NCBI GenBank assembly: GCA_025602915.1
Contig: JAHLJZ010000013.1
Span: 248,001-312,000, forward strand
Direction of reading: 5' to 3'
Length of the DNA: 64,000 bases
Source of the DNA: Paraphysoderma sedebokerense
Taxonomy: Eukaryota; Blastocladiomycota; Physodermatomycetes; Physodermatales; Physodermataceae
The notes under the pieces are model-generated. The model had not been told where the DNA came from and searched no databases. It saw nothing but the letters and a program-made list of their open reading frames with translations. Below are positions 1 to 64,000 of this stretch, piece after piece. How positions within the stretch are numbered: position 1 is the first letter of the stretch; every line of letters starts with the position of its first letter. The position numbers and the translations under genes are program-made.

Positions 1-2
1 CG

Positions 3-1268
3 CAGTCCGATCTTATACTGCCTCCGTCGCCCTATTCCAACTCTCCGGTGCCAAAATACTCGAATACCAACCCTATCGCAAGACCTTCGAGGCAGTACCC
101 ATACCCTCCTTCTGTTACGTCCGCTCCCTCCAGAGCATCTGTACAATCAAATAGTCCTTCGTCTCCCTCGTCCACTGTTGCTCTTAATAAGTCGGCTTCA
201 AAGAGGCCGACGCATCATCGTTCCTCATCCGACTCTGTTCTTAAACGAAATCCCTCCGAGAACTTTGAAACGGAATTGATTTCTAACATGTCAAGCCAAC
301 ACCCAAATAAGCCGTTCACTTTGAGAAGAGTGAACTCGTCAACTGACATTTTATTATCGCTACCTGCACCACCCGCTAGATTGAAAATAGATTGGAATGG
401 CGAGGATGAAGTACTATCTCCCAATGTTGAATTTTATTCTGAGAGAGGCGATGTTCTCGCATACGGACTTGATTCGGAAGTGCAATATAAGCATTTAACA
501 ACAGGAGGTGAAAATGAACGGTCTCTGTTTAACGATGTCATCGCGAATTATGAACGGTACCAACAGGAAGGACAGCACCTAAAACACAAGGAAGACGATG
601 ATCACGGCGCAACTAATGGGGTGAACGGGAGGTCGCCCAGTGGCGATGAATCTAATAGAAAGCTGAACGGCAGGGGTAGACGTGAGGAAGATATATTACA
701 GAGCTTGGTGGATGAATTCTTGAACGAGAGTGAGCCCGAGAATGATGCAAGCATCAACGAAATAGTTGGAGGGCCCGATTCGATAGCGGATAGGGAGCCC
801 GTGAACGGAATCAATTCTTCATCATCGCAGCAACCAAAGAAAAGATCATCTCAATCAACGCCTCATATTCATTCTGATTCATCACCATTACCGACGTCTG
901 CATCAGCGAGAAGGCCATCTTTACAGAGACGAAAAGCACATTCAAGTACTCCCAATACACCTTCAACCTCGTCCTCCCCACGGTTTGATTTCTCATCTTC
1001 AAATTTGCAATCTCAGCCATCGACTGAATCTAATGTCGATAATAAGAAGATGCCGATCTCGAGTCCTTCATTCTATCAGTCCCGCTCCTCTTCTTCAACA
1101 TCGTCTTTTACCAAAGGCATAGATAAAAGTGGAAGCGAGGACCCCAATGGAATGTGCAGAGAAACTGCTGAAACTGAATCTGGATGGGTAGGATGGGTTT
1201 TTAGGAAGTATGAAGATGTGGCGGATGTAGTTAGGTGGATGGGAGATGTTGTTTACGCAAACAAGTGA
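3..1268 (+). CDS. Ser/Pro-rich protein, 5'-truncated by window edge
   Basis: The reading frame is open from the first bases of the window to TGA at 1266-1268, with no ATG start visible, so the gene begins upstream. The visible part is about 421 residues. It is low-complexity and rich in Ser, Pro, Asn and Asp over most of its length, with acidic patches in the middle. It ends in a compact, Trp-rich stretch (SGWVGWVFRKYEDVADVVRWMG) that looks like the only folded or amphipathic part, perhaps a membrane- or partner-binding helix. I do not recognise the family. The Ser/Thr-Pro-rich body would suit a phosphoregulated scaffold, but that is a guess. The next gene, RER1, starts about 260 bp downstream on the same strand. 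Confidence 0.7.
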   Translation, partial: QSDLILPPSPYSNSPVPKYSNTNPIARPSRQYPYPPSVTSAPSRASVQSNSPSSPSSTVALNKSASKRPTHHRSSSDSVLKRNPSENFETELISNMSSQHPNKPFTLRRVNSSTDILLSLPAPPARLKIDWNGEDEVLSPNVEFYSERGDVLAYGLDSEVQYKHLTTGGENERSLFNDVIANYERYQQEGQHLKHKEDDDHGATNGVNGRSPSGDESNRKLNGRGRREEDILQSLVDEFLNESEPENDASINEIVGGPDSIADREPVNGINSSSSQQPKKRSSQSTPHIHSDSSPLPTSASARRPSLQRRKAHSSTPNTPSTSSSPRFDFSSSNLQSQPSTESNVDNKKMPISSPSFYQSRSSSSTSSFTKGIDKSGSEDPNGMCRETAETESGWVGWVFRKYEDVADVVRWMGDVVYANK

Positions 1269-1526
1269 GGGTAGCATATTATTTCTATAGAGTATATAAT
1301 GCAATAAATATGGTCGGTGGAGACGCCGATGTCCCTTATGTCCGGTCCTTGGCGCGTCGCACAAACAAGAAGGAACGACGGAAACCAAAATAAACCACCG
1401 TCATCATATCAATCCCACTTTTCTCACTCATCCGCTCTTATCCGCATATTTTTGATAGTCATCCCTTATCATATATTCCCCTTTCAGAGCTGAGAGCCAC
1501 TTCATCAAGATATCATAAACAAAACA

Positions 1527-2666
1527 ATGGTAGCCGCATCTCTGGATTCACCTCCAGCGAACAATCCTGTTGATAATGTGCGAAATCAAGTGACGGCCTT
1601 AGAAAGGGTATTTATTGCTGCATATTTATAACCTCTGTAGTCCTACACTTTAGTACCTGCATGTCGTAGTTGTGGGCTGCAGTCCTGATTCAAACGTTCA
1701 AATTCCGTTTCCTGATCTTCATCTGATATTTCATTCCACAACAACATTTTGCGGATACCTCGTTCGATCACTAACTTGAATACTACTCATTTGAATTTCA
1801 AAACCTATAGCAATTCCAATCTTTCCTCGACTCTACCACACCCTACATCCCACACCGATGGGGCTGCACATTTATTCTTTTCATACTCTATATTATCAGA
1901 GTGACTTTTATCCAAGGTTTTTACATAGTGACTTATGCATTGGGGATTTACTTGTTGAATATATTTTTGCTGTTTTTGTCGCCGAAATTTGATCCTGCGA
2001 TGGAGAATGATGATGAATTGGATAACGAGAGCGGGGGGAATGAAGGCCCGTCGTTGCCTTTGAAAAGGGATGAAGAGTTTAAACCGTTTATTAGACGATT
2101 ACCTGAATTTAAGTTTTGGTAAGTTATTTCTTCGTCGTTTTCTCTTTTCTGGAGGTTGAGAAATTGGTTAAAAACCGTAAGAGAGAGTCCTATAAGATGT
2201 AGCAGAGGCCATGGAACGATTTCGTTGTTTAACTGATCTTTCTTTTTTGCTTGTCATTCTTTTTACTTTGAATCAATTATTATCGCTGTAACTAGGTTAA
2301 ACGCAACCCGAGCGTTCTTGATAGCTTTGTTTTGTACATTCTTCTGTAAGTACTGGCGTTCCTTAATGCCTTGAGTTTTGATCTCTTTACTTTGAGTAAA
2401 GGTGGAAACTTTTCTATAGTTATTCACCAATTGATTTATTCTTTCATGTTATACGTTATAATTGTCTTATCGTCTCTCATTAACTTATACTCTGGGTGGT
2501 TTTAGCGATATTCGACGTCCCAGTTTTCTGGCCGGTTTTAGTATTTTACTTCATTGTATTATTCTCGCTCACAATGAGAAGGCAAATTAAACACATGATC
2601 AAATATCGGTATGTTCCATGGGATTGGGGAAAGAGGCGATATAGTACTGGTGGTGGAAAAAAATAA
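1527..2666 (+). CDS. RER1: RER1 family Golgi-to-ER retrieval receptor
   Basis: Exons 1527-1607, 1811-2118, 2296-2345 and 2506-2666 join in phase to 199 residues, the normal length for Rer1. Hallmarks are the [16 protein letters not shown] segment, FLSPKFDP, the [14 protein letters not shown]-like block (here [15 protein letters not shown]) spanning intron 2, IFDVPVFWP, and the tail [21 protein letters not shown]. Four hydrophobic segments give the usual W-shaped topology. In the known family Rer1 sits in the cis-Golgi and returns escaped ER membrane proteins and unassembled subunits to the ER in COPI vesicles. All introns are GT-AG. The start is the first ATG that gives a good junction into the conserved domain. 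Confidence 0.95.
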
Positions 2667-3369
2667 AATGGGAGGATGTTGTCTGGATAGCGAGACAAGT
2701 AGAAAGTCGGTTGACAAAAGAATAGAGAGCGCCGGAGTGGAATAATCAAATGAAGGAACGAGACGCAACGATTGTAATTGGTAGTTTGTGATACCATACA
2801 AGAAATCCCATTTGTAAACTTAAATATTGCTTATACTCAATGTCACTAGTTATTATTAGGTCGCCTTCGGCTACTTACCCGATCATCCAGACATCGCTTG
2901 GTTCATTTGGCGCGCGCTAAAGTCGAAAGTCGGAATATGTCGTGCACTGATTGATCCAGTTTATCCATAGAAAGCGAAGGTTGCAATATTGCAGACAGGT
3001 GCTTCGTTTCTGATATGTCCTAGGTACAAATTACCGAACGCCACAGTTCCTCGCTTCTTGCTGACTGCTCCAATTCAAATCAACTGTTCATATGATTTTG
3101 ATTTTCCTCATACGTTGACCTTCATAACATAATGAACAACAGAAGTCTAAAAGAACTGCGGAAAACGGAAATTCGACACGGGTACAAGTCTGCCCATTTT
3201 TGTGATTTTGCACTTGGTTAATGTGACGTCATCTTTTCATCAGCCACTTCACTACCACGCAAAGGAGTCTAAGAAAGTGTAACTTTGTAACTGCAAACTA
3301 CCGTATTATAAATATACTTGCCCATTAAATCCATAGACGTATTCTGATTATTTTTGGATTCTTAGAAAT
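2667..3369. other. Intergenic, about 0.7 kb
   Basis: This lies between RER1 and the trehalose synthase gene, both on the plus strand. It should hold the RER1 3' end and the promoter and leader of the next gene. I see no convincing ORF, repeat or RNA gene. Confidence 0.5.
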
Positions 3370-6218
3370 ATGGCTACAACGAAACGACCTGACTATTGGA
3401 AAGCACTAAGTCACGCTGTCAACTCGCTATCAAAGCACAAACATTCACCCAGCACTTGTCAATTTGCCTCGGACCATCAACTGGCAGTTTCTCCTGGGGG
3501 AGCAGTTCGATCAAATCTTCCGTCGCCTATTTACGCTGGAATTGAAATTGAACGAAGGATTTTGGATGGGATTGGTGATCCGTCTGAAAGCTACGAAGTT
3601 CATCTCAGTATATGTCTCCATGATGGCAACTTTATCATAGACTACCTTGTCGAAAAAGTGAAGTTGAATGGGTGCGCCAAGTTAGAAATGGAGAGTCTGA
3701 ATGATCCTCATTATTCTAATGGACCTCATCACAATCGAAGGTTAAGTGGGATCACCTGTCAAGATGATTTCTGTGCCGGAGTTGTTCGGTTGATTATGAA
3801 ACAAATTAAAGACTACGTGAATAACCATAATTATAAAGTCATTGGAGCGGGTATATGTAAACGGTATTTGGATGAAACCGGTTGCTCAGATTTGCCACAA
3901 AGGTAAGATTGGAAAAATATTTTGAACTGGCGCCTCGAGAGCATATATTACCTTTGCTTATGGATTGTTTTAGATTATGGGCAGAGATGGATATTATACC
4001 TTTCCTCATTGACACCAATGGCGAGCGCTGGATAGACGAGAGAGCTGAATCAGCTGCACGCAAATGCGTATCAAGGTATGGCCAAAAAGGGTGTTTCGAA
4101 GAAAAGACGAGTCCTCTTAAGTCCTAACCCACAATGGAACCGCGGTTCTAACCTAAGATGCAGATTTTCACCTGCCAATATACCTCGACTCTCTGTACGA
4201 AGAACAACTGTGCATGTCGATCAAGATGTTATCCATATTGCCGACCTTGATACTTATCGCGCGACTGTGGACCCAGATACCTGGGCCGCTTGTATCAGGT
4301 TTGCCGAGAAAGTTCGCAATTTAGGCTTAAAAATTCGGTTTTTTAACTCTACACCACAAGGAGGTCAGTTTAGCTTACTTTCTGCTTGTAACTGATTTAT
4401 CTGTATTGACGGATTATAAACTTGATTGTAGGTGGGGTTGCGTTGATGAGGTATCTATAGATCAATTGGTACTTCCGCGTTTATTGAACGATAATTCACT
4501 CTTTTGCTTCAATGTAGACACAGTATGGTTAGGTTCTTCAAACTACTCGGATTGCCTGTGTATGTACCTTCGTGCAATTTTATTAACTGATGGTTCGAAT
4601 TTTTGGAGACTAATTTACTTTCTCCCGCGTTATTGCATCGTAGATCATGGCATGTCCCAAAGCCAAATCCGTCGGTTTTCCGCATTACGAAAAACAATCA
4701 TAACATCCTTCAAGGTGTTGCACCGCCGACTTTACGTATCACACCCGAAGAATTTCAAGACTGGGACGACTGGGCCGTGGTTAACGCCGAACGCTATTGG
4801 AGCACTATTTTACAAGAAAGTCATTCGGATATTATCATTATTGACGATCCACAACGTACGTCTATCCCTTATTACTGCGCTGAAATTGTTTTTCCATCCA
4901 AGAATAACATATTGCCTATGCCATAGTTTGCGCGTTAGTCCCTTACATTCGCAAGCGTAATCCAAATTGCATCATCATATATCGCTCACATATAGAACTC
5001 GCCCACCCAAAACCAAACACACCAGCAGCCGATGCTTATTCACATCTTCTCGGTCACATCTCGTCCGTTGATTTATTTATTTCGCATCCCGTCGCGGAAT
5101 TTCTGCCACCTAAAGATCAATTCCCAAGGAATAAAGTAATGCTGATGCCTGCTTCAACGGATCCTTGTGATGGGTTGAATAAAGAATTAGTGGAAGGCGA
5201 TATTGCTTATTATTTGGATTTGGTAAAAAGATTTTGTGTGGATCAAAATTGGAAACGGTTTGATTGGAAAAACAGAGGTAAAGATTTTGATCGTAATATC
5301 AATTTCCGAGTTTCAACTGACGTATTCTATTGCATCTTTTTGCTGTATTCTATCCGCTACATTAAAGGTTATTTCACGCAAATTGCACGTTTTGATCCCG
5401 CCAAAGGTCATGAAGACTGCATTGAAGCATACCGTCAATTCCGTGCCCGCGTTGATTCTGAACTCCCGCTCAACAAAATCCCTCAACTTTTATTGTGTGG
5501 TCACGGAGCAGTGGATGATCCGGATGGGGTAATCATATTAGATATGTTAGATAGGTTGCTATCTGAGGAGAAATACGCCGATATTGCGAATGATGTCATG
5601 ATTATCAGATTACCTCCCAATGATGTGTTATTGAATGCTGTGTTGCGGGGCTCCAAAGTCGCATTACAATTGTCCAAGAGAGAAGGTAAGAACATCAAGT
5701 TCAACTTCTTTCTTGTTTGTGGACGGCTCACATTATCTCTAATTATGTCTTTTCTCCACACGTACACAGGTTTTGAAGTAAAAGTGTCAGAAGCCCTCCT
5801 AAAATCTCGGCCCGTGGTAGCTTACGCCGCTGGGGGGATCCCTCTGCAAATTGCTCACGACGTGACTGGATTTTTAGTTCCGATTGGATCAACAGAAACT
5901 GTCGCCGACTATTTGTACAAATTAATTACAGATAGAGAGTTATATCACCGTATATGTCACAACGCAAGAGAAAAAGGCCGTTGGAAAGAGTTTACTACTG
6001 TTGTAAACGTAACTAATTGGTTGTGGATTTGGGGCACGCTGTGGTATAAAAAGCAAAAGGAGTTGGAGATGGAATTAGAAGCAGAGAATGAGGATGAAGT
6101 AATAGCTCAAAACGGAACCGACGGCGATAGTGTTGATGAAACTAGTGTAGACGGAGATGAAGATTCTGTGAAATGGGTGAGAGAGAACTGGCGGTCGAAA
6201 CCGTACGGATTGGCATGA
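3370..6218 (+). CDS. Clock-controlled gene-9-type trehalose synthase (GT4)
   Basis: N-terminal half resembles fungal ccg-9/trehalose synthase and the C-terminal half is a GT-B, GT4-family domain. Nine exons (3370-3902, 3974-4075, 4164-4363, 4432-4450, 4518-4559, 4644-4855, 4927-5277, 5368-5685, 5770-6218) join in phase to 741 residues. Landmarks are LWAEMDIIPF, SWHVPKPNPSVFRITKNNHN, IDDPQ, QIARFDPAKG and, across the last intron, EGFEVKVSE, the E-x7-E nucleotide-sugar motif, followed by KSRPVVAYAAGG. Family enzymes make or phosphorolyse trehalose, and trehalose supports stress tolerance and spores. Exon 4 is a 19-nt microexon and exon 5 only 42 nt. The C-terminus is an acidic tail. Confidence 0.88.
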
Positions 6219-6531
6219 TCATAAAGGCTGTTTTAAGCGCTGTTGGGAAAGACCACTTAATATTTCATTCATCGAGAGTGTAAACCTTGTTCGGAGAGAA
6301 TACTGGCATTTATAACTCCTGTTCAATGTAAATTAAACTCATTGTAATATTATCCATGCACGATTAATATGGAAGATTGTTTGTTTGTTTCAAAGAATAC
6401 ATTATTATGAAACACTGCCAATAAGAGAGGAATACACAACAGTCATTACTCTACCATTCAATATTGAATTTTTTCATCTCGCCAATGTCTTTCACGGCTG
6501 ACACACTCGATCCTTCATTTGATACTCAAAA
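6219..6531. other. Convergent 3' intergenic
   Basis: About 310 bp separate the stop codons of two convergent genes, the trehalose synthase and citrate synthase. It is AT-rich, as expected for 3' UTRs and polyadenylation signals. Nothing else is visible. Confidence 0.5.
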
Positions 6532-8364
6532 TTACTTGGTCACCAACTTTTTCAAAGCGTCAGTAGTCATACTCTTTGGTCGTTCAATGGGGAATCCCAA
6601 AGCTCTAGCCCAAATCAATCCAGCGGTACAGCCAAGAGCACGAGACACACCAAATAAGACAGTGTAGTAATCTTGTTCAACGAAACCGAAGTGTTGAAGG
6701 AGAACACCGGAGTGCCTGTTAAAACAAAGTCAGCATTGAGTTGTTGTAGTTGGACTCCCGGAATAAGCTGATTGTTACTTACGCATCAACGTTAGGGTAC
6801 GGGTTCTTGGTTTTTCCGTGTTCGGTCAACACGCCAGGTGCGATGTTGTAAATTTGCGAAACGAGTTTAAACATTGGATCGTTGGGCAAATGTTTCAAAG
6901 CAAATTCACGCTGGCAAGTGTATCTTGGATCGGTCTTTCTCAATACTGCATGTCCATATCCAGGAACAACTTGGCCTGCCTTAAGAGTTTTCCATAAGAA
7001 TGCTTTGATAGCTTCATCCGATGTGTCATCGCCGAGTTGTTCTTTCATTTTAATGATCCATCGGAGGACTTCTTGATTGGCAAGTCCGTGAAGGGGACCA
7101 GCAAGACCGTTAAGGGCAGCAGAGAAAGCGAGGTACGGATCAGAAAGGGCGGAACCGACAAGATGAGAGGTGTGGGCTGTAGATGGAATCATGGAAGGTT
7201 GATGTAATCAGTTAAAGGCCGCTTAATCAACAAATCGACGACAGGACAACGGGCTAATACACGTACCAGAGACATTACCGCCTTCATGATCAGAGTGGAT
7301 GGTGAGGTATAGACGCATGAGCTCAGTGAATTGAGGATCGGTGTATCCCAACATTTTTGCAAAATTAGCAGACCAATCTTTGTCTGAATCTACTGAAGCA
7401 ACTTTGCCGTCTTTGTACACATTTCTATAGATACGTGCAGCGATAACAGGTAACTTGGCAATCAAATCCATGCTATCTTCGTATACGTATTCCCAGTATT
7501 TACTTTTGTGAATACCAGATTCGTAGGCTTTAGCGAAACTGCTTTCTTGTTGGCAAGCGGTAACAGCAAGAGAGAACTGAGACATTGGGTGAAGAGTGTT
7601 GGGGCATCTATCGATGATCTCTTCGACGTGCGAGGGGATGGCTGAACGAGCAGCCCATTCGTCTGACACCAATTTGACTTGCTCTTTCGTTGGAACCTTA
7701 CCGGTGACCAAAAGCCAGAATAAACCTTCTGGAAGCGGTTCTTCACCACCTTCAGCAGCCGGCAATAACTTTTGGCATTCGGGAATAGAATATCCACGGA
7801 ATCGAATACCTTCTTCGGCATCCAGAAGGGAACTTTCCCAAACAAGACCCTTGATTCCACGCATACCACCATATGCCTGTATTTAAAAAAATAAATCAGA
7901 TTTCATACTCGAAAACCCAGGGCCTAGACAGGAATGAGCAATTCCACGAACCATGTCAACGGTCACATTACCCAAACTCTTTGATCCATTTTCGGTTTTA
8001 AATTTTTTAATTTCTTCTTGTTTTTGAGGGATGATTTCTGCCAGAGTATCCTTAAGACCCTATTAACATTAAACCAGCAACCGAGCGAGGAACAATTTTC
8101 CGTTAATATTCCAAAAAGAAGCTAAAGTCGAAGCGACAAATTATCAATAAAACGTACCTTCGGCTTTGGTGTAGAGTAGAAACGAGTCACATTAGTTGCA
8201 ACAGCGGGTCCAACAGCGCTTGAGGCGGCCTATTAAAGCCATCACCAAAGCACAACACAAAAAAAAACGGATATGATTAGACAAATGAGTCGCGCGACAA
8301 TGGACGAATGGGTGTCGTTGGGGCAGACCTTTTTCAAAGGAGAAAAAAGACGGAGGGAAAGCAT
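6532..8364 (-). CDS. CIT1: Mitochondrial citrate synthase
   Basis: Minus-strand exons 8364-8329, 8229-8158, 8059-7952, 7876-7267, 7176-6783 and 6715-6532 join in phase to 467 residues. It condenses acetyl-CoA and oxaloacetate to citrate in the TCA cycle. Catalytic residues are present: His in [10 protein letters not shown], His in GYGHAVLRK and Asp in NVDAHSG. Exons 1-2 encode a basic, hydroxylated presequence ([12 protein letters not shown], then a Ser/Ala/Thr stretch), pointing to the mitochondrial matrix rather than the peroxisome; the C-terminus is KKLVTK, not a PTS1. The start is inferred from that 36-nt first exon. Two introns use weak donors (GTCTGC, GTTCGT). The gene is divergent from PYM. 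Confidence 0.96.
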
Positions 8365-8594
8365 ATCGATACAACACAATCAGATGCAAAGAGGGAGAGC
8401 AATATAGATGGAATAGATGTAGCTGATAGATGCCGAGAGAGGGAGGAATTCCTTTCAGTGAAGTCGGCTTGTTTACTCCTTGTTTCCCCTTTTGCCGCTT
8501 GAAAATCAGCTAAACAAATGTCACGTGACTTATCTTTCTTATTGCACTCTCTGCTGTCCTCCAATCTACATCACCAATACAACATATATACGAT
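8365..8594. promoter_or_regulatory. Bidirectional CIT1/PYM promoter with an E-box
   Basis: Only 230 bp separate the ATG codons of divergent citrate synthase and PYM, so the promoters must overlap. A perfect palindrome CACGTG lies at 8522-8527, inside TCACGTGACT. Such sites are bound by bHLH factors (Cbf1/Pho4/USF type) in other fungi; use here is inferred. Confidence 0.45.
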
Positions 8595-9340
8595 ATGAAC
8601 AGGACGACGAGACCACAGCAGCCAGCTACGGCTGCAAATTCGGGTATTGTGCAAGCAGGCTCAGATCGCTACATTCCAGCGACTAAACGGCCCGACGGAA
8701 CGGTTCGAAAAGGTTCTTTCTGATTCTAAGTTCTGGCGTCGTCCTTACCGTGATTTATCTTTGATCTAACATGTGGTTCTGTGTTTGATTCCTGTTATTA
8801 GAACGCAAGGTTCGACCGGGATATACTCCACCAGAGGATGTGGCCAAATACTCAAACACACGCCTAGATTCTTTCCGTGAAGCTTCCAAACCGCTGCCAA
8901 AGGGTTATATCCCGGGTATGCCGCTGCCTTCTGACTCGAACACTCCGTCTCCGTTTGCACAACAGCAGGCAAAAAGTAAATCGCAAAAAAAGAATGAGAA
9001 AAGGAAGAAAAAACGGAATGCAGATGGTACTGTAGGGTCCGCTGAAGCCGAGGAAGATAATAAAGTAGAGGCTATCACGAAGGACATGTCCCAACTAGAA
9101 GTCACTTCAAAATCAAAGCCTCATACGACAACCACCGCGCAGTCTCAGCCCCAATCACAAGCGTCGTCAGAAGATCCGGCCAAGAAACTGAAGAATCTCC
9201 GCAAAAAATTGAGACAGGTGGAGCAGCTAGAGGAGAAAAAGTCAAGCGGGGAAAGTCTCTTGCCGGAACAAGAGGAGAAAATATCAAAGAAAAGTGAATT
9301 GATTGCAGAAATTGAAGCCCTGGAGAAAGATTTGAGTTGA
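8595..9340 (+). CDS. PYM1: PYM-type partner of Mago-Y14
   Basis: Two exons (8595-8712 and 8802-9340) give 218 residues. The N-terminus has the Mago-Y14 binding signature, RYIPATKRPDGTVRK followed after the intron by ERKVRPGYTPPEDVAKY. Then come a basic, Gln/Ser-rich linker (KKNEKRKKKR) and a C-terminal charged coiled-coil (KKLKNLRKKLRQVEQLEEKK) typical of PYM/WIBG. In known systems PYM binds cytoplasmic exon-junction-complex cores and the small ribosomal subunit to strip EJCs from translated mRNA. Its presence implies that EJCs are deposited here, which suits such an intron-rich genome. Confidence 0.9.
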
Positions 9341-9611
9341 GTTGATTTGATTTTGATGAAGTGGAATTGTAGATCAATCGGCAAACGATAGACAGAGACC
9401 GAATCTAATTCAAAAGACATGTAACATAGCGAATATCACAATTCAAGTAATTTTGAGACTACAACCATGATAGATACCACAGTCAAGTATGCAAACTCTT
9501 TAATAGTAAGGGTTTAAAAGAATAGCATTGACAAAGTAAAATTTACAAACACCCAAGACCATCAGGTCTGAAAAGGTGGCTCATCGTTCTTCTCTAAATA
9601 GCACCATGAAA

Positions 9612-11709
<2,098 letters not shown>

Positions 11710-12456
11710 GATGGCTACAATGATATGAATTGTTCCAAGTCTTTGTCGGACTGACTGTGGCAGATCCCGCTTTGGTGATAAGTCGAACATCGCGATGACT
11801 CGATTGTTATGGAGTTACATTATTGGTTTCCATGGTAACGGTTCACTTTCAAGTTCAAAGTTGCCCATGCCGCGGCAGTATAACATGAACTCAGTATGAA
11901 CTCACTTTGAGCGATACAACGACAATGGGCAATTAGATACCTTGGTCTTCAATTAATTAATGGCACGAGAGATACAAGAAATCATGGCGGAAGGACCTTT
12001 TTTTTTGGTTCAACACAAGTATAGCATTACAGACAAAAAGTGCACTTAAATATACAGCGTCAAAAAATAACGGCATATAATTGATAAATTTTCAATGAAT
12101 GCACACAGGATAAGGCAACATCCAACGAGAGCGACAATACGGAGAAAGTAAAAACCTTAAAATTCGAAAATCTGGCAACATTGATTACTGATAGAAAAGG
12201 TAGAGAATATCTTTTCCCAAGCTAGCAACCTTAAAGTTAGCCCAACACGGCATAATAAGGTATGTAATCGACCGAGAAAGCGCTTACCAGATGAACCCAG
12301 CAAAACGCAATACATTATTAATGTCTTTATTCGAAAAAATCTGAGGCCGTAGGTCTTCATCAGTGTCAGTGCCGAATCGTGCCGAGGTTTGATTTATGAT
12401 TACGGAACAGACGTTAACAATGCTGGAGAAGTGAATAAACCGAGAATACATTCAAC
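11710..12456. other. Intergenic, about 0.75 kb
   Basis: This lies between the ELP3 start and the KHDC4-like stop, both on the minus strand. It should hold the ELP3 promoter and the KHDC4-like 3' UTR. A T-tract lies near 12000. I tested extending the KH gene into this region and found no convincing coding. Confidence 0.5.
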
Positions 12457-14807
12457 TTACCGTAAACGACCCGAAGAGGACTGAGGAGAGTTAGAATTCG
12501 ATCCTTGAGCTGATTTAGGCCCCGACTATTTCAGTTGAGAAAATCATCGAAGAACGACAATTTTGGGTTAAAGTGATGCAAGTAAAGTAATGAGTGAGGG
12601 ATTGTAAGTAGATCCATGACAAACGACACGTTTCGCGAATGATGAAAATAAAAAGATAAAAGAAGATTGTTAATTCCGCAGTGAATAAATTTTGACGGAT
12701 CTGGTAGAGCTCCATCGTAGATTGTGGAAGGAGTGAATCTAATATTCCTGTCGGTGGTCAGCTGTCCCAATTGAACAACGCACGCAATATAGAAAAGTTG
12801 AAATAAAAACAAGTCTCCTTGCTTTTATCGCATACCGCTCGATAAGAACAATATCATACAGGCTTTTGACGAACATATGAAGTGAAAGAAAGAAAACAAA
12901 GAATTTTAGTGGAGCTACATTTACTATTACGTACCTCTGGTTCGTTGGAAGAGGCAGGGGTTGCTCCTCCATAAATAGACGGTGGCGGGGCACTATGATA
13001 ATCTGTTTTAGTTTTCTTAGCAGCCGGCTCAGAAGACTCTGTCGCTGCCGTCGCTGTCGCCGCCGTCGCTGTCGCCGCCGTCGCTGGTTGAGATGCACTC
13101 GCGGCAGCAAGGGCGGGATTAGCAGCAATGTATTGATTCAAATACTGCTGATAATAAGCGGCAGTTTGAGGATCCGACTGACTGATAATATATTGGTAAT
13201 ATTGAATGTATTGTTGATAAGCTTCTTGTGGGTTGGCAGATGCGCCCGGAATGGCAGCTTGTTGGCCTTGTGCAGGCGTAGCGGTAGACGACGGAGTTGT
13301 AGATTGAGGGGAGACCATAGATTGTGGATATCCCATGGATTGAGGTGCCTGCCCCTGAAATATTAGTGGATCCATAAAACTATAAGGAAAATCAAATCAT
13401 TCCCACCCCATATGACATGGCCCCGTGCATGTGTGGATATCCAGTATGTTGGGGAGGTTTAGCTGCCTTCCATTTGTCGTAATCTGATTTGACGGTATTA
13501 ACTAAATCCTGGACAAGTTCTCGAGCTCTCACCATTTGCTCTTCCGTAGCACCGCTGCACGACATCTGTTAGAAATCTACCCCGACACAATGATGAATGA
13601 ACATTGAGATACTTACGACACCCAGACATGTAATGGCTCGTCAGCCTCCCTTCCTGTCTCTGCGTCAGTGTAACCAGATCCAATTCCTTTCAACTGAACT
13701 CGAGCGCCGGTTTCTTTCTGAATGTGCTTCACATAGGCTCCCTTTAGCGGATAGAAGAATAAATTTTAGTTAAAACGGAACCATTATTTCATAAGAGTTG
13801 AACTTACTGCTGGCCCAACAATTTTTGCCCTCACATTAAACCCTCGTTCTCCTTCAAAACCAACAAAAACCTTATCGTTGTGGTATATTCTCTGGACACA
13901 AACGTTAGAAACAGTAGTCAACACTGACAGTTGTGAAGAACCGCTAAATAATATCAACTTACGGGCTGCCTAGGAGCTTGAGCTGGCCTTTCTCTACTTT
14001 GAATTAAGTTAAGAGACTGTTGCATCAGCTCTTTCACCATTTCAACTGCTTCATCCAACGATTCTTGTGTTTGAGCCACTATATGCAAAAACAATGGTGG
14101 TTCCTTTTCTGTAGCTAGGTTGCGGTCGGGATAATATTTGCCTCTACAAAACGAATTGTAAGAAATAAAAAAGTAAGCAAGGCAATACTCAGACTACAAA
14201 CCTGGTGATAATGTCGGCCCCTGTTTTTTCCTTAATCTAAAAGTAATGTATAGATTAGATGTTGTAAAACATAAAAGATTAGCTTAAAACTAGCAATATA
14301 CCTCAATTTGAGTGGGCCCCTTCGTCAATAGGTATTTATTTTTGATATCATTGATGTCAATATTTCCGGTGTAAACAACTTTCCCATCCTGCGAAAAAAA
14401 TGAACAAAATGGAAGGATTGTCAATAAGGATGCTTTATCATGATATAGAGTTAACTTTCGAAAAGAGATTGCAGAAGACTCACAGATTTCACTTCCTGAC
14501 TAGTTGTTATTGTAACATCATCAATGAGATTCCAAGTTTTACTATTGGAGCCGGAGGCAGTTCCGGCCAAACCACCGTTAGAGGCAACGTTACTTTTTGC
14601 AGCTGCTATCAAGTTATCTAAACTCTTATGCAGACTCGGATGTTGAGTATAGCCAAAATTGTTCTCATTGGGTGGAGTTGGAGTGCGGCTGCTACCGGTA
14701 TCATCAACATCCCACTTTCGCTTTCTGTGGATGAGCAACAAAAAGGTTAACAAATGAAGTGATGAAGTCGGCGAGTTCGGCGGAGAGTACCTTCTTGATT
14801 CAGTCAT
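12457..14807 (-). CDS. KHDC4/BLOM7-like KH-domain splicing protein
   Basis: Ten minus-strand exons (14807-14791, 14724-14484, 14388-14302, 14236-14202, 14143-13963, 13891-13808, 13741-13617, 13554-13407, 13354-12935, 12525-12457) join in phase to 468 residues. A short N-terminus carries KRKWD, as in KHDC4. The first KH-like block (GPTQIEIKEKTGADIITRGK) is followed by a second with a GxxG loop (VGPAGAYVKHIQKETGARVQLKG) and EPLHVWVSG. The tail is Gln/Ala/Tyr-rich and includes an alternating Ala-Thr tract. Animal KHDC4 binds RNA and works in splice-site choice and snoRNA-host processing; the same role here is inference. The stop TAA overlaps a sequence resembling a splice donor, and I take the in-frame stop as the end. 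Confidence 0.85.
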
Positions 14808-15003
14808 AGTCACAATGAAGTTATTTATGGATTAAAATGTGGAGATAGTGCAAGATAATTTGGGATGTGGAAAGGAGTGGATAATGGAACAGTGAAACGG
14901 AACGGCCTTTAATTCACCTCAACAGCCCAAAAAGGGACCTCGTCCACCGCATCGAATCAACGCTACATCTTTACCGTCGTCGATTACGCTCACATCATAC
15001 AGT

Positions 15004-16332
15004 ATGAACACTAATCCTGGCCCTCAACTTCCTGGCCCTCCCGGAAATGGTCCTCCAATAGGGGGTCCTCCCGGCGGTCCTCCTGGGGGTCCTCCTGGGG
15101 GTCCTCCTGGGGGTCCTCCTGGTGGTCTTCCTGGGGGTCCTCCCGGTGGTCCTCCTGGTGGTAAGTATAGAGACAAATTTTCGACCAAAACAAAAAATAT
15201 TCACATTTAACGTTGCAATCTCGGTATGAAGGTCCCGTTCGTCCGCCACCAGGCGCTGCACCTCCCGGTGGTATGCCGCCAGGACAAGGTCCGGGACCGC
15301 AAAACCCTGGAGCGCCAATGCCGCCCGTCACCATTCCCGACACATCGAAACTCCCCTTCTGTCAGCCATGGGTACATTCAAAACCACTTTGATCTTCTAG
15401 CGTTGCGCTGAATCACACTAAAACTGTCTATGTTCTAGCAACCGAGTGCACAAGTTCTTGGAGCTCAAATGCCCCCATTTTTCATTTATGGATGCGTGCA
15501 ATCAGCTAATGGTTAGTTATTTATGGGCGATAAATTACGGAATGCCTGAAAACTATATTAATTTATCAATTACTTCATGTAGGATTCATATGTGATAGTT
15601 CAGCTCAGCCAAGTCAAAGTCCGACATGTAATATTCCGAATTGGAACAATGGATGTACGTGACTATGTTTAACCAATCTTCTAATGCGACATCAAGTAGA
15701 TGACTGACAACCTTGTTTTCACTTTGTTAATTTTGTCTCTTACAATTGTACGGTTCTGTTTCCGCAAAACGCTGCAGGTGTGAAGCAACCTTACGGCGTT
15801 CCCTTACCTCCAACTGCAGGAGGTACTCCGACCAGTCTTCAATTATGGGGTGAGTGTCCCTGCCGTCAAAATCTGCCATGTAATCTAAATTAACACAGTG
15901 TGAAAATCATTGTAGGATGTACTGGTCCAACTAATAATCTTCAGCAACTTCGATGCCGAGCTGATAGCGCAACGACGGATCCAGCCAGGCGGGGACCCGT
16001 TGGCGCCGATATACAATGTTTAAGTGGTTAGTCATACAATTACCATGTTTCCCTTGCCTCAACGATCGCCCCACATTGAACCTCTTCTTTCTAGCCCCAC
16101 CTCCAAATACTGCCTCACCCGAACCAAGCCCAACAGAGGACGTGGATAAAGCGTCATCTGGATCACACTCGCATAATATCGACGGATCAACGATCACACT
16201 GACCTATTTTGTCTCGGTGTGTATTTCACTCTCTCTCTCATGTTTCGGTTTTATTATGGAATACTCAAGATACTGACTGTTATACTTTAGCTTCTGACCG
16301 TTGTCACTTCCCTTCTGGGCTTCATGTACTAA
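15004..16332 (+). CDS. Gly-Pro repeat, Cys-containing, probably surface-anchored protein
   Basis: Eight exons (15004-15160, 15232-15371, 15439-15511, 15583-15654, 15778-15849, 15916-16026, 16095-16216, 16291-16332) give 262 residues. The N-terminal third is GPP/GGPP repeats. The middle holds a set of spaced Cys (PFCQPW, IYGCV, FICDSS, PTCNIPNWNNGC, LWGCTG, RCRAD, IQCLS), suggesting a disulfide-bonded extracellular domain. The C-terminus has a Ser/Pro-rich spacer and a final hydrophobic stretch (STITLTYFVSLLTVVTSLLG) with a very short end, as in GPI-attachment signals. I see no signal peptide at the first ATG, and no upstream exon that would supply one, so the N-terminus may be incomplete. I do not recognise the family. 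It is divergent from the KH gene, with 196 bp between starts. Confidence 0.72.
15061..15160 (+). repeat. 12-bp coding minisatellite (GGPP units)
   Basis: A run of about eight near-identical 12-bp units, consensus GGTCCTCCTGGG with silent changes, encodes Gly-Gly-Pro-Pro repeats (one unit has Leu for Pro). The array ends at the splice donor of exon 1, so length changes would keep both frame and junction. Confidence 0.85.
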
Positions 16333-17596
16333 GTCCAATGGTTTCGATGTGACAGTAAGATACCATCGGGACTGAATGCCATAGATTTACGACACGAAGC
16401 GTGGGTATTGTAGTTAAATATAGTGATTTTATTGTTCATGCTCAGCTGAAAAACAAAAACAAAGAAAAATACCATAAATAGATGAAAATATATTATCAAC
16501 CATTTAAAAAGGTTAGACCCGCCGACACCGATTTTCCTTGCACTTTTCGCATTTTGAGCGCAGATAATCAAACCGGCCATTTTATCGTTCTTACGAACCA
16601 AGCGTCTGCTCTCATATTCGAACCAAAAAAGAATATGATACATCCGACGCAAATGTGTTATGTTGCATTGCAGTCTCTGTAAATTTGCCAACTTCCACCT
16701 ACAAACTTACGTTTACTACGGCTCGAGTACTTATCAAATGCTACATTCACCGTGTGATAAATGATAAGTATGTTAATCTCGAATGTTTATCTGTATAGAT
16801 TATATCTTATGTTCTAGAAGTAGATACTATTATTGTGTGCATTAAAGAGTGTGACTGTCACAAAGAGCAAGGGTCTTAACCCACATTTAATTCAGCGCTT
16901 CATCCGGATGGATAGTATTAAATGTGAGTTTAGAAATAAATAATTTCGAGCGAAATTTTCAAGTGACATATGAATTTCAACTCCGGAACAGGGAAGATAC
17001 TGAGACCTACCGGGAAGGTTTTATGTATGCTGTCTCTTACTCTCTTCCTTGTATCGCTTTAATTTACCTTTGGAAAGTCAAATTCAATCTCGCTTTCTCG
17101 TCTGGTCTGGAGACTGAAGACTCTCGCGGCTCGCCTGGCAAGATTTGTGATGTGCAGTACAAAAGCGCAGAAGAATATCATGCAAATCAAGGAGGGAACG
17201 CGTCCGCCGTCGACATCTGCTCTAGTTCTAACCTCTAGGTCGCACTCGATAAGACGCGGCGGACTTGACACTAGGAGACACATCAACCCCATCTCTATCG
17301 AGAATTTGACCACCTAATGCTAGTCAAAGTGGAATAATGTATTAATTAAATTGTAGCAGTCGGACATAGAAAAATCGCAGACAAAATGAGAGTATAAAAC
17401 ATTTGGACATAGCCATAAACGTAATCTAACGAAGTTTAAAGGAAAGAAGGAACTTGCAATAAAACAATGAAATGCTAGTAAGTTCGACTGACGAAAAAGC
17501 AATAACGAAAGCGCAAGTTCGGCTAATAGCATGAGCAATGAAACAGTAAGAGTCTGCTATTCAAGCGCCGACTTATCCGTCTCCTTCACACTGGCT
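16333..17596. other. Convergent intergenic, about 1.26 kb
   Basis: This separates the stops of the Gly-Pro repeat gene and the seven-TM gene. Short open frames exist, but they begin without ATG or lack protein-like composition. The only structure I see is an imperfect 14-bp inverted repeat at 16878-16930. Confidence 0.5.
16878..16930. repeat. Imperfect inverted repeat, 14-bp arms
   Basis: Arms 16878-16891 (AACCCACATTTAAT) and 16917-16930 (ATTAAATGTGAGTT) pair at 13 of 14 positions around a 25-nt spacer. It could form a hairpin in a 3' transcript or be chance. I see no target-site duplication that would mark a mobile element. Confidence 0.4.
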
Positions 17597-18763
17597 TTAC
17601 TCCTTAGTATTCTTACGAAGGCATTGAAGTTTGAAACCTGTGTACATCATTAGAAAAGGAGTTCGTCTGAACATGTACGAGATATACATGGCGAAGCAAA
17701 AGAGGCAAGCGATGATTGAAAACTCGGGAATCTGAGAAACAAATTGTAGGAAGAAAATGATACAACTAACAATTGAGGTGGCAACCGTAATGTACATTGA
17801 TTTCGTGAACTGGTGTATCATATTTTGAAATCGCGAATTATCTCCCGTACCTGAACGCGCTTGTTCATCTGCGGTATCAGTCGTGGTTTGGGTTCCGGTT
17901 TTGAGTTGTTTTTGAGATACATTTTTAACATTAGACCCCGATTGACCAGCTCCGGAACGGTCAAAGGGAACAGAGGAAGCTCCTCCAGCCTTTTGAGTCG
18001 TCAAAGCCGTTTTGACTTTTTGCCATTCCTGTCCAATCTGGTATAACTTGATTAGGGTTATTAGATAAACAAATCCATCGATAGTCAAATAAACTGGGTA
18101 GAAATGGTGTTGGAAGCCTAACAAAATTCTGACGCCCTTTGACGACAACGTGAATTGTTAGCATGTCTGCAAGGATGTGTGAAGCAAGAAGCTAACGTGA
18201 TGATTAATTAGCTACTGTACCTTGGGACAGCGTCTATTCCATGCGGTAATCCAGGCGAATATTGTATAAATGAACAAAACACCGGTCGACCCAAAGAAAG
18301 TCCATTTTAAAAATTTGCTCCAATCTTTATACCCTTCTGCCGACTTTATACTTCCGGTCTGCACGTTCCAAATAACGAAACTATGGTATATTCCCCCTAA
18401 AGTCATTAAAAGCTGATAAATCGACAACAAAACCTCTGCACCGACGAGGCCAAAGCAGTTCACTTCTTCGTTCGGTTCATGACCTTCGCTAAAAATCGAG
18501 TTCAACTTTCCCAGGGAGAAACCAAAGAGCCAGAAATAGCAGGATATGCACTGTAAGACAGAGATGACAAGGAATGCATAGGTTGTCTATCAAATAAATC
18601 TGTTAAAATTGAATTCAGTGTATACGAAAAGGTTGGTGGTTGTTACCCGACGAGTCAAGGTATTTTCAATTCTGGTGGCACCAGGACGAAATACCAACCA
18701 GAATTCGAATAACAGGACTAAAGTAAAGAGGGGAACGGCTAATATCGATGTTAGATAATTCAT
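17597..18763 (-). CDS. Seven-TM membrane protein, family unknown
   Basis: Minus-strand exons 18763-18647, 18586-18221 and 18136-17597 give 340 residues. Seven hydrophobic segments lie at about residues 3-25, 40-62, 84-108, 131-152, 165-190, 265-290 and 293-312. A long polar Ser/Thr/Gln loop sits between TM5 and TM6 and the tail is short and basic. This is the topology of a G-protein-coupled or TOM1/THH1-like receptor, but I see no defining motif and make no family call. Intron 2 has a TGCTAAC branch-like motif followed by acceptor CAAAG, which keeps the frame into GVRILLGF. The 1.4-kb upstream region is shared with a divergent RS-domain gene. Confidence 0.75.
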
Positions 18764-20137
18764 GATGGGTTGATTAACGAATCTGTACGATGAATGCTAA
18801 GGATACACAGGAGTACTCAATATATATAACGCGGAAGAGTGGGAGGAGCCTTAATCATGTGGAATAAAATGTACAGGCGAGCTGGCGGTTGGCCCTTCTG
18901 ACTGGCAAAATGGAAACAAAATACGAGAGGGATGGCACTAGGGGAAAAGCAGAAAATCTTCATACAATAATTACAGGGGCTCAAGAATGTCGTGCCTTGT
19001 CGTGCTCACAGGATTCGTCATTCGAGAATTGAGAGACGTGAGAGCTGTAAAGTATAATAGTGCGCCACGATATATGAAGTGAACAATGAATTACGGTTTG
19101 GCTCCCCTCGCTTCCGGCTCGCCTCAGGAATTTCAAATTGGCATATCCACAGTATTCTCAGCAAATATAACAAACGCAGATTCCCGCATTTACAGAACGC
19201 CAACAGGGAGAATAGTAAATAAGCCAGGGTAGCAAATGCGAATTACATGTAATTCAAAAAGGAGCAACTCGTCGGAATGTTGGTGACTGCTGTTCCAAAA
19301 ATCTAGATTCCGCGTCACGTGTGTCCCGGTTGGCGACCGGCCTGGATGAGGTTTGGATGTCACTGACGTCACGGGCAGCTTCACGTGATTCAGGGGAAGA
19401 GAGCGTGCCGGGCCAGCTGAATAGGGCGGAGAAACAGCTGGAACATTTCTGGCAGGGCTACATTACCGCTACATTATTTCCGGATTGTTCGTCCTGGATA
19501 ATTGCATTCCCAAAAGCACTTCCAGACTGCGGTGATGAGTGAGCCCACACCTGCCCAGACCTCTTGATATTGATAACGTATGATGAATGGTAGAGGGGAC
19601 TGAGAGGGGTAATGAATCTGTATGAATATTGTAATGCGCTATAACAGTGACTACGAACACATTCATATTTGACAAGGCTCTTGACATCTCTCCGGACTCA
19701 TCTAACGCACTGTGTAGGTTTACAACTAGAACCTCCGAGGGACTCCGAGGGAGTTGATAGATATTGACTACACTACCCCTTGCACGTAACATGCAGTCCA
19801 CTCATGTCATGGTGACCGCAGTCTAGAATTCAGGGCAGGACCTCGTTCTTCGAGTTGTCGGCAAAATATTCTGCATAATTGCACATTACGCTATACTCCG
19901 AATCTGCAGAGCGAGTCCTCTTATCTGCAGAGAGCCTATAATTTTTTCTGCGGCGGTTGCAAAATATTGAAAATAGACAGCCGCACCAAAATTCATCCAT
20001 TATATTCATTTATCGAACCCGCGTTGAGTGAATGTAACGAGCGATAGCTGTTGTTATGGCAACGCTCAGGTGACCTGTATCATTCCCCGCAGACTGAATC
20101 CGTTTAATGGTGATGACGATCATACAGAGTGCGTAAC
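18764..20137. other. Large divergent promoter region, about 1.37 kb
   Basis: This separates the starts of the seven-TM gene (-) and the RS-domain gene (+). No convincing coding sequence is present. TATA-like ATATATATAA lies near 18820 on the seven-TM side. The middle holds a cluster of palindromic transcription-factor sites, listed separately. Confidence 0.55.
19316..19387. promoter_or_regulatory. E-box / CRE / E-box cluster
   Basis: CACGTG at 19316-19321, TGACGTCA at 19364-19371 and CACGTG at 19382-19387 are three perfect palindromes within 72 bp. They match bHLH (Cbf1/Pho4/USF-type) and bZIP (CREB/ATF-type) consensus sites. Function is inferred from the motifs and their placement in a divergent promoter. 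Confidence 0.5.
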
Positions 20138-23100
20138 ATGACCACTCCGGACATGTCAGATCCTTCATCAAATAATGATCAGGCGAAACATACTCAGTTC
20201 GACGATGTCCCCGCCAGCTTAAAGGACGCCGACATTCCTTCGCAATCAGGTCTTGAAGTCGACGTCGATGTTGATTACTCAATGGAAACACTGGCCACCG
20301 ACGAGGCAACAATATCGAGTAATGATGGTGCGTTAGGAATAACGGAACAGGTATCAGAACAAGAAAGGGTATTTACTAGCGAACATGACTTAGATCCAAA
20401 CAATGAGGACCAGACTATTGTTGATGGAGTGGACGATAGTGTTGCTGAATCATCGACGAACGAAAAGAATATCAGCACAGCAGCTAATTCTGATTTTACA
20501 AATTTACCTTCAAGGCCCCCATCCCACCATTCTCATCAGAGGAGATACCACAATCAAAATCATCATCATGGAGGTCGTCACAATAACTTTAGGCCTTATC
20601 AATACAATAATCGCCCTCACTATCAGCACAACAGACCATTTCAACGACACCGTGGTAATCGGCCTCCGCGACCATTTCCTCGGCCGCCGTTCCCCCCTCA
20701 GCAAATGATACCATTTCCCCATCCAAATTATCCCCGCCCGGACCCGTCGCATTTTCAACATACCTTTCCAGCACCCCCGAATCGACCCCCCATGATGAAT
20801 CGACCGCATCAGAACCTCCACACATCCACTCCGTCATTAAATCCAAGTATACCAAATCAGGGTCCGTTTTTAGTTCCGCCTCAAGGGGGTTCCATGCTAT
20901 CGTTTCCGCAGCATCTACCAATGCAAACATCATCTATGGTACCCACAAATTTCCAAAATCAAACTATGAAATGGGCTCAACAACCTCCTCAGCAACATCC
21001 GAGCATGATATCGATGAATTCAATGCCGACGATGCCGATGGGCATGGGCATGTATCCAGCTATGAATATGATGATGACCGTTCAAGGTATATTGTTTTGA
21101 TTCTTAGAATGGAGCGTTGCCTGTTGTCTCAACGTGCATTATTTTTCTACAGCGCCATCGACACCTATTACGGGAATGCCAATGTCAGCCGGAACAAACG
21201 CTATGTTTTATCCCGTCCCAAATGCTTCAATGCAGATGCCGACCTCTGTTGCAATCAGCCAGGCGGGTTCGGTCATTCCTATTCCGCAAATTGCCAGGAC
21301 TGGATCAGCAATAACATCAACTGCCGCCCAATCTACTTCATTGGTAAATCAAACAAGCGTATCATCATCGGAACCGGGGAAAAAAGTTGACACTACGAAG
21401 TCAGTATCAGCTTCCAAGGAATTGACAGTATCTTCGACCAAGATGGACAACGTTCCGATTAAAGACGCGACCCGATTGCTGGAACTTATCTCTTCCCTTC
21501 CTCATGTTTACGTGCGACTTTCAATTTTGAAAACCTTCTTCCAACAAAATTATCAATATGTTCCTAAATTTAATATAACATCGTACGTTAAATCATCGCC
21601 CGATAAGTATCATTACCTAGTAGTTAGGTCCGATTTGCAACTTGTATCGACTGTAAAGAAATTAAAACAGGTCAAGAAAACGCCACCGGAAAGTGTACAG
21701 CAGCGATTGCAAATTCTGTTTACACCCGGAACATTCAGTGTACAGTTTGTGTTTAAAATGTATAAAGATGTATATGGAGAGTTTTTAGGGGACGACAGTC
21801 TCACAGGAGAATCTAGTGAGATTGAGGACACATCGGTTATTGATGGGAAAAAGTTGCTCCAGAAAAGATCAGATTATCTTTCGAGTCTGGATGTACCGAA
21901 TTGGAGTATCAACGCAGACGACGACGTTGTCACTGTCGGAAAAGGCAACTGGATGTCAGATAGAAAGTGGGGTGACGATTGGTTGGATTATGAATCAGAA
22001 GAAGAGAAGCCAGTACCTAAGAAAACGAAAGCTAAGCAAGGCAGGAAAAGAGCTAAAGCGGAGGAAGCGGAAGTCGTCGCAGAAGAAGTCAAGCCGGACG
22101 TGACTATTTCGAAGGTGGAAAAGAAATTCGGTAAGCCAGATCGGTCTACTGGCAAAATGAAAATTGAAATCAAGCTGGCCCAACCTATCAAACCTCCGGA
22201 ACCTAAACCCAGCCCTCCGAAATCACCTAGTTCACCGTCACCTTCACCACCAAGAAAACAAAGGCGACCTTCGACTCCAGATTTACCTGTACGCGAAAAT
22301 GTCCGTGGAAGGTCTCCTCGGAAGTCGGATCGACGATCACGGTCTGTTCGAAGCAAGGAAAGGAAAAAAGAAAAAGCGAAGGAACCACAAAAACTTGAAT
22401 CACAGAAAGCCGAAGATTTGGATTTAGAAGAAGGCGAAATTGTCGAATCTGAATCCGAATCATCCTATTATTCTGATCACTCCTATTCTGACTCTCGTCG
22501 ACGCTCTTACCGTTCCAGAAAACGTCAACGATCCTATTCTCCATCTTATTCCCGCTCTCGCTCACGTTCGAGATCTCCGTATCGATCACACAGGGACAGT
22601 GATTACCATTATTCCCGATCTCGTAGGAGGTCCGAACGTGGCAGTCGAGACTACAGAGACTACGAACCAGAGGATGAATATTACCACGATTCAAGTTATT
22701 CTCGAAGGCGGAAAGATCATTATAGTCCTGTTCGCAAAGATCGAGTATCCTATGACGATGCTGATCCGTCTGCGGATCGTTATAGGAGTGATCGGACAAG
22801 AAGGGAATCTGTGTCCCGGAAAATTGAAGATGACAGAGAAAAGAATGACGAACCAGTTTATAAGAAACCTAGGATTGATGATATGGCTGAAGAGGATAAG
22901 GTACTAGAAATTATTGTTGAAGAAGAAATTACACAGGACAGTTCGAGCAAGGATGAAACGATGAATGAGGTTGTAGTATTGGAAAATGACAATCAAACGG
23001 AAGACTCGAAAGACGAAAATGAAGGGGCACTTCCAAAAGACGTCGAAATGGAAGATAATCCAAAAGTAGCTCAAGAATCCGAGCAAACGATGACAGTACT

Positions 23101-23215
23101 TTCCGGTATAGAGAATTTAGATGATAATGTTGATAACGATGAGGTGAACGCATCGGAAGTCACTGAAGAGCCAAAGGAGATTTCCGTGAATGATGGGGAC
23201 TCAACTGAAAAATAA
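20138..23215 (+). CDS. Large RS-domain, His/Pro-rich nuclear protein
   Basis: Two exons (20138-21086 and 21153-23215) give 1003 residues. The order is: acidic N-terminus; a His/Asn/Arg-rich then Pro/Met-rich region (about 125-330); a compact, probably folded region starting near DATRLLELISSLPHVYVRL and ending near the acidic EEEKPVPKK (about 420-620); a Pro-rich linker with KSPSSPSPSPPRK; a clear RS domain (YSPSYSRSRSRSRSPYRSH); and a long acidic tail. RS domains mark splicing or mRNP proteins in the nucleus. I do not recognise the folded region. The gene has one intron while its neighbours have many. The start is the first ATG, four codons after an in-frame non-ATG opening. Confidence 0.8.
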
Positions 23216-23403
23216 TATACTGTGTGCTGTAATAAGTCCAAAACGTTGTTATTATATCGAATATATATTTCGCCTACAGACTGACATCTTGAGAATTATT
23301 GGGTTATATCAATTTAACTTTATCTGGTCCAACAACAGAAACAGAAACCAATAATACAGTGCAGAGGACAATCAACCTTTTTCAGATCGTTCTACAGTGA
23401 AAA

Positions 23404-25624
23404 CTATGCACTTGCAGACATGCCATCCAGATCCGTCTTTTCCGACGTTTTCCCAGATTTCAAAATGTCCATGCCGTCAACTATTTGAGCATCGGTGTTT
23501 TTACGACTTTCACGATGGTATTCAATCATGACAGGTTTCTCAGGCATCACGATTAAAGTCGTGTAATCACTCTTTGGGAACTTTTGTCCGGCAGCGAATT
23601 TGAAAGAATCGAATTCTTTAATGAAAGTAGCGAGAATAGTTTTGAGTTGGATGTAAGCGAACGGTTCACCAATACAGCGATGACGACCTAAAAGCAAGTG
23701 ATTGGTTAAAACCGCATTGACCGACATCCGCCAGAGAATAAGAGATGCTCACCTGCACCGAAAGGCAAATAGTGACTTCTGGCGCTACCTCCTACGATAC
23801 CAAAGCCATAGTCCAAGCCTTGTTCTTTTTCCTTCTTCAATAAATCGTCCATCTTTTCATCAGTCTTAATCCATCTGTACGGGTCAAATTTTGTGGCATT
23901 GGTATATACGGATTCGTCCAATTGTGACACGGCGGGGGAAGCGCCGAGATAATGACCTTTCGGAATGACGTAACCTTGATAATGGATGTCTTCCATGACT
24001 TTGCGAATGATCATGATAATTGGGGGACGAAGACGCAGAGTTTCGCGGATAACTGAGTCAAGGAGGACTTGTTTGAGAATGACGGGAGAATCATTTCAGC
24101 AACACGGCGAGGTTTCAGTCGGAAAGTTAAACAATACAAACCCATCTGTTTCAACTTATCAAAGGTTATGCCGTCTCTATTTTCACCTAAAACTTCCTTC
24201 TGCTCCTTAATCAAGTCTTGTCTATTATTGTAAGAAAGAGGGGTCAATGTAAAACCGACAGAAAACAAAACAACCTTTGAATAACTCACACGACATTAGG
24301 ATTCTCCGCTAAAAATGACAATGCCCAAGTGCTAGTGGTTGATGAAGTATGTTGGCCAGCCATAAGAAGGGCGATCATCAGATTTGCAGCTTCTTTATCC
24401 GAGCAAGCTCTTCCATTCTTGTATTCAGCCGAACTCATAAGATGTTGAAGAACATCATTATTATCCTTAGAGAGAGAAACGGACCGACATCAGTTAACAA
24501 AGAGCGAATAACCACAAATTAGGAATTGTGGCGCCGCTTATCCGCAGACAAGCAAAAACCCTTACCATGTTCCCAGACTTCCTTCTTTCCTCAATGATGC
24601 TACGAAACAAGTCATGCATTTTTTTATGAGCAATGTCCCGCTTTTTGTAGCTAGCCAATGGTAACCATTCAAATAAAAGATTGATAGGTTGGAACCCCCC
24701 ATCCAAATCGAGATACAGTTGAGCGACAGTTTCATCAAGTTTAGAACGGACTTCTTTTCCCATAAGACAACGAGAAGCGGTCATAATCGTCAATTCTGCC
24801 ATGGCTTTTGCAAGCTCGGCGGTACCGGTCACTCCCTTCCATCGACTTGAAAATGCACAGCAAGGCGGGATAGGTTAGCAAAATAGGCAACTATATCTAG
24901 CACGAGGAAAAAATGTTAAAATCGATTTATCTTACCTGAGATAATGGACGGTCTCTTCTTCGATGTAAGAAACATAAGACCGCAGGTTATCAATAGATAA
25001 AGCGCCTTTAATAAATCTATGTGTAGGGGAAATAGCATATCGGTCAGTATGGATTACTGACCTTATATGATTATGAGACTTGCTCTCGAAATCTGAAGTG
25101 CGGTCAAGCAATCCTGAAAATTTGAAAAAGGAACTCCATAGTGAAGTCGCGTTCATGATCACAAACCTTTTTTGTTCCATCAAAACAGCGTTATTAACAT
25201 CGTAAACGACGTCTTCTCCGAAAACAGGTTTTGTCAAGGTTCTGTAAGCCTCTTCGGCGGAGACATTTGCTAATTTTGCGTTGAACAGAAAATTATTTCC
25301 ATCGGGCCCCAATACATAGGTCATTTCTCTACCAAACATGGTAAACGTAAAAATGGGACCGTATTTTTCTTTAGCATTTTGAAGGAACTTGATTGGTTCC
25401 ATTCCCATGGTAACCATAGACCCGATGAATGGGACGAGATGTGGAATATGGGGCGGGAGCGCATGGGATTTTTGTGCGCTCGAAGATATGTACTGGTAGA
25501 TAAAGAGCGGGATGAGAAGCAAGGCAGAGGATAGCAAGAGCGGAGAGACACCGAGGGAGGTTGACAGTGAGATAACAGGTTGCGGCAAATACGTTGCCAG
25601 AAGGATAGATAGTTGCGATGACAT
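23404..25624 (-). CDS. ERG11: Lanosterol 14-alpha-demethylase (CYP51)
   Basis: Minus-strand exons 25624-25167, 25016-24936, 24845-24566, 24465-24290, 24221-24142, 24067-23753 and 23687-23404 give 557 residues. It is an ER-membrane P450 of ergosterol synthesis, with an N-terminal membrane anchor (LLLSSALLLIPLFIYQYI). Motifs are I-helix AGQHTSSTT, K-helix ETLR, and the heme loop FGAGRHRCIGE split by the last intron. The Tyr-rich substrate region and FTFTMFGREMTYVLGPDG are typical of CYP51, the azole target. A 30-residue polar C-terminal extension after MIEYHRESRK is longer than usual. An in-frame ATG at 25681 would add 19 residues. Confidence 0.95.
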
Positions 25625-26093
25625 TGTGGCAGAAGAAATGTGTTGTTTGGGCCTTGATGTGATAAAAGAGGGAATAAACAAACACTGATGTCGACTGGCG
25701 CGCAGCGGGACTGAATTGATACGCCGATGTAATCACTACACCGCTTAGAAGCACAGGCACAATGTCAGAGTCCAAAGATAAACACTACAAATGAAGGTGT
25801 GAAATGCAGAATGTCGACTCTCAAGGGGAGGGAAGTCAATCTCACATCCGCAACATACAAAAACTGTTGAATTCTGCGTCACAATAACATCAGCGAGGTG
25901 ATTGTCAACACTCGGCGAATCCACATTCTTCCATCACGCGCTATCTCAACTCCGATACATCTGATAGCAAAGCAATGTTTAAGAAAATCTTCAATTTTTT
26001 TTTTTTGGTTATTGTTATATCTGTTCATAATCATCCTATTTGTCCGCGGCACTATCTAGACATCGCCAATATACAATTCCAAAACTAAGAGTC
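25625..26093. other. Intergenic, about 0.47 kb
   Basis: This holds the CYP51 promoter and PAN3 3' end. A T-tract sits near 25990-26005. I find no clear sterol-response element by eye and no coding sequence. Confidence 0.5.
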
Positions 26094-29042
26094 CTAAGTG
26101 GATCTCAACAACTCTGAAAAGGCACCTTCCAGACACTGCTTCAGTTCTTTGTAAGATACAATCAAGCAATTCCTTTCATCCCTTGACATCAGCATAACCC
26201 TTTCATCTATCCCGACGTCAACCTAAAATTTATACGACCGGTCTCGTTAATAATGCACAAAAATTATGATTAGATAAAGTAGAGCGGCAGCGGTTACCTT
26301 ATTCAAACAGCTCAACACATGAGCCATATTCAAAACAGGATTCCCATTTTCATCTACTTGATGGAAAACATAATCCCGAAACAGCTTAATCAAATACCGA
26401 TCCCCGGTTTCCGACCACCGTGTGTCCATATCAAACCTATTTGTCGAGTTAATTGATTCATCGTAAGGAGAAAGTGTATCAATCATGGGGAAAACTTACT
26501 CTGGCCGCTCATTAATGAATCCCATCTTACAGAGTAACCTGGCAATTCTTCCATTCTCGAGTTCCTTCGAAAGCTCACTTTCGAGTGTATCGGCATATCT
26601 ATTCATATGTTATTCAAGTAATGTGGCGAGAGAGGTCAAAAATGAATGAAAAAGTAACATCAAAGTCAACAGACGTAAAGTTGATAACAATAAGAACGTA
26701 AACATACGCTCTGCAACTATCCATCTCTGTCATCAATCTACCGCTGATTAGAGCGACGCCATCGTCGATACGTTTCATACTGCTCGGCTTGGACAATAAC
26801 CATGCCAAGAAATTTGCAAATTCGGCCGAAAAATTGCGACTTATGTTCTCTAATGAAGATTTCAGATTGGCCGAAGAAGTCGCAGTGAGAGACGAACAAG
26901 CTAAGTTGACGAGAAGTTGACCAAATGCGAGAAGGTCTTCTTGCTGCAAAGTTTAAAGATCCCGAACGTTATTTCAAAATTCAAGAAAGAAAAGCAGGCA
27001 AATGACTCAGCACAAACCTGGTATTGCAGTATGACGTTGCTGTTGCCTGTTTTTGTATTATAATTTTCGAAGGTAACCATATCCCAAATACCGCAACAAT
27101 TCAACCTTATCCGATTTTTGCCCGTAACCAAAATTTTACTGGGATCAATCACTCTGGCAGCCAACCCTGCTCCGTGTATCGCCTTCAGTGCGGAACATAT
27201 TTGAGCAATATAACTCCAAAGGATAGCTTCCGTTTCGCGGGAAGACACAGTACTATTAGATCTCGCGGCGGGGGGCCGCCGTGAAGTGGAGGACGATGAA
27301 GCTCCGGGCGTTGATCCGGAATCTGCTGATTGAGCAAAATGTTTCGTATAAAGTGTTGTGGAACAAGGATGGTAATCGTACACAAAGACTAACGCTGTAA
27401 TGAAATGCGATTAGCATGGAAAACTTAACTGACGGCTAGAAAAAACTCGACGTACAGTAATCTCCGAAGGCTTTGGTTGTGAATGCTTCCCTGACATTGA
27501 CTATACTTGGATGTCGGATCCGCCTCCATGGATCAAGTGATGTCATGGCCGTTTCATTAAGCAGCCGAAAACCTTTTGGAATACATCAACACTAGTTCAT
27601 TGAAGGCATACGGATGGCAAATTTACCTTCAATTTTTCTCAAGCAATACGGTAATCCATCGACTGAACTTGTCGCACGATACACTTGAGTCGCGTATCCA
27701 AAATAATTTGTCTCGGAAGATGGATTTGAAGATTCGATTGGATATAATGAATGATAGTTGTAGACTTCAGCGGGTAATGACTGATACTCCGGCACTAACA
27801 GAAGAAAGTAAGTTGGGGCTTGTTCTTCAATACAGCTGCCCCCTCACATAGAACAGGAAACGTACTCGTGTCATCTACCACGAATGCCAACTCTTGATTT
27901 CGTTTTGTTAACTCTTCTCGCAAATCATCTGCCATGAAGAATGTATGGATGGTTTTCTGTTGACGGTTTAATTTGGTGCTGTTGGTGTGCGGAAGAGGAG
28001 ATACATAAAGATGGTAATTAAGCTGCCGTAACAATGAGAATATATCAGTTAGCAGTCGCTTGCAATTCATACATCCGAAAACGCAATAAAAAGGCTTTAA
28101 TATGATGAGACTTACTGGATGTGATGCGGTTGTAATCGTCGGCGTGCTTAAAGTCATAGGATAATAGTATTGAGGATGGTCACCCATATACGCATGATGA
28201 CCTGTCTCTGTAGTATCATAATACCCGCTTTCATAATTCATACCCTGTTCATAACCCGTATCATGAATATTCATGTGCTGCTCATATTCATTCACCAGTG
28301 CATCAACATTATGATCGGCTGGTGTGGTTGGCAGGGCCGCGCCTTCTTCACCGGAAACAACACCGGGTGATTCAATAGACGATTTACGGTTTGGATAGAA
28401 CGACGCAGTATAACTGCTGATTAGTTGGATTCGTTTGGCTTGTTCATCATCGACATTTGATGGTGTTTCTGTGGATGAAGTCCCGCTCTCGGCTGGAACT
28501 GAGGCGCTGGCTGCTGATATGGAGGGTACTGGTTCAATCTGCCCAGAAGGAATGAATGCAGGAGTAGTCACTTTAAGCGTTTTCTTGTCGGATTTATCCT
28601 GCTGTAAGTCGTTGAATGGAAAATATAATTTACACAGTCAGGTCAGGACGAGAATAACACGATACAACCAATATTTGCTGAATATTTGCTCGATCATCCG
28701 CGATACGATCCGATGTGATGTCAGCAACAAAGATAAACTTAACATACATCATGATTAAACGGGCATCCTTTGTCCTGCTTATTGCAATACCCATAAACAA
28801 TCACGTTTCTGCATAACCGGTTCTTTGCGTCGGGAGTAACATGAACTATATCAGATCAAGCGTATTAGGTTGGTATTAAATACAAAGGAATCAATCTGCG
28901 AGTCTTAGAGTAATTTAATTTCAAGGAGAATTAAATACATACATTTTTTGAGCGGCTTCGTAGGAGTCTCAGAAGGGTCAATAGGCGCCGATGTCGATGC
29001 CGTCGTCGTTTCGGGATCTGTGGACGTGGGTGTTGATGACAT
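26094..29042 (-). CDS. PAN3: PAN3, regulatory subunit of the PAN2-PAN3 deadenylase
   Basis: Eleven minus-strand exons (29042-28943, 28845-28748, 28601-28116, 28022-27866, 27794-27627, 27572-27456, 27394-27018, 26943-26708, 26598-26500, 26436-26298, 26222-26094) give 701 residues. Order: Thr/Ser-rich N-terminus; CCCH zinc finger ([22 protein letters not shown]); Pro/Tyr-rich linker; [13 protein letters not shown] and YHSLYP entering the pseudokinase domain ([43 protein letters not shown]); coiled-coil and C-terminal knob ([23 protein letters not shown]). PAN3 recruits PAN2 to poly(A)/Pab1 for cytoplasmic mRNA deadenylation. The exon 3 acceptor is a tandem CAGCAG, so one Gln may be optional. 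Confidence 0.94.
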
Positions 29043-29271
29043 GAATCTGCGAAAGGAATAACCTATAGAGAGCGATTGAAACGATAGCGAGAAGGTGGCA
29101 GTGGTTTTCACAGTCACAATGATCTTTAGTGTTGCAAAACGTAAGGCGCTGGAACTGCCAGACAGGACAAGTGAAATTCACAACAAGACGAAGCCACGAC
29201 AAGAACACGGATTTATTTCAAAATTATATACACCATGGCAAAAAGACTGCAACTCATAATAATATTACATC

Positions 29272-30950
29272 CTAGTTCACCTCTTTTCCGACATCTTGCG
29301 ACCACTGTTGAATAAAAAAATCTAATGCCTCTTTCTTCACGCCAGAACTCCAACTCTCTTCCTCGGTAGCTTCTATAAATTCATCTGGCTCTATCCATTT
29401 CTTCTTTATCGCCTCATATCGGGCTCTTGCGGCTAAGAATGCAATACATCGCTTATAAGGCCCGGGGCCGCCTTGTAAGTCCACCGTTTTGCCGTCTAAT
29501 TCAGAAAATGTCATCCCATGCGGCAAACTTAAAAATGAGCGTTTTACTTCTCGTGCTTAGTAGCGAATATCAAATGTCAGTGATCAGAAAAAACAAATTT
29601 CTAATGATTAAAACGCACCTCTGTCAGATAATTCTACGTCCCATAAATAAGGATTTAACATTCTCACTTTGAAATTTCTTGACCCGACGTCGAAATAGAT
29701 GGCTAAATCGCCAACATCAAGAGAGTATTCGACGAGATCATGCAACAATAGTCCGTTTCTAGGATCATTAATTTCTAAATCCAAGTCCATCGCATAATAC
29801 CTCCAACGTTTTTGGAAAATATGGGCTGCACGAATTTCATTCGCAGGGAACGACATATGCAACACCATACATTTTAGATGAGTGTGTTGAGTTCTAACCA
29901 TTTCTCAAAAATTAGTCACGGAAACTGAGGCAATGGAGATTAGAATAGTACTGACCTTGTGTTTGGATAATAAAGGTTTATGAGGTCAGTTCGAAATTGA
30001 TTTTGCTCTGAAATCGCACTTCCTGCAACAAGTTGAAATTCTTTATCGACTACTAATCGAGCAAGATTTATCAGTGGCATAATGGAGGAAATGTCTGGAC
30101 CCTTTGGTTCATTGATTCTGATTGAAGTGCCTATTAGCGGAAAATGATACAGGTTATTTCTTCCTGCGAAACCAGAAGAAAAACCAAATAATCATAAATC
30201 AACCATTATCAGATATCTTTAATCCCATTTTCGTGCGTATGAAGTCCACCCCTCCAACGACAGCGTCTTGTTCTTCTCCAAAATCAATCTTCAGATGCTC
30301 TGCCAACTCCAAGCCCGTCAGCTTTTCGACGTGCTTTCCATTTATTCCCCGTTCCATCAACAATACAGCAGAATCCATACATAGCCATTCCTGAACAGAG
30401 TCGTCGGATAACTTTGTGTGAAATACTTCGAACAGGATGAATAACAGTTCGTCGGTAGATATTGACTTGATAGGAAATCGCGATGTGATTTTGTCTAGGG
30501 AAAATGACGCATACTTTGCAGATAGGCGATAATCTTTTCAGAATAAATAGAATGATGTATCAATCAAAACGGAGGTTTTCACATTGTTAAAAGTACACAT
30601 TACTTACAACCAATGGAGGATTGCAAGCAAAGGAGTCGCCTCATAACTGGACGCACAAAACTGACCCCTACTTCCTTCTCCACGAAGGCGGACTTATATT
30701 GCAGTACATCTATTCCGGATAGTTGTTTCCACGTAGTTAACAGTTTTTCAGGCAAGTCTTTGAAAATATCAGAGCTGTGGGATTCGATGAAAACTCGCAT
30801 TTGATCAGGAGCGAGCGAATAAAGATTAGTGACAGCAAGAACAGAAGCGTTAGAGTCGTCGGCTCCATGCCTGGTATAACTGAGCGAAGGGAGCGGCGAA
30901 GGAGGGTCCGGAATGGAACGATGAGAGTTGTCGTTCTCCGGGTTGGACAT
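29272..30950 (-). CDS. HNH-type domain protein
   Basis: Minus-strand exons 30950-30611, 30533-30204, 30130-29956, 29893-29619 and 29549-29272 give 465 residues. The N-terminal half is polar then helical, with no family I recognise. The C-terminal part resembles the fungal HNH_2 domain: a Cys near KCMVLHMSF, then the EIRAAHIFQKRW histidine block, then NDPRNGLLLHDLVEYSLDVGDLAIYFD. The Asn and first His are present, but the position usually holding the last His is Glu, so nuclease activity is doubtful. Many fungi carry multi-copy proteins of this type of unknown function. The exon 5 acceptor (GAG at 29550) is chosen because it restores frame. Confidence 0.68.
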
Positions 30951-31241
30951 TGTAGCGTATGCAAATGGAGGCAGAAATTTCAGGTTGTGGTACGGACGGA
31001 GTTACTCAGCGACAAGCAAAGCTGATTCATCAACCACACAAAGTTGCTTTTGATGAGAGCAAAACCACCGTGCTCAATCTTTACACTCAGAACACTCTTG
31101 GGCCTTCACATATACAAGGTTGGTTAAAATCTCTTCCTGCTAAATTTAGATTGGCACCCTGCTGACTCAGGATTCCATTGAAAATACACTGTGCCCGCGC
31201 AGAACGCACCTACTACCCGCTCTCTGTCACACACCTTACCT
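30951..31241. promoter_or_regulatory. Bidirectional promoter, HNH / methyltransferase
   Basis: About 290 bp separate the start codons of divergent genes, so a shared promoter region is likely. No specific site stands out. Confidence 0.4.
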
Positions 31242-32250
31242 ATGAAGAAAACAGAGCCCATCAAATCTTGCGTTGAACTCGCAAAGCAGAACGGCGGGTG
31301 GGAAGAGATGCACAAAACGAAAAATACTCCTTGGGACGCTGGTAAATCTGCTCCGGCCCTTTTGAAGTTATTGAAGGAGGGCAAAGTTCCAAATGGTGAC
31401 GATCAAATTTTAGTTCATCGTCTGTCAATGAATAATATAGAGAGAGTTGGACTTATTTTTTATTATTATTTTCAATATGAACTGCCGATGTTCAGGAAGG
31501 GCCTTAGTACCTGGTTGCGGAAGGGTGCGGTTTATTCTTAATCTTAGCACTACCATCGAATGTATGTTGAAATGTATTTAATTTAGGGATACGATGTTTT
31601 CAATTTGGCTTCTGAAAACAGATATGCTGTCGGACTTGATATCAGCGACACCGTGATTGCGGAGTGCCAGCAGGTCGGTAGCTTTACTGAGGAATTCTAC
31701 GGCGGACTGCGATTTACGTTTATTGGCGCTCGATTGGTAATAGGCACAAAAGGAACGAAATATTCCTGATTTGCAAGCGACATTTTTAAAAGCTGATTTC
31801 TTTACATTCCCGACCGAAAAGTTTGATACTGTTTATGACTATACGTACGTCCACACATTTAGCATGTCTGCTTAGTTCGCGGTAATGTAACTCTCCTCAT
31901 AGCTTCCTTTGTGCTCTTCAACCGCCGATGCGTCCCGACTGGGCTAGACGAATGTATGAAATAATCAAGCCCGGTGGACTATTGATTACTTTAATGTTCC
32001 CGATTGATAACCATGAGGATGGTCCTCCATTTGTAGGTTTTCAAGTCTAATCTTCTGTTACTAGTCGATAACTTATGCAAGCTCTTCATCTTTTTATCAA
32101 CCGTAGGCTGTATCGCCGGAGCTATACCGACAATTACTCACCAGTTATTTTGATGAAGTCAGTATTTCCGATTGTGAGAGTTTTCCTGCTAGAGCGGGTA
32201 GGGAGAAATTAGGACTTTGGAGACGAAAAGCGGAGGAGGGAAAACTTTAG
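31242..32250 (+). CDS. TPMT-like SAM-dependent (thiol/halide) methyltransferase
   Basis: Six exons (31242-31395, 31496-31524, 31587-31673, 31744-31844, 31903-32032, 32107-32250) give 214 residues, the usual length for the thiopurine/thiol methyltransferase fold. Features are the N-terminal NGGWEEMHKTKNTPWD (the W of the TPMT family), motif I VPGCGRGYDVFNLA, LDIS at the SAM ribose-binding acidic position, FDTVYDYTFLCALQP and KPGGLLITLMFP. Fungal and plant relatives methylate thiols, halides or arsenic species and serve detoxification; the substrate cannot be read from sequence. The start is the first in-frame ATG; an open frame continues upstream without one. Confidence 0.88.
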
Positions 32251-32753
32251 AATTGGATGGGACTGTTCACGTTATTTCTAGGGCGCATTAATTCTTGCAG
32301 ATGTTCAAATATGTTACGATATCTCTTGATGTATTGGTTATGATTTTGCTGGTGAATACCCACAATATTATTGTGATTTTCGTTTGGAAGATTTGACAAA
32401 TGTCTCGTGACCGTAAATCAGAAAAACCTATGCGCATTCGATGTGCATTTGAGTGGAACAGGAAACTAGAAAATACAAATCCAAGTAGCAATCAAACCGT
32501 ACAGAACTAATCCGAGCAATAATTCCACTCTCTTGTCAAGATACTACAAACACCGGAACGGCTCCTCCAAATTTCTTTATTATACATTATATCCCACCGA
32601 TCTGTTGAGCAAAAATCATTAAAGTGCGGACCTTCACCCCCCAAACAAAATTATCGTCCAAGAGAATGCGACCGACTAACTCGTGAAATAGACCTGCCCG
32701 CCAAATTCTTTCCACCATCATCTCACTGCAACTTGAACTTCTCCCTCCATAAG
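32251..32753. other. Intergenic, about 0.5 kb
   Basis: This lies between the methyltransferase stop and the SNRNP25 start, both on the plus strand. Nothing is recognised beyond likely UTR and promoter sequence. Confidence 0.5.
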
Positions 32754-33624
32754 ATGTCAAGTTCCACATCTTCTGACAATCAGCGGCCAGAAATATTGCC
32801 GGGGTCAGATACAACCTCTGAATCGTCACAGCCGATCCTTTCGGCGGTGCCCGCTCCGTCAAACGCTGTGGACCAAATCCATAAAAGTCTTGCCAAGGTT
32901 CTTGCGGATCCGTTGTTGTCTGATCTGCCATCGAATCCGTCTTTGGAAGAAATCGAAACATTGATTGCATTGGAAACTGGAGATGCGGTGAAAATTAGAG
33001 TTGAAAGGGGTGGTTTGGGTAGTTGGGGTAATGTCTTACTTTCTGGTTCTTGTACAAATATCATTACAATTTGTGCCTTGTAGGACTTTCTTATATTGCT
33101 TGCATTAACTTATTGTTTTAATCTATCTATCTTAACTTTAAAATCATTCCTTTGTTCTTGTTCTACATTGTTGTAGAGATCCCAGTCCGAAAAACCGCAA
33201 AACTCAGAGACTTGAAACTCCTGATTCAAGCAAAGTTTGAATCCATTCAACACGACTCTCAAGAATTGAAGAGAAAGAAAATTAGTTGGTTTGTACAGCA
33301 GATTTATCAATTGTGCGAATCATCACTGTGACGACTGAGTCGTCATGGTTTTGGTTGATCACCCTCTAATAGAGGGTGATGCTCCGTCCCGTTACTTTGT
33401 GCAGAAGTCTCTAACTTGAGTTTTCCTATCTTTATTTTTTCGGTGCGAATTATCCAATTCCAATGGACCTCTTTTCTCATCATACCCAACGAAATAGGCG
33501 ATACATATGGCGAACTTATTGTTTGACGTATTACAATCAAAAGTTAAGAGATGACAATCTCAAGTTGAGTGACCTAGGAATTCAGAATGGCAGCGTGTTT
33601 AAATTTGTGAGGCACTTACGCTGA
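32754..33624 (+). CDS. SNRNP25: U11/U12 minor-spliceosome 25-kDa protein
   Basis: Exons 32754-33027, 33177-33288 and 33498-33624 give 170 residues. After a Ser-rich N-terminus comes the ubiquitin-like SNRNP25 fold: EIPVRKTAKLRDLKLLIQAK, then KKISWRYIWRTYCLTYYNQKL (human ISWSYVWRTYHLT), then LSDLGIQNGSVFKFVRHLR. SNRNP25 is specific to the U11/U12 di-snRNP that recognises U12-type introns, so its conservation implies a working minor spliceosome. An alternative first donor at 33019 would remove three residues. Intron 2 holds two perfect hairpins. It is convergent with a SIVA-like gene that contains a U12-type intron. Confidence 0.92.
33329..33380 (+). repeat. Two adjacent perfect hairpins in SNRNP25 intron 2
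   Basis: Hairpin 1, 33329-33345: TGACGACT / AGTCGTCA around a single G. Hairpin 2, 33358-33380: ATCACCCTCT / AGAGGGTGAT around AAT. Both arm pairs are perfect and lie within the 209-nt second intron, longer than most introns here. They could form in the pre-mRNA. Confidence 0.8.
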
Positions 33625-34075
33625 GTTGCGTTGTACCATGGCACACTCTTGCCCGCAAAGGGGGATCCTGCGAGGGTTGTATCGGTGATCACTTGTCAAG
33701 CACTCGTGTTGTGAAATATGATTACCGCGGGCCCGGCAAGAAATTTCGTCTAGTGTTATAGTCTATTTGCACTTCACATTATATCGTGGTTAGCTAGGTT
33801 GGAAGTCAATTAATAGCACGCAAAATATAAACTGTAGGTACTATTTATCGATGTAAAATAACTGTATAATTCACGAATGCAACATTTTATGTTGACATGA
33901 TTAATTCGTCAGATATACTTTGTCTCATGAAATAAAAGGAAGCCTTTCAAACTAAAAAATCAATTTTGTTTATTCTGTCCAACTCGATATAAGTACTAAC
34001 TAATAGGATCCCTCTCTCGTATAATGTATGTACAGACATTAATTTTATACAGTATTGAAATGTACATCGTTTCGG
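33625..34075. other. Convergent 3' intergenic
   Basis: This separates the stops of SNRNP25 and the SIVA-like gene. It is AT-rich in the second half. No gene is visible. Confidence 0.5.
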
Positions 34076-34844
34076 TCAATACGAATTCAAGCAATCGAAA
34101 CATAACAGTCGATCAGAAGAACCATGGTATCTATAATGGACAAAAAAACCAAAAAAAAGTATAGGGTTAAGGAACAACATGATTGGATTATTTCAGTTCA
34201 ATGATGTTTTTCTTTGGTAAAGCGAATAACGCAAAGGATACACATTTCTACAACAACCCCGACATATTATGTTGTCACAATTTTCACAATTCCTCTGGCA
34301 GTTCTTACAGAAGAGATTTTGGCAATACCCGCATCGAAGCGATTGCGAAGGCATAATCATTTTCGGGGCCAGACAACTAGCGCATTTGACGGGCTGTTCT
34401 GAAAGGTGTGGCTGTGGAATTGAGGTTGCGAATTTGGGCGGAGATGAAAATAATTTTCGAGAGCCTTCAAGGAGCATACTCGTTGTTTTGGCTATCAATC
34501 ATCAAAGCAAAAATCCATACGAATATATAGTTTGGTTAAAATCGAGTGCAAGAATCAATGGAAGTCACAAATACAGGTGCAGTATATGCACAGCAATTCC
34601 AGGATAGAAAGATTTTTGCCTGAGTACCGTAGACACCATCTTTTCCGTCCCATTGAATATGCTCTTTCTCTTTTTTCCTCAATACAGGAACCACCTCTGG
34701 GTGTGATTGGTCGTAATCGTGTAAGTGTTTTCGTTTTCGATGGGGAGCCGAAGTGGACCCCGATTCTGATGACATCGGCGGTGTCGAAGATGAATTCTCC
34801 AGCGAAAACGAAGAGGGAACCGACGGAGAAGACGGTCCTAACAT
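34076..34844 (-). CDS. SIVA-like Cys-rich protein with a U12-type intron
   Basis: Minus-strand exons 34844-34628, 34491-34242 and 34130-34076 give 173 residues from the first in-frame ATG. The middle VYAKTTSMLLEGSRKLF matches the SIVA helix and the C-terminus is a Cys-rich array: CASCLAPK, CGYCQNLFCKNCQRNCENCDNIICRGCC, and after the last intron RLLCFDCLNSY, the final Cys pair of the family. Animal SIVA is a zinc-binding, pro-apoptotic adaptor; its role in fungi is not established. The reading frame stays open upstream (EEEDVPFRFLIRAITK) without ATG, so the true start may lie in a further exon toward 35011. The last intron is U12-type and listed separately. Confidence 0.85.
34131..34241 (-). 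other. U12-type (minor-spliceosome) intron, GT-AG subtype
   Basis: The 5' splice site is GTATCCTTT (34241-34233), a full match to the U12-type donor. The branch site TTCCTTAAC (34174-34166) is a full match to the U12 branch consensus. The acceptor is TAG at 34133-34131. Splicing joins a 2-nt phase to 1 nt and restores the conserved SIVA Cys pair. The branch-to-acceptor distance of about 35 nt is long for this class. Without splicing the frame runs on for 17 unrelated codons. Confidence 0.9.
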
Positions 34845-35028
34845 TTGTTGAGTTTGATAGGTTGTTGTAGCGTAAGGAGTTGGTACCTTGGTGATGGCCC
34901 GAATCAGAAATCGAAAGGGCACGTCCTCCTCCTCAAGTGGCTGTCTGGCTTTCTCTCTTCAATATTGTGTTCCTAAGTATAGAATCCACCAATATTGCTT
35001 AAATCTGCCATAAATCCGCACTATCATT

Positions 35029-36665
35029 ATGTCGACTTCACAGTCAGATCAATTCATCAACCCTCAGACTCTGTTGTCAATGAAAACCGGCCGGATATTC
35101 AAAGACTGTTCGAAAAGGATAACTTCAATTGATTTCGACGATGTGGGGGAACTTTTAGTCACCGCTTCTGAAGACGATAGTTTGAGAGTTTATAATTGTA
35201 TAGAGGCAAAGTATGATAAATTACTGAATTTAAATATTAACTCGGACCATCACAAACAGTATGTTTGGATAATTTTTGTTGATTTTTTGACTTCTCTTTA
35301 TGATTTAGGCCCCACAAAATATCCTATTCAAAAAAATATGGTTGTCATTTGGCTAGATTTACTCATAAGTCTAGTTGTATTATTTATGCTTCGACGAAAG
35401 TGGATCGTAAGTGTAACTTATATGTGAAATGAATCGGGATTTGTGCCCAACGAATATGGCCGTGATCTAATTCAAATATTTCCACAGATGATCTCCGATA
35501 CCTTTCCTTCCATGATAACCAGTATATAAGATACTTCAAGGGACATAATGAACAGTATGTATAAACCTTAAATTCCAAGCTAATGGGGCTCTCACTAATC
35601 AACATTTCGAATGAACAGAGTCGTGAGTCTTGAGATGTCGCCGTCGGATGATCATTTTATTTCAGCTTCCATTGATGGAACTTTGAGATTATGGGATTTA
35701 AGAACCCCCAATTGTCAGGTACAATTCTTGATCTACTCCCGCTTTTACCGCTTCGTCTGATTGAGAACTTGTAGGGTTGTATCGAGTTTCCCCGACATGC
35801 GAGACCGTCAGTGACATATGATAGTAGTGGACAGGTAAATATTTGTATACGTGAAATAATTGGCTCAGTAATGTGAGGAGACAGCTTCTTACATTTGTCA
35901 ATTGTAGGTTTTCGCGTTCGGTTTACAAGATCCACTGCAACCGAAATCCCCCAGAATACGACTGTATGATGTTCGCAAATTTGACGCTGTCAGTATTTGG
36001 TCCGTGGTATTTTCAACTTTATGTGTCTTTCTCATTTATTTTGGCGGTTTTAGGGCCCCTTTGAAAATGAACTCATCATGGACTCCACTTCTGCACTGCC
36101 ACAATTCAATACCTTTGCATCATCGTCTCAACCGAAATCTTCGGCCTGGACTTCTCTTCAGTTTTCGAATGACGGAGAGTTGTTATTGGTGACGACATCG
36201 GGCGATGCGCACTACATTGTCGATGGGTTTAAACCGCGGATAAAGCAAAAATTGTCTAGCCACACACCACCTCAAGTGCCTGGAGTGAATTATTGGGGCG
36301 GAGAGGCAGCCTTTACACCAGATGGAAAGTATGTTCTGGCTGGTATGTGTTTGATTTAAATCTCCGAATGTCATTTTGCTGCTTTAATTCTTATCTGGCG
36401 GATTTGGTGTAGGGTCGGAAGGATGTATAACAGTCTATAGCACCACAGATGGTAATAGGGTTGGTGATATCGATTTCTATGACTGTATGTCTGTTCAAGT
36501 CGTCGGGTTTAACCCGAAGAAAATGATGATGGCTGCTGTGAGTGATAACACATTGGTAATTAGCCGAATCTTTTTATCAGTCGTTTTACTGTAGGTAGAT
36601 AACAGCTAATGAGTGCGTTTTTAATGTAGGCTTTTTATTGCTCTCCTAGCTCGTCGGCGGCTTAA
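35029..36665 (+). CDS. SWD2: WDR82/Swd2 WD-repeat protein
   Basis: Nine exons (35029-35210, 35309-35406, 35488-35554, 35619-35718, 35775-35834, 35908-35988, 36054-36342, 36413-36555, 36630-36665) join in phase to 351 residues. It is co-linear with WDR82: [109 protein letters not shown] and [22 protein letters not shown]. It should form a seven-bladed propeller. Swd2/WDR82 acts in COMPASS (H3K4 methylation) and in cleavage/polyadenylation and termination complexes. It is divergent from the SIVA-like gene with a very tight gap. Confidence 0.95.
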
Positions 36666-36853
36666 AGCTGTCTGTATATTCTTCTGTTTCGGCAGTGTAT
36701 ATTAAAGCAAGCAGATACTGTACGTGAAGAAAATGATACATGTTATTAAAGCCAATGTTCCAATAGATATCAAATCGTGAAGGCATCTGCGTATTGCCTA
36801 TCAATGGGAAGGAATATACACTTGAAACCGCCTCTTTCATCTAATCGGCTACC

Positions 36854-37659
36854 TCACTTTTTCGATTCAATGCAACCAACCATCCAGTCCAATCCTTCAT
36901 TCAATCCTTCACCTTTGACTGCACTGCACTTGAAAATTTGCCACTGCCTATTCCTCAAAGCGGACAACCCCAATGCTTCACTCACTTCTGCTGCCGTCAT
37001 CGCACCAGGCATATCCTGCTTGTTAGCCAAAACTAATAATGCCGCATCTTTCAACTCCTCCTCTTCTAACATACTCAATAGCTCTTCTTTACTTGTACTA
37101 ATGCGTTCTTTATCCGCACTATCTACAACATAAATTATGGCATCCGTATTTGCATAGTAACATCGCCAGTACGGTCGAATCGAAGTTTGACCACCCAAAT
37201 CCCAGACTTGGAATTTTATGTTCTTGTAGGTGACAGTTTCTACGTTGAAACCAATGGTGGGAATGGTTGATACGACTTCGCCAATTTGAAGACGATAAAG
37301 AATAGTTGTTTTGCCGGCGCCATCGAGACCTGGTATATATATGTTGAGATTTGTTTGACATTGGTCAATAAACGATTGAAAAATAAAGTTATGGCAAAAG
37401 AGTACATAAGCGTTAATAAACTATATCCTCTTTTCTGCGCAGATTCGATACTATGTCTCATCTTGTCATATACGGTATCGAATATTTTGAACAGTCATAA
37501 ACTCCAAAAGGCAATCTTATACTACGAAATCTTCGCACTTATGAAAATTATCAAGAAGGGGGATGGTCTATCCGTAAACAAATACATACCGAGAATTAAT
37601 ATCCTCACTTCTTTATCGCCCCATAGTCTAGACATTAACCGTGTAAAAAATGCACCCAT
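36854..37659 (-). CDS. ARL1: ARL1 Arf-like GTPase
   Basis: Minus-strand exons 37659-37590 and 37329-36854 give 181 residues. The N-terminus [14 protein letters not shown] offers Gly2 for myristoylation. GTPase motifs are GLDGAGKT (G1, split by the intron), PTIGFNVE (switch I), WDLGGQ (G3), NKQD (G4) and CSAVKG (G5). LDWMVGCI at the C-terminus is typical of Arl1. It works at the trans-Golgi in recruiting GRIP-domain golgins and in vesicle tethering. The single intron of 260 bp is among the longest here. Confidence 0.95.
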
Positions 37660-37953
37660 TCTTTATGTAATGTAACAAACAGTCCTTCGAGTCCAAGTTG
37701 ATTGTATCAGGTCGCTGCTATTGAGAGTATAAATTTGTTGTATGAGATTAGCGTAGGGAGGGATTTAAGACAGGTAAATGTCGATTGTTGTGGAGAGTGT
37801 GATGCGGTTTGGGATGGCAATGTTGGGGACGGAATACGAGTACGTTGCAACTTCAATTTTCAAGCACCACTCGATTTCGTTCGTTCCTCATCCCAACCCT
37901 GATCCGTTTATTTTATATTACTTCAGCAACGACAATACAAATTATCTGTATCA
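37660..37953. promoter_or_regulatory. Bidirectional promoter, ARL1 / methyltransferase
   Basis: A 294-bp gap between divergent start codons. No specific motif stands out. Confidence 0.4.
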
Positions 37954-39167
37954 ATGACTATTCCCCGCAAGCGTCGACCGTCTCACCAATCTACTACATA
38001 TAAAGCTCCCCCGGTGCCACTACTTTCACCCTCCATGCTGACTTGGATTGGCCCCGACGATGTACAGGTCGAATTGATGGATAATTATGGAAATTCTTAT
38101 AAGCATGCACATAACTTTATCATAGATCAAAGAGCTAGAAATGTGGAGATCGAGCTTCAAGGTGAAGGCTATCCTTGGATCAATTCAAAACTACTTTGAA
38201 ACTGACTATGATAGGTTATTTTCTTTTGATCTTGTATGTTGCTTTTAGTGGGCGATCGACATGTAATTATGGACATACAACAAAATCAAACAGCCCAGAT
38301 CAAGGGAGAAACTGGATTTGCCATTTGGGATGCCTCAGTGTGTTTAGCTCAATTTTTGTCCAGGAATTCTGGCGTTCTAAGTCTAAGATCTTTGAGGTAT
38401 AGCGTTGCATCGTATTGTGTTGAGTGACTGGACACTGGCTTCATTCATTTTGGTTTGCTTTCATATAACCTTAATTATTTTAATCATTGTTCAATAGGAT
38501 CATCGAACTGGGAGCAGGAAGCGCTGTCGTTTCGATATCTCTTTTGCATCACAATCCAAAAGCCATTTCGATAACTGATACACCTTCACTTCTCAAACAT
38601 ATACACAAAAACGTTTCCAGTCATATTAAAGCATACAATTTGCCAGTTCAATTGTCCTCTACTGTAAATACGTCTTCGACCTCTATCGTATTGGATACGG
38701 TCAATGGTAAACAGAAAACCCACCATGGGATCGGCCGAAGGAGGAATTCAGAAGCGAATGAGATCACACAGGTAGAGATAGCCGAATTGGTGTGGGGAGA
38801 GAAGTACACGAATTTCAACGAATCTGACTCTCATGACATGATAGTTGTGAGCGACTGTATTTACAACGAGAGTTTGACCCCGCTGCTGATATCGACTGTC
38901 AAAGCATTGCTGTTAAAGTCTACTAATAGCGAAAAGCATGAATCAACTAAGCGCCCGAAATGTGGTGTATTTCCAAATCCCTTCGCGATATTTTGTCAAG
39001 AGCTGAGGAGCTCCGACGTCCAATCATCTTTCCTAGAGGAAGTTGTGAATAACGATTTGTGGTTGTACAAAGTAGATAATCGATGTTTAGGAGAAGGATT
39101 TGAAAGTGGCAGCATAGTGATCTATATAGTGACCTTAGATCGTTTAAGTTTTGTATCCGAAGAGTAA
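37954..39167 (+). CDS. METTL21-family protein lysine methyltransferase
   Basis: Exons 37954-38161, 38249-38396 and 38498-39167 give 341 residues. The pattern is that of Methyltransf_16: ETGFAIWDASVCLAQFL, motif I IIELGAGSAVVSISLL, the acidic TDTP after it, and MIVVSDCIYNESLTPLLISTVKAL (the post-motif V/SDCIY equivalent of DVVY). Family members methylate lysines on chaperones, elongation factors or ribosomal proteins in the cytosol. I cannot name the substrate. A Ser/His-rich insert (about 185-225) makes it longer than the usual 220-280 residues. Confidence 0.85.
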
Positions 39168-39802
39168 GAATCAACTTCAACCTGATGAATTAGATTTATG
39201 GCAAAAACACTGATATACGTCCCATCATCCTTCAGCTACTGCTTTCTGGCTATATTTATCAACTTACTCCGTTGAACGGCTTAATTAAGTGCTTGAAATG
39301 ATGCGAGAGTAAGCTTCAAAGGGAATCAGAGGGTGAGGTTTGGACCGCCGGCTTAGCCGTCGTGAAATGCCAGCCAGACTTGAAAGCAAAGTGTCCATAT
39401 ATTTGTGCGAGAAAGACTATTGGGAATTCTACCATCATCAAATACCATAATACAAACGTCGCAGATATGGTAAATATGCATAAACGTCTCCTCCCAACTC
39501 GATATAGCTGTTATCGTCTACTGTTTGCTGACTTGTTGTTTTTGATTTTGTCTTTATCAACATTGCTGGACGATAGGCCGCTACAGCCCTCACTTTCGAT
39601 TCCCAACATGAGGATATGATTGTACGTAGCTTCAAACTTGATTTGCGAAATGTTTAGCTCAGATTGACAGTTATAGCTAACATAACGCCCCTTGTTATTG
39701 CCTGCAAAACCAAACACACCAACTCTCAATCGCGCAAAATTCCACCGTTCAACCTATTTGCTAAACAAATGGAACACTTGGTAAACACAGCATGATGCAC
39801 AA
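39168..39802. other. SEC13 upstream region, first exon unresolved
   Basis: This lies between the METTL21-type stop and the first in-frame ATG of SEC13. The conserved HDAQ preceding MDYYGKRL is encoded at 39791-39802, right after an acceptor (ACACAG|CAT), so the true first exon lies in this region. A candidate ends ...NTNVADM at GTAAAT near 39470, but has no ATG in frame. Confidence 0.55.
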
Positions 39803-41143
39803 ATGGATTACTATGGCAAAAGGCTCGCCACTTGCTCTTCCGATCGAACTATTAGATTATTTAATGTAGACGGAGAAACACAGACGTTAGTCGACACTTT
39901 GAAAGGGTATCGTTCACTGTTAAATCATTTCGTAGTTCTATTCATCGTTTTCAAAGAAATCTAATCATTTAATTGTTGTCTATTTTGAAAAACGGTAAAT
40001 GTTATTTGTTCTTTGGGCCATTCATTGTAGACACGATGGACCAGTCTGGCAGGTCGCTTGGGCACATCCTGTCTTCGGCAATCTTTTGGCATCTTGTTCT
40101 TATGATGGTAGAGTGTTTATTTGGAAAGAGACCAATGGAGTTTGGTCTAAGATTCATGAGCATGTTAAGCATACTGCCTCTGGTGAGTCGCAAATGTAGA
40201 ACGTCAGGTTATTTGTTGTTGATTGACAATGATTTCTACTATTCAACTGTTTATAGTTAACTCCATTGCCTGGGCGCCTCACGAACATGGTCTCATTCTT
40301 GCCTGTGCGTCATCCGACGGCAAAATTTCTATTTTATCTTATAGAGGTGCGTCATTCGTTGCTCTTGACGTCGAAAGTAAAGGAAATTGAAGCATGTCTG
40401 TATCGTTAGAGGACGGCACCTGGGACGATTCCATCGTTGTCGTTGCCCATGCTATCGGATGTAACGCTGTAACTTGGGCACCATCAGTCCAACCAGGTAG
40501 TTTAGTGTCAGGTTCTCCGGTTGAAGTCAACACGAAACGATTTGCCTCTGCTGGCTGCGATCACCTGATTAAAATTTGGGAGTGGAGGTTTGTATTCCCT
40601 TATTTTGCAATTCAAAATCCTTATAATATTAAGTTATAATCCTCGCCATTTTAAACTATAATCGTCCTACTGCAATTTAGTGAAGACACTAAAACATACG
40701 ATGCAGTCCATACTTTAAGTGGCCACGTCGATTGGGTTCGCGATGTGGCATGGGCCCCGAACATTGGTTTACCTTGTAATTATATCGCTAGCTGTGGCCA
40801 AGTACCCATATTTTTTCTCAACTTTCTCACTATGGAACGAGATGGAAAAACTTACCATCATTTTGCTGGACATTTACTATTATACAATTAGGACAAAGAG
40901 GTTTATATCTGGACTCAAGATTCCCCTCTATCAGATTGGACGAAACGTAAGCTTAAGGAAGACAAGTTCCCAGATGTAGTCTGGCGTGCGTCTTGGTCGC
41001 TCTCCGGTAATATTTTAGCGGTTAGTTGTGGTAATAATAAAGTAAGTTTATGGAAGGAAAATTTGGATGGAGATTGGGAATGCATCAACGAGTTGACAGA
41101 AGAAAGTGGAGTTGGTATCAGTGGTTATCAAGCCGGACAGTGA
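39803..41143 (+). CDS. SEC13: COPII coat / nucleoporin Sec13
   Basis: Exons 39803-39906, 40031-40182, 40257-40346, 40410-40587, 40681-40801 and 40892-41143 give 298 residues from the first in-frame ATG. Conserved WD-repeat blocks are [100 protein letters not shown] and [19 protein letters not shown]. Sec13 forms the outer COPII cage with Sec31 and part of the nuclear-pore Y complex, and a vacuolar complex in fungi. A short 5' coding exon is missing from this call (see upstream region). Confidence 0.94.
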
Positions 41144-42157
41144 ATATGGGGAAAGTGACAGTAGATTGGCAGAATTGTTTTTACATTAAAAAAACTGCTC
41201 AGTGATAGTTGATCTGTGTATGACGGCCATATGGTTTTGCGTCTTCTTGTATAAATTGATACGCTCTTCAAACTATTGAGTTTAAAGATTGAGAAAGTTT
41301 GCGGCACAGCCTGAATAATAAACGAAATATTATTAGACTGCTAAATTCATGCTTCGGCATTTGTAAGGTGTAAATCATATGAGGCGGAACACTTGACCTC
41401 GCCCATTGTTGGATTTGTATTGAGGAAGCAGTTGTATACTTGCTCCTAGATCCAGCTAGCCAAAGGGTATATATTTATCATATACAGCACTTGGAATTTC
41501 CTATGGTACTATGAACCTCTGGATCGATCTAAACGCGCACAGTGCTAAGAAAATAGTCAATCTAATCTTAGATATTTGACACTAAACACATCCGTCTGTA
41601 GTTTATTTGTAGAAGGATGCAACGTTGCTAGATCAAAAATGATGTTGCCATTGTTAAATACCATGTAGGTCTTGCGGTACGGATGGTTAAGTACTACGCC
41701 AAAAGTTGGACAACTTCTGAGGACCGATTTCCAACTTTCCAGTTGACTGGCCACTTTGAGGCCATCAGACATGGGAAGCACATGGGACTGGGGATGACTG
41801 GGGGGTAGTTTTTGAGCACTTTGAGTGGAAAATAATACGAGGGAATTGCTGACTAATTGATGGGCAATATGGTTTGAACTTTGAATTTGTCGGTCCGGTT
41901 GGTTGTACCACGGCGTCTCCCAGCTGCGCGTAGTTGCAACTTCGTAGCGATTACACTTCCGCTTTAAATATCCGCATTATTCCCTGATAATTATTCCTAG
42001 TTTATCCCTCCTGTCGTACTCGTCGTCGGTCTGACGATATAAGTCTTCCCCTTTCAGAACTTTGAATGCGATCCCATTTTTTCTTTTCGGTATCCCCATA
42101 AACATACCCTCCAGCCGGCAAATCGGTTCAATCTGCGTCAAGAAACCGTCCCTCGCA
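41144..42157. other. Intergenic, about 1.0 kb, before the giant-gene cluster
   Basis: This contains the SEC13 3' end and the promoter of the first giant gene. A minus-strand open frame (stop near 41557, ATG near 41772, about 71 codons) has protein-like composition, but no intron support or recognisable homology, so I do not call it a gene. Confidence 0.45.
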
Positions 42158-45100
42158 ATGCCCCTTTATTCACTATATTTTCGCTTCTTCGTCTTGTCAG
42201 TCGTCCTCCTGTTCACGGTCACGGCAGTAGCATTGGACTATTCTCCATTCTATTTGAACGCCTCTTGGACGAACACTATCTCATCATTGACGACGATTGT
42301 GGACAGTGTATTCGACGAGAATATTAATGTTGTGTACATAGTGGATAGTCAATTCAAGGCATACCGACTTAACTACCATACACTGTCATCGCCTGTCACA
42401 AAAGATTGGTCGTCTGTTGTTGATTCAGGGATGAGGCCATGGTCGCATGAAAGGTAACAGTATTCTGTTCTGATGTGGAACTCAATGCGTCATTGCCTAA
42501 AATAAACTTATTTCGTTCTGCCTTTCTCGCACAGGATAACCAAGAATGCAGCCCAGAGCGTCAACCCCTACAGTCCGGAGGTTTTCTTAGCGGTAATAAG
42601 CTGTCGCTTTTCTAATAACACAAATCGGCCTTGTTAACAGATCCTGTGTCCTTTTCCTGACTTTAAAGACGTATTGTTATGATAGTAATGGTAAATCGAT
42701 TATCCGTGTTCATCGATTCGATCAGAATCTCAATCAGATATCATCGATGGCATATTCTTCTGTGGCGTTTGTCAGTGATTTTTTCGATGGACAGTATCGA
42801 AATCCGTAAGTATGGCATTTGATGAAGTGACGCGAGAAGTTAGCAAGCAGTATAACTTACCCAAATCGTCTTTTAGCCGACTGAAGCTGTATTTTGAATC
42901 GGCCAGCACTCTTCATGTCGCATTATTTCACGACGGTAGTAGAGGCAGAAATGCTTGGCTAGCGAAGATTAAAATAGCCTACGGTTCCAGTCCTTCCATA
43001 TCAAAGCTAGATGATAAAACATTGCCCGATGCCGCCGTCGCAATAGATTTCGGATGTAATAGCGGTTTTGTTTGCATTTGGACTACTACTAGAACTGTGA
43101 CACCGTACAGTCTTGCAGATTATTCGAAGGGAAGCTCTGTTACAATTGCGGCATCATCCAACGAAATCAATTATGATCCCGCGATGGAGAGATATGGCAA
43201 TGTGACGTTATATTTTCACCGCCAAATCAACGACACTACAAAACTGATCCTCCACAGTAAAAATACCTCGTTTAATTCATTGGCAGCAAATACTTTACCG
43301 TACAAGTATGACTTCCCAGTACAACTGAATACTGCCATTCAGATATCACAACTTGGAGTCGCGTGTGTCGGTTTCACGTCCAACAACATTGATTCTAGTC
43401 CCGGAAGAAGTTACGACATTATTATCCTGAGATATAATGCTTCTTTCTATCGTGCTTCAACAACTATCATATCCACAACGAAACAAGATAATCTCACTTT
43501 ATTAATTCCACGGACAACTAGCGATACATTTTCTGTCGTTGGGACGACTGACGGTTCCATTGATGAACCTGATGTAACTGCTTCAAAACCACGAGTCATA
43601 TTTCTCGCACATTTCCAGCCATTTAACATATCAAGTGTTCAACCAGCGCTTGTTGCTCCTGGCCAAGCCATTACGATCCAATTCTCTCAGCTGCCGCTAA
43701 ATGCTATATCTATGGGCTTCCCAAGAGTGGTATATAACGGTCAACAATGTACGGGCGTGGCATGGAATTCAAGCACATTAAGAGCGAATGTCGGTTCCGG
43801 TGTGGGAGGTAAATACGCATACGGGGAATCTAGCCGGGAACAGTAACTTAATGAATTCTAATTATAGGACCTTATGAGCTGTCCGTCACATTTGATTATC
43901 TTCCATTCAAACCGAGTGTTGTTGCAGATTCGATGTTAGCTTTCCAAGACCCTGTGATTTTGAATATAAGTCCTTCGGTTGGACCTGCTAGTAAGTCACC
44001 TCAATGATAGTTTAAAGAGACATTCTCAATGCTTACACTTTACGTGTCTTCAGGTGGATTTCCTATTAATATTACAATGGATCCTATCGGCAATGTGACG
44101 CAGCCTCTGGTCGTTAGTATTGGCGGAAGACCATGCGCAAATGTAGTTCAGACATCAAGCAATTCGTTGAGATGTAATGTTGGACCAGGCATGTCACTCT
44201 CTATCCAAATGCTTTTCTTTTGGCGCGCATCTAAACCATTAACTTATAGGCACCGGTCAAAATCATTCAGTTGTTGTGAGAATTGGTGCGAGTCAAAGCA
44301 ATGGCTCTGCCTTCATTTCCTATAATGCCCCTGTTCTAAGCCAAGTGGTGCCATCAGTTGGTCCTGCAGCAGGCAGCAATGAAGTCAATTTAACGTACTA
44401 TGTTATTTTACAATTTCTTGCTTATATGCTAACACCTCTCTAACTTTTGCATTGGATTGATGTGTAGCGGGACAAACTTTGGAACATGTTCATCCACAAT
44501 TCCTTGCTCTGCTGCCCCTAATTCTTGGGTGACCATCGGTGGCCAAAATTGCACAAATTTAACACTCTTCTCAGATAATCGTATGAGATGCGTTGCTCCA
44601 AGGGGAACTGGAACTAATAGAACTATTCGTTTAAGTATTAACGGGCAGGAAAGTAATGAGGTTTTGTATTCTTATGAAAGACCGAGCATTTCTGTTCTTG
44701 TCCCGCGAACTTCGGTGCAACCCGATCCAGTATGTCTAATGTGTCACCTTCGTTTAAACAACAAGATATTAACATTATCATAAGACAATTTACATAGAAG
44801 GTTTCAACTTCGGATTTGAAACAAGTAACATATTTGTTACTTTTGCGGATACAAATACGTCAATGGAGTACAATTGCACTTCATTTGTTTTAAGTTCAGA
44901 TAGTAGCATTCGTTGGTAAGAGTTGTTATTTCCTGAGGCACCATTCGTACCGCTGTTCATCCTGAATTGTCTCTTAAAAGTTACTTTGCCAACAATACAC
45001 TCCCTCTATTCGCTACATTCGATGTGACCATTATCGTATCGGGTCAGAAGAGCTTGTCTTCTAGCAGCAACAAATTTTACAGCGGAATACCGAACAATCC

Positions 45101-48100
45101 CCCAATCGCTTATCCATTCAACACCAGTGTCAATGAAGATCAATCCATCGTTGTCCAGTTGGAAGGCAGCGACCCGGATGCAGCCGATGCAGTCAAAATA
45201 TATGCTGTCAGCACACCACAATATGGGAACTTATACTATTATTTAGCGACATCTGTCGATCCGAAGGGACCACTAATAGATACGACTTTATGGCCCGTTG
45301 AATTGCCATTAGGGCGAGCGATTTACTTTCCGCCCGCTGATTACAACGGCGAAGATTCTTTCAACTTCGTAGTGCGCGATACATACAATGAGGGTGGGTA
45401 AAAAGAAGCGCTAAAATTACGAATGACTTCCATTCAAAATACTCATGTCCTTGTTTTACAGAGTCTACCATTGCATTTGCCAATATTTCAGTCTTACCGG
45501 TCAGCGACCCACCTGTTCCGATCCCATTCAGCGCCAACATCACCGAAGATACCGACCTGCTTCTTAATTTCACTCACTCGGATCCTGATTCTCCAGGAAC
45601 TTCAATTAGTATTATTGTTGTGACATTGCCTTCAGCGGGCCGTATTTTCGAAGTGGATAATAACTATGCGCCAATCACTGAAATCACCATCGTCCCTTTT
45701 CAATTATCTAATTTTACAAAAACTGTCATGTACAAACCGCCGTTAAATGCAGCTGGAACTGTCAACGGATTATCTTTTAAAGCCCGAGATGAGACTGCAA
45801 ATTCTTTAAATGCGGCCCAAGTCTCAATATTGATCACACCAATTAATGATGCTCCGATTGCTTTCAACAAGACTTATTCCATTGCAGAGGATTCGGCCAC
45901 CACCATATCGTTTGACTGCCAAGATGTTGATATGCAAGATTCATTAGTTGTAACAGTATTGTCCGTTCCACCACCGGAAGCAGGCATTTTATTAAATCCT
46001 GGTTTGAAATATAGAGCTCCGTGAGTGTTCGCTTTGCAGTTGGTATAACTTTTACCCCCATCTAATCAGAATCTATCCCAGTGTTTACGCAAATGATCCT
46101 GTTCCTGCGTCCCTGACTTTGGAACTTGCGAAGAATTATTACGGTCAATTCTCTATCGGTTACATGTGTAGCGACAGCAGTTTGTCCAGTGAAATCGCGT
46201 ACATCGATGTCGAAGTCACTAATGTAAACGATGCGCCCATGGCTTCATCAGGCATCGTTCTAACTGATGAAGATACTGATGTTTTATGTCAACTTAACGT
46301 GTCAGACGTGGAAACTCCTGACCAAATATCCATAACCATCCTGGATCTTCCGCGCCAAGGAATGCTTCTTGCTCAGATCAACGATACTGATCCGCTAAAT
46401 GACACATGGTCGGTTCTTACCTCTGACTTAATTCCGTGGACAATTCCGTTTTACCGAAAAAATTTGACTTTCCGGCCGACCGCCGATACACACGGTGATC
46501 CGTACGCCACGTTCACTTTCCGAGCTGACGATGACGTCGACAAGTCAAATTTCGCTACTATTAATGTGATTGTGAACTCTGTCAATGGTGCGTGTTGAGG
46601 CTTTAGTTTATTCATGGTAAACATCGACTTACTGGTATTCCCGATATAGATCCTCCCACAATAAACCTTACATCACTTGATATTTCGGCCTACGAAGACC
46701 AAGAAGTCGTAATAACATTAGATATTAAAGATGTGGATATGAATGATCGACTCGTAGTCAAGATCACTGACATCTTTGTTAACGGAACATTATTTCATTT
46801 TGACCGACGAACCAATTCACGGACCCAGTTGACAATTGGAGAAGGCAGTGAAATATCCGGACCGCCTTATGTTATCGTTTTCCGTCCCTCTCAGAACTTT
46901 TACAGTGAAACCGTAGAATCGCTCCAAAAATTCAATGTGACCTTCACTGATGCAACTGGTGCAGGATCATCACATTTAGTTAATTTTTCAGTTCTCCCAG
47001 TCAATGATGTACCGATCATCAATTGCGCATCAGATTCAATCGACCTTCCATTCAACTTTGTGAATGGGAGTGATGAAAAATTCAATTTCACTATTGGTGT
47101 AACAGATGTTGATGATGCTAATGTGACTCTGATGTTGGTCAATGCTCCTCGGTTGGGTTATTTGAGTGCAGACGGAAAAACACTTAAAGGAGGCAGTCAA
47201 TTTACAACAACTCAACTGTTCTTTTATGCGAACAACTCCGGGGGAGGATACCCATATTCAAATTTTTCGGTTTATGCTGTTGATGCAGCTGGTGCGGTGT
47301 CCAGTACTTGCACTTTTCAGTTTACATTTACTTGTCCACCTCGTAAGTTATCTTGAACAATCTTGTGTATTTTACTGTCATTCAGAATTGACCGTCTCTG
47401 AAGGTCTCTATAATAATATTTTTTCGGGTGGAAAAGGTCCAATTTGTACCGATTGTCCAGTGAGTTACCCTAGTCGTTTCTTTGTGCCTTTGCTGAAATC
47501 TAAATTGACTTATTCTTTCATAGGTCGGTTCTTTTTGCAGGTAAAGCTGTTTTCAATATATCTTTGATGTTGAAATCTTAAATATCTTTTTCTTACAGCC
47601 AAGACGGAAAACATAGGCCATATCCCAACTATGGCTGGTGGGAGAACACCGAAATCAACGCTTTCGTACCGTGCATACCAGTAAGTTCTGATTTGTCACC
47701 CACCTATAATCTAATGCTCGATTTAACGCAATAGATGAAGCCTGATGCTTGCCCAGGATCACAAATCCGATGTGCTGTAGGATATGAAGGGCCGCGCTGT
47801 GGTAAATGCGCAAGCGGATTTTACCGAATCTCTGGCTCTTGTAAATCCTGTGATACCGCTTTGCCTGATTGGGTTGTTCCAGTCGGGACACTTGGGGCAT
47901 TCGTCTTGATTTGTGCCATGTCGTTATTATTAAAAGGTGGCCCAAGGTGAGAATTCGAAGCGAAATACTGATCTATGCTGGATTCTAATTTCAATTCAAA
48001 TTTAGCGAAGGACTCTTGAATATACTGCTAAATTTCATTCAAACAGTGGCGTTGTTTGATCAGTAAGTGCAATTGAGATTGCCGATTTGTTATTCCCGTA

Positions 48101-49562
48101 TTAATACATTATGGTCCGAATCATAGGTTGCATTTTGACTTCTCTCCGGCCTTAAAAAACCTCGTCCAAGGATTCAATGGAATCGGCTATCTTAATATTG
48201 AACTCGCCGCCCCTGAATGCATCCTATCGAAGTATCAGTTTGCAGGAGCTTTGGATTACCGATTTAAATTCACCGTAATGGCCTGGTTGCCGCTGATCCT
48301 ACTTGGCATCGTAAGCACGTTTGCGATTCTCAATACGTATCCATTCCAGTCAGTACTGTGGCGGATTCAGAAATTTCTTGGTAGACGAGATTTTATTTCG
48401 TCAGAACTTCTGTATCATCATCAGAACAAGATGTTTGTCAGTTGTATCCAAGCATACAACACACTTCTAGGCATGATATATATTATCCTAGTCAACCAAT
48501 CAATAGCGTAAGTGTCATTTCCTCTTATCCAATTCGTTCGTTTGCACGAAGCCTCACAGAATTGGTTTCAGTATCTTTGATTGCAGTTTGGAACCAGATG
48601 GGCAATACTGGATGGACGAACAACCAGACTCGCTTTGTTACCAAGGTTGGTGGAGCGATTACGCCAACCTCGCCTATGTCGTTGTTGTCTTCTACATCAT
48701 CGGTAAACATCATTTTATATGCCTGCAAATAAAACTGTGCTGACCAGAAATCATTAGGAATTCCGTTATACTTTAGCGTCTTAATATTTTTATACTACCA
48801 AACCACATTCGTTGGAGGGCGATGGCTGCGGGCGAGAGAACATGCGGGACGAATGTTAAATGTTCGCAACAGCTACTTCAGGTCAAGTCATCAATTCTTC
48901 ATTGTAATCCAGTTGATAAGAAAACTATTTATTGTGGTTCGTGAATTTCATCCATCGGTTCTATGTGGCGTACAAAACTTCACTGAGCATTATTATTCTT
49001 AGATCGTTAAAATGTTTCTCACCAAATATTTGATCCTCCAAGCCGTGCTGACCTCTGTTATTCTATCAGTTGATGCCGTGCTGTCAGCTAAATATCTTCC
49101 TTATATATTTCAATCCCTCAATGCATTGGAAGTTGTTTGTACCCTTTCGGCCATTGTTATCATGAATGGGGCTCTCTTGTAAGTTGACTTTTTCTAATGG
49201 CTAACATTATTCTATGCTATATGTTAATCTGTATGATTTCTAGAATACATACCAATCAATTCAAGGAAGTCTCGCAGAAGGACGCTGCAGCGGCCATCAT
49301 CGCCACACTCATAATCTCGTGTGTAACAATTTCGATCTTCATGGTGGTAATTGAAGTCGCTACGCGTATAAAAAGATGGAGGGAAGCCAGGCAGGATTCA
49401 ACGGTTTTTGATGAAAAGATCTTGGCAAGCACACAGGTTGGAGGCACAATTAGCAGAATAAGATTGGGAAACACGACCTTTCTGAGGAAAGTGTTTGGCC
49501 TCACGGTTGGCGGCCCAATGGAACAATCATCGTTAAAAGCGAAACCAAGCATTAAAAGATAA
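42158..49562 (+). CDS. Giant receptor-like membrane protein, copy 1
   Basis: Twenty-three exons join in phase to 2001 residues. Order: signal peptide (1-25); N-terminal ectodomain with repeated DSVFDENINVVYIVDSQF-like and FHDGS blocks (about 26-400); an IPT/TIG-like Ig region (about 400-740; ISSVQPALVAPGQAITI, ILNISPSVGPASG, TGTNFGTC); four to five cadherin-like tandem-95 repeats (about 740-1465) with PINDAPIA, NVNDAPMA and PVNDVPII ends; a Cys-rich stalk (CPP..GPICTDCP, PDACPGS, CAVGYEGPRCGKCASGFYR; about 1465-1570); then seven or eight TM segments (about 1560-1940) with APECIL between TM1 and TM2; and a basic cytoplasmic tail. Many N-glycosylation sites. It is likely an adhesion or sensory surface protein; the function is unproved. 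Confidence 0.85.
44189..44249 (+). other. GC-AG intron in copy 1
   Basis: The donor is GCATGT at 44189 after CCAG, the acceptor TATAG at 44249. Copies 2 and 3 have GT donors (GTAAGT, GTAAAG) at the same codon. The GC call is the only one that joins NVGPG to TGQNHSV in phase. Confidence 0.8.
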
Positions 49563-50281
49563 AATGAATTTTAGACCATTCTCGGATTCAGTAATAACCT
49601 AATGCGATAATCAATTGGTATAGTATAGTGCGTACATGCAGTAATATTGGTTGGAAATCACTGGATTGCTACTATAATAATAATTACATAATATTAACTT
49701 AATATATATATATTCTTTATTGCCCCATATATAATCTCAGATTTGCCAGGTCTCTCAACTCATCAGAATCAAAGCCGAGTCTCGGCATACATTAACACCA
49801 ACGGAATCATTTAGAGGAAGCCATGAAGAGCGGAGAAACACTGCTGTGGACCTAGGCATCCCTCTCTGATTTGATTCCCTGACGCCAAAGCTGTTTTATC
49901 AGTAGGTGATATTCAGTATTCTTAGCTTGGAAATATTGATATATGTTGACTGATGCCCACTCTCGAGCGAATCTCTCGTTCTTTCGATGTTCCACTTCTT
50001 AACTCTCTCTCTCTTCTTGCAAGTTATTATTCATGGTCGGTTGAACAAGAAAACTTGTCAAACTATGCATTTAAATTGTAGACAGTCTGCGGGAAAAGCA
50101 GCGCAGGGGGCGTTTTCGACTGATCGACAGATCGACGGCGATCAACCCAGGGAACGCGTCGTGAACATTGAAGGGAGCAACTACATACGTGCAAATCAAG
50201 TATCAAAGAATCACTAGGAGTTCTGTGCATACAAGCGTATCCTGACATCACAGTCACATTCAAGTTGAATGTACCCTCGCA
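49563..50281. other. Spacer between giant-gene copies 1 and 2
   Basis: About 0.72 kb with no coding sequence I can support. It should hold the copy 1 polyadenylation region (AT-rich near 49675-49710) and the copy 2 promoter. Confidence 0.5.
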
Positions 50282-53200
50282 ATGTCCACTCTACGACTTT
50301 ATTTTCGACTGGTCATGATTTGGCTTTGTCTCCTCTATGCTCTGCCAACAGCACGAACGAATCCTTCCCCTTTTTACTTGAATGCGACTTGGACAAACAG
50401 CCTTTCAAACTCCGATACAATTATCGCCAGTGCTTTCGACGACTCTATTGGCGTCGTCTACATGCTCGATAGTCGATTTGTCGCACATAGATTAACATAC
50501 TACACGCTTACTGCCTATAACAGCAGAAATTGGTCTTCTATTGTTGATTCAGGAATGTTTCCATGGCTTGAAGACAGGTATATAGTTCATTACATTGAAA
50601 TTTGATATTAAATATTCCAAGTTAATTACAACTGTACGCATCTAAATTCTTCAGGAGAACTAAGAATGCGGTCTTAGCAGTCAATCCTTACAGTTCGGAA
50701 CTATTTTTAGCGGTAATACATTTAGATTCGATCAAATGAAAATATGATAATTAATTATCAGAAATTTTTATCTAATAGACGTATTGTTACAGCGATTGCA
50801 AATCTACCTTAAGAGTTCATCGCTTCTTTGCAAATTTAACCCAAATCGGAACACCCGCGATATATGAAGGGAAAGACTGCCGAATCTGCTTAAATGGAAT
50901 ATGCCGTCTTGATTCAGTCCGTCCGCCAACTTTCTTTGATAGACAATATCAGAATCCGTGAGTATGATAAGTTTTGAATTGTGAGCAGCCATGCAGCCAG
51001 ACGACACACAGTCTGGAACTAACCCACTATCTTTTCTAGCCGAATCAAGCTGTACTTCGAATCAGGCGAACAACTTCATATTGCTTTATTTCATGACACC
51101 CGCGACGTCAGAAGCACTTGGTTAGCCAAGATAAGGATCTCGCATTCCACACTCTCACGACAGTTAGACGTAGTTTTGCAACATTCCGCCTTCGCCATTG
51201 ACTTTGGATGTAAGAATGGTGTCGTCTGCATTTGGACGAGCCCTAGAGTTGTTATGGAGTACAACCTTCAGAATTATTCCCAACAAAGCGCAGTCACAAT
51301 AAACGCTACATCTACTCCAGTTCAGTATGACCCAGCGATCGAAAGATTCGGAAATCTAACATTCTTTCTTAACTGGCTACAAAGTGGTTCTAACCAACTA
51401 ATTGTACACAGTAAAAACACCGCACATGGTTCATTGGCGGCGGAAATGCTACCAATTAGACAGGGCTCTCCAACCCAAACTAATATCGCTTTAGGAATGT
51501 CGCTTGGAGGATCTCTGTTCGCCGGTTTCACCACGAATCTTACACAGTCGAGCGGCAGTAGTGGTTTTGACATTGCCATTTCAAGATATGATTCTTCCCT
51601 TCAGCTCCTCTCAACTACTGTGCTGTCTACAGTTGGCCAAGATAACCTATCATCGGTGATTCCACGAATTAATAACGACGGATTCAGTGTTGTTGGGACA
51701 ACTGATGGTTCATTAACCCAAACGAATGCAACTACATCAAGGTCACGGGTTTTCTTCGTAGCGCATTTCATTCCATTTTCGATTTCGAATGTGAGGCCAC
51801 GTACAGTTGCTCCGGGACAAACGATTGAAATTCGATTTGCGCCCTTTCCGCTAAATGCTACTGTTGCTGTTTCCACAAATCTTCCTAGCGTGATATTTAA
51901 TGGTCAGAGATGTACCAATACATTTTGGAATGGAAGTTCTTTGAACACCACTGTCGGCTCGGGGGTGGGAGGTAAATAGGCACAATAATCAAACTATTGT
52001 ACGGCGCTAAATTTAAATATTGCAATCTTAGGGCCTTACGAGCTCGCCGTGATTTTTGATTATCTTCCCTTTCGACCAAGTGTTTTTAACAATAGCATCT
52101 TATCCTTTCATCCTCCCATCGTGGTGAATGTAGCTCCATCCGTGGGGCCGGCTGGTAAGTTGTCTTGTATATAGTCCGAACGGAAATCATTAAACCCGAT
52201 CTAACAGTAAGTCCTTTTAGTTGGATATTCCGTTAATATTGAATTCATACCAATCGGTAATATGACTCAGAGTTTGGCCGTTGAAATTGGTGGAAGAACG
52301 TGTGGGAATGTCGTTTCAGTTGATAGACTATTAAGATGCACTCTACCTCCCGGTAAGTTGCAAGAATCAACCATTTCTATTCAACTCTACTTTATTAATC
52401 TTGGTTTTAAATAGGCACCGGCCGAAATCATTCTGTTGTAGTAATCATTGGAGGAGTGCGAAGCAACGGATCTGTCTTCGTATCTTACGAGGCCCCCATT
52501 TTAAGCCAAATTGTTCCACCCATTGGTCCCACTGCCGGTAACAACATAGTCAATCTAACGTCCGTCGAAATTTTCTTTTTCTCATAGCTCCTCTGTATAC
52601 TGACCGATCATATGCTTTAAACCAGGGGCGCGAATTTCGGAATTTGCTCATCTTTTACATGTATACCACCCCCTAACTCCTGGGTGACCATCGGTGGGCA
52701 ACTTTGTGGGAACTTGACAGTTTTCTCGGACAGCCGTCTGAGCTGTATTGCGCCAAGCGGAACTGGATTTAATCGGACTGTCCGTTTAAGCATTGATGGG
52801 CAGGAGAGCAATCAACTTTTCTACACTTACGGCAGACCTGAAATCTCAGGTCTTGTCCCTAGATCTTCAATTCAACCGAACCCGGTAAGTCTACTCCCGC
52901 TAATTTGCCCACTTATTCGGTCCTTTATAACGGCGTCGACAGGCAATTTACGTAGAAGGGATCAACTTCGGGTCTGATTCCAAAGTTATTTCCGTGAAGT
53001 TTGTCAACGTAGATAATTCGCTTGAATACCGTTGCCCCATTTTAATATTGAATTCGGACAGTAATCTTCTCTGGTAAGTCTTATCACTTGTTCCAGGTAT
53101 TGTGAAGACAAAAACCTCAGTCGATTTTTTTGTTCAAAAAAGCCAATTTGGAAATCAAACTATTCCCCTATTCGCCGAGTTCGATGTAATCATAACTGTT

Positions 53201-56200
53201 TTAGGCCAATCGAGCTTGCCATCCAGCGGTAGCAAATTTTACAGCGGAATCGCCAACAATCCGCCAGTTGCTTATCAGTTCAAAATAACAACAAACGAAG
53301 ATGAGGCAGCAATTATTCATTTGAAAGGCAGCGATCCCGATGATGGGGATACAGTCAGAGTTTTCGCAGTCAATACGCCGCAAAGGGGAGATCTATACTA
53401 TTACTTACCTACATCAATCAATCCCAGAGGGCCTCGCATAGATACATCCTTATGGCCAATTGAGCTGCCGTTCGGGCAGGCGATTTACGTGCCCGCACCT
53501 GATTTTAACGGAGAAGACTATTTCTCCTTCATCGTGCGGGACAAATACAACGCAGGTTGGTGCATTCGAGGATGTCATCTAACCTGATTGTCATTTGCAA
53601 CAACTAACGGCTGCCATCTTTAGAGTCTTCCCTGACATATGCAAACGTTTCGGTTTTACCCATTAGTGATCGCCCTGTTGCCAGTCCGTTAAACGTCACC
53701 ATTACTGAAGACAACGACGCAATCCTTAATTTTACTGCCTCTGATCCAGACTCTCCTCTCTCTACAATAAGCATTATCATCATGACATTACCTTCCGCAG
53801 GCCAAATATTTGAGCTAGATCATGAACATAAACCGATCTCAGTCATTTTCAACGTTCCCTTTGAATTGTCCAATAAAACAAAAAGCGTTATGTACAAGCC
53901 GCCTCTAAATTCAGCCGGTATTGTCAATGGGTTATCGTTCAAAGTGCGAGACGACACAGCAGATTCTTTGAACGAGGCGCAAGTCACAATTGTCATTGAA
54001 CCCGTCAATGACGCTCCGACGGCTTCCAATAAGACGTATGCGATCCTGGAGGATTCAGTTACTACCTTATCATTTGAGTGCTCAGATGTCGATGTCGGGG
54101 ACAGCTTATCTGTATATATCGAAACGGTTCCGCCATCGGAAGCAGCAAATCTATTCATTCCAGGTTCAAGATTTAAAGCACTGTACGTTATTTTAAGTCA
54201 CTGAAAATATAAATGTTTTTACCTAATGCTGTCGATTTCTAGCGTTTACCCAAGCGATATTGTTCCTGCGTCTTTAACATTAGAACTTGCGCCAAACTTT
54301 CACGGCGACGTGTCTATCGGTTACCGGTGTAGCGACGGCCTCTTGTCGAGTGAAGTTGCATACATCAATGTGCAAGTCGCTAATGTGAACGACGCGCCAA
54401 CTGCTTTATCTCGGACCGTTGTGGCGGAAGAAGATACTGAGACCTCAATTCAACTCTCTGTATCAGATTTTGAAACTCCTGACCGACTTTGGGTTACGAT
54501 CCTGGACCTTCCTCGACAGGGGATCTTGCTTGCACAAACCAACAACACTGATCCTCGAAACGACTCATGGGCAGTAATTACCACTAATATGGTTCCGTAC
54601 ACGCTGCCTTTTTACAGAAGAAATTTGAGTTTCCGCCCAGTTGCAGATACACATGGTGACCCTTACGCAGCGTTCACTTTCCGCGCTGACGATGAGGTCG
54701 ATGAGTCAAATGTTGCCACTATTAATATCAAAGTAAATCCCGCCAATGGTGAGTATTAATGCTTCACTGTACCGTTTCAACCATCGAGCTACTTAATATT
54801 GCCAACATAGATCCTCCCACGATTAATCTTACATCTCTAAACATCTTGGCGTATGAAGACCAAGAAGTTGCCATTACATTAGATATTTATGATGTGGATC
54901 TGAATGATCGGTTGTTGGTTAAGATAACTGATATTTCTGTTAACGGAACATTATTATTTCATTTTGATCGACGAATCAATTCTCGGACCCAGTTGACAAT
55001 TGGAGAGGGCAGTGAGATATCAGGCCCCCCTTATGTTGTGGTTTTCCGCCCTTTTCGTGATTTCTTCAGCGAAACCGAAGAATCGCTCCAAAAGTTCAAC
55101 GTGACCCTCGCAGATCTATCTGGTGCTGGCTCGTCCCACCGAATCAGTTTCTCGGTTCTTCCAGTAAATGATGCCCCAATTATCAATTGCGTAACGAATT
55201 CAATTGAACTCCCATTGGAATTTTTGATTAAAAATTTTACAACACTCAATTTTGACATTGAATTAACGGATCCTGATGATACCAACGTGAATCTGGTTTT
55301 GGTTAACGCTCCTCGACTGGGTCACTTGACAGCTGACGGAGTGATTCTTGCGGAGGGCAGTCAATTTACCTCCACTCGGTTGAACTTCCAATCAAACAAT
55401 TCAGGAGGGGGATTTCCGTACTCAAATTTTTCACTGTATGCGATCGACGAGACTGGTGCAGTGTCCAATACTTGTACTTTTCAGTTTACATTTACTTGCC
55501 CTCCTCGTAAGTATCATCCTTAACATCAGACATCGCAATGACTGAATTAATAGAAGCATTTCCGCAGGTCACTATAACAACATATTTTCTAATAATGAAG
55601 GACCGATTTGTAGCGCCAATTGTCCGGTGAGTTATCTTTATATTTCCACCTACTTCACTGGGTTTATGCTGACATATCAGTCTTTCCGTGATAGGCTGGC
55701 TCTTTCTGCAGGTAAGTCTACCATAAAATATGTCTTCTACTGATAAAATCATATTGATTGGATTGTATTTTCTTTCCAGCCACGACGGAAGGCACAGTCC
55801 AATTCCAAATTCCGGCTGGTGGAAGAGTGATTACAGCAGCGCTTTCGTGCCTTGCATACCAGTAAGTTTGGCTAATTCTCCCAATAAATTCCTGGAATAA
55901 GTACAGTAACACTATTCGAAAGCCTGACGCTTGCCCAGGGTCTAAAACGCTTTGTGCTGTGGGATATGAAGGACCTCGGTGTGGTAGATGTTCACAGGGA
56001 TTTTATCGTATTTCTGGCACTTGTAGATCATGCGATACCGCTTTGCCAGATTGGTTGATATTAGCGGGGACTATTGGAGCCTTCGTTTTGCTTGGTGCCG
56101 TTTCGTTAGCATTGAAAGCTGTCCCAAGGTGACGATTATAAAGAATGTATATATTTCGCCGGCGCTAATTCTCATTTAATCTTAGCGAAGGATTAGTGAA

Positions 56201-57725
56201 CATTTTACTCAATTTCATTCAGACGGTTGCGCTGTTCAACCAGTATGAGCTATTTAATTCTATATCTAGCTGCTGCCGATTCTGACAGAATTCTATCACA
56301 TACAGGCTGAACTTTCAAGAGTACCCTGACTTGAAGCGTCTAATTGAAAACTTTAATAATGTCGGTTATCTGAATATTGAATTTGCGGCGCCCGAATGTA
56401 TCCTCTCGCAATATGAATTTATTGAATCCTTCGATTACCGATTCAAATTTATCGTGACGGCTCTACTTCCGCTGATATTTCTTGTCATTATAAATTTAAT
56501 CGCTGTCCTCAATACTTACCCGATTCTGTTGGTATTTTACCGGATGCAGCGTTTTGTGACTGGAAGAGATCGTATTACCTCTGATCAATTGTATGAACGT
56601 CAGAACACGATGTTCGTTAACTGTATTCACGCATACAATACCCTTCTAAGCATGATATATATCATCATAGTCAACCAAACAGTCTCGTCAGTATCGATAC
56701 GAAATATTATTCATTGCTTGCGTTAACTAAGCTTTACCGATTTTTCGTTTTGTAGAATGTTTGATTGTAGTAAAGAGCTAGATGGACAATATTGGATGGA
56801 CGCTCAACCCGACTCACTCTGCTATCAAGGTTGGTGGTTGAATTACGCGAATCTCGCATATGTAGCGTTGGCTATTTATGTCATCGGTGAGTAAAACTCT
56901 CGTTAGATGTTGATGGCATATTGCTGATAATACTTGATCTAGGTATTCCATTTTACTTCTGCATCTTGATATTTCTGTACTATCAGAACTTTTTCCTTGG
57001 TGGAAGATGGATGGAGGCCAGGGAATACGCAGAAAGAATATTGAATGTCCGAAAGAGCTACTTCAAAGTAACGCACCAGTATTTCATCGTCATTCAGTTA
57101 TTACGAAAGCTCTCTATCGTGGTAAGTTCTCCTGCAAACTAGGGTATCCTGAGAGTAATCAGGCCAACTGAGATTGTTTGCGATTGTGTTTCTAGTTCGT
57201 CAAGGTTTTCTTCACTAGATATTTGATCCTACAAGCTGTACTTTCGTCCGTCATTTTGTCCATCGACGCGGTATTATCAGCCAAATATCTTCCATACGTT
57301 TTAAAATCCCTCAACGCATTAGAAGTCATTTGTACCCTTTCCGCCATTATCATCATGAACGGAGCGCTTTTGTGAGTCTTGCTGGCTTGCGACTTTACAT
57401 TGCCTTTGTATTGACCTTTACGGCTCTTAGGATCCACACAGATCAATTCGAGCGCGGTACGGCACAGCGGGACATTGCAGCGGGGATTATCGCTTCTTTG
57501 ATAATCGGTTGCGTCACCGTATTGATTATAATGGTAATCAAGGAGATAGTCGTGCGCATCAGGAAGTGGCAGGAAGCAGACAAGAACTCACATATTTTCG
57601 ATGAAAGTATCCTGGCAAGTGCTCAAATTGGTGGTTCCATTAGCAGGCGAAAATTGAAGGATACCACCTATCTAAGAAAAGTTCTTGAGCAAGCCGTTGT
57701 CGCTACAGAGGAATCGACAAATTAA
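50282..57725 (+). CDS. Giant receptor-like membrane protein, copy 2
   Basis: The exon plan parallels copy 1 and every junction I checked keeps phase, giving about 2,000 residues. The signal peptide is MSTLRLYFRLVMIWLCLLYALPTA. All regions are present: N-terminal ectodomain, IPT/TIG-like Ig region, tandem-95 repeats (PVNDAPTA, NVNDAPTA, PVNDAPII), the Cys-rich stalk (GPICSANCP, CAVGYEGPRCGRCSQGFYR), APECIL and the multi-TM domain, ending VATEESTN. It is the most divergent copy in the first tandem-95 repeat, but close to copy 3 in the exon around 54900-55050. An exon at 50781 onward has extra Cys (KDCRICLNGICR) absent from the other copies. One intron uses a weak donor (GTCCGT near 52560). It looks intact. 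Confidence 0.83.
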
Positions 57726-58117
57726 AGCCAAGTAATTAATTTTGATTATACGTGATCCATAACAGTTTAGATTAAATGTAATTGCGTTAGTTTCATTAAT
57801 ATTTATGTTACTTTAAATTGGTGATCTTCATCTCTGACAATGGGGCGGAGCCTGTTTATCTTTGCAAGTGGCAACGAGAGTGCAACGAGGTCAACGAATG
57901 TACGCGGTGGGAGGCATTATATATTGGAAGAAGTCCGCGACCGAGATACCGAGTCTCCGTAGTCCGTCATCCGTGTCTCCGAAGTCCAAAAGCAACAAGA
58001 CTGAGAGCTACCAAGGATCCAAATTCCAAGAGTCAAGAACATTTCAGTTATTGAAGTGGCATATTAAATTTCGCTCTTTGTTGAGAATTTAGGAACCACC
58101 CTTTTCCCCCTTATTGA
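57726..58117. other. Spacer between giant-gene copies 2 and 3
   Basis: About 0.39 kb. It includes a TATA-like ATTATATATTGG near 57917 and a stretch at 57935-57995 with repeated CCGAG/CCGT-type words. It should hold the promoter of copy 3. No gene is visible. Confidence 0.5.
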
Positions 58118-61100
58118 ATGTTGCTGCCTCATATTACAACAATCGCAATGCACCTCCACCTGTACCCACTACATCTCCACCTTTCCATTGGCTTTCTTTG
58201 CTTTCTGGCTACCTTGCCCCCGGTACTATCGGATTATTCCCCTTTCTACATGAATGCAACGTGGACAGGTGACATCTCATCGTCGACGACCATTATAGAC
58301 AGTGCTTTCGATATCTCAAATAATTTAGTATATATATTGGACAGTCAATTTAAGGCGTACAAAGTTGACTATTATACATTATCCTTGACATCCACGAAAG
58401 ATTGGTATTCTAATGTTGATAGTAAGATGTTGCCATGGTCTCACGAAAGGTAATTATAATGCGGCTACCTGGAAAACCAAAGCCGAATGGTTGATGTCAA
58501 ACTCAAAATTCACTCTCTTTGCCAGGAAAACGAAGAACGCGGTTTTGAAAGTGAACCCTCACAGCTCGGAATTGTTTTTAGGGGTATATATTTCCCTCTT
58601 TGCCCAGTTGAGAGAAGCAGCAATGTTGCTGACTGCGCTTTGTTTTCCATCCAAAAGACGTATTGTTACGCCGGCTCCGGAACTTCAATTCTCATGATCA
58701 ATCGATTTGATATGAATTTGAATCGAATCGGTAGTTCCGTCACGTATAATTATAATTCAGGCATTTTTTTCTTGAACCAGCATCCCAACCCGTAAGCGTT
58801 ATGACCGAATTTTTATTAATCGATAGAACCATATTAACCATTACAGCTGTGCTACATTCTAGGCGCATCAAGCTATTTTTTGAATCGCGCGAAACACTTC
58901 ATGTTGCTTTCTTTCACGATGATAGTAACAACAAAAATACGTGGCTGTCGAAAATAGATATAAATTACCTGTCCGGCAGCACTAGTGCTTCAATGGCGAA
59001 GATAAAAGACAATCCAGTGCAAATCCCTGCAGTTGCCATAGACTTTGGGTGTAAGGGGGATGCAGTTTGCATCTGGGCAGATTCCAGGTCTGTGACGGAA
59101 TACAGGCTTCTAGATTATTCGCAGAGAAGCAAAAGTACAATTGATTCTTCAGCGATACCTATACTGTATGACCCAGCAATTGATCGATTCGAAAATACAA
59201 CATACTTCCTCCATCGAAAAATCAGCGACAACAGCAAGTTAATAGTACACAGTAAAAATATAACGTTCAATACCACGGGTGCCGATATGTTACCGTTCAT
59301 GTATGACTTCCCCGCACAAATCAATATCGCCTTAGGCACATCTGCTAGTGGGTCGGTTTTTGTGGGTTTCACATCCAACATAACCAATTCAACTCTCAAT
59401 AGCTACGACATCATCGTTTCTCTGTATGATCCTTCAGTTCGCCGCCTATCAACCACAGTAATGTCGACGGTTAAACAGGATAATCTCTCATTACTTATTC
59501 CTCAAAGCAATGGCGACAATTTCGGTGTTGTGGGTACATCGGACGGTGATGTGAATGATCCCAAACTAGCTACTTCAACTTCACGAATCATGTTTCTTGC
59601 GCATTTCCAAGCAATACGCATAACGGATGTTCAGCCTGCCATTGTTGCTCCGGGCCAAAGCATTGTGATTCAATTTTCACAACTCCCCCAAAAAGCTACC
59701 ACTACGGGTTTTCCCATAGTGAAATTTAACGGCCAACTGTGTACAAACGTAACGTGGAATTCACAAGCATTAAGGGCTACTGTCGGCTCAGGCGTGGGAG
59801 GTAAATAAATATGCATACTGCGTTTACACCGCCATGTAGATCAATAATATTATATTCATAGGACCTTACGAGCTATCAGTGAGATTTGACTATATCCCAT
59901 TCACACCTAGTGTTGCTACGGATACTATGTTATCTTTCCAGGATCCTGTAATTTTGAACGTAAGCCCTTCTGAGGGCCCTGCTAGTATGTCGCTTTAATT
60001 AACCAAACCACGCAGATTGGGATTTCTTTATTGACTGTGTGTTTAGGTGGATTTCTTATAGATATTATAATGAATCCTATCGGTAATATGGTCCCCTCTT
60101 TGGTTGTTAAAATTGGCGGAAGACTATGCGCCAGTGTGATTCAAACATCAGACAGTTCTTTGAGATGTACTGTGGGTGCAGGTAAAGTGCACGCCTGTAC
60201 GCAACTCTCAACTTGTACGCCATTAAGTAGATTGGCTATAGGTACCGGTCGGAATCACTCTGTTATAGTAGCGATTGGAGCGAGCCAAAGCAATGGATCT
60301 GTCTCCATTTCCTATAATGCTCCAATTTTATACCAAATTGTACCTTCTTTGGGCCCTGTAGCAGGCAACAATGAAGTAAATCTAACGTATGATGATTTAC
60401 CAATCACAATTTCACTCCTTCTCCAACCTAACTGGCCTTATACTATCGGAACAGAGGTGTTAACTTCGGAACCTGTTCAACTGGGATTCCATGTACTCCA
60501 GCAGCTGACTCTTGGGTGACCATCAATGCGAAGAACTGCACAAACTTAAAGCTCTTTTCGGATAATCGGCTCACCTGTATCGCACCCAGTGGTGTTGGCA
60601 TTAATCATACTGTTCGTCTCAGCATTGATGGACAGGAAAGTAATGCTGTTTTGTATTCGTACGAAAGGCCTCGTATTTCGGTTCTGGTCCCAAGAACCTC
60701 GGTTCAACCCAATCCAGTAAGTTGGATATATTGTATATCTGTGTCATAGACTGGTCTTTAACCATATATAAGACGGTTTATATTGAAGGTTTCAACTTCG
60801 GATTTGATGCTAGCAACGTTTCCGTTGACTTTGCGCAAGTCAATACCACAACGTTGTTCTCTTGTCCTAATGTTACATTGACTTCTGATAGCAATCTCCG
60901 GTGGTAAGTGCAGTCGTCTGCTCTCTAAATTCTGCCAACTTTGATCTCCCCTTCCTAACCTGTGCTGCCAAAAGTGAATTTGGTAGTGTCAACATTACGC
61001 TGTCCGCCGAATTCGATGTGTCAATTACCGTTTTCGGGCAAAAAAGCTTCCCTTCTAGTAACAGCAAATTCTACAGTGGAATTACAAACAACCCCCCAAT

Positions 61101-64000
61101 CCCTCATCCATTCAATACCAGTGTTAATGAAGATCAATCCATTGTTGTCCAGTTGGAAGGCAGCGATCCAGACGCCGCCGACGCAGTCAAAATATACGTT
61201 GTGAGCACCCCACAACTTGGGAGTTTGTACTACTATTTGGCGACATCGATAGATCCCAAGGGACCCCTAATAGATACATCTTTATGGCCCGTTGAATTGC
61301 CTTTAGGGCGGGCGATTTACTTTCCCCCTCCTAATTACGACGGAGACGATTATTTTTCATTCCTAGTGCGCGATACCTACAATGCTGGTGAGTACTTAAG
61401 AGCGCTTAGTATAAACCACAAGTGTTGATTTCTAAAGCTCGTTTACTGTCAGAGTCTGCTATTGCTTTCGCAAATATTTCAGTTTTACCTGTCAGCGATC
61501 CGCCAGTTCCCGATCCGTTAAACATCACCATCGTAGAAGATAGCGACCTACTTCTTAACTTCACTGTCTCGGATCCTGATTCGCCAGGAACAGCTATTAG
61601 CATTACTATTGTGACGTTACCTTCGGCGGGTCGTCTTTTTGAGGTGAATGATAACTATGCTGCAATCAATGAAATTGCGAGCGTCCCCTTTGAACTGTCT
61701 AATTTCACCAAAACCGTCATGTACCAACCGCCGTTAAATGCGATTGGCGTCGTCAATGGATTATCATTTAAAGCGCGAGATGAGACGGCAAATTCTTTAA
61801 ATGCCGCCCAGGTTTCACTGTTGATCACTCCAGTTAATGATGCCCCGATTGCTTTCAACAAGAATTATTCTATCTCAGAGGATTCCGTAGTTACCATATC
61901 GTTCGACTGTAGTGATGTTGATAATCAAGATCAGTTATCAGTATATGTGGATTCAGTCCCGTCACCGGAGGCCGGCAACTTATTCATACCAGACCTGCGA
62001 TACAATCCACTGTGAGTCTTAAGGTCATGATCACTGTATTAAAATTTCTCTGATTCTAACATAATTCTTTTGCAGTGTGTACCCATATGATCGTGTTCCT
62101 GCGTCCATAACCTTGAAACTTGTCACAAACTTCTATGGCGACTTCTCTTTCGGCTACCGATGCAATGACGGCATACTGTCCAGTGACTTGGCCTACATCA
62201 ATGTTGAAGTCCTTAATGTTAACGATGCGCCCATCGCTTTATCAGGAACCGTGCTAACTGAGGAAGACAATGATGTGTTAATTCAACTTAACGTGTCAGA
62301 CGTGGAAACCCCTGACCAAATATCAATAACAATCCTGGATCTTCCAAGCCAAGGGACCCTTCTTGCTCAGACTAACGACACTGATCCTTCAAATGATTCT
62401 TGGACAGCTTTAACATCGGAAGTCATTCCCTGGACGATGCCATTTTACCGAAATAATCTGACTTTTCGACCTATATCTGATACATACGGTGATCCATATG
62501 CAGTATTTTCCTTTCAAGCTGACGACGGTGTTGACAAATCGAATATTGCTACCGTGACAATGAAAGTACTCACAATCAACGGTGGGTTTCTCTATTTAGC
62601 ACTCCAATATACTTTATTCCCTACATTACTTACTCCCATTCATAGATCCTCCTGTCCTGAACCTCACATCTCTAAACATTTTGGCGTTTGAGGATCAAGA
62701 AGTCGCAATCACATTTGATATTCAAGATGTCGATTTGAATGATCGGTTGTTGGTTAAGATAACTGATATTTCTGTTAACGGAACATTTATTTCACTTCGA
62801 TCGACGAACCAATTCTAGGACCCAGTTGACAATTGGAGAGGGCAGTGAGATATCAGGGCCACCTTATGTTGTCGTTTTCCGTCCGTATCAGGATTTCTAC
62901 AGCGAGACTTCTGATTCAAAACAAACATTCAATGTTACCGTTACCGATTTATTAGATGCTGGCTCGTCCCATCTGGTCAATTTCTCAGTTCTCCCCGTTA
63001 ATGATGCACCAATCATCAGTTGCGCGTCGAATTCAATCGAACTTCCGCTTGACTTAATGATTGAACCATATGGAATGCATAACTTTACTATTGCAGTAAT
63101 GGATGTGGACGATGCTCTAGTGACACTTGTTCTTGTTAAGGCTCCTCAGCACGGATATTTGAGTGCGGACGGCGCAACAATCAAAGAAGGGAGTCAATTT
63201 ATATCAACCCAGCTATTTTTTCATTCCAACAACTCAGGAGGCGGTTACCCATATTCAAATTTTTCGATATATGCAGTTGATGAAGTTGGTGCTTTGTCCG
63301 ATACATGCACATTTCAGTTTACCTTCACTTGTCCACCTCGTAAGTTATTGTTCGACCAGGAATGAGTAAAATTCAGTCTGAATTGGTATAATCTGTAGGT
63401 CTCTATAACAATATTTTTTCCGGAGGAAAAGGACCAATTTGCAGTGAATGCCCCGTGAGTAATCATCAATATTGGTTTGTCTTCTTCGCGTCAAAGCTGA
63501 CATTTTCCCCATAAATTGTAGACTGGCTCTTTCTGCAGGTAATTATATGCAAGCTATTTTTGAGTCATTTAGCAACTACAGAGTCTGAACTTTTTCTCAA
63601 TTTGCAGTCATGACGGAAAGCTTGCTCCACATCCGAATTACGGTTGGTGGAAAAACAACGAAGTCAACGCTTTCATACCGTGCATACCGGTAAGTTTTTA
63701 TATTTGAAAATATATTTGATTTGGTATCTTAACGGATACGTTGAAGCCGGAGGCTTGTCCGGGATCAGAATTGGAATGTAATATAGGGTATGAAGGCCCG
63801 CGCTGTGGAAAATGCTCAAATGGCTTCTACCGAATCTCGGGTACCTGTAAATCTTGCAAAACCGCTTTGCCGGACTGGGTTGTTCCGATTGGAACCATTG
63901 GCGTCTTTGTTTTGATTTGTGCCATGTCTTTAGCGTTGAAAGGAGGTCCAAGGTGGAATTCTTGAAGCACAGAGCCTAACTTATGCCAACGCTAACAACA
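58118..64000 (+). pseudogene. Giant receptor-like gene, copy 3, frameshifted and cut by window end
   Basis: It is co-linear with copies 1 and 2 from the signal peptide (MHLHLYPLHLHLSIGFLCFLATLPPVLS; ATG at 58118, alternative 58148) through the IPT/TIG-like and tandem-95 regions to the Cys-rich stalk and TM1 (PDWVVPIGTIGVFVLICAMSLALKGG), then runs off the window. Near 62785-62790, after ITDISVNGT, the frame is one base out relative to copy 1 (or two bases short relative to copy 2), leading to TAG at 62816-62818. Downstream the original frame stays open and well conserved to the next donor, so the lesion is either recent, a sequencing error, or avoided by unrecognised splicing. All other junctions examined are in phase. 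Confidence 0.75.

What the first reader, a model, noticed from the sequence alone, without database searches (positions are those of the whole stretch)
42158..64000. Tandem array of three giant adhesion/receptor-like proteins
Each product combines a signal peptide, IPT/TIG-like Ig domains, cadherin-like tandem-95 (NDAP) repeats, a Cys-rich GCC2/GCC3- or ephrin-receptor-like stalk and seven or eight TM segments. This ectodomain-plus-polytopic layout is seen in protists and animals and is rarely discussed in fungi. Tandem copies with diverged ectodomains suggest a family diversifying for surface recognition, adhesion or mechanosensing.
Basis: partly seen in the sequence, partly recalled or inferred. 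Interest (0 to 1): 0.85.

Follow-up and report, generated by a model that had tools for sequence, protein, structure and literature searches.

The report
Giant adhesion-type TRP-like receptors in fungus
An alga-infecting fungus carries three neighbouring genes, part of a family of roughly 85-90 copies, for very large surface proteins that join a many-domain, adhesion-type outer part to a membrane part resembling a calcium channel, which makes them candidates for how its swarming cells feel and recognise what they touch.

Summary
The window is Paraphysoderma sedebokerense (Blastocladiomycota, parasite of green algae). Three tandem genes reconstruct as 23-exon models of 1997 and 2003 residues (copies 1 and 2); copy 3 runs past the window and has a reading-frame change. 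Public models are fragments (254, 259, 596 residues). The products have a hydrophobic leader, an unassigned N-terminal part, IPT/TIG domains, cadherin-like tandem-95 repeats, a Cys-rich stalk and a membrane domain of probably nine helices. Tail matches occur at 93 loci on 44 contigs, alleles probably included. Stalk plus membrane unit is homologous to uncharacterised proteins of Thecamonas and Ostreobium; three relatives match PF06011, the fungal TRP-like (Flc/Pkd2) family, below its cut-off, while the window genes do not. I read them as adhesive receptors fused to a TRP-like channel, not adhesion GPCRs or single-anchor wall proteins. Channel activity and ligand are inferred. dN/dS is 0.08-0.27 where computable (15 of 18 comparisons), so diversifying selection is not shown.

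The parts
42158..49562 (+). Copy 1, whole gene, 23 exons, 1997 aa
   Evidence: spliced model; C-terminal 254 aa identical to BKA69DRAFT_167154
42158..43675 (+). Copy 1: hydrophobic leader (residues 8-26) and unassigned N-terminal domain (to residue 430)
   Evidence: hydropathy; no Pfam family over cut-off; coordinates by arithmetic from the exon list
43676..45071 (+). Copy 1: IPT/TIG region (residues about 431-770)
   Evidence: Pfam TIG, 4 stretches, 96 bits in all; region bounds are mine
45072..47342 (+). Copy 1: cadherin-like tandem-95 repeats (residues about 771-1463)
   Evidence: Pfam Cadherin_4 5 stretches 99 bits, Big_9, Ig_SibA; region bounds are mine
47404..47851 (+). Copy 1: Cys-rich stalk, with a 17-nt micro-exon at 47524-47540
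   Evidence: cysteines invariant in 8 tails and nearly so in 19; DUF7630 weak
47867..49562 (+). Copy 1: polytopic membrane domain (nine helices proposed) and basic cytoplasmic tail
   Evidence: (model of paralogue P0010)
50282..57725 (+). Copy 2, whole gene, 23 exons, 2003 aa
   Evidence: C-terminal 259 aa identical to BKA69DRAFT_167627
58148..64000 (+). Copy 3, cut by the window end (it would end near 65587 if the window numbering were carried on); reading-frame change in the tandem-95 exon relative to copies 1 and 2
   Evidence: public model BKA69DRAFT_167776 (P0003) starts downstream of the frame change

Best explanation
These are giant surface receptors with the N-terminus outside. A glycosylated ectodomain (N-terminal domain, TIG and cadherin-like Ig-fold repeats) stands on a Cys-rich stalk joined to a nine-helix, TRP-like (PF06011, Flc/Pkd2-type) membrane domain with a basic cytoplasmic tail. 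The most likely mechanism is that contact of the ectodomain with the algal wall, sister cells or substrate pulls on the stalk and gates cation (calcium) entry in wall-less amoeboid swarmers before encystment. Shown: architecture, family size, homology of the stalk plus membrane unit across eukaryotes. Predicted: topology. Suggested: distant membership of the TRP-like superfamily. Inferred: channel activity, mechanical gating, ligand and life stage.
For: Domains. Topology: 8 hydrophobic segments in copies 1 and 2; nine long helices in a 13-sequence AlphaFold2 model of paralogue P0010, pLDDT 76.9, pTM 0.70; in copy 1 the loops placed inside plus the tail carry 27 K+R, the outside loops 5. N-glycosylation sites: 39 in the copy 1 ectodomain against a shuffle mean of 19.6 and maximum 32 of 500, 2 after it; copy 2: 34 against 17.9 (maximum 28), 1 after it. 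TRP-like link: P0012, P0013, P0014 match the tail of a C104 paralogue at E 2e-29, 4e-27, 8e-15 and PF06011 at 3e-4, 1e-5, 6e-6 in the membrane region; a family member on C98 has a PF06011 exon match at 9e-4. Positions identical in all 19 tails (15 Paraphysoderma, 4 others), in copy 1 tail numbering, include Q132, C170, P194, Y307, G310, P312, P402. By analogy: fission-yeast Pkd2 is reported to pass calcium on membrane stretch (PMC12028594, passages). P. [quoted passage not shown]
Confidence: 0.5

Rival explanations
1. They are adhesion or wall-sensing receptors whose nine-helix domain signals or anchors without conducting ions.
For: The PF06011 link is distant and no solved fold matched the model significantly (inconclusive). 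A short member on C104, with cadherin-like repeats and no TIG seen in its sequence by eye, keeps the same stalk and membrane unit, so the membrane unit is the fixed part.
Against: Residues inside the membrane helices are kept across Paraphysoderma, Thecamonas and Ostreobium, which suggests more than anchoring; relatives fall in an annotated channel family.
Confidence: 0.27
2. They are adhesion-GPCR-like receptors: a large ectodomain on a seven-helix G-protein coupled domain.
For: Large adhesive ectodomain and polytopic C-terminal part; TIG domains are reported in Salpingoeca Adhesion-family receptors (PMC3251606, passages). The hydropathy script found 7 segments in the copy 3 tail.
Against: No GPCR or GAIN/GPS family in the Pfam scan of copy 1 or of 8 tails; 8 segments in copies 1 and 2, nine long helices in the model.
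Confidence: 0.04
3. They serve self recognition or a surface coat (swarmer aggregation, mating, encystment on sister cells) rather than host recognition, whatever the membrane domain does.
For: A large family with a faster-diverging tip would fit this too; propagules are described as aggregating and as attaching to sporangia (PMC6446968, passages).
Confidence: 0.19

Closest known systems
Fungal TRP-like family PF06011 (Flc1-3, S. pombe Pkd2)
   Same: polytopic membrane domain; relatives of the tails match the Pfam model in the membrane region, below cut-off; a clear PF06011 gene exists in the same genome on C94
   Different: copy 1 and 8 tails do not match the model; giant TIG/cadherin-like ectodomain and Cys-rich stalk
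AMSG_09799 of Thecamonas trahens (P0001) and the PF07699/PF06011 protein of Ostreobium quekettii (P0013)
   Same: Cys-rich stalk plus membrane domain homologous over 390 and 431 aligned columns
   Different: ectodomains differ: Laminin_G and weak cadherin-like in Thecamonas; no TIG or cadherin-like match listed for Ostreobium; both uncharacterised
Polycystin-1 of animals (recalled comparison)
   Same: layout: long Ig-fold ectodomain on a polytopic, TRP-related membrane part
   Different: no PKD, REJ, GPS or PLAT match in the Pfam scan of copy 1; no sequence homology tested or shown
Adhesion GPCRs
   Same: large adhesive ectodomain; TIG domains known in Salpingoeca members
   Different: no GPCR or GPS match; helix number differs

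Membership tests
PF06011 TRP-like (Flc/Pkd2) | match to the PF06011 profile | tested here: inconclusive
   copy 1 and 8 tails: none. Of 7 other proteins, P0012, P0013, P0014 match at 3e-4, 1e-5, 6e-6 and P0009 at 0.033, all under the cut-off; P0001, P0010, P0011 do not. C98 exon 9e-4 in the genome search but E 1.1 as a spliced tail; C104, C50 and C122 pieces none
PF06011 TRP-like (Flc/Pkd2) | about nine membrane helices, N-terminus outside (recalled) | tested here: met
   prediction only:
PF06011 TRP-like (Flc/Pkd2) | ML-like lipid-binding domain before the membrane part (recalled) | tested here: not met
   no such Pfam family listed for copy 1 at E up to 1
PF06011 TRP-like (Flc/Pkd2) | calcium conductance or calcium homeostasis role | not testable with these tools
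   needs experiment
PF06011 TRP-like (Flc/Pkd2) | shared solved fold | tested here: inconclusive
   no significant PDB match of the model
Adhesion GPCR | GPCR membrane domain and GAIN/GPS in Pfam | tested here: not met
   no match (copy 1) or (8 tails)
Single-anchor fungal wall adhesin | one membrane or GPI anchor | tested here: not met
   eight hydrophobic segments after the ectodomain in copies 1 and 2, seven in copy 3
IPT/TIG and cadherin-like (tandem-95) domain proteins | Pfam TIG and Cadherin_4/Big_9 over cut-off | tested here: met
   copy 1: 96, 99 and 68 bits against 20.9, 25.1 and 23.6; TIG exon over cut-off in each copy; of the pieces scanned, one of copy 1 and one of copy 3 are over cut-off for a cadherin-like family, copy 2's one such piece is 25.0 against 25.1
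Polycystin-1 | PKD, REJ, GPS and PLAT domains (recalled) | tested here: not met
   none listed for copy 1

The most novel reading that the evidence does not exclude
A fungal lineage with wall-less amoeboid swarmers has built its contact sense from force-gated channels: a family of some 85-90 genes, each fusing a variable adhesive ectodomain to one conserved nine-helix TRP-like unit, an independent counterpart of polycystin-1, used to recognise host alga and kin.
Probability: 0.28. Interest if true: 0.85.

Novelty: new variant of a known kind. Interest (0 to 1): 0.62.

Why it matters
How amoeboid and flagellated fungal propagules recognise a host surface looks open: recognition of Haematococcus is reported to involve heat-stable sites on the host (PMC6446968, passages), and no receptor was named in the passages I saw. 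This family offers testable candidates. Public gene models break the window's three genes into pieces, so domain surveys of annotated proteins may undercount the family. It also carries a stalk-plus-TRP-like unit found in Thecamonas and Ostreobium into a fungus, which bears on how adhesive receptors came to be coupled to channels.
Full report
What is there. The three genes are real. The public database names the organism through proteins on a contig of the same length, 437,519 bases: Paraphysoderma sedebokerense, a blastocladialean fungus. My spliced models give copy 1 at 42158-49562 (23 exons, 1997 residues) and copy 2 at 50282-57725 (23 exons, 2003 residues). Copy 3 starts at 58148 and ends near 65587, reached with contig sequence beyond the window. 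The last 254 and 259 residues of copies 1 and 2 equal the public models BKA69DRAFT_167154 and 167627; the public model for copy 3 (596 residues) starts in the tandem-95 region. In the databases I saw these genes only as pieces. Copy 3 shows a reading-frame change in the tandem-95 exon relative to copies 1 and 2; I left it as found and used its two sides apart.

Architecture. In copy 1 Pfam gives TIG (4 stretches, 96 bits), Cadherin_4 (5 stretches, 99 bits), Big_9 (68 bits) and Ig_SibA (55 bits); a TIG exon match over the cut-off lies in each of the three copies. The first 430 residues have no family over cut-off. The copy 1 ectodomain has 39 N-glycosylation sites against a shuffle mean of 19.6 and a maximum of 32 in 500 shuffles, and 2 sites follow it; copy 2 has 34 against 17.9 (maximum 28), and 1. 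The stalk carries cysteines invariant in 8 paralogues. Copies 1 and 2 show a hydrophobic leader and eight further hydrophobic segments; the same script gave seven for the copy 3 tail. A ninth helix (the segment around GLLNILLNFIQTVALF) appears in the AlphaFold2 model of paralogue P0010, built from 13 sequences, mean pLDDT 76.9, pTM 0.70; I count nine long helices there, besides shorter ones. With nine helices and the N-terminus outside, the predicted inner loops and tail of copy 1 hold 27 K+R and the outer loops 5, as expected for that orientation.

Family. Searching the genome with two tails gave exon matches that I grouped, from the rows listed in both calls, into 93 loci on 44 contigs. One search did not list all its matches and both calls scored only the best candidates, so families of this size are undercounted. 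On the other side, six pairs of loci on different contigs have identical scores and may be alleles, so some 85-90 distinct copies is my estimate. Of 42 spacings between neighbouring loci, 20 lie between 7 and 9 kb, about the size of the window's genes. Of the 93 loci, 53 have a TIG match 1-6 kb upstream on the same strand, against about 0.007 expected per locus if TIG matches lay at random; 61 of the genome's 74 listed TIG matches are assigned this way and 13 are not. A short member on C104 has repeats, stalk and membrane unit and, by eye, no TIG. A tree of 19 tails groups the three window copies with one on C57 (support 1.0), and the two C37 copies with each other (1.0), as expected of local duplication.

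Relatives and the membrane domain. The first search (copy 1, membrane region) found one protein, from Thecamonas trahens, E 7e-8; profile comparison gave 99.5% over 390 columns. The 8-tail alignment found six proteins, all Paraphysoderma. The C104 query found seven: four Paraphysoderma, an unnamed 1457-residue protein with a cadherin-like domain, one from the green alga Ostreobium quekettii and one unnamed JGI protein. Profile comparisons of the last three with the 8-tail alignment gave 99.7-100%. These three (P0012, P0013, P0014) match PF06011, the TRP-like family that includes fungal Flc and Pkd2, at E 3e-4, 1e-5 and 6e-6, below its curated cut-off, in the membrane region; P0009 matches at 0.033; P0010, P0011 and P0001 do not. 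In the genome, PF06011 finds one clear gene on C94, plus weaker exon matches on C122 and C98. The C98 gene is a family member with a full tail, but that spliced tail scores only E 1.1 against the model, and tails from C104, C50 and C122 do not match. A comparison with the organism's own Flc reads in a sensible register but 4 of 120 decoys score at least as high. I put the TRP-like link at about 80%: it rests on intermediate relatives, not on the window genes. PDB fold searches gave nothing significant, which leaves the fold question open.

Evolution of the three copies. Copy 1 against copy 2: N-terminal domain 52% identical, TIG 60%, tandem-95 67%, stalk 75%, membrane core 67%, tail 49%. Copy 1 against copy 3 (pieces, without the exon of the frame change): 53%, 68%, 76%, 77%, 81%, 84%. 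dN/dS lies between 0.08 and 0.27 in 15 of 18 comparisons, many with saturated dS; in 3 dS could not be estimated. There is no sign of positive selection at this level; the far end of the ectodomain changes faster than the rest of the ectodomain.

Mechanism. Fission-yeast Pkd2 is reported to pass calcium when the membrane is stretched (PMC12028594, passages). P. [quoted passage not shown] attachment is visible 30 minutes after inoculation (PMC7912770, passages). A family that ties faster-changing adhesive ectodomains to one conserved TRP-like unit would fit a contact sensor. That step is inference; the same family could serve kin recognition, wall sensing or encystment.

Novelty. The parts are known and the stalk-plus-membrane unit has uncharacterised relatives in other eukaryotes, so this is a new variant of a known kind. 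The searches listed in Tried and rejected showed me no paper describing the family.

Noticed in passing
window 62700-62870: Copy 3 changes reading frame within the tandem-95 exon relative to copies 1 and 2, and the public model begins downstream of it; assembly error, extra intron or broken gene.
   Followed up: partly
window 44189-44249: Copy 1 appears to use a GC-AG intron where copies 2 and 3 use GT-AG.
   Followed up: no
window 47524-47540, 55695-55711 and 63522-63538: A 17-nt micro-exon in the Cys-rich stalk is kept in all three copies.
   Followed up: no
whole assembly (G000): Several contig pairs (C57/C128, C41/C97, C54/C103, C109/C117, part of C13/C151) carry matches with identical scores, suggesting unmerged alleles.
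   Followed up: no
L063 (C122:26001-29500): A gene with a DUF7630-like stalk and a weak PF06011 exon match that aligns poorly to the family; possibly a distant cousin.
   Followed up: partly
window 5139-6218: Open reading frame with a glycosyl transferase group 1 domain.
   Followed up: no
window 15061-15162: Tandem repeat of a 12-base unit, 8.5 copies.
   Followed up: no
window 40391-41143: Frames upstream of the array read like WD40 repeats of a Sec13-type protein (recalled resemblance; the one piece scanned had no Pfam match).
   Followed up: no
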